Assembly (NCBI GenBank): GCA_001799195.1
Contig: MGSU01000333.1
Location: 1 to 25,109, forward strand
Length of the DNA: 25,109 nucleotides
Direction of reading: 5' to 3'
Source of the DNA: Deltaproteobacteria bacterium RIFOXYA12_FULL_61_11
GTDB taxonomy: Bacteria > Bdellovibrionota_F > JAHFAK01 > YA12-FULL-61-11
The position numbers and the translations under genes are program-made. Shown piece by piece: positions 1-25,109 of this stretch. Position 1 is the first letter of the stretch. Each line of letters opens with the position of its first letter. Under the pieces are notes generated by a model that made no database searches, had not been told where the DNA came from, and saw only the letters and a list, made by a program, of their open reading frames with translations.

Positions 1-40
1 CTCCTCGGTAGTGTGCTGGCCGCTCACGGCGGCCGATAGT
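1..40 (-). other. dsrA downstream spacer with hairpin and edge Shine-Dalgarno
   Basis: Read on the minus strand, the 40 bases after the dsrA stop contain a perfect 6-bp stem with a 5-nt loop (positions 18-34, GGCCGC/GCGGCC). They end in GAGGAG at positions 6-1. That is a strong ribosome binding site, so another gene should start just outside the window. In most known genomes dsrB follows dsrA directly, so dsrB is the expected gene, but it cannot be seen here. Confidence 0.6.
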
Positions 41-1228
41 TCAGGCTTCTTCGTCCTCGGTGGCGTACTCCTCGAAGAAGATGTACGGATTCTCGCGTGG
101 GTGCTTCACCATCTGCGGGATGGGCTCGAGACCGATTTCCTCGAGGAAATTGCCGAGACCAACGCGTTGGATGAACTCACCGACGCGCTCGCGGTTCTTG
201 CCGTGCTCGGACCAGATTTCCCAGATGTTCTCGATGAGCTCTTTCAATTCCGTATAGGGCGGTTCGAGCTTTATGAAGGGCACCAGGACCGAGGAGAGCA
301 AGGCGCCCTCGACAATCGGAGCCTTGGAGCCGAGGAGCAGCGTGGCGCCGCGATCGTCCCCAGGCCGCAGGGCCTTGGGCATGACGTTGATGCAGTGCAT
401 GCACTTGACGCAATTCTCGTCATCGACGCTGAAGGTTTTGCCATCCCAACTGATGCACTTGGTCGGGCAATTCATCATCACGTCCTGCGCGATATCCAGC
501 CCACCACCGACATACTTTTTGACCTCGGCCTGGTCGATCTTGATCTCATCGCGCCAGGTACCGATGATCGAGAGGTCGGCGCGGGCGATCGACGCTACGC
601 AGTCGTTCCCGCAACCCGCCATCTTGAACTTGAACTTGTAAGGGAAGGCGGGACGGTGCATCTCGTCCTGGAAGGTCTGGGTCAAGTCATAGGTCAGCGC
701 CAGGGTATCGTAACAGGCGAATTCGCACCGGGCCGGACCGCAGCAGCAGCTCGGGGTGCGCAGGGCAGAACCCGATCCGCCCAGATCGAAGCCGGCGGCG
801 GTCAGCTTGGCAAATGCGGGTTCGAGTTGGTCGGTCACCGTGCCGAGCAGCACGATGTCGCCGGTCGAACCGTGCATGTTGGTGATGCCTGAGCCGTGTT
901 CTTCCCAAATGTCACAGATTATGCGCAACGCTTTGGTATCGTAGAACCAACCTGCGGGCTGATTGACGCGAACGGTATGGAAATGGCTGACCCCGGAGAA
1001 CTTCTCGGGTAGGGCCGAGTAACGGCCGATCACGCCTCCGCCGTATCCCATGACGCCCACGATGCCGCCGTGCTTCCAGAAGCCGACGCGCTTCTCATAG
1101 GAGTATTCGAGCTGGCCGAGCAGGTCCTCTGCCATGGCCTTCTTCTCGCGCATTTTCTTGATCTCGGTGACGAAACTCGGGTACTTGCCCTTCTCGAGTT
1201 CGTCGAGTAACGGTGTCTTGTGCTTCAT
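41..1228 (-). CDS. dsrA: Dissimilatory sulfite reductase alpha subunit (DsrA)
   Basis: Alpha subunit of the siroheme sulfite reductase, which interconverts sulfite and the DsrC-bound sulfur of a trisulfide in the cytoplasm. The product is 395 aa, about the family length. The siroheme/[4Fe-4S] ligands are visible as C162-x5-C168 and C206-x3-C210. A ferredoxin-type insert follows with C254 and C273-x2-C276-x2-C279. The ATG at 1228 is preferred over one at 1243 because AAGGAG sits 6 nt before it. Motifs such as FHTVRV and [14 protein letters not shown] recall the reductive bacterial DsrA rather than the oxidative one; this judgement is from memory. It is the last complete gene of the apr-qmo-dsr block, 44 nt after dsrC. 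One oddity is three consecutive cysteines (C161-C163) at the cluster motif. Confidence 0.95.
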
Positions 1229-1272
1229 GTTTTTCTCCTTCATGCAACTGGCAACGTGTCAGTGGTTCTGGT

Positions 1273-1590
1273 TCAAACGCAACCCGTGGGTTTGGGCAAA
1301 CCGGCGAGCTTGCAGGCACCCTTGGCGGGTCCTGACGGGAACAGGTCATAGATCTCCTTGAGCTTGAACCCGCTCTCCTTGCAGAGCTTCCGGATCATGG
1401 GGGCGATCTGGAACTTGAGGTAGTAATCACGCAAGTAATTGATGACCTTCCAATGGTCCTCGGTCAAGCTCTCGATACCCTCGAGCTTGGCAAACCCCTT
1501 GGCCACGTCCTCGTTCCACTTGTCCGGTTCCTGCATGAAACCGTCCTCGTCGATCTGGTAGACCTGACCGTTGATCTCGATGTCCGCCAT
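1273..1590 (-). CDS. dsrC: DsrC sulfur-carrier protein
   Basis: Small cytoplasmic protein that is the physiological sulfur-carrying partner of DsrAB; the DsrC trisulfide is processed by the DsrMKJOP membrane complex. The product is 105 aa. It ends in the flexible arm that defines a true DsrC, with C93 and the penultimate C104 separated by ten residues. Both redox cysteines are present, which separates it from TusE and from RspA-like homologues that lack one. A clear GGAGGAAAACC ribosome binding site precedes the ATG. It lies between the OsmC-like gene and dsrA, so carrier and enzyme are probably co-transcribed. Many genomes instead keep dsrC as a separate unit or downstream of dsrAB. Confidence 0.95.
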   Translation of the reverse strand: MADIEINGQVYQIDEDGFMQEPDKWNEDVAKGFAKLEGIESLTEDHWKVINYLRDYYLKFQIAPMIRKLCKESGFKLKEIYDLFPSGPAKGACKLAGLPKPTGCV

Positions 1591-1659
1591 GGTTTTCCTC
1601 CTAGTGGCAGGTTGTGGGATCCTCTCTTCCTCTGTTCTCTCAATACGACTCGCGCCGTC

Positions 1660-2052
1660 TCACACGACGTCGAGGTCGATCTCCGGTTTTACGTCCAAGG
1701 TATTGTGCACCACACAGGAATGCACCGCGCGTTGCACTGCCTCCCGCCTGTCCTCGGGAAAACCCTCGGGTAGCGTCAGATCGGCGGTGATCGCTGCAAT
1801 ACGTTTCGGTTTGTCGGCGAGCTGGAAGGTCATATCGAGACCGATGCCTTCCGCCGGGTACTCATGGTTGACGCAATAGCGATTGACCAGCATGCCCATG
1901 CACGCGCCGAGAGCACCGACCAGCAACTCCGAGGGAGAAGGCGCGGCGTCGTTCCCGTGATCGGCGAGGGACATATCCGTCTCGAAGACGTGCCCGCGTA
2001 CGGTGACCCGGAAGTGCTGGCCGGCAAGCTGTTCGACCCTGATCAGATCCAT
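1660..2052 (-). CDS. OsmC-family thiol peroxidase-like protein
   Basis: A 130-aa OsmC/Ohr/YhfA-fold protein. Family members reduce hydroperoxides with a cysteine pair or act as less defined thiol proteins. The family pattern is visible: a P-S-P-S-E-L-L-V-G-A-L-G-A-C segment with C51, and HSCVVHNTL with C113, the two positions expected for the catalytic cysteines. An extra C60 is present. The ATG at 2052 lies 7 nt after the qmoC stop; a longer reading frame to 2115 would overlap qmoC and adds no family-like sequence. The tight spacing puts it in the qmo-dsr operon. Its role there is unknown: peroxide protection of Fe-S enzymes or handling of sulfane sulfur are both inferences. Confidence 0.85.
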   Translation of the reverse strand: MDLIRVEQLAGQHFRVTVRGHVFETDMSLADHGNDAAPSPSELLVGALGACMGMLVNRYCVNHEYPAEGIGLDMTFQLADKPKRIAAITADLTLPEGFPEDRREAVQRAVHSCVVHNTLDVKPEIDLDVV

Positions 2053-2059
2053 TGTCCCG

Positions 2060-3169
2060 TCAGAGCCTCCCGGTACGTCGAGCGTGGAACAGGGCCAGCG
2101 TGCGGTAGAGTACATGGGCGAACTTGCTGTACGGCAAGTACATCAACAGGTAGAAAACGGCCACGAGATGGATGAAATAGAGATAGTAGGCACTCTGGCT
2201 GTTGGCCATGCGGGTTACCTGGACCAACCCGCCGGTAACGGTCACGGTCAAGAGGATGCTGAGGAAAAGGAGATCCTGGTAAGTGCTCCGGCTGGTCTTC
2301 CCGGCCGTGGACAAACGCTCTTTCAGTAGGACATAACCTCCTGAGAGCAAGAGCACCATGCCCACATTGCCCAACAGCTTCCCGGGATGATAGAGCGGCA
2401 TTGGGTAATCGCCGCCCAAGAGAATGACCAGGATGGCCACGACCGTGGCCAGGAGCAAACAGATGAACCCCCAGAAAACCCCGAGATGGGCCAGGTAACG
2501 GTGATCATGGGCGGTACACTTGCTGAAACGGTCATGCGTAATGATCTCGTTCACGACCGGGAGGAGACTCTCGAACAATCCTCGCGGAGTGCCCGGAACC
2601 GGCCAGTTCCGTTGCAGGTCGCGCCAGAAACGCGAAGCACCGAGCAGAGCGAAGCCGCAGGTGGCGAGGAATACTAGGCTGAAGGAACCGTTCAACCAAG
2701 CGTGGGGGAAGAAATCGGCCAACCGGACGATCTCGCTCTTCGGCAGGGTGAGGGTTCCGGCAAGGGCGAGCACTGCAAGGATGAAGACCACCGGGATGGC
2801 GAGGGCCAACGGCAGGAACCGCGGCTCGGCCACCAACCGACCGAGGAAGCTCGGGACGGCATAATGCCGTATACTGACTTCGCGTATCGCCGCCAGGGTT
2901 TCGGCAGGATCTGCCCCCCGTGGACAATAGACCGAACAGTCCCCGCATTGATGGCACAACCAGATGTCAGGATCGCCGAGCAGGCGTTCGCGCTGGCCCC
3001 AGGATGCCCAGAGCATCTCTTTGCGCGGGAAGGGCCGGTGGTCCGGCGTGAGGGTGCAGACCGTGGAGCAGGTCGCGCACTGATAGCATTTCTTGAGGTT
3101 CTCGCCGCCGGCCTTCAGGAGTTCTGTAAGAAAAACCGGATCGACCGAGGTGGGCACATGCGCGCTCAT
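2060..3169 (-). CDS. qmoC: Quinone-interacting membrane-bound oxidoreductase subunit QmoC
   Basis: Membrane subunit of the Qmo complex, which passes electrons between the quinone pool and APS reductase. The product is 369 aa. Residues 1-90 are an HdrC-like ferredoxin domain with two clusters, C28-x2-C31-x2-C34-x3-C38 and C72-x2-C75-x2-C78-x3-C82. The rest is a cytochrome b/HdrE-like domain with about six hydrophobic helices starting near residue 115 and several helix-embedded histidines. The ATG at 3169 is chosen because GAGGAAAG, overlapping the qmoB stop, sits just upstream; a longer frame to 3277 would run into qmoB. The gene is 10 nt after qmoB, in the usual qmoABC order. Confidence 0.94.
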   Translation of the reverse strand: MSAHVPTSVDPVFLTELLKAGGENLKKCYQCATCSTVCTLTPDHRPFPRKEMLWASWGQRERLLGDPDIWLCHQCGDCSVYCPRGADPAETLAAIREVSIRHYAVPSFLGRLVAEPRFLPLALAIPVVFILAVLALAGTLTLPKSEIVRLADFFPHAWLNGSFSLVFLATCGFALLGASRFWRDLQRNWPVPGTPRGLFESLLPVVNEIITHDRFSKCTAHDHRYLAHLGVFWGFICLLLATVVAILVILLGGDYPMPLYHPGKLLGNVGMVLLLSGGYVLLKERLSTAGKTSRSTYQDLLFLSILLTVTVTGGLVQVTRMANSQSAYYLYFIHLVAVFYLLMYLPYSKFAHVLYRTLALFHARRTGRL

Positions 3170-3179
3170 CGAGCTTTCC

Positions 3180-5312
3180 TCACATCCCCTTGAATGGATT
3201 GGCACCCATGGCAACAATCTGTTCCGAGAACTCGTTGATGATAGCTGGTATACGTTCCCAGTCGCTGACTTCAACAAACTCGGTGCGGATCCGTTCGCTC
3301 TCGAGGGACATCTTGGTCAGGACTTCTTTGAGGTTCTCGCCGCGGGTCTGCATCAGCTCGCTGCCGCGGATGAAGTGGCACTGGTAGTCGTCGCCGGGCT
3401 TGCACCCGAGCTGGAGGATGCCGTCCCAGCCCTTGGACAGGGCGTCCTTGATCCAAACCGTGTTGACCGACCCCAGGCAACGTACCGGAATGATGCGGAC
3501 GAAGGCGCTGAGCTGAAGCTTGTGCTGGCCGGCCATGTCGATGGCCGGATAGGCGTCGTTCTCGCAGGCCAGGACCAGAATCCTGGGCTTCTCTTCGTCC
3601 TCCTCCGGCACTTCCAACTCTTTGATCATCGAGCCGATGGCATCGATGCTGTAGTTCTTGAAGCTGATGATCCGCTCGGGACAGGCACCCATGCAAATGC
3701 CGCAACGCCGGCAGCGAGCCGGATTGGGCTTCGGGGTCCCTTTTTCGTCCTCGTCGAACGCGCCGAAAGGACATTCCTCGGTGCAACGCTTACACGAAGT
3801 ACAGCGGGAGAGGTACAGTTCGGTATAACTCTTATCGCCCGAACGTGGATGCACGGCCTCGCCGCGGCTGGTCATCTCGAGACACTGGATGGCCTTCAAG
3901 GCCGCTCCTCGGGCATCGTCGATGCTGGCGGCCACGGTCATGGGGGCGCGTATTGCTCCGGCAGCGTAGATCCCGGTGCGTCGGGTCTCATAGGGGAAAC
4001 AGATGAAGTGGCTGTCCGGGAAATCATAGCGCAGGGTCGGCAGGGCTTCTCCCTGGCGATACTTGAGCTTGAGCACATCAGCCCCGTTCGGGACCAACCC
4101 CACGGCTAAGACGACCAGATCCACGGTAATGGCCAGATCGTCGTTGAGCAGGGTCTTGCCGACCTCGACCAGGAGCGCGCCGTTCTCCGACCTCACCGCC
4201 TGGACTTCTCCCTTGGTCAAGAAAAGGCGTTGATCGTCCTGCATTTCTCTGTAGAAACTCTCGGCCAACCCCGGAGTGCGCATGTCTTTATAGATGATGA
4301 AAGCATTGGCCTCCGGCCGCAACTCGCGCACATACCGGGCTTGCTTGAGCGTGGTACCGCAACAATAGGTGGAACAATAGGGTAGGTGCTCGGCATCCCG
4401 CGACCCCGCGCACTGGATGAACAGCACACTGTTGATCGGTTTGCCGTTGGAGGGCCGGACCAACGCGCCTTCTTTGGCCATCTGTTCGAATTGGTGGTTG
4501 GTGATTACGTCCGGGGAAGCACCATAGCCATATTGGGTGAGTTTGGCAGCATCATAGGGCTTGGCGCCGGTGGCCATGACAAAGGTCCCCACGGTCAGGG
4601 TGCGCTCCTGGCCGTTGGAAGAGAGGGTCACCCCGAAGTTACCCGGCTCACCGGTCACCTGGGTAATGACGGTATTGCACAAGACCTCGACGTTCGGTCG
4701 TTGGCCGAGTTGTTCGATCAAGGCGACCACCGCCGGGGTCTCGAGTTGCCGGAAGGGCGTGGCCATCGGCAATTGGCGGTAGAGGGTCTTCGACAGACCG
4801 CCGAGCGTCGACTCTTGTTCGATCAGAATGACCTCATAACCGGCACGGGAAGCCTCGAGCGCAGCGGTCACCCCGGTCACGCCCCCGCCGACCACCATGA
4901 GTTTAAAGCTGAAACTCTCGCTCTTGTACGGCACAGGGATCAAACTCTTGCGGGCCTTGACGATGCCCATGCGCAGGTAATCTTCGGCCAGCATCTGCGT
5001 ATCTTCGTCCTGGGGTTTGGAACACCAGGCAACTTGCTCGCGCAGGTTGACCCGCTCGACTAGGACATGTTCACCGAAGGCGAAGGCTTCAGGCTTCGCG
5101 CGCGGTGAACAGGCCGCGATCACCACACCGTCGATGCTCGCACCTGCGAGGTCTTGTTCGATCAGAGCCCGCCCCTCGGGGCTGCACAGCGCCTCGGCAC
5201 TCTTGCACGACGCCGCCTTCATCTCACCGCTCGCGACCTTTGCCAGGGCCGAAAGGTCGAGGCAGGCCGAGAGATCACAACCCTTACACAGATATACGCC
5301 GATCTTGTCCAC
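3180..5312 (-). CDS. qmoB: Quinone-interacting oxidoreductase subunit QmoB (HdrA-like with MvhD-like C-terminus)
   Basis: Flavin and Fe-S subunit of the Qmo complex in the cytoplasm. About 710 aa with the start used here. An N-terminal cysteine-rich segment (CKGCDLSAC) precedes an HdrA-like FAD domain with a G-x-G-x-x-G nucleotide motif near residue 142 and the Qmo/HdrA signature CAGSRDAEHLPYCSTYCC. Two [4Fe-4S] motifs follow (CTSCKRCTEECP and CRRCGICMGACP). The last ~150 residues look like the MvhD delta-subunit domain that QmoB is known to carry. Both candidate starts are GTG: 5312, with AGGTGG 5 nt upstream, is preferred over 5321. The gene is about 60 nt after qmoA. Confidence 0.94.
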   Translation of the reverse strand: MDKIGVYLCKGCDLSACLDLSALAKVASGEMKAASCKSAEALCSPEGRALIEQDLAGASIDGVVIAACSPRAKPEAFAFGEHVLVERVNLREQVAWCSKPQDEDTQMLAEDYLRMGIVKARKSLIPVPYKSESFSFKLMVVGGGVTGVTAALEASRAGYEVILIEQESTLGGLSKTLYRQLPMATPFRQLETPAVVALIEQLGQRPNVEVLCNTVITQVTGEPGNFGVTLSSNGQERTLTVGTFVMATGAKPYDAAKLTQYGYGASPDVITNHQFEQMAKEGALVRPSNGKPINSVLFIQCAGSRDAEHLPYCSTYCCGTTLKQARYVRELRPEANAFIIYKDMRTPGLAESFYREMQDDQRLFLTKGEVQAVRSENGALLVEVGKTLLNDDLAITVDLVVLAVGLVPNGADVLKLKYRQGEALPTLRYDFPDSHFICFPYETRRTGIYAAGAIRAPMTVAASIDDARGAALKAIQCLEMTSRGEAVHPRSGDKSYTELYLSRCTSCKRCTEECPFGAFDEDEKGTPKPNPARCRRCGICMGACPERIISFKNYSIDAIGSMIKELEVPEEDEEKPRILVLACENDAYPAIDMAGQHKLQLSAFVRIIPVRCLGSVNTVWIKDALSKGWDGILQLGCKPGDDYQCHFIRGSELMQTRGENLKEVLTKMSLESERIRTEFVEVSDWERIPAIINEFSEQIVAMGANPFKGM

Positions 5313-5372
5313 TGTTCCCACCTATGTCCAAAGCGTTCTCGTTGTCCAGGAACGAAGGCACGGCTCCCGTCT

Positions 5373-6602
5373 TCAGCCCTGGATCGCCTTGAGTGCCATA
5401 CCGGTCGCGTCCTTGAGGGCCGAGGAGACATCCAACGGCGCCTTGTCACAACCTGCGGCAAAGATTCCTTCTTCCACCGCTTCGGCGTTGAAGAAGCCGA
5501 ACTCGTCGACCACCACCTTGTCCAGGGCCGGCAAGTTGGGAGTCATACCGGTGGCCAGAACCACCATGCCGACCTTCTCCTTGCGCTTGAGCCCGGAGAG
5601 GATGTCCTCGGCCTCGACGACGAGGGAACCGCAGGGCTCCTCGTCGATACGGGCCACCTTACCCTTAATGAGTACGATGTTCTCATCGGCCTTGACCCGC
5701 GAGAGGACGTCCTCGTTGCGACCCATGGCCCGGAGATCTATGTAGAAGATGAAGGCCTTACCCTGGGGATTGCGTTCGCGATACTCGAGGGCATGCTTCA
5801 TCGAAGCCAGACAGCAGACCGTGGAGCAGTAGGGCAGGTGATTGTCGTCCCGGGACCCAGCACACTGCACGAACGCGATACTCTCGGGAGCCTTGGCGTC
5901 CGAGGGCCGCAGGATCAAACCCTGGTGGGGGCCATTGGCCGCCAAGAGGCGCTCCATCTGCACGTTGGTGATGACGTTGCGGTACGAACCGTACCGCAGG
6001 TTCTCGATCTTGGTCGCGTCGTAGGGGGTCCAGCCGGTAGCAAGGACCACACTGTGTACCTTCACCTCGAAGCGTTGGTCCTGCCGCGAGAAATCGATGG
6101 CCCGATAGGCACAGGCGTCGACGCACTTCTTGCATTCGAGCTTCATGCACACCGAGGTATCGATGGCATAACGATACGGGTAGGCCATCTCATGCGGCAA
6201 GTAGATCGCCTTGGTCGTGGTCAAACCGTAATTGAAGTCGTCGTCGCGGGTGACCGGACAGACCTCCACGCATGCGCCGCACGCGGTGCAACGGTCGTTG
6301 ACGTACTGGGGCTTCTGCAACAACTCGACCGTGTAGGCACCGCGGTCCCCGCGAATGGAGACGAGCTCGGTCGAGGTGTGGACCTGGACCCGCGGATTGT
6401 TCTTGATGCGCCGGAAATTGATCTCGAGCCCACAATAGGGGGGACAGAGCTTGGGGAAGTAACGGCCGAGCTGCGCGACCCGGCCACCGAGGTAGGGCAA
6501 CCGCTCGACCAAGACGACCTCGTGGCCGACTTCCGCCGCCTCGATCGCCGTGGTGATGCCGCTGATCCCAGCTCCGACAACCAGAATGGTCTTCTTGTCC
6601 AT
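5373..6602 (-). CDS. qmoA: Quinone-interacting oxidoreductase subunit QmoA (HdrA-like flavoprotein)
   Basis: Smaller HdrA-like flavoprotein of the Qmo complex, taken to contact APS reductase. The product is 409 aa. A Rossmann FAD motif (G10-x-G12-x-x-G15) opens the protein. There is a ferredoxin motif RCTACGACVEVCP, a second cysteine group CMKLECKKCVDAC, and the HdrA/QmoA signature CAGSRDDNHLPYCSTVCC. A second ATG-FAD-like segment (LATGMTPN) closes it. The ATG at 6602 directly precedes the Rossmann motif and has a purine-rich AGGAAGAAGAGAG upstream. A longer frame to 6818 reads through the end of the neighbouring gene and is a frame artefact. It lies 22 nt after the YkgJ-type gene. Confidence 0.95.
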   Translation of the reverse strand: MDKKTILVVGAGISGITTAIEAAEVGHEVVLVERLPYLGGRVAQLGRYFPKLCPPYCGLEINFRRIKNNPRVQVHTSTELVSIRGDRGAYTVELLQKPQYVNDRCTACGACVEVCPVTRDDDFNYGLTTTKAIYLPHEMAYPYRYAIDTSVCMKLECKKCVDACAYRAIDFSRQDQRFEVKVHSVVLATGWTPYDATKIENLRYGSYRNVITNVQMERLLAANGPHQGLILRPSDAKAPESIAFVQCAGSRDDNHLPYCSTVCCLASMKHALEYRERNPQGKAFIFYIDLRAMGRNEDVLSRVKADENIVLIKGKVARIDEEPCGSLVVEAEDILSGLKRKEKVGMVVLATGMTPNLPALDKVVVDEFGFFNAEAVEEGIFAAGCDKAPLDVSSALKDATGMALKAIQG

Positions 6603-6624
6603 GGTTCTCTCTTCTTCCTCGCGA

Positions 6625-7455
6625 TTAGGGTTGAACGTCCTTCCCTGTCTTCTTCCTGGACTTGGGGACATAGTTCGGATCGGGCTCGAGCAGGGGCTCG
6701 CCGCAGAGAGCGTGGCGTAACCAGGTCGAACCGAAGGAGAGCAGGGCTTCGTCGTCACGCCGCAATTGCTCCACCTGAGCGGGATCGAGGGCGAAACGCT
6801 GGAGGAAGCTGCTCTCAAAGATGAATTCGCGGAAGCGGTCGAGGTCGTAGGTCGCCAGGAAGAACTGCTGCATCTGGCGAGGTTCGAGTTCCTTGATCCG
6901 CTCGAAACCGGGATGGAAGATGACCGCTCTGAAAAGCGCGCCCATATCGTCGTAGCGCGTCACTTCCTGGTCGTGCAGCCACTCCCGGATGGTCTGTTCC
7001 TTGGGATCGCGGTGTCCGAGGCAATCGCCTTCCTCGAGCTTGAAATAGAACGACCGGCCGGTTTGCTCATTGTTGGGGTGAGCTTCGCCGATAGGATAGA
7101 TGCGGCAAGCCCAAGGCCGATCTTTATACACCCCACACCCCTGCGCGGTGACAAAGGGGCAGGTCTTGGCGTCTCCTTCCATTTTCAGCACCACCACCGG
7201 GTATTTCTGGCCTTTCTCGATGGGTAGGATGGTGTGCCGTTCGATGAAATCGTCGGAACGCATCCCGAGGGCATTTTTGAGCCTCAGGACGTCATAGGGA
7301 GTAAGGAATATATTCACGTCCCTGCAACACTGGTTGAAGCAGGGAATGTCTTTGTGGCAACGGAAACCCAACCGGTCGTCCGGCCCGAGGCGTTCGTGGT
7401 CCTTGATGATGGTTTCCTTGAGACGTTGGAGGTTGGTCCTGGCGTCGTTGTCCAT
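6625..7455 (-). CDS. YkgJ-type cysteine-cluster protein in the apr-qmo operon
   Basis: A 276-aa protein of the YkgJ / putative Fe- or Zn-chelating family (CxxxC...CC type). The N-terminal half holds the family cysteines C33, C39, C43-C44, C99, C107 and C117, in the pattern CHKDIPCFNQCC and then CPF...GCGVYKDRPWACRIYP. The C-terminal ~150 residues are charged, probably helical, and not recognised as any domain. The start ATG overlaps the stop of the zinc-ribbon gene by one base (TGATG), which suggests translational coupling. It sits between aprBA and qmoABC, so it is likely an assembly or coupling factor for Fe-S/flavin enzymes. This is inference, since family members have no well-defined biochemical role. 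Confidence 0.85.
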   Translation of the reverse strand: MDNDARTNLQRLKETIIKDHERLGPDDRLGFRCHKDIPCFNQCCRDVNIFLTPYDVLRLKNALGMRSDDFIERHTILPIEKGQKYPVVVLKMEGDAKTCPFVTAQGCGVYKDRPWACRIYPIGEAHPNNEQTGRSFYFKLEEGDCLGHRDPKEQTIREWLHDQEVTRYDDMGALFRAVIFHPGFERIKELEPRQMQQFFLATYDLDRFREFIFESSFLQRFALDPAQVEQLRRDDEALLSFGSTWLRHALCGEPLLEPDPNYVPKSRKKTGKDVQP

Positions 7456-7718
7456 CACCCCTCGATGCCGTCCCGGAAATCGACGGCGGTCTTGACCCTG
7501 AGCGGCATGGTCTGACCCGACTGGGGGTCGAGCATGTGCCGGTACGAGGCCTTGGTCTTGTAGTGTTCTTCGATGAAGGCCCAACCCCGCACGTAGTACC
7601 CGCACTCGTCGTTGAAACAGACGTAGCGGAGTTCATCGTACTGCAAGTCGGGGTAGGTCCAGCGACACATCGGCTGACCGCAGTGCGGACAGTTGGTATC
7701 GATGCTCGGCTGGGTCAT
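7455..7718 (-). CDS. Small zinc-ribbon protein downstream of aprA
   Basis: An 87-aa protein with a four-cysteine zinc-ribbon knuckle: NCPHCGQPMC near residues 10-18, then CFNDECGYYVRGW near residues 34-45. It resembles Ogr/Delta-like or transcription-factor-type ribbons. The start is ATG with AGAGGTGACC upstream. It follows the strong hairpin after aprA and its stop overlaps the start of the YkgJ-type gene, so the two probably act together. Candidate roles are a metal-site assembly factor, a small AprA-Qmo adaptor, or a nucleic-acid-binding regulator. Nothing in the sequence decides between them. Confidence 0.8.
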   Translation of the reverse strand: MTQPSIDTNCPHCGQPMCRWTYPDLQYDELRYVCFNDECGYYVRGWAFIEEHYKTKASYRHMLDPQSGQTMPLRVKTAVDFRDGIEG

Positions 7719-7740
7719 GGGGTCACCTCTGAGATGGGAT

Positions 7741-7776
7741 CGAGGAGGAGGACACCGCGGGGTGTCCTCCTCCTCG
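7741..7776 (-). promoter_or_regulatory. Strong intercistronic hairpin between aprA and zinc-ribbon gene
   Basis: A perfect 16-bp inverted repeat with a 4-nt loop. The arms are 7741-7756 and 7761-7776, each made of GAGGAGGAGGACACC-type sequence plus one closing C-G pair. It lies 24 nt after the aprA stop and no U-tract follows. It therefore looks like an RNA-processing, 3'-end-stabilising or partial-termination element rather than a standard intrinsic terminator. Confidence 0.8.
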
Positions 7777-7799
7777 CAAGGGGTCGAGAGTGCGCGATG

Positions 7800-9674
7800 T
7801 CAGACCATGCGGTGGATTTCCTTCTTCATGGTCTTCCATTCGCCGGTCTTGGGAACGTAGGTGATGTTGGCGAAGCAGTTCCAGTCGTCCTTCATGCTCG
7901 GACAGTCGCTGCGGAAGTAGTAACCGGGCCACCTGGTCTCTTCGCGGAAGAGGATGGTGCGGACATGGGACTCGGCCTGCCAAGTGCGGTGGTAATTTTC
8001 CCAACTGCGCATCAGCTCGTGCAGGTCCTTGGCCGCGAGCTTCTCGGCGTCTTCTTTGAGCAGGGCGAGCAGCTCGAGAGCGCGCTCGAGATTGGCCTTG
8101 GAGGTCTTGAAGCCGTAGACCACGCCGCCGGCGTACTCGTCCATCAACTTCTGCAGGCGCACGATATAGCCGCGCGGCCGGATGTAGTTGGGGTTGATGT
8201 CCGGGTCGGTGCTGTAGCCCTTGAACTCCTCGAAACGGTTGATCGGAGCCAGGATCTTCGTCTTGAGGGCGTTGAGATCCGCTTCGGGCTGCATGAGAGT
8301 CGCGTTGTCCATAGCGAAGGCGGCCATGGCTTTGGCGGCGATGCGGCCCTCGGTGAAGGAGCCGGAGGAGAACTTGTGGCTGGAGGCGCCGGAGGCGTCA
8401 CCTGCCGCGAACAAGCCCTTCACCGTGGTCATGTTCGGGTAGCCCCACTTGTACGGGGTGTTCAGGTCCTCGGGTCCGCTGACCCACGCACCTGAACCAC
8501 CGGAGTGCGAGCCGATGAAGTACGGTTCGCAGGCCGCGATCTCGGACTTCTTCTCTTCGGGCTGCACGTTGAGCGATGCCCACATGTGGGCCTGGCTGAT
8601 GGTCATGTCGAGGAAGTCTTCCCAGGCTTCGCTCTCGAGTTCCTTCATCTTCTTCTTGAAGGCCTTCTGGTCGTCCTTGTAGGTCTCGGCGATCTTCTGG
8701 ATGGCCAACTCGGTGCGCATGTAAATGGGCTGCTTACCCTCGAACACGTCGAGCATCATGAGCCAGTTGCGCAGGTTCGCGGGCACCGGCTTGACCTTGC
8801 CGTAGGGGCCCCACTTCTCGAGCTCGGAGGCGCGGGTCTGCATGTAGTTCTCGTCGTTGGCGTTGGTCGCGATCGACTTGAACAGCAGGAACCAAGCCCC
8901 GACCGGACCGTAGGCGTCCTTGAAGCGGACCGGGATGAAACGGATCTCTTGGCAGGTCATCTCGGCGCCGGCCTTGAGGGTGAAATAAGCGCTGGAACCG
9001 GAGTTGAACGGCGGATACCAAGTGCGCCCGGCGCCTTCGCCCGAGCTGCGCGGCTTGAAGACGTGCACGGCGCCACCCATGCATGCGAGCACGGACTTTG
9101 CCTTGAAGACATAGTACTTGTTCTCGCGCACGCTGAAGCCCACGGCCCCTACGCAGCGATCGCCGTTCATGAGCGGCTCGACGATATAGACGCGTTCGTA
9201 GATCTGCCCGTTGGCGCCGAGCTCGGCCAGGGCGTTCTTGGCCGCTTCGGCCACGATCACCTTGTAGCTCTCGCCGTTGATCATGAGCTGCCAGCGTCCC
9301 TCGTGGACATAGGCACCCTTCTCGTCCTTCCAGATCGGCAGGCCCCATTTCTCGTAGAGATGGACGGTGCCGTCGACGTGGCGGGCGATGTTGGCGACGA
9401 GGTCGTCACGGGCCACACCCATGAGGTCGTTCTTCACATAGTTGACGTAGTCCTTGAGGGTGTTCTCGCCGTCCTTGAGGCCGACGTACTGGTTGATCGC
9501 CGAAAGACCCATGGCCACGGCACCGCTGCGGTCCATGGAGGCCTTGTCGACCAAGGTTACCTTGAGATTGTGCTTCTTTGCCCAGTGGGCGGCTTCGACC
9601 GCCGCACCGCAAGCGGCCATACCGCCGCCGAGGATGAGGATGTCGGTAGTGACTTCGATGGTCTGGAAATCCAT
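7800..9674 (-). CDS. aprA: Adenylylsulfate (APS) reductase alpha subunit (AprA)
   Basis: FAD-containing catalytic subunit of APS reductase, interconverting APS and sulfite plus AMP in the cytoplasm. The product is 624 aa, close to the known family length. The fumarate-reductase-type FAD motif is at residues 16-23 (GGGMAACG). The substrate-site segments FIPVRFKDAYGPVGAW (R250) and IGSHSGGSGAW (H390) match the positions of the catalytic Arg and His described for the Archaeoglobus enzyme. GDASGASSHKFSSGSFTEGR further marks the flavoprotein fold. AAGGAGG stands before the ATG. The gene is 27 nt after aprB, in the usual aprBA order. No AprM-like membrane protein is present; qmoABC downstream supplies the electron link. 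Confidence 0.97.
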   Translation of the reverse strand: MDFQTIEVTTDILILGGGMAACGAAVEAAHWAKKHNLKVTLVDKASMDRSGAVAMGLSAINQYVGLKDGENTLKDYVNYVKNDLMGVARDDLVANIARHVDGTVHLYEKWGLPIWKDEKGAYVHEGRWQLMINGESYKVIVAEAAKNALAELGANGQIYERVYIVEPLMNGDRCVGAVGFSVRENKYYVFKAKSVLACMGGAVHVFKPRSSGEGAGRTWYPPFNSGSSAYFTLKAGAEMTCQEIRFIPVRFKDAYGPVGAWFLLFKSIATNANDENYMQTRASELEKWGPYGKVKPVPANLRNWLMMLDVFEGKQPIYMRTELAIQKIAETYKDDQKAFKKKMKELESEAWEDFLDMTISQAHMWASLNVQPEEKKSEIAACEPYFIGSHSGGSGAWVSGPEDLNTPYKWGYPNMTTVKGLFAAGDASGASSHKFSSGSFTEGRIAAKAMAAFAMDNATLMQPEADLNALKTKILAPINRFEEFKGYSTDPDINPNYIRPRGYIVRLQKLMDEYAGGVVYGFKTSKANLERALELLALLKEDAEKLAAKDLHELMRSWENYHRTWQAESHVRTILFREETRWPGYYFRSDCPSMKDDWNCFANITYVPKTGEWKTMKKEIHRMV

Positions 9675-9701
9675 TAGTTCCTCCTTACGCTTCGAGTTCG
9701 A

Positions 9702-10139
9702 TCACAGCTTGTGCAGTTCCTTGAGTCCCAGCGAAGCGGGCTCGGTGAACAGCAACGGGCTCTTGAGGTCGGCGGTCGCGGTCGCGAAATCGCCGTGCGG
9801 CTTGGCGCTACCCTCGGGAGTAGTCCGGATGGGGAACTTGAAGCGCTTGATCGACCCGTTGCGGAACTTGACCGTCCACATGATGTCCTCGGAGCCGCGC
9901 AACGGGATGACCGACGCGCCTAGGGGCATGAAGTCGGAATAGCCGCGGACCTCGATCGCGTTCTGCGGGCATACCTTGGCGCAGCACTGGCACTCCCAAC
10001 AGGTGTCGGGTTCCTGGTTGTACGCCTTCATGATGTCCCGGTTAAGGGTCATCAAGTCGTTCGGGCATGCGTGTTGGCATGCCGTCTTGTCCTGGGCCTT
10101 GCATCCATCACACTTTTCAGCAATGACGAAAGTGGGCAT
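9702..10139 (-). CDS. aprB: Adenylylsulfate (APS) reductase beta subunit (AprB)
   Basis: Ferredoxin-like electron-transfer subunit of APS reductase, 145 aa. Two [4Fe-4S] clusters are indicated by C10-x2-C13-x7-C21-x3-C25 and C47-x2-C50-x2-C53-x3-C57, with an extra C52. The C-terminal tail (residues ~100-145) is the part known to wrap around AprA in solved structures. GAGGACC precedes the ATG. It is the first gene of the apr-qmo-dsr block, about 190 nt downstream of the PAS-LuxR gene. A sigma-54-like promoter and a leader hairpin lie in that gap. Confidence 0.96.
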   Translation of the reverse strand: MPTFVIAEKCDGCKAQDKTACQHACPNDLMTLNRDIMKAYNQEPDTCWECQCCAKVCPQNAIEVRGYSDFMPLGASVIPLRGSEDIMWTVKFRNGSIKRFKFPIRTTPEGSAKPHGDFATATADLKSPLLFTEPASLGLKELHKL

Positions 10140-10188
10140 TAGGTCCTCCTCACGTTAGGGTTGGATGGAATGCCGAAAGCACGGTATC

Positions 10189-10212
10189 GGACCTGCCTCG
10201 CGGCAGGGATCC
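10189..10212 (-). promoter_or_regulatory. GNRA-capped hairpin in the aprBA leader
   Basis: On the minus strand, CCTGCC-GCGA-GGCAGG forms a 6-bp stem closed by a GCGA (GNRA) tetraloop. Three further pairs (GGA/TCC) continue the stem beyond a 2-nt bulge. It is about 50 nt upstream of the aprB start and falls inside the transcript predicted from the sigma-54-like element. It may stabilise the mRNA. No riboswitch class is recognised. Confidence 0.45.
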
Positions 10213-10273
10213 TTCGTCGTCATAGGGGTCAGATGACCTCCAATGTCGTTGGCCCGGTGTAGAAAAATGCCAC

Positions 10274-10289
10274 AGCAATGACAAGCCCA
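10274..10289 (-). promoter_or_regulatory. Putative sigma-54 (-24/-12) promoter of aprBA-qmo-dsr
   Basis: Minus-strand TGGGCTTGTCATTGCT has the GG-N10-GC spacing of sigma-54 promoters. The TGG and TTGC-W halves match the TGGCACG-N4-TTGCW consensus (8 of 12 defined bases). The predicted start of transcription is near 10263, giving a leader of about 125 nt. The same stretch could be read as a weak sigma-70 promoter (TTGTCA-N17-TACACC, the -10 poor). A sigma-54 activator gene lies upstream in the same block, which favours the first reading. Confidence 0.45.
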
Positions 10290-10315
10290 CAAAATGGGTA
10301 AAGAATAGATATCAT

Positions 10316-10336
10316 ATAGGTACAAATAATACCTAT
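10316..10336. promoter_or_regulatory. Perfect palindrome upstream of aprB, candidate activator site
   Basis: ATAGGTA-N7-TACCTAT is a perfect 7+7 bp inverted repeat in an AT-rich island of GC-rich DNA. It overlaps the stop codon of the PAS-LuxR gene. Its centre is about 63 bp upstream of the transcription start predicted from the sigma-54-like element. No U-tract follows on the minus strand, so a regulator-binding site is more likely than a terminator. Confidence 0.45.
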
Positions 10337-11709
10337 TTTCTGGAGACTTCTTGGACCCGCGAGGTTTTCTCCTGACCGCGACGTTGTAACTGCTGGCGCT
10401 GGAGGTACCGCGACAGGGACTCCCCCTGGCTGGTCAATCCGAGCTTCTGGCGTATGCGTTTGCGATAGACATTCACCGTCCCCGGGGAGAGCCGCATCAG
10501 GGCGGCGATTTCCTTACTGCTCATGCCGCGGGCCACGAGATTGCAGACCTCGATCTCGCGCGGAGCCAGGACCGCGTACAAGGTCGTCTGGGTATCCTCG
10601 GGGAAGTCGATGATCTCGAGCAGGTTGTTCCGGATCACTGCCAGGTAGTCGCGTTCGATGGAAGTAGCAATCACCTCGAGGCGGTCGATGACCGGCAGCA
10701 CGGTGCGGCGCACGGCGCTGGAGAGCTGCAGGGTGAATTCTTTCCGATCGTGTTCGATCTGTCCGAGGATCTCTTTGAGGGCAATGTTCTTCTCGTTGAG
10801 CGCAGCCTTCTCCATGGTCAGGAGTTCGGTCAGTTCGATGAGCTTGACCTGGGTTTGCTTGTAGTTGGTAATATCGCGCAGAATGGCGCTGAAGTACCGT
10901 TCGTCTCCCGAACGCCAAGCCACGATGGACAACTCCATCGGGAACTCTTCCCCTCCCTTGCGCAGACCTTCGACCTCCAGGTCCTTCTCCGACTCCACCG
11001 TGCTCCCATGCGCGAAGAGGCGCGCGAAGCGTTCGGCATGGACCTCGAAGTAGCGAGGAGAGATCAGCTCTTGGATAGGATGCCCGAGGATCTCCTCGGC
11101 GAGGTAACGGAATACGGCCTCCGCACCCTTGTTCCACGACAACAGCCTACCACTCTCGTCGGCCAGGAGGATGGCGCTGTTGGAGAGTTGGGCAATGGCC
11201 TCGTAACTGGTCTCGAGTTGGTGCAATTTCTCTCGGACCCAGGTCTTCTCGGTGACATCTCGCAGTACCCGGACCAGGAACTCGGGCCGATCATCGAGGC
11301 CCTTGACGCTCTCGAGGTTGAGTTCGGCGGTGAAGCAGGTACCGTCTCCGCGGCGCAGGGTATACTCTGCCTGGAGGTGCCGAGAGGTTCGGATCAGTTC
11401 GGGCAAGGAGCGTTCGAAGGACAGGTCCTCGGACGAAATGAGGTCCGAGAACTCCACCCCCCCCCGTTCGATGGCCTCCGCGACCGTCCTCCCGAGCAAA
11501 GACAAGGCGTGCTCGTTGGCTGCCACGATAATACCGCGGAGATCGGTCAACACCACCGGTTCCGGGAGGTGCCGGATCAGGGTCTCGAGCCGATAACGGC
11601 GATCCCCGAGCTCCTTCTCGAGCACCTCGACCGCTGCAAGGCGCTGCTCAAGCGCGGTCCTTTCCTCGGGGTCCAATCTGTCGAGGGCTTTTTCGATCAG
11701 CACCTGCAC
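10333..11709 (-). CDS. PAS-PAS-LuxR-type transcriptional regulator
   Basis: A 458-aa soluble protein with two PAS domains: residues ~45-160 ending VRVLRDVTEK, and ~165-285 ending SAILRDITNYKQ, the usual PAC ends. A coiled-coil-like linker (~285-335) and a C-terminal LuxR/GerE helix-turn-helix (~375-440, LAPREIEVCNLVARGMSSKEIAALM then TVNVYRKRIRQKLG) follow. There is no receiver and no histidine kinase domain, so it may sense a ligand or redox state directly through the PAS domains. The start is GTG at 11709; an in-frame stop lies shortly upstream and the ribosome site is weak. It is co-oriented with and directly upstream of aprBA, so control of that operon is likely. The ligand is unknown. 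Confidence 0.88.
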   Translation of the reverse strand: MQVLIEKALDRLDPEERTALEQRLAAVEVLEKELGDRRYRLETLIRHLPEPVVLTDLRGIIVAANEHALSLLGRTVAEAIERGGVEFSDLISSEDLSFERSLPELIRTSRHLQAEYTLRRGDGTCFTAELNLESVKGLDDRPEFLVRVLRDVTEKTWVREKLHQLETSYEAIAQLSNSAILLADESGRLLSWNKGAEAVFRYLAEEILGHPIQELISPRYFEVHAERFARLFAHGSTVESEKDLEVEGLRKGGEEFPMELSIVAWRSGDERYFSAILRDITNYKQTQVKLIELTELLTMEKAALNEKNIALKEILGQIEHDRKEFTLQLSSAVRRTVLPVIDRLEVIATSIERDYLAVIRNNLLEIIDFPEDTQTTLYAVLAPREIEVCNLVARGMSSKEIAALMRLSPGTVNVYRKRIRQKLGLTSQGESLSRYLQRQQLQRRGQEKTSRVQEVSRK

Positions 11710-11826
11710 CCCGTCACCGTCATCGCCGAAGTCCTATCCTGCCGACCCTACTCCGGACCCTGGCAGGCAGCAAGCGCGAAGTGGCCACAGGGTTGTTTGA
11801 GCCCAGGTACAAAGAAGAACGAGGTT

Positions 11827-13173
11827 TCAGTCCCCCCAGTTCCCACCGTCCATCTCGTATTTGCTGATTTTGTTACACAGGCTCTGGCGAGTCATCTTGA
11901 GGATGGTGGCAGCCTTGCGTTTGCTGCCGCCGGACTGTTGCAGGGCAAAGCGGATGAGGCGTTGTTCGTAGTCGGAGACCAGACCGTAGAAGTCCCCACC
12001 GCGCAAGGGGTCGTCTCCCTCGCTCTCGACGACCGTCGGCTCGATGCGGCCAGAGCGCTTGATGGTCAGGTGTCTCGCCCCGATGGTGTCGGTATCGGTG
12101 ATGGCCACGGCGCGTTCTATCTCGTGCTCCAACTCGCGCACGTTACCCGGCCAGTGGTAATCCATGAAGGCTTGGATGACCTCGGGTTCGAGCACGATGT
12201 CCTTCTCGAGTTTCCGACCGAAGAAGCGGGCGAAGTGGTTGGCTAGGAGGGGAATGTCCACCAGGCGATCTCGCAGCGGCGCGATGTGGATGTTGATGAC
12301 ATTGATCCGATAGTAGAGGTCTTCGCGGAAATTGCCCTTCTCGACCTCTGCTTTGAGGTTGCGATTTGTGGCGAAGATCATCTGGACATCGACGTTGATG
12401 CTCTTGGTGCCGCCGACCTTGCGGAAGGTTCCACCCTCGATAACCCTGAGCAGCTTGGTCTGCATGTCCTTGTTGAGATCCCCGATCTCATCGAGGACCA
12501 AGATGCCCTTGTCGGCGATTTCGAATAGCCCGGGTTTGTCCAGGGTCGCACCCGTGAAGGAACCCTTGACGTGACCGAAGAGCTCTGCCTCGAGGATGCT
12601 CTGGGTGATCGCGGCGCAGTTCTCAATGACGAAGGGGCGATCCTTGCGCCGGCCGCAAGCATGAATAGCCCGTGAAACCAGTTCCTTGCCCGTACCGCTC
12701 TCGCCCGTGACCAAGATGGTGCTGTCGGTCCTGGCAACCTTGAGGATCAGGGTGATCATCTCGTGGATCTTCTTGCTCCGTCCGACGATGCCGCAGAAGG
12801 CGTCGAGCGCGCCCCGGTGGCGGTCGATGATGGAGACCAGCTCCTCGATGTTGATCGGTTTATTCACGAAGCCGTGGACGTGGCTATGGTTGATGGCTTT
12901 CTTCAACACCGCGGTGTCGGCGAAACCGGAGATGATCACCCGAAGGACCTCGGGGCGTCGACGTTGGCATTGCTCAAGGAATTCGACTCCCGACATCCCC
13001 GGCATGCGTTCGTCCGAAAGTACCACCTGGATGGGTTCGGCCTGCAGAAGCTCCAGGCCTTCTTCGGCGCTGTAGGCCTTGTACACAGTATATTTTCCGC
13101 GAAGTTGGCGTTCCAGGGCCTTGACCACGGGAATCTCGTCATCGACTATGAGCAGGTTGATCGGTGCGTCCAT
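11827..13173 (-). CDS. NtrC-family sigma-54-dependent response regulator
   Basis: A 448-aa three-domain activator. The receiver domain (1-120) has D11-D12, phospho-acceptor D54 (LSDERMPG), S82 and K105. The AAA+ domain (~130-370) has Walker A G157ESGTGKE, the sigma-54 contact loop G204SFTGA (GAFTGA with Ser in place of Ala) and Walker B LVLDE with D228-E229. The C-terminal Fis-type helix-turn-helix is SKRKAATILKMTRQSLCNKISKYEM. All residues for phosphorylation, ATP hydrolysis and sigma-54 contact are visible. No cognate histidine kinase lies in the window. It is followed after ~117 nt by the PAS-LuxR gene and then by the apr-qmo-dsr block, whose leader carries a sigma-54-like promoter. Confidence 0.95.
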   Translation of the reverse strand: MDAPINLLIVDDEIPVVKALERQLRGKYTVYKAYSAEEGLELLQAEPIQVVLSDERMPGMSGVEFLEQCQRRRPEVLRVIISGFADTAVLKKAINHSHVHGFVNKPINIEELVSIIDRHRGALDAFCGIVGRSKKIHEMITLILKVARTDSTILVTGESGTGKELVSRAIHACGRRKDRPFVIENCAAITQSILEAELFGHVKGSFTGATLDKPGLFEIADKGILVLDEIGDLNKDMQTKLLRVIEGGTFRKVGGTKSINVDVQMIFATNRNLKAEVEKGNFREDLYYRINVINIHIAPLRDRLVDIPLLANHFARFFGRKLEKDIVLEPEVIQAFMDYHWPGNVRELEHEIERAVAITDTDTIGARHLTIKRSGRIEPTVVESEGDDPLRGGDFYGLVSDYEQRLIRFALQQSGGSKRKAATILKMTRQSLCNKISKYEMDGGNWGD

Positions 13174-13214
13174 GCCTTTTCCATCGAGAGGGTTGACCGC
13201 CGGACTGGCCGAAG

Positions 13215-13243
13215 AGCATACCTGAAGCCTCGGCCCTTGTCGA
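13215..13243 (-). promoter_or_regulatory. Sigma-70-like promoter for the response-regulator gene
   Basis: Minus-strand TCGACA-N17-TATGCT matches 5/6 and 4/6 of the -35 and -10 consensus at ideal spacing. The predicted transcription start near 13208 gives a leader of about 35 nt. It lies back to back with the asd promoter. Confidence 0.45.
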
Positions 13244-13260
13244 CGAGGATCTCCCGTTCA

Positions 13261-13289
13261 TTGACAAACCTAGTGCCGCTCTCTATACC
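13261..13289 (+). promoter_or_regulatory. Sigma-70 promoter for asd-truA-AEC
   Basis: A perfect -35 TTGACA (13261-13266), a 17-nt spacer and TATACC (13284-13289). The predicted transcription start near 13296 gives a leader under 30 nt before the asd ATG. Confidence 0.65.
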
Positions 13290-13323
13290 CAACGCCGATA
13301 ATGCCGCACCTGGAGCCTCTACC

Positions 13324-14343
13324 ATGACCGCTTCGTATCGCCTCGCCATCGTCGGTGCCTCTGGGCTGGTCGGTCACGAGATCGTGGCCGTGTTGCAGGA
13401 ACGGGAGTTCCCGGTCGAGAGCTTGCGCCTGCTCGGCTCGGACCGTTCGCTCGGCCAGAGCCTGCGCTTCTGTGAGCATCAGATCCCGATCGACGTATTG
13501 GAACCCCGCAGCCTCGAGGACCTCGACCTCTGTTTCTTCACCGCCGGGGCCAAGGTCAGCCGGGACTTCCTGCCCCTCGCCGCTTCCCGGGGTATCTTCT
13601 GCGTCGACAACACCAGTGCCTTCCGCACCGATCCGGCCATCCCCTTGGTCGTCCCCGAGGTCAACGGTGACCTGCTCGATAAGGCACCCCGGCCGCGCAT
13701 TGTGGCCAATCCCAATTGCGTCGCCGCTCCCTTGACCCTGGTCTTGGCACCGCTGCTCCAAAAGTATGGTCTGCGCCGGGTCGTGCTATCGACCTACCAA
13801 GCCGTCTCAGGCGCTGGGCGTCGCGCCACCGAAGAACTCTCGGCCCAAGTGGTCGGCATGTTCAATACCGGCAGGATCGAGCGCTCTGTCTTCCCCCATC
13901 AGATCGCCTTCAACCTCATCCCCCAGATCGGCGACTTCGAGGAGGACGGGGCTACCGGCGAAGAGCGCAAGATCGTCGCCGAAACCCGCAAGATCCTGCG
14001 CAGTCCCGAAATGCGGCTTTCGGCCACCGCAGTCCGGGTACCGGTCTTCAATGGGCATTCCCAGTCGGTCAATATCGAATTAGACTCTCCGTATGACCTG
14101 GAGGAAGTACGGGACCTGCTCGATGCTCAACCGGGGGTACTAGTTCAGGACGCCCCCGCCGACCTCGACTACCCCATGCCCCTACCCGCCACGACCCGCG
14201 ACGAGGTCTTCGTCGGCAGGCTACGCCGCGACCCCTCGATCGACAACGGCCTCAACCTGTTCCTCTCGAGCGATAACCTGCGCAAGGGCGCGGCCTTGAA
14301 CGCGGTCCAGATCGCCGAACGGCTGCTCGCACCGGCCCGATGA
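13324..14343 (+). CDS. asd: Aspartate-semialdehyde dehydrogenase
   Basis: Converts aspartyl phosphate to aspartate semialdehyde with NADPH, at the entry to lysine/diaminopimelate, threonine and methionine synthesis. The product is 339 aa, as in the shorter bacterial type. The nucleotide-binding GASGLVG is at 11-17, the active-site NPNC has C132, and RVPVFNGHS holds the expected catalytic His. The ATG at 13324 immediately precedes the Rossmann strand and has GGAG 8 nt upstream. The frame stays open for more than 500 nt further upstream, but that part is antisense to the response regulator. Its stop overlaps the truA start (ATGA), so the two are translationally coupled. Confidence 0.95.
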   Translation: MTASYRLAIVGASGLVGHEIVAVLQEREFPVESLRLLGSDRSLGQSLRFCEHQIPIDVLEPRSLEDLDLCFFTAGAKVSRDFLPLAASRGIFCVDNTSAFRTDPAIPLVVPEVNGDLLDKAPRPRIVANPNCVAAPLTLVLAPLLQKYGLRRVVLSTYQAVSGAGRRATEELSAQVVGMFNTGRIERSVFPHQIAFNLIPQIGDFEEDGATGEERKIVAETRKILRSPEMRLSATAVRVPVFNGHSQSVNIELDSPYDLEEVRDLLDAQPGVLVQDAPADLDYPMPLPATTRDEVFVGRLRRDPSIDNGLNLFLSSDNLRKGAALNAVQIAERLLAPAR

Positions 14344-15191
14344 ACCAACGCGTTCTCCGGTTGGTGGTCCACTACCTCGGCGGAGCGTACCACGGTTTCC
14401 AGAGCCAACCCGCGGCGGCTTCGGTCCAACAGACCCTCGAGGAGGGCCTGTCCGAGCTGCTCGGCCAACCTCAACGCATCCACGGGGGTAGCCGTACCGA
14501 TGCCGGGGTTCATGCCCGAGGTCAGTGCATTTCCTTCAAGACCTTCTCCGCTCTGCCCTGCGCGGCCTTCGTGCGAGGGCTCCAGCACTTCCTACCCGAC
14601 GACCTCAGGATCGTCTCGGCCGAGGAGGTCGATCCGAGCTTCCATGCTCGCTGGTCCTCGCTGGGCAAGCTCTACCATTACCTGCTCAACCCTCACGAAA
14701 CCCAGCGCCTGCTGCTCGACCCGGTTTCCTGGTTCTATCCCGACCGGCTCGACCTCCCAGCAATGAACCAGGCCTGCGCATTCCTAGTCGGGAAACACGA
14801 CTTCTCTTCCTTCCGCAGCTCAGGCTGCGGCAGCAAGCACGCCGTGCGCACCATGTACTTTGCCGGTTTCGATGTCGTACCGGCAGGCCCCTGGGGGATC
14901 AACGCCATGGTGGTGCGGTTCTCCATTGCCGGGGATGCGTTCCTCAAACAAATGGTCCGCAGTCTGGTCGGCACCCTGGTCGAGGTCGGGCTTGGGGCTC
15001 TCTCGGTCGAGCAGTTCGCCGAGGTCCTGGCCGCCGGTGACCGCTGCGCTGCCGGCAAGACAGCCCCGGCCAGAGGCCTGGTCCTGGAGGAAATCTTCTA
15101 CACCGAAGAACGCCGCTTGGAGGTGATCGAGCACTTCCGTCGCCTCGGTCTCCCTGCTCTCGCCGACCCCACGGCCTTGCCGCGGCGCTGA
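14340..15191 (+). CDS. truA: tRNA pseudouridine(38-40) synthase TruA
   Basis: Isomerises uridines 38-40 in the tRNA anticodon arm to pseudouridine. The product is 283 aa. The conserved catalytic segment GGSRTDAGVHARGQ has the nucleophile D54. The N-terminal YLGGAYHGFQSQP and the later FLKQMVRSLVGTLVEVG are typical family blocks. The start codon shares ATGA with the end of asd. A truA gene next to asd is common in bacteria and supports the operon. The C-terminal extension after LVLEEIFY is about 30 residues and unremarkable. Confidence 0.95.
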   Translation: MNQRVLRLVVHYLGGAYHGFQSQPAAASVQQTLEEGLSELLGQPQRIHGGSRTDAGVHARGQCISFKTFSALPCAAFVRGLQHFLPDDLRIVSAEEVDPSFHARWSSLGKLYHYLLNPHETQRLLLDPVSWFYPDRLDLPAMNQACAFLVGKHDFSSFRSSGCGSKHAVRTMYFAGFDVVPAGPWGINAMVVRFSIAGDAFLKQMVRSLVGTLVEVGLGALSVEQFAEVLAAGDRCAAGKTAPARGLVLEEIFYTEERRLEVIEHFRRLGLPALADPTALPRR

Positions 15192-15195
15192 ACGC

Positions 15196-16104
15196 ATGGG
15201 ACAGCTCTCTGTTGACCTCCTGCCGGTTCTCCTCCTCGCCCTGCTCGGGCAGGTCCTTCGCCGCTTCGCCGGTTTCGGGCCCGAGACGTCAGGAACGCTG
15301 CTCCGGCTGGTCCTGAAGGTCACCCTGCCCGCGCTGCTGCTCTCTACCCTGCCCACCCTGGACCTCACTCCCGAACTCGCGATGCTCCCGCTGCTCGCCG
15401 CGATCAATGCCGGGATTGCGTATCTCCTCGGCAGCCGGTTGCTCCTGCCATGGTTGCTCCATCGCGGCCAGGCCGCTCCGACCGCCGCTACCGCTGCTCT
15501 AGGAGTGATGATCGCCAACACCAGCTTCATCCTGCCCTTCCTCGGGGCCGTCCACGGCGCGGAAGGTTTGACCCTCGGCTGCATCTACGATTTGGGCAAT
15601 GCCGTGATCATCTATACCGTGGTCTATTCGTTCGCCGTGCGGCGGGCCAAGCATCCTCTCGGCCGGAGAGCGATCTTCTTCGAAGTGCTGACTCTCCCTC
15701 CGCTGTGGGGTTTGTTCCTCGGTGCCTCGCTCAACGTCTTGGCCCTCGAACTACCGCCGCCGCTCTATGCCGTGGCGCATCCTCTCGGGGCCATGACCGT
15801 GCCGCTCCTACTCCTCTCGCTCGGCCTGAGCATAGAACGCCTGCCACGGCCCGAGCCTGCCCTGCTCGCCGCTATCGCCCTCCGCATGGGGATGGGAGTC
15901 TTGGTCGGGTTGTTCTTCGCAGAAGTCTTCGCCCTCGAGGGGGTTGCCCGGTCCATCATCCTGGCCGGATGCGCCGCACCTATCGGTTTCAATACCTTGG
16001 TCTTCGCCTCGGCCCACGAGTTGGACGCCGACTTCGCCGCAAGGCTACTCTCCGCCTCCCTGCTGCTGGGCATGCTCAGCACGCCCTTGCTCCTGCATCT
16101 CTGA
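15196..16104 (+). CDS. AEC-family membrane transporter
   Basis: A 302-aa integral membrane protein of the auxin efflux carrier (AEC) family. Around ten hydrophobic segments fall in two halves joined by a polar stretch (RRAKHPLGRRA) near the middle. The half-ends show family-like patches: ALGVMIANTSFILPFLG in the first and GCAAPIGFNTLVFASAHELD in the second. Bacterial members export or exchange small organic acids such as malate. The substrate here cannot be told. The start is 4 nt after the truA stop, so it is probably co-transcribed with asd-truA. It converges with the next gene across a 60-nt gap with no clear terminator. Confidence 0.88.
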   Translation: MGQLSVDLLPVLLLALLGQVLRRFAGFGPETSGTLLRLVLKVTLPALLLSTLPTLDLTPELAMLPLLAAINAGIAYLLGSRLLLPWLLHRGQAAPTAATAALGVMIANTSFILPFLGAVHGAEGLTLGCIYDLGNAVIIYTVVYSFAVRRAKHPLGRRAIFFEVLTLPPLWGLFLGASLNVLALELPPPLYAVAHPLGAMTVPLLLLSLGLSIERLPRPEPALLAAIALRMGMGVLVGLFFAEVFALEGVARSIILAGCAAPIGFNTLVFASAHELDADFAARLLSASLLLGMLSTPLLLHL

Positions 16105-16164
16105 CGTGGGGATTCGGGAAGGTGAGTGCTTGTAGAAAAAGAGGGGAGCCGGACGTCGCGCGGG

Positions 16165-17058
16165 TTATTCCTGACGCAGGTAATAGAGGAAGGTCTTCTG
16201 GGCTTCACCGACATTCTTGAGGGTGCCCGAATAGAAGACCGCGACCGACATGGGCATGAACAAGGCCAGCTTCTTGTCCGCTTTGATGGCCTTAACCACC
16301 CGGGGCAGCACGCTGGAGATCTTGCCCGGCAATTCCGCCAAACGCTCCAGGATGGTGCAGGAGAAGATGACGCTGCGCAGGAACATCCTCCGCAGGACCG
16401 GGTAGGCCTTCATGCCGAGGAATTGGAAGATCTGTTTGATCGCCGCGCCGAGCTTGCCGCGGCGGGCCTCGGCGAAGGCCGCCGAGAACATCTTGCGGGC
16501 CGACACGGTCGACTCGGTCCGTTTGAGGGCCTGCTCGATGTGGATGGGAATACGGCCGATGCGTTCGTCAAGCGAAGAGAGTTGTTTGCTTTGCTCGGAC
16601 GGGAACACGAGGAAATAGTACGAGAAGACGTCGATATACTCGAGGTCCCGGGCGAAGACCACCGCGCGCTCATAGGTCGCGTCGACCATCGAGGAACGTT
16701 CCATCGCGATGCGATCCTTGACCACCTCGGCGAAGGCTACGTACTGGACCTCGAACAAGGGTTTCCCGCTGGTCGGTTCCTTGAGCCCTATCTCCTGGTT
16801 GAGTAGGAGCAGGAAGGAGAGTTGGCGCTCCACCGTGGCTTGCCATTCGTCAAGGAATTCCATGACCACCCGGCGGGCAAAGGCATCCTGTTCGGGATTG
16901 CCCTCGGCTTCGCGCAGGCCCTTGAGCTGTTCGACCAGCGTGAGGTAGGAGAGTTGGATCGGCTCCAGCAATTGCTTCGGGACTTCGCTTTCTTCCGCCC
17001 TACTCGATCCCGTAAAGCCGAGGAGCGCGAGAACAACGAGGAGCACGAGGTGTCGCAT
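16165..17058 (-). CDS. Exported protein of unknown function
   Basis: I do not recognise a family. The product is 297 aa from the ATG at 17058, chosen because GGGAGG lies just upstream and the protein then begins with a classical signal peptide (MRH, a hydrophobic run, GFTGSSRA-EE cleavage near residue 21). A longer frame to 17106 adds residues that would spoil it. The mature part is rich in charged residues and probably all-helical, with a possible hydrophobic helix near the C-terminus (KLALFMPMSVAVFYSG). There are almost no cysteines and no catalytic motif. The gene stands alone between an AEC transporter and cysS. Periplasmic or membrane-associated placement is inferred. Confidence 0.7.
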   Translation of the reverse strand: MRHLVLLVVLALLGFTGSSRAEESEVPKQLLEPIQLSYLTLVEQLKGLREAEGNPEQDAFARRVVMEFLDEWQATVERQLSFLLLLNQEIGLKEPTSGKPLFEVQYVAFAEVVKDRIAMERSSMVDATYERAVVFARDLEYIDVFSYYFLVFPSEQSKQLSSLDERIGRIPIHIEQALKRTESTVSARKMFSAAFAEARRGKLGAAIKQIFQFLGMKAYPVLRRMFLRSVIFSCTILERLAELPGKISSVLPRVVKAIKADKKLALFMPMSVAVFYSGTLKNVGEAQKTFLYYLRQE

Positions 17059-17196
17059 AGGGCCTCCCAGGTAGTCCAGCATCCCGATCGGGAGGGTTCG
17101 ATACAAGCCCTATACCAGATAATTTCTAATTATATTCAGGATGATACATATTAGCGATGGTGTCACATCGACCCACCGCGTCAGACACTGCACCGC

Positions 17197-18585
17197 TCAG
17201 GCCTTCTTCCAGCGAGTCCCCTGGGGCGTGTCGATCAACTCGATACCGCGGTCAGCGAGCGAGGCCCTGATGGCGTCGGCGCGCTTGAAATCGCGTTGCT
17301 TGCGCGCCTCGAGGCGTTCGGCGATCAGGTGTTCGACCTCGGCCTCGAGGGTGAGCTGCTCGCGGTGGAACAAGCCCAACACCTGGTCGTACTCGGAGAA
17401 CAAGGTCTTCGCCGCCTCGCGGTCCGCCGAGGAGAGGGGACAAGACTGTAGGGCCGCGTTGAGGGTGCGGATGAAACCGAAGGCGCTGCCCAGAGCCTCG
17501 GGTACGTTAAGGTCATCGTCCATGGCGGTCACGAAACGTTCCCGCGCCGAGGCGACCTCTGCGGAGATCACTCCCGGAGCCTCCCCGGAGACAGGAGAGT
17601 CCTCGAGGCGGCGCAGGGCCTCCTCGATACGGGCCACGGTGGCAGCGGCCTGGGTCAACTCATCGAGGTCGAAGTACAGGGTGGAACGGTAATGGGCAGA
17701 GAGAAGCAGGGCCCGGACCACCTGTCCGCTGTGCCCTCGTTCGCGCAGCTCGGCGAGCGACACGATGTTGCCGAGGGACTTGGACATCTTCTCCTTCTTC
17801 AGGTTAAGGAAGGCTCCGTGCATCCAGCAACGGACGAAGGGTTTTCCGTTGGCCGCCTCGCTCTGGGCAAGCTCGTTCTCATGATGGGGGAAGACCAGGT
17901 CGATGCCGCCGCAATGCAGGTCGATGGTGTCGCCGAGATATTTCCTGGCCATGGCTGAGCATTCCAGGTGCCAACCCGGACGGCCGGGACCATAGGGGGA
18001 ATCCCAAAAAGGTTCATCTTCCTTGCGGGCCTTCCACAGGACGAAATCCCGCACATCGTCCTTCTCATACTCGTCGGCTTCGTACCGAGCGCCGGCGTGG
18101 TTACCCTCGAGAGCGACGCCGGAGAGCCGGCCGTACTCGGGAAAGGTAGCGATGGCGAAATAGACCGATCCCTCGGCCACGTAGGTGTGCCCTCCCTGCT
18201 CGAGCCTAGCCATCAGCTCGAGCATCTCGGGGATGTGCTCGGTGGCAAGAGGGTAGTGGTCGGCACGACGAATTCCCAAAAAATCAAGGTCTTCGAAGAA
18301 CAGCTCGGTATATCCCCGGGTGAACTCACCGAGCTCCAAACCGGCCTTCTTGGAGTCGCGGATGGTCTTGTCGTCCACGTCGGTAATGTTCATGACGTGG
18401 GTGACCTCGTACCCCCGGTAGCAGAGGTACCGGCGCAGGACATCCTCGAACAGGAAGGTTCGGAAATTGCCCAGGTGAGCCCGGTTGTAGACAGTGGGAC
18501 CACAGGTATAGAGGGTGACCCTCGGTGGGTTCAAGGGCACGAAGGGTTCTTTCCTGCGAGCAGCGGTGTTGTAGAAACAGAGCAT
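17197..18585 (-). CDS. cysS: Cysteinyl-tRNA synthetase
   Basis: Charges tRNA-Cys with cysteine. The product is 462 aa, the usual family length. Zinc ligand C28 (YTCGPTVYNRAHLGNFR) is followed by the class I HIGH-type motif in the variant HLGN. The later zinc ligands appear in LECSAMA and FPHHENELAQSEA, and KMSKS is present. The C-terminal anticodon-binding helices include RKQRDFKRADAIR. The frame extends to 19236 but overlaps the divergent radical SAM gene, so the ATG at 18585 (GGGAG 8 nt upstream, promoter just beyond) is the start. Confidence 0.96.
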   Translation of the reverse strand: MLCFYNTAARRKEPFVPLNPPRVTLYTCGPTVYNRAHLGNFRTFLFEDVLRRYLCYRGYEVTHVMNITDVDDKTIRDSKKAGLELGEFTRGYTELFFEDLDFLGIRRADHYPLATEHIPEMLELMARLEQGGHTYVAEGSVYFAIATFPEYGRLSGVALEGNHAGARYEADEYEKDDVRDFVLWKARKEDEPFWDSPYGPGRPGWHLECSAMARKYLGDTIDLHCGGIDLVFPHHENELAQSEAANGKPFVRCWMHGAFLNLKKEKMSKSLGNIVSLAELRERGHSGQVVRALLLSAHYRSTLYFDLDELTQAAATVARIEEALRRLEDSPVSGEAPGVISAEVASARERFVTAMDDDLNVPEALGSAFGFIRTLNAALQSCPLSSADREAAKTLFSEYDQVLGLFHREQLTLEAEVEHLIAERLEARKQRDFKRADAIRASLADRGIELIDTPQGTRWKKA

Positions 18586-18614
18586 GGCGGCTTCTCCCGG
18601 CATACGGATGGCGC

Positions 18615-18643
18615 ATTGTAGGCAAGGCCTCGGGGGATGGCAA
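18615..18643 (-). promoter_or_regulatory. Sigma-70 promoter for cysS
   Basis: Minus-strand TTGCCA-N17-TACAAT, each element 5/6 to consensus, at ideal spacing. The predicted transcription start near 18608 leaves a ~23-nt leader before the cysS ATG at 18585. Confidence 0.6.
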
Positions 18644-18712
18644 GAATCCTGAGGGGCGGTGATGTTTTCGTGGTCGGAGGAATTCGAGTCCGAATACGCT
18701 GTACTTTTACCT

Positions 18713-18731
18713 AGCTCATTGGGTATGAGCT
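18713..18731. repeat. Perfect 7-bp dyad between cysS and the radical SAM gene
   Basis: AGCTCAT-tgggt-ATGAGCT, a perfect inverted repeat with a 5-nt spacer, lies 64 nt upstream of the radical SAM start. It could be an operator or a small hairpin. The rest of this 210-nt gap holds the cysS promoter and a weaker ATTCG-agtc-CGAAT dyad at 18692-18705. Confidence 0.4.
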
Positions 18732-18795
18732 CCAGCATACTCACCTTTGAGTTCAGGTGCTCTGCGATCCAACGGAGCGACCAAGGGAAGATCCG

Positions 18796-20256
18796 ATGAA
18801 GATCTTGTTGCTCAGCGGTGCCGATTCCGACAAGCGCACCCGATATGGGGATTATTCCCTGGTCGGTCCTCGACTCCAACCGTACAACCTGATGCAACTC
18901 ACGGCCTTGCTGGAAAGGGATGGACATATCGTGCATCTCTTGGACACCGAAGTCGAACCCCAGACTCTCCCGGAAACCTTCGAACTCGTTGGTCGCCTCC
19001 ACCCGGACCTCTTGGGTGTCAGCGTCTACACCATCAACCACGCCTACATCACCGCGCTCCTGGAAGGAGTACGCTCGAGGTACCCCAAGCTCCCGGTGGT
19101 CCTGGGCGGTCCCCACATGACGATCTATCCCGCGGCCTTCGTGGAACGAGGACTTGCGGATTACGGAGTGGCCGGCGAGGCCGACCTCGTTTTCCCGGAA
19201 CTGGTTTCGGCCCTGGAACGGGGCTCCTCGGTACACGAGCTCGCGAACGTGACGACCCTACGCGAAGGCAAGGTCGTCACCAATCCCACACGTCCTTTCA
19301 TCGACGACCTCGATGCCCTGCCGTTCCCTGCCTTCCACCTGCTGGGAAAGAATCTCGGCAAGTACTGGCCCCAACCAATGACCTACCGACGCAAGCCGAT
19401 GACCATCGTTGTCACCAGCAGGGGGTGCCCTTACGATTGCTCGTTCTGCCCCGCTGCGGGCATCTGGGCAGGGCGGCGCTGGCGCGCCCAATCCGCAGAA
19501 TACGTTGGCAATCTCATGGAATGGCTCTCCAAGGACTACGGAATCCGGGAGATATGCTTCAATGAAAACACCTTCGCCCTGGATCGACACAGGGTTGAGG
19601 GTATCTGTAACTTCATCTTGAAGAAACGTCTCAACATTCTCTGGTCGGGCAATGTGAACGCACGCCATCTCCATGCGGACCTGCTGGCCCTCATGCACCG
19701 AGCGGGATGCTGGTTGCTCTCGATCGGGATTGAGACCGGCGATGCCGGCATCATGTCCTCCATCAATAAACCTCTCGACCTCGCCCAGGCGGAGGAGAAG
19801 ATCAAGCTTGTGGTCAGCAAGGGCATCAAGGTCAGGGGTTACTTCATCGTGGGGCACCAGGAAGAGACCGAGGCCTCCGTGCGGAAGACGATCGCCCTGG
19901 CGAAGCGGCTCCCTCTCTATACGGCCAATTTCTCCATCTTCGTACCCGTGCCGGGCTCACGAGATTTTACCAATATTTACGGTGAGGTAGCGGAGCACGC
20001 TATCGGAGACCTCTCGAACTACGCCAACCTCGGGTGCGGCTCACGCTACCAACCCGCGCACCTCTCGGGCCAACGGGTGATCGACCTGCAACGCCGTGCC
20101 ATGTTCGAATTCTTCCTCCGTCCCAGCCAGGTGGGGAGACTCGTACGGTCTATAGAGACCTTCGAGGACTTCCGGCGCTTTGCGTACATGGGCCTCGCGG
20201 GCACCAATATCGTCGGCCGCAGCCTGCTGAGGAAAGTACGCAACCCGACTGCCTAG
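18796..20256 (+). CDS. B12-binding-domain radical SAM protein
   Basis: A 486-aa protein with an N-terminal cobalamin-binding-like Rossmann domain (residues ~1-145: MKILLLSGAD, LLGVSVYTI, VVLGGPHMTIYP, and the GEAD stretch at ~127-130). It is followed by a radical SAM core with C211-x3-C215-x2-C218. The order matches the BchE/HpnJ-type class, which methylates, rearranges or cyclises lipids, peptides and antibiotics. Later family blocks are GIETGDAGIMSSINKP and GYFIVGHQEETEASVRKTI. The start at 18796 has GGGAAG upstream and the B12 domain begins at once; a start at 18757 is possible. The substrate is unknown. It converges on a second radical SAM gene, so the two may act in one pathway. Confidence 0.9.
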   Translation: MKILLLSGADSDKRTRYGDYSLVGPRLQPYNLMQLTALLERDGHIVHLLDTEVEPQTLPETFELVGRLHPDLLGVSVYTINHAYITALLEGVRSRYPKLPVVLGGPHMTIYPAAFVERGLADYGVAGEADLVFPELVSALERGSSVHELANVTTLREGKVVTNPTRPFIDDLDALPFPAFHLLGKNLGKYWPQPMTYRRKPMTIVVTSRGCPYDCSFCPAAGIWAGRRWRAQSAEYVGNLMEWLSKDYGIREICFNENTFALDRHRVEGICNFILKKRLNILWSGNVNARHLHADLLALMHRAGCWLLSIGIETGDAGIMSSINKPLDLAQAEEKIKLVVSKGIKVRGYFIVGHQEETEASVRKTIALAKRLPLYTANFSIFVPVPGSRDFTNIYGEVAEHAIGDLSNYANLGCGSRYQPAHLSGQRVIDLQRRAMFEFFLRPSQVGRLVRSIETFEDFRRFAYMGLAGTNIVGRSLLRKVRNPTA

Positions 20257-20375
20257 GGGCCGGCTTAGCCTGACAACCTCCTAGCAACGCTGAGGCCACC
20301 CTTCCGCATCGATCATCGATCTTCCCGGGAACAGGCTTGGCGCACGCTCGAACCAACCCCCCGGAGGATTGAAGA

Positions 20376-22460
20376 TCATCTGAGTACGGGGGCAAACCAG
20401 GGTTCGCCGCTGAGTCGCCACCGCGCGCCCTGCCCCTTCACGGTCAGGATCACCTCGCGATGGTAGAGAAGAGATTCCGGCGAGCGCACCTGTTGCTCGC
20501 TGCCCAATTCCGCCCGCAGAGCATACGTACCCGGGCAGAGACTCCCGCAATCGAGAGAGAGAGTGAGCCGGTAACGCCCTCCTTCGCCCAGGTCGAGGTG
20601 CAGGCTTCCGGTGTCCGTTCCCCAGAGGGGGTACTCCCCATCCACATCGAGCCAGCGGAAGAGTCTGAAGGCACAGTGCAGCCCGTAATGGGACGGTACT
20701 TCGAACACGGCACTGACCTCGAACGATTGGGGCGTGGATCTCCCACGATCTTGTAGGGAGAGCTCGAAAAAAGCAGGTTCAGGTACGTGCCGCCGTTCCT
20801 GCTCCCATGTAACCCTATGGGGAAGCTGCAAGAGAGCAACGCCGGCCTCCTCCCGGGTCAGGGGGACAAGGACCGAGGAACCCCAGGCCACGGGTAACTC
20901 AGTTCGAGAACCATGGTAGGCGATGTACAACTGGAAGGGCGAACCATGGCCCCAGTTCAGTCCTCTGGGAGAGAACTCGAGGCGACCCGTGGTGAAGGCC
21001 TCCCCCGAGGGACGAGACACCCGGACGAAGCGGTGCAGAATACACCGCGCCTGTCGATCGAAGAGCCAGAGACGTGCGCGGTCGACGCTCGGGGAGAGCC
21101 TTAGATCGAGAATCACGCCACCCTCCTCGGTCCATGCGAGTTCAGGGGTTTGAGCAGTTCTCCCTCGGACTTCTCGCGCGAGGTGACGCTTGAGTTCCTG
21201 ATCGCGGTAGCCCCAGTAGGACCAGAGCAATCGACGCACGATCTCGGGGGTAGACCCTCCCTCGGGATCCGAGGTTGGCAGGAGGTTCTCGGGACCGAAT
21301 TGCTGCAACTCCGGTTCAGAGCCCTCATTCCACCTGAGGATCTTTCGCAACAGGTAGGGAGCATTGTCCAAGAAATTGCAATTGATCAGTCTGTTACAAC
21401 TCATTGTACACGAACGAATGCCCTCGCGCTGCGGCGAGGCAGTAGGACCATTCCACAAGTCTGCGAGAGGAACCGGCCCCACTCGTCCATACACCCCATA
21501 CGGTAGACACGAATAGGCTTGACCGATGCAGTCGATGGTCATGGAGACCGAACCGATATCGCACCGATTGGCCGAAAAGACATTTGGATCTCGGAAATGG
21601 AGTTTATAACACTCAAGCTGGACGATGGTGTTGTGCAGCCGACTTCCCTGCTGTTTCATGGCTATCAGAGTGTCGATGGCTCGGTCGAGTCTTCTCAGGT
21701 CTTTGGGCCACAGGGGATGCGTGCGATACCAGAACGGATCATGAGGGGTCTCTTTACTTGGGGGCTGGGCAAGAGCTTGGAAATTGATGGTGCGAAGTAC
21801 CGGATGGGAGTCGACCAGTCTCACGAGAGCGGGTAATTCGTCGAGGTTGTGTTCGTTGATAACGGCAAGCACACTTATCACCGTTTTCTGCATACTCACG
21901 GTTGCTTGGTCCAACCTATCTAACCACCTCATGAGGTGTGCATACAAACCCTCACGTCTTCGGAGGTAGTCATGGGTTGCTCCGATGCCGTCGACGGAAA
22001 TGACGAGGTTCAGTTGTTCCAAACCTTGCAGGAGGTGCAGATTGACCTCATTCAACAGGAGGCCATTGGTGACAAGACTGACCCCGAGGCGTCGCTCGGC
22101 CAGCTTTTGCAGAAGGGCGGGGAGGTGGGGATAGCAAAGAGGTTCTCCGCCGGTGAGTTGGACATGGATCCCCGGGTTCCAGGACGCGATCTGTTCCACA
22201 GCCTCCAAGGCGAGGTTTTCGGGGAGGTGGATGACCTCCGCTTTCCAGATTTCGCAATGTCGACATTGCAAGGGGCAAGCAGACGTGAGCACCATATCGA
22301 TGACGCGGGGGGGTGGGCAAGGTCCTTGGATTCGCCCGGGTTCGCTTCTACTCAGCAACCCATGGTGGCCGAGAGCATCCAGGCGTACGCCGCAGCTCTG
22401 TAAACGCCGATCGAGGTTAGAGAACCAATCCCCGCTCGAGGTTCCGTCGTCGTCGATCAC
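20376..22460 (-). CDS. Radical SAM/SPASM protein with Wzt-like C-terminal beta domain
   Basis: A 694-aa protein. The radical SAM core is at ~50-290 with C62-x3-C66-x2-C69 and the LTGGEP glycine motif. A cysteine-rich SPASM-like region at ~300-375 (CDIGSVSMTIDC, YSCLPYG, SCTMSCNRLINC) probably binds extra [4Fe-4S] clusters. About 300 further residues carry no cysteine motif. They look like beta-sandwich sequence, and the last ~120 (SFEVSAVFEV...LHLDLGEGGRYRL...PGTYALRAEL) resemble the Wzt C-terminal domain that recognises O-antigen ends. The start is GTG at 22460 with GGTGG upstream. The frame stays open further upstream with protein-like codons but no ATG or GTG, so the true start is unsure. 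Confidence 0.82.
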   Translation of the reverse strand: MIDDDGTSSGDWFSNLDRRLQSCGVRLDALGHHGLLSRSEPGRIQGPCPPPRVIDMVLTSACPLQCRHCEIWKAEVIHLPENLALEAVEQIASWNPGIHVQLTGGEPLCYPHLPALLQKLAERRLGVSLVTNGLLLNEVNLHLLQGLEQLNLVISVDGIGATHDYLRRREGLYAHLMRWLDRLDQATVSMQKTVISVLAVINEHNLDELPALVRLVDSHPVLRTINFQALAQPPSKETPHDPFWYRTHPLWPKDLRRLDRAIDTLIAMKQQGSRLHNTIVQLECYKLHFRDPNVFSANRCDIGSVSMTIDCIGQAYSCLPYGVYGRVGPVPLADLWNGPTASPQREGIRSCTMSCNRLINCNFLDNAPYLLRKILRWNEGSEPELQQFGPENLLPTSDPEGGSTPEIVRRLLWSYWGYRDQELKRHLAREVRGRTAQTPELAWTEEGGVILDLRLSPSVDRARLWLFDRQARCILHRFVRVSRPSGEAFTTGRLEFSPRGLNWGHGSPFQLYIAYHGSRTELPVAWGSSVLVPLTREEAGVALLQLPHRVTWEQERRHVPEPAFFELSLQDRGRSTPQSFEVSAVFEVPSHYGLHCAFRLFRWLDVDGEYPLWGTDTGSLHLDLGEGGRYRLTLSLDCGSLCPGTYALRAELGSEQQVRSPESLLYHREVILTVKGQGARWRLSGEPWFAPVLR

Positions 22461-22515
22461 CCGAAACCACCATGCTCGAAGGATCGAGAGGGAGCAAGAA
22501 GGCTCGGTCTCGTCC

Positions 22516-22956
22516 TCACTCCGCGTTCTGGGTACAGGTCAAGGTGAAGGCGGCACTGTCGATACCCAGTTGCTGCATGACCGTCTCATCGGTGAGGGCA
22601 AGGCTGTAGATCAACTTGGCTGCTTCTTCCTTGCCCTTGATCTTGAAGCTGAGACTGCCGATAACCACGGCCTCCTCTTTTTCCTGCACGATCTTCTTGG
22701 CGAGCAGTTCGCCGGGTTCCTTCGGTTGACCGGCGAACATCCATTCCATTGGCACAATGCCTTGTTTTGTAATAGTAAAAGCGGCCATATAAATGGGTGG
22801 GAAGACAGGTCCGTGGACCACCTCGATCCCGACAGCCTGCATCGAAGGAAGAGACGACACGCAGGTACCCTCAAAGAATTCCTGCGCTTGGGCGGTCCCG
22901 ACGTAACCACCGATCCACAGTACTGCAGCGAGAACCAAGATGACCATGTTTTTCAT
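22516..22956 (-). CDS. Small secreted protein of unknown function
   Basis: A 146-aa product with a clear signal peptide (hydrophobic residues ~4-22, cleavage after AQA near residue 25). The mature protein of about 120 residues has two cysteines, one near its start and one near its end, that could form a disulfide. No family is recognised. The pattern of alternating hydrophobics suggests a small beta/alpha fold. The gene is 55 nt upstream of the radical SAM/SPASM gene on the same strand, so co-transcription is possible. An internal ATG at 22947 would shorten the signal peptide slightly. Confidence 0.7.
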   Translation of the reverse strand: MKNMVILVLAAVLWIGGYVGTAQAQEFFEGTCVSSLPSMQAVGIEVVHGPVFPPIYMAAFTITKQGIVPMEWMFAGQPKEPGELLAKKIVQEKEEAVVIGSLSFKIKGKEEAAKLIYSLALTDETVMQQLGIDSAAFTLTCTQNAE

Positions 22957-23300
22957 AAGCCTGGCTCCATGAGTTGAGTATTCAACAGCCTGATACTACC
23001 TACTGGAACCGAGTTTTAGCATAGAATGTACCAGCGCGGGTCACCCTCAGCGACGAGGCTGCCGTTGTCCTTCAATTTACTGATTTAACGACAGATTCAG
23101 TTAATCTTTCAGGTTGTTTCTCGGGTTCAAACAACCCAGTACTCATGATGCCCTACCTCGGTATCCGGTGTCATCGTGGCGCGAATCAGGTCATCGGTAC
23201 ATCGCTCTCTACTTTTTCCTCGCCATCTGTAGTCTTTCGTGGTAGGAGCGGCCGATAAACCTTCGCGACGACAACGCCGCGGCAGTTCGAGGAGAACACC
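22957..23300. other. Gene-free divergent intergenic region
   Basis: About 340 nt with no convincing coding frame, and AT-rich between roughly 22980 and 23150 compared with its surroundings. It must hold the promoters of the secreted-protein gene (minus) and the small basic gene (plus), but no element is good enough to name. It contains one hairpin at 23112-23136 and a short GTTGA-N4-TCAAC dyad close to the secreted-protein start. Confidence 0.6.
23112..23136. repeat. 8-bp inverted repeat in the divergent intergenic region
   Basis: GGTTGTTT and AAACAACC (23112-23119 and 23129-23136) form a perfect 8-bp stem with a 9-nt loop. It lies about 165 nt upstream of the small basic gene. It could be an operator or a transcript hairpin. 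No poly-T follows, so a terminator is unlikely. Confidence 0.4.
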
Positions 23301-23459
23301 ATGTCATCCAACACCAAGAAAACCATGTCCCGCAGGAACAACAAGCGCACGGCTCAGGGCCGCGAACGCAAGCGTCAGCTCAAGATCCACGGGTCCACGC
23401 CGTCCCTCGACGTCCTGCTCGGACCCCTTCCCGAGGAAACCCAAACCCCCGCGAACTGA
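23301..23459 (+). CDS. Small highly basic protein
   Basis: A 52-aa frame beginning MSSNTKKTMSRRNNKR with GAGGAG 7 nt before its ATG. The first ~30 residues are extremely rich in Lys, Arg and Asn/Gln, and the C-terminal third is neutral to acidic (GSTPSLDVLLG then a Pro/Glu tail). The composition suggests nucleic-acid or ribosome binding. Similar short Lys/Arg-rich proteins ending in a G-S/T-T motif are familiar from other bacteria, but I cannot name a family. It is followed after 60 nt by the nucleoside transporter gene on the same strand. Confidence 0.6.
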   Translation: MSSNTKKTMSRRNNKRTAQGRERKRQLKIHGSTPSLDVLLGPLPEETQTPAN

Positions 23460-23519
23460 GCCTTTCGAACCGAGCTTCCAGTCTCGCGACCCTTCGCCAC
23501 CCAGACCGGAGCCCCGATC

Positions 23520-24806
23520 GTGCAAGAGCGCATTCTGTCCTTCGTCGGCATTCTGGTCCTCCTCGGTCTGTCCTGGGCCTTCAGCACGGATCGGCGGAAG
23601 GTACGTCCTAGGGTGATCCTCTGGGGGCTGGGGCTCCAGTTCGCCTTCGCCCTGCTCATCCTCAAAACCGAGGCCGGCAGGTTCACCTTTGCTGCGCTCA
23701 ACGACTTGATCCTGGCGCTCCTCGACTGCTCTCAAGAGGGCGCGCGCTTCGTCTTCGGCAACCTCACCGAGAGTGTCCTCCCGGTCGTGAGCGACAGCGC
23801 AACCGCGGAGAGACCCTCGGGGTTGATCGTGCGCACCGGCAGCTTCTTCGCCTTCTCGGTGCTGCCGACGATCATCTTTTTCTCGGCCTTCATGGCCATC
23901 CTCTATCACCTCGGGGTGATGCAGCGCGTGGTGTCCGGCATCGCCTGGGTCATGTCCAGGACCATGCGCACCAGCGGCCCCGAGAGTCTGTCTTGTGCCG
24001 CTAACATCTTCGTCGGGCAGACCGAGGCACCACTGGTCATCAGACCCTATATCAGCACGATGAGCCTCTCCGAGCTGCACACGGTAATGGTCGGAGGTTT
24101 CGCTACCGTGGCCGGCGGGGTCATGGCCGCCTACGTCGGCTTCCTTCATCAGGAGATCCCCCAGATCGCCGGCCACCTGATGGCGGCCAGCATCATGAGC
24201 GCCCCAGCAGCCATCGTGATCTCGAAGGTGCTCCTACCCGAAACGGCCCCGGTCGATCACGGCAAAGCCATGCTCGCGGGCGGACTCGACCGCAACATCA
24301 TCGACGCCGCGGCCAGGGGAGCGCTGGAAGGCCTGACCCTGGCCCTGAACGTAGGAGCCATGCTGATCGCCTTCCTAGCCCTCGTCACCCTCGTCAACCA
24401 GCTCCTGGGCAGCCTCGGGACCACCCTCGGCCTGGAGGAACTGTCCCTGGCCTACCTCTTCGGTAAACTTTTCTCCCCCTTGGCCTTCGTCCTCGGGGTA
24501 CCCTGGCAGGACTGCGCTGAAATGGGCTCCTTGCTCGGCACCAAAGTCATGGTCAACGAGTTTGTCGCCTATCTCGATCTGCAAGCCCTGCTGTCCAAGG
24601 GGGCTATCACCGAACGCACCGCCCTGATCGCCACCTACGCCCTGTGCGGTTTCGCCAACGTCGGCTCCATTGGGATCCAGCTCGGAGGCATCGGCGGTCT
24701 GGCTCCCGAACGCCGGCAGGATCTCGCCGGTCTCGGCGTGCGGGCGATGATCGCCGGGGCCTTTGCATCCTTCTCCACGGCCTGCATCGCCGGCATCCTG
24801 CTCTGA
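23520..24806 (+). CDS. Concentrative nucleoside transporter (NupC/CNT family)
   Basis: Inner-membrane cation-coupled nucleoside importer. The product is 428 aa with roughly ten hydrophobic segments. The CNT signature SGPESLSCAANIFVGQTEAPLVIRPY lies mid-protein (written here as the two parts SGPESLSCAANIF and VGQTEAPLVIRPY), and the second conserved region CGFANVGSIGIQLGGIGGLAP is near the C-terminus. The start is a GTG at 23520 without a strong ribosome site. The family is clear, but sodium or proton coupling cannot be told by eye. It may be co-transcribed with the small basic gene upstream. The recC-like gene begins 88 nt downstream. Confidence 0.93.
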   Translation: MQERILSFVGILVLLGLSWAFSTDRRKVRPRVILWGLGLQFAFALLILKTEAGRFTFAALNDLILALLDCSQEGARFVFGNLTESVLPVVSDSATAERPSGLIVRTGSFFAFSVLPTIIFFSAFMAILYHLGVMQRVVSGIAWVMSRTMRTSGPESLSCAANIFVGQTEAPLVIRPYISTMSLSELHTVMVGGFATVAGGVMAAYVGFLHQEIPQIAGHLMAASIMSAPAAIVISKVLLPETAPVDHGKAMLAGGLDRNIIDAAARGALEGLTLALNVGAMLIAFLALVTLVNQLLGSLGTTLGLEELSLAYLFGKLFSPLAFVLGVPWQDCAEMGSLLGTKVMVNEFVAYLDLQALLSKGAITERTALIATYALCGFANVGSIGIQLGGIGGLAPERRQDLAGLGVRAMIAGAFASFSTACIAGILL

Positions 24807-24894
24807 CCGGTCCCTCGACCACGAGTCTGCCGAGTTGTTCTTGCCACTCCGGTCCGGCGCGGCTACGATCCCTGGATCCCGAGCGAGACCCGAC

Positions 24895-25109
24895 ATGAGC
24901 CTGTACCTGATCCACCATTACCGCATCGAGCGCCTGGAGGTAGCCCTGGCCGAGAACCTCGCCACAGCCTGGCGCACGGGAAGAGACCCCTTCGTGCCGG
25001 CCGTGGTGGTAGTTCCCCAACCGACCCTCGCCACCTGGCTGCGCCTGCGCCTCTCCGACCGGCTGGGCATCCTGGCCAACGTGCGTTTCACCTATCTCGA
25101 GAATGCTCT
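24895..25109 (+). CDS. recC: RecC-like exodeoxyribonuclease V subunit (5' part only)
   Basis: The first ~71 codons of a gene cut by the window edge. The N-terminus (MSLYLIHHYRIERLEVALAE, then VVVVPQPTLATWLRLRLSDRLGILANVRF) matches the pattern at the start of RecC, which has a strand-loop, a Q-x-x-x-x-x-W-L segment and then G-I-A-A-N-I-x-F. RecC holds the Chi-recognition and dimer scaffold of RecBCD and is about 1,100 aa. The call is from this short part alone and recB/recD should follow. Confidence 0.75.
   Translation, partial: MSLYLIHHYRIERLEVALAENLATAWRTGRDPFVPAVVVVPQPTLATWLRLRLSDRLGILANVRFTYLENA

Follow-up and report, generated by a model that had tools for sequence, protein, structure and literature searches.

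Scaffolds carrying dsr, apr and qmo genes have been described from the peatland Acidobacteria SbA1-SbA7 (Hausmann 2018, PMC6018796), and MAGs of Candidatus Thermonerobacter thiotrophicus have the order sat-aprBA-hyp-hyp-qmoC, then dsrAB-dsrD-dsrN-hyp-dsrL-dsrC (Thiel 2019, PMC6338057). Sulfate-reduction genes are clustered on environmental DNA fragments and scattered in cultured species according to Mussmann 2005, as cited in PMC2702500, and the clusters of the Chlorobiaceae have the order dsrNCABLEFHTMKJOP (PMC8232776). The window described here, i.e. the whole stretch of 25,109 nucleotides that was analysed, is one entire contig of Deltaproteobacteria bacterium RIFOXYA12_FULL_61_11, and its positions 41-10139 are occupied by a block encoded throughout on the minus strand. 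The features, from the upstream neighbour of the block to the contig edge, are as follows.

10333-11709, minus strand: PAS-LuxR regulator, upstream of aprB (gap 193 nt)
9702-10139, minus strand: aprB, APS reductase beta subunit, 145 aa (TIGR02060, 202 bits, cut-off 136)
7800-9674, minus strand: aprA, APS reductase alpha subunit, 624 aa (TIGR02061, 855 bits, cut-off 642; PDB 1jnr/2fja, E 1e-229)
7741-7776, minus strand: hairpin, a perfect 16-bp stem with a 4-nt loop (CGAGGAGGAGGACACC-CCGC-GGTGTCCTCCTCCTCG), 23 nt past the aprA stop, lacking a T-tract
7455-7718, minus strand: znr, apr-linked Ogr_Delta-like zinc-ribbon protein, 87 aa (Pfam PF04606, 32.6 bits)
6625-7455, minus strand: ykgJ-like CxxCxxCC (metal-binding) protein, 276 aa (Pfam PF03692, 35.2 bits)
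5373-6602, minus strand: qmoA, HdrA-like flavoprotein, 409 aa (HdrA2 model, 374 bits, under the HdrA2 cut-off; 45-60% identity to the qmoA of relatives)
3180-5312, minus strand: qmoB, HdrA-like flavoprotein with a C-terminal FlpD domain, 710 aa (PF02662, 134 bits; position and identity in relatives)
2060-3169, minus strand: qmoC, membrane subunit, 369 aa (NF038018 qmoC, 400 bits, cut-off 300)
1660-2052, minus strand: osmC-like protein, 130 aa (PF02566, 51.8 bits)
1273-1590, minus strand: dsrC, 105 aa (TIGR03342, 125.5 bits, cut-off 53.5)
41-1228, minus strand: dsrA, dissimilatory sulfite reductase alpha, 395 aa (TIGR02064, 574 bits, cut-off 393; PDB 3mm5, E 2e-162)
1-13, minus strand: 13 nt shared with contig C98 (L003), whose last 13 nt match the first 13 of the window exactly

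The seven genes named in a preliminary description of this DNA (aprBA, qmoABC, dsrC and dsrA) are confirmed in position and shared strand, with AprB, AprA, QmoC, DsrC and DsrA scoring above curated cut-offs, and so is the merged, co-oriented arrangement with short gaps that it reported; the intergenic distances in the order from aprB to dsrA are 27, 81, -1, 22, 60, 10, 7, 69 and 44 nt, with the start of the ykgJ-like gene overlapping the znr stop. Three ORFs inside the block, znr and the ykgJ-like and osmC-like genes, were omitted from the title of that description. The block proteins belong to well-known families. Both C-terminal cysteines of DsrC are present in the sequence as read, which ends in GACKLAGLPKPTGCV, as in functional DsrC.

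The dsrA gene stops at the contig edge, and joining C98 to the window would complete the Shine-Dalgarno sequence and start of dsrB. Judging from this junction, the block appears to continue on C98 with dsrB (TIGR02066, 512 bits), a dsrD-like gene, dsrL-2 and dsrN after dsrA. C98 also contains sat and dsrT-M-K-J, and the genome has sat, aprBA, qmoABC, dsrAB, dsrC and dsrMK together, the gene set for dissimilatory sulfate reduction. An 'orf412' at first counted among the C98 genes is in fact the antisense of sat. The dsrL gene follows dsrB, has no dsrC beside it, and encodes the YRR motif of DsrL-2 (PMC7596348) in its NADP-binding site (LGADVRIMYRRTIAEM). The dsrD-like ORF encodes 83 aa and lies 6 nt past dsrB; its family is conserved in 10 loci and is also found after dsrB in relatives. 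The Pfam DsrD model PF08679 does not match this protein, a profile of canonical DsrD matches it weakly (18.8% probability), and PDB searches returned chance-level matches only. A search of the genome with PF08679 gave no match, with the control also silent, and the call that DsrD is absent was abandoned once the dsrD-like ORF was found by hand.

The merged order had been put forward as novel, and the search proposed alongside that claim, for aprA near dsrA on one strand, was run on 155 inspected aprA loci, 60 of them from the Desulfobacterota. In 23 of the 155, aprA is followed by a co-oriented dsrA at a distance of 0.25-6.4 kb, and these loci come from several phyla (Acidobacteriota, Myxococcota, Zixibacteria, Ignavibacteria, Poribacteria and Desulfobacterota); together with the published cases (PMC6018796, PMC6338057 and, as far as its citation in PMC2702500 describes it, Mussmann 2005) they refute the novelty. 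The companion claim that the merger is unusual among classical sulfate reducers holds, with dsrA downstream of aprA in 5 of the 60 Desulfobacterota loci; two further Desulfobacterota have nearly the whole pathway in a single block. The order aprBA-(znr-ykgJ)-qmoABC-dsrAB recurs in several phyla, and the zinc-ribbon and CxxCxxCC genes directly after aprA, present here, are found at 14/15 Acidobacteriota and 29/34 Zixibacteria loci and at 0/60 of those of the Desulfobacterota. With aprBA, qmo and dsrAB co-oriented within ~12 kb, the block is of the merged type, and by its gene order it is an already known arrangement, now found in a poorly sampled phylum. The only part not seen at the other inspected loci is the local order qmoC-osmC-dsrC-dsrA, although osmC adjoins dsrC in L112 and L120 as well, and follows qmoC in L046. 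The placement of dsrC before dsrA, which had also been called unusual, indeed occurs at none of the other 23 merged loci, yet represents a published order in Chlorobiaceae (PMC8232776) and some uncultured bacteria (PMC7596348).

Among the merged clusters DsrAB is placed near those of Zixibacteria and Ignavibacteria (support 94/95, slightly short of the starred level), and it shares 74% identity with a DsrAB from Zixibacteria. This grouping with other phyla, and the lack of both aprA and dsrA in G001, a genome of the same class and the sole other one of the phylum compared, would fit a block that is foreign to the bin, either as a misbinned contig or by recent transfer. We regard this as unlikely: CysS encoded on the same contig has a similar identity to that of G001 (49%) and to those of acidobacteria (51-53%), as for a deep lineage; AprA is at most about 75% identical to any other over its full length, so that no recent donor is visible; and two genomes are too small a sample to decide. 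An 82% AprA match to SbA3 (L040 in our survey) was considered as a recent transfer and rejected, since that gene is broken in two and the value holds for its first piece only, against 60% for the second; recent transfer is thus not shown.

We infer that the cluster probably runs reductively. DsrL is of type 2, which accompanies reductive DsrAB; dsrB is followed by a dsrD-like gene; no dsrEFH genes are present among the ORFs examined on the window contig and C98; and DsrAB falls together with that of the acidobacterial, Zixibacteria and Ignavibacteria clusters. These observations make it unlikely that the pathway operates in reverse, the direction suggested for organisms with dsrL, in which DsrAB/DsrL, AprBA-Qmo and Sat would oxidise sulfide or sulfur to sulfate, even though DsrL is present, dsrC precedes dsrA in a manner resembling dsrNCABLEFH of the Chlorobiaceae (PMC8232776), and Hausmann 2018 (PMC6018796) left this direction open for the related acidobacteria. 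DsrL-2 is known from both oxidizers and reducers (PMC7596348), so genes alone cannot give the direction.

A strong hairpin lies between aprA and znr, with a minimum free energy of -42.1 kcal/mol (z -5.2, matched by 0/200 shuffles) and a single copy in the genome. Stable structures at this position are common: the 3' flank of aprA has z < -3 at 115 of 151 loci (mean z -4.0), and perfect stems of at least 9 bp follow aprA at 78 of 151 loci versus 1% in shuffles. After other genes of the cluster, z < -3 occurs in 0-25% of loci (qmoC 26/104, qmoA 0/105, aprB 1/145). The hairpin of the window has no T-run and therefore is not a standard intrinsic terminator; a T4 tail is present at 39 other aprA loci. 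An Rfam scan gave no match, and our literature search found no paper treating a hairpin or terminator between aprA and qmoA. A sigma-70 scan identified no coding-strand promoter before aprB, with fewer matches than in shuffles. We note that the gaps past the hairpin are short and compatible with read-through into qmo.

These features bear on the proposal that a single polycistronic transcript ties APS reductase, electron supply and sulfite reductase in a fixed ratio, and that the merger is new. Co-orientation, the short gaps and the lack of a consensus terminator with a T-tract at any junction from aprB to dsrA are in its favor. Nevertheless we consider it improbable, as the arrangement is already known from our survey and from PMC6018796 and PMC6338057, and as the 16-bp hairpin, which has stable counterparts behind aprA at most loci, speaks against even transcription and leaves 'one transcript' somewhat doubtful. 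We tentatively suggest that the stem-loop behind aprA may be a general control element of sulfate-respiring bacteria, conserved in position and divergent in sequence, that would split the aprBA mRNA from qmo (and from dsr in merged clusters) either through partial termination or by protecting the 3' end, and would thereby fix how much APS reductase there is relative to the complex that donates electrons to it; here it would act inside an otherwise operon-like cluster. The predicted ribosome sites vary along the block, with energies of -12.2 kcal/mol for aprB, -12.1 for aprA, -5.9 to -7.1 for znr, ykgJ and qmoABC, -10.2 for dsrC, -8.8 for dsrA and -13.1 for dsrB. The weak qmo sites are peculiar to this genome; survey-wide, qmoB sites equal those of aprB in strength.

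Taken together, we think it likely that the locus serves dissimilatory sulfate respiration and belongs to the merged type seen in Acidobacteria and other uncultured lineages, probably reductive, and probably with graded expression in which the aprBA mRNA is set apart by the hairpin. Sat and AprBA would activate sulfate and reduce it to sulfite, QmoABC would connect APS reductase with the quinone pool, DsrAB would reduce sulfite together with DsrC and an NADP(H) partner of the DsrL-2 type, and DsrMKJ(OP) would handle the DsrC trisulfide. From the hairpin and ribosome sites we infer that expression is probably graded along the block and not uniform over a single transcript. In this view aprBA would be highly expressed, on an mRNA that may end at, be processed at, or be protected by the hairpin; znr-ykgJ-qmoABC would come next at a lower level, in line with their weak ribosome sites, and osmC-dsrC-dsrAB-(dsrD-like)-dsrL-dsrN last, with good sites again at dsrC, dsrA and dsrB. 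A barely sampled phylum, for which two genomes were compared, joins the bacteria with the sulfate-respiration pathway in one block, and this bears on the movement of the pathway between lineages. The recurrence of the aprA hairpin across phyla indicates that a single transcript should not be assumed from gene order by itself.

The locus can be set beside several named systems. The Desulfobacterota blocks G583:C46 (L161+L112) and G410:C33 (L162+L120) have dsrAB-dsrN-dsrC-osmC-dsrTMKJ-aprBA-ykgJ-qmoABC on one strand and likewise place osmC next to dsrC, but their dsr genes precede apr, their DsrD is canonical and no dsrL was found in them; sat follows the block in G583. The Chlorobiaceae clusters share dsrC immediately before dsrA and dsrL after dsrB, and differ in being of the oxidative type with DsrEFH and, as described, in having apr-qmo outside the cluster. 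The fragments of Mussmann 2005 resemble the block in clustering on one fragment, a likeness drawn from the citing description and not from exact gene order. Candidatus Thermonerobacter thiotrophicus, whose order is matched by the Ignavibacteria locus L025, shares the merged order, whereas its qmoAB are elsewhere and its dsrC is at the far end, and in the genome described here sat does not adjoin aprB. In SbA1-SbA7 a dsrC-dsrL pair lies downstream of dsrAB, which is typical of the acidobacterial members but not of all merged clusters; that pair is absent here, where dsrC precedes dsrA behind osmC. Both have aprBA-znr-ykgJ-qmoABC-dsrAB-dsrL in a single orientation, a DsrL-2 next to DsrAB of the reductive kind, and dsrN and dsrMKJ.

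The block occupies window positions 41-10139 on the minus strand, exactly as delimited in the preliminary description, and gene calling gives the transcription order aprB, aprA, znr (an Ogr_Delta-like zinc-ribbon gene), ykgJ-like (a CxxCxxCC gene), qmoA, qmoB, qmoC, osmC-like, dsrC and dsrA, with intergenic gaps from aprB to dsrA of 27, 81, -1, 22, 60, 10, 7, 69 and 44 nt. The genes named previously are all present, but znr, ykgJ and osmC were absent from the title given to the block. AprB, AprA, QmoC, DsrC and DsrA score above curated NCBIfam model cut-offs; QmoA and QmoB match models of HdrA-like flavoproteins, QmoB with an FlpD domain, and their identity is also backed by position and by sequence identity in relatives. 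The features are as follows.

Window 1660-2052, minus strand: osmC-like gene
Window 6625-7718, minus strand: znr and ykgJ-like genes
Window 7741-7776: 16-bp stem behind the aprA stop codon
Window 10333-13173, minus strand: PAS-LuxR regulator and sigma-54 response regulator, directly upstream of aprB
Window 18757-22460, near the far end of the contig: B12-binding radical SAM protein facing a second, long radical SAM protein
Contig C98, same strand after the join: dsrB, an 83-aa dsrD-like ORF (L003:11107-11358, 6 nt after dsrB), dsrL, dsrN
Contig C98, opposite strand: sat
Contig C98, further along: dsrT-M-K-J

The source is a metagenome-assembled genome (4.64 Mb, 342 contigs, 87% complete) of which the window is an entire contig, C333; neither aprA nor dsrA was found in the other of the two genomes that represent the phylum in our set. 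The end of dsrA lies 40 nt from the contig edge, and the 13 nt with which the window begins are also those at the end of contig C98 of the same genome, such that the joined sequence reads dsrA - GAGGAGGT - ATG of dsrB. Evidence for the putative join consists of these 13 bases and the restored gene order; it does not come from reads.

Reduction is a likelier direction than oxidation, although gene content cannot settle direction. In the DsrL of C98 the YRR motif marks the NADP(H)-dependent type 2, the type accompanying reductive DsrAB (PMC7596348), and dsrEFH genes were not found among the ORFs examined on C333 and C98. The dsrD-like ORF is a member of a small family, encoded behind dsrB in ten of the surveyed clusters (71% mean column identity); it falls below the Pfam DsrD model (PF08679), with a weak profile match to canonical DsrD (18.8% probability), and gene surveys based on PF08679 would overlook this family. 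DsrD has been reported in Acidobacteria (Hausmann 2018, PMC6018796). A tree built from 21 concatenated DsrAB sequences places the window with Zixibacteria and Ignavibacteria (support 94/95, just under the starred level), and the nearest DsrAB identity is 74%.

Transcription of the block as a single unit had been proposed. The aprA stop codon is followed by a hairpin with a perfect stem of 16 bp and a loop of 4 nt (MFE -42.1 kcal/mol; z -5.2 relative to 200 shuffled sequences), present as a single copy in the genome, and located exactly at the place, between aprA and qmoA, where a transcript end would count against a single unit; it lacks a T-run and is therefore not a standard intrinsic terminator. 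Comparing the first 80 nt past the stop codon of each gene in all loci, z is below -3 for 115 of 151 aprA genes (mean -4.0); the merged clusters, in which dsrA lies downstream of aprA on the same strand, share the feature (17 of 24). The corresponding counts are 26/104 for qmoC, 16/103 for qmoB, 11/81 for sat, 1/145 for aprB, 0/105 for qmoA and 1/24 for dsrA. Coding sequence follows aprB and qmoA almost at once, and the fairest control is qmoC, which is often followed by intergenic DNA, yet it is still far below aprA. Perfect stems 9 bp or longer are found behind 78 of 151 aprA genes, compared with 1% of shuffled copies, and about half of those in the aprA 3′ flanks of L004-L159, across phyla, have a T4 tail (39 of the 78). 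The stems are divergent in sequence between lineages, and thus it is position rather than sequence that is conserved. We regard this hairpin as the most useful by-product of the analysis, testable with existing RNA data.

Ribosome sites in this genome are strong for aprB, aprA, dsrC, dsrA and dsrB (-8.8 to -13.1 kcal/mol) and weak for znr, ykgJ and qmoABC (-5.9 to -7.1 kcal/mol), a pattern that would fit graded output; weak qmo sites are no general rule, because qmoB sites across the survey are as strong as those of aprB. Almost every Acidobacteriota and Zixibacteria locus has the znr and ykgJ-like genes after aprA, and they could be assembly factors for the Apr or Qmo iron-sulfur clusters. 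The PAS-LuxR protein had no close relative among the genes around the apr loci of the named-genome comparison. Upstream of the apr-qmo block, two acidobacterial genomes (L163 and L164; G238:C64 and G179:C35) have a second set of qmo genes, accompanied by a dsrJ-like match.

The arrangement had been considered novel, which it is not: inspection of aprA loci for dsrA on the same strand shows that it recurs across phyla. Searching named genomes with AprA yielded 41 loci, among which the order aprBA-znr-ykgJ-qmoABC-dsrA on a single strand is seen in the Acidobacteria L007, L008, L015, L040 (SbA3) and L041, in L028, from a Myxococcota genome catalogued under Deltaproteobacteria, and in a Poribacteria genome (L044); an Ignavibacteria locus (L025) is merged but with qmoAB placed in front. 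In phylum samples, aprA exceeded the cut-off in 18 of 297 Acidobacteriota, 117 of 297 Desulfobacterota, 44 of 132 Zixibacteria and 6 of 235 Myxococcota genomes, and the surroundings of 15, 60, 34 and 5 loci, respectively, were compared. Merged loci number 6/15 in Acidobacteriota, 5/60 in Desulfobacterota (not a random sample, since loci were picked for long contigs), 4/34 in Zixibacteria, 0/5 in Myxococcota and 8/41 among the named loci, with aprA-dsrA distances of 0.25-6.4 kb. The total is at least 23 of 155 loci, a few named and fetched loci within the 155 being from the same genome, and the counts are lower bounds because many contigs end early. Two more Desulfobacterota genomes, G583:C46 (L161, L112) and G410:C33 (L162, L120), have dsrAB-dsrN-dsrC-osmC-dsrTMKJ-aprBA-ykgJ-qmoABC on a single strand, a near-complete sulfate-respiration pathway within a single block of roughly 22 kb; in one of them, G583, sat follows qmoC.

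The position of dsrC, also described as unusual, is so relative to the other 23 merged loci, none of which has dsrC immediately ahead of dsrA, its usual place in the surveyed set being after dsrL; however, the order is published, both in Chlorobiaceae (dsrNCABLEFHTMKJOP; PMC8232776) and as dsrNCABL in some uncultured Deltaproteobacteria and Verrucomicrobiales (PMC7596348). An OsmC-like gene adjoins dsrC in both Desulfobacterota blocks (L112:1584-1973 and L120:1699-2079) and lies behind qmoC in an acidobacterial contig (L046:412-804), an independent qmoC-osmC pair that argues against the window being a chimeric assembly here. Conceivably, the OsmC-like protein is linked to the persulfide chemistry of DsrC or to the protection of thiols.

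The contrast drawn with well-known sulfate reducers is correct: a passage of the Desulfobacterium autotrophicum paper (PMC2702500), citing Mussmann 2005, describes the genes as scattered in cultured reducers but clustered on DNA of uncultured prokaryotes. In peat Acidobacteria the sulfur genes lie on few scaffolds, all on one in SbA2, with conserved unknown genes interspersed; dsrC and dsrL form a pair that lies downstream of dsrAB (Hausmann 2018, PMC6018796). Thiel 2019 (PMC6338057) gives sat-aprBA-hyp-hyp-qmoC, then dsrAB-dsrD-dsrN-hyp-dsrL-dsrC, and znr and the ykgJ-like gene appear to be counterparts of the two 'hyp' genes. The block is thus real; it represents a kind of gene cluster that has been described before, here in a phylum for which sampling is poor, and it has one local difference, osmC-dsrC ahead of dsrA.
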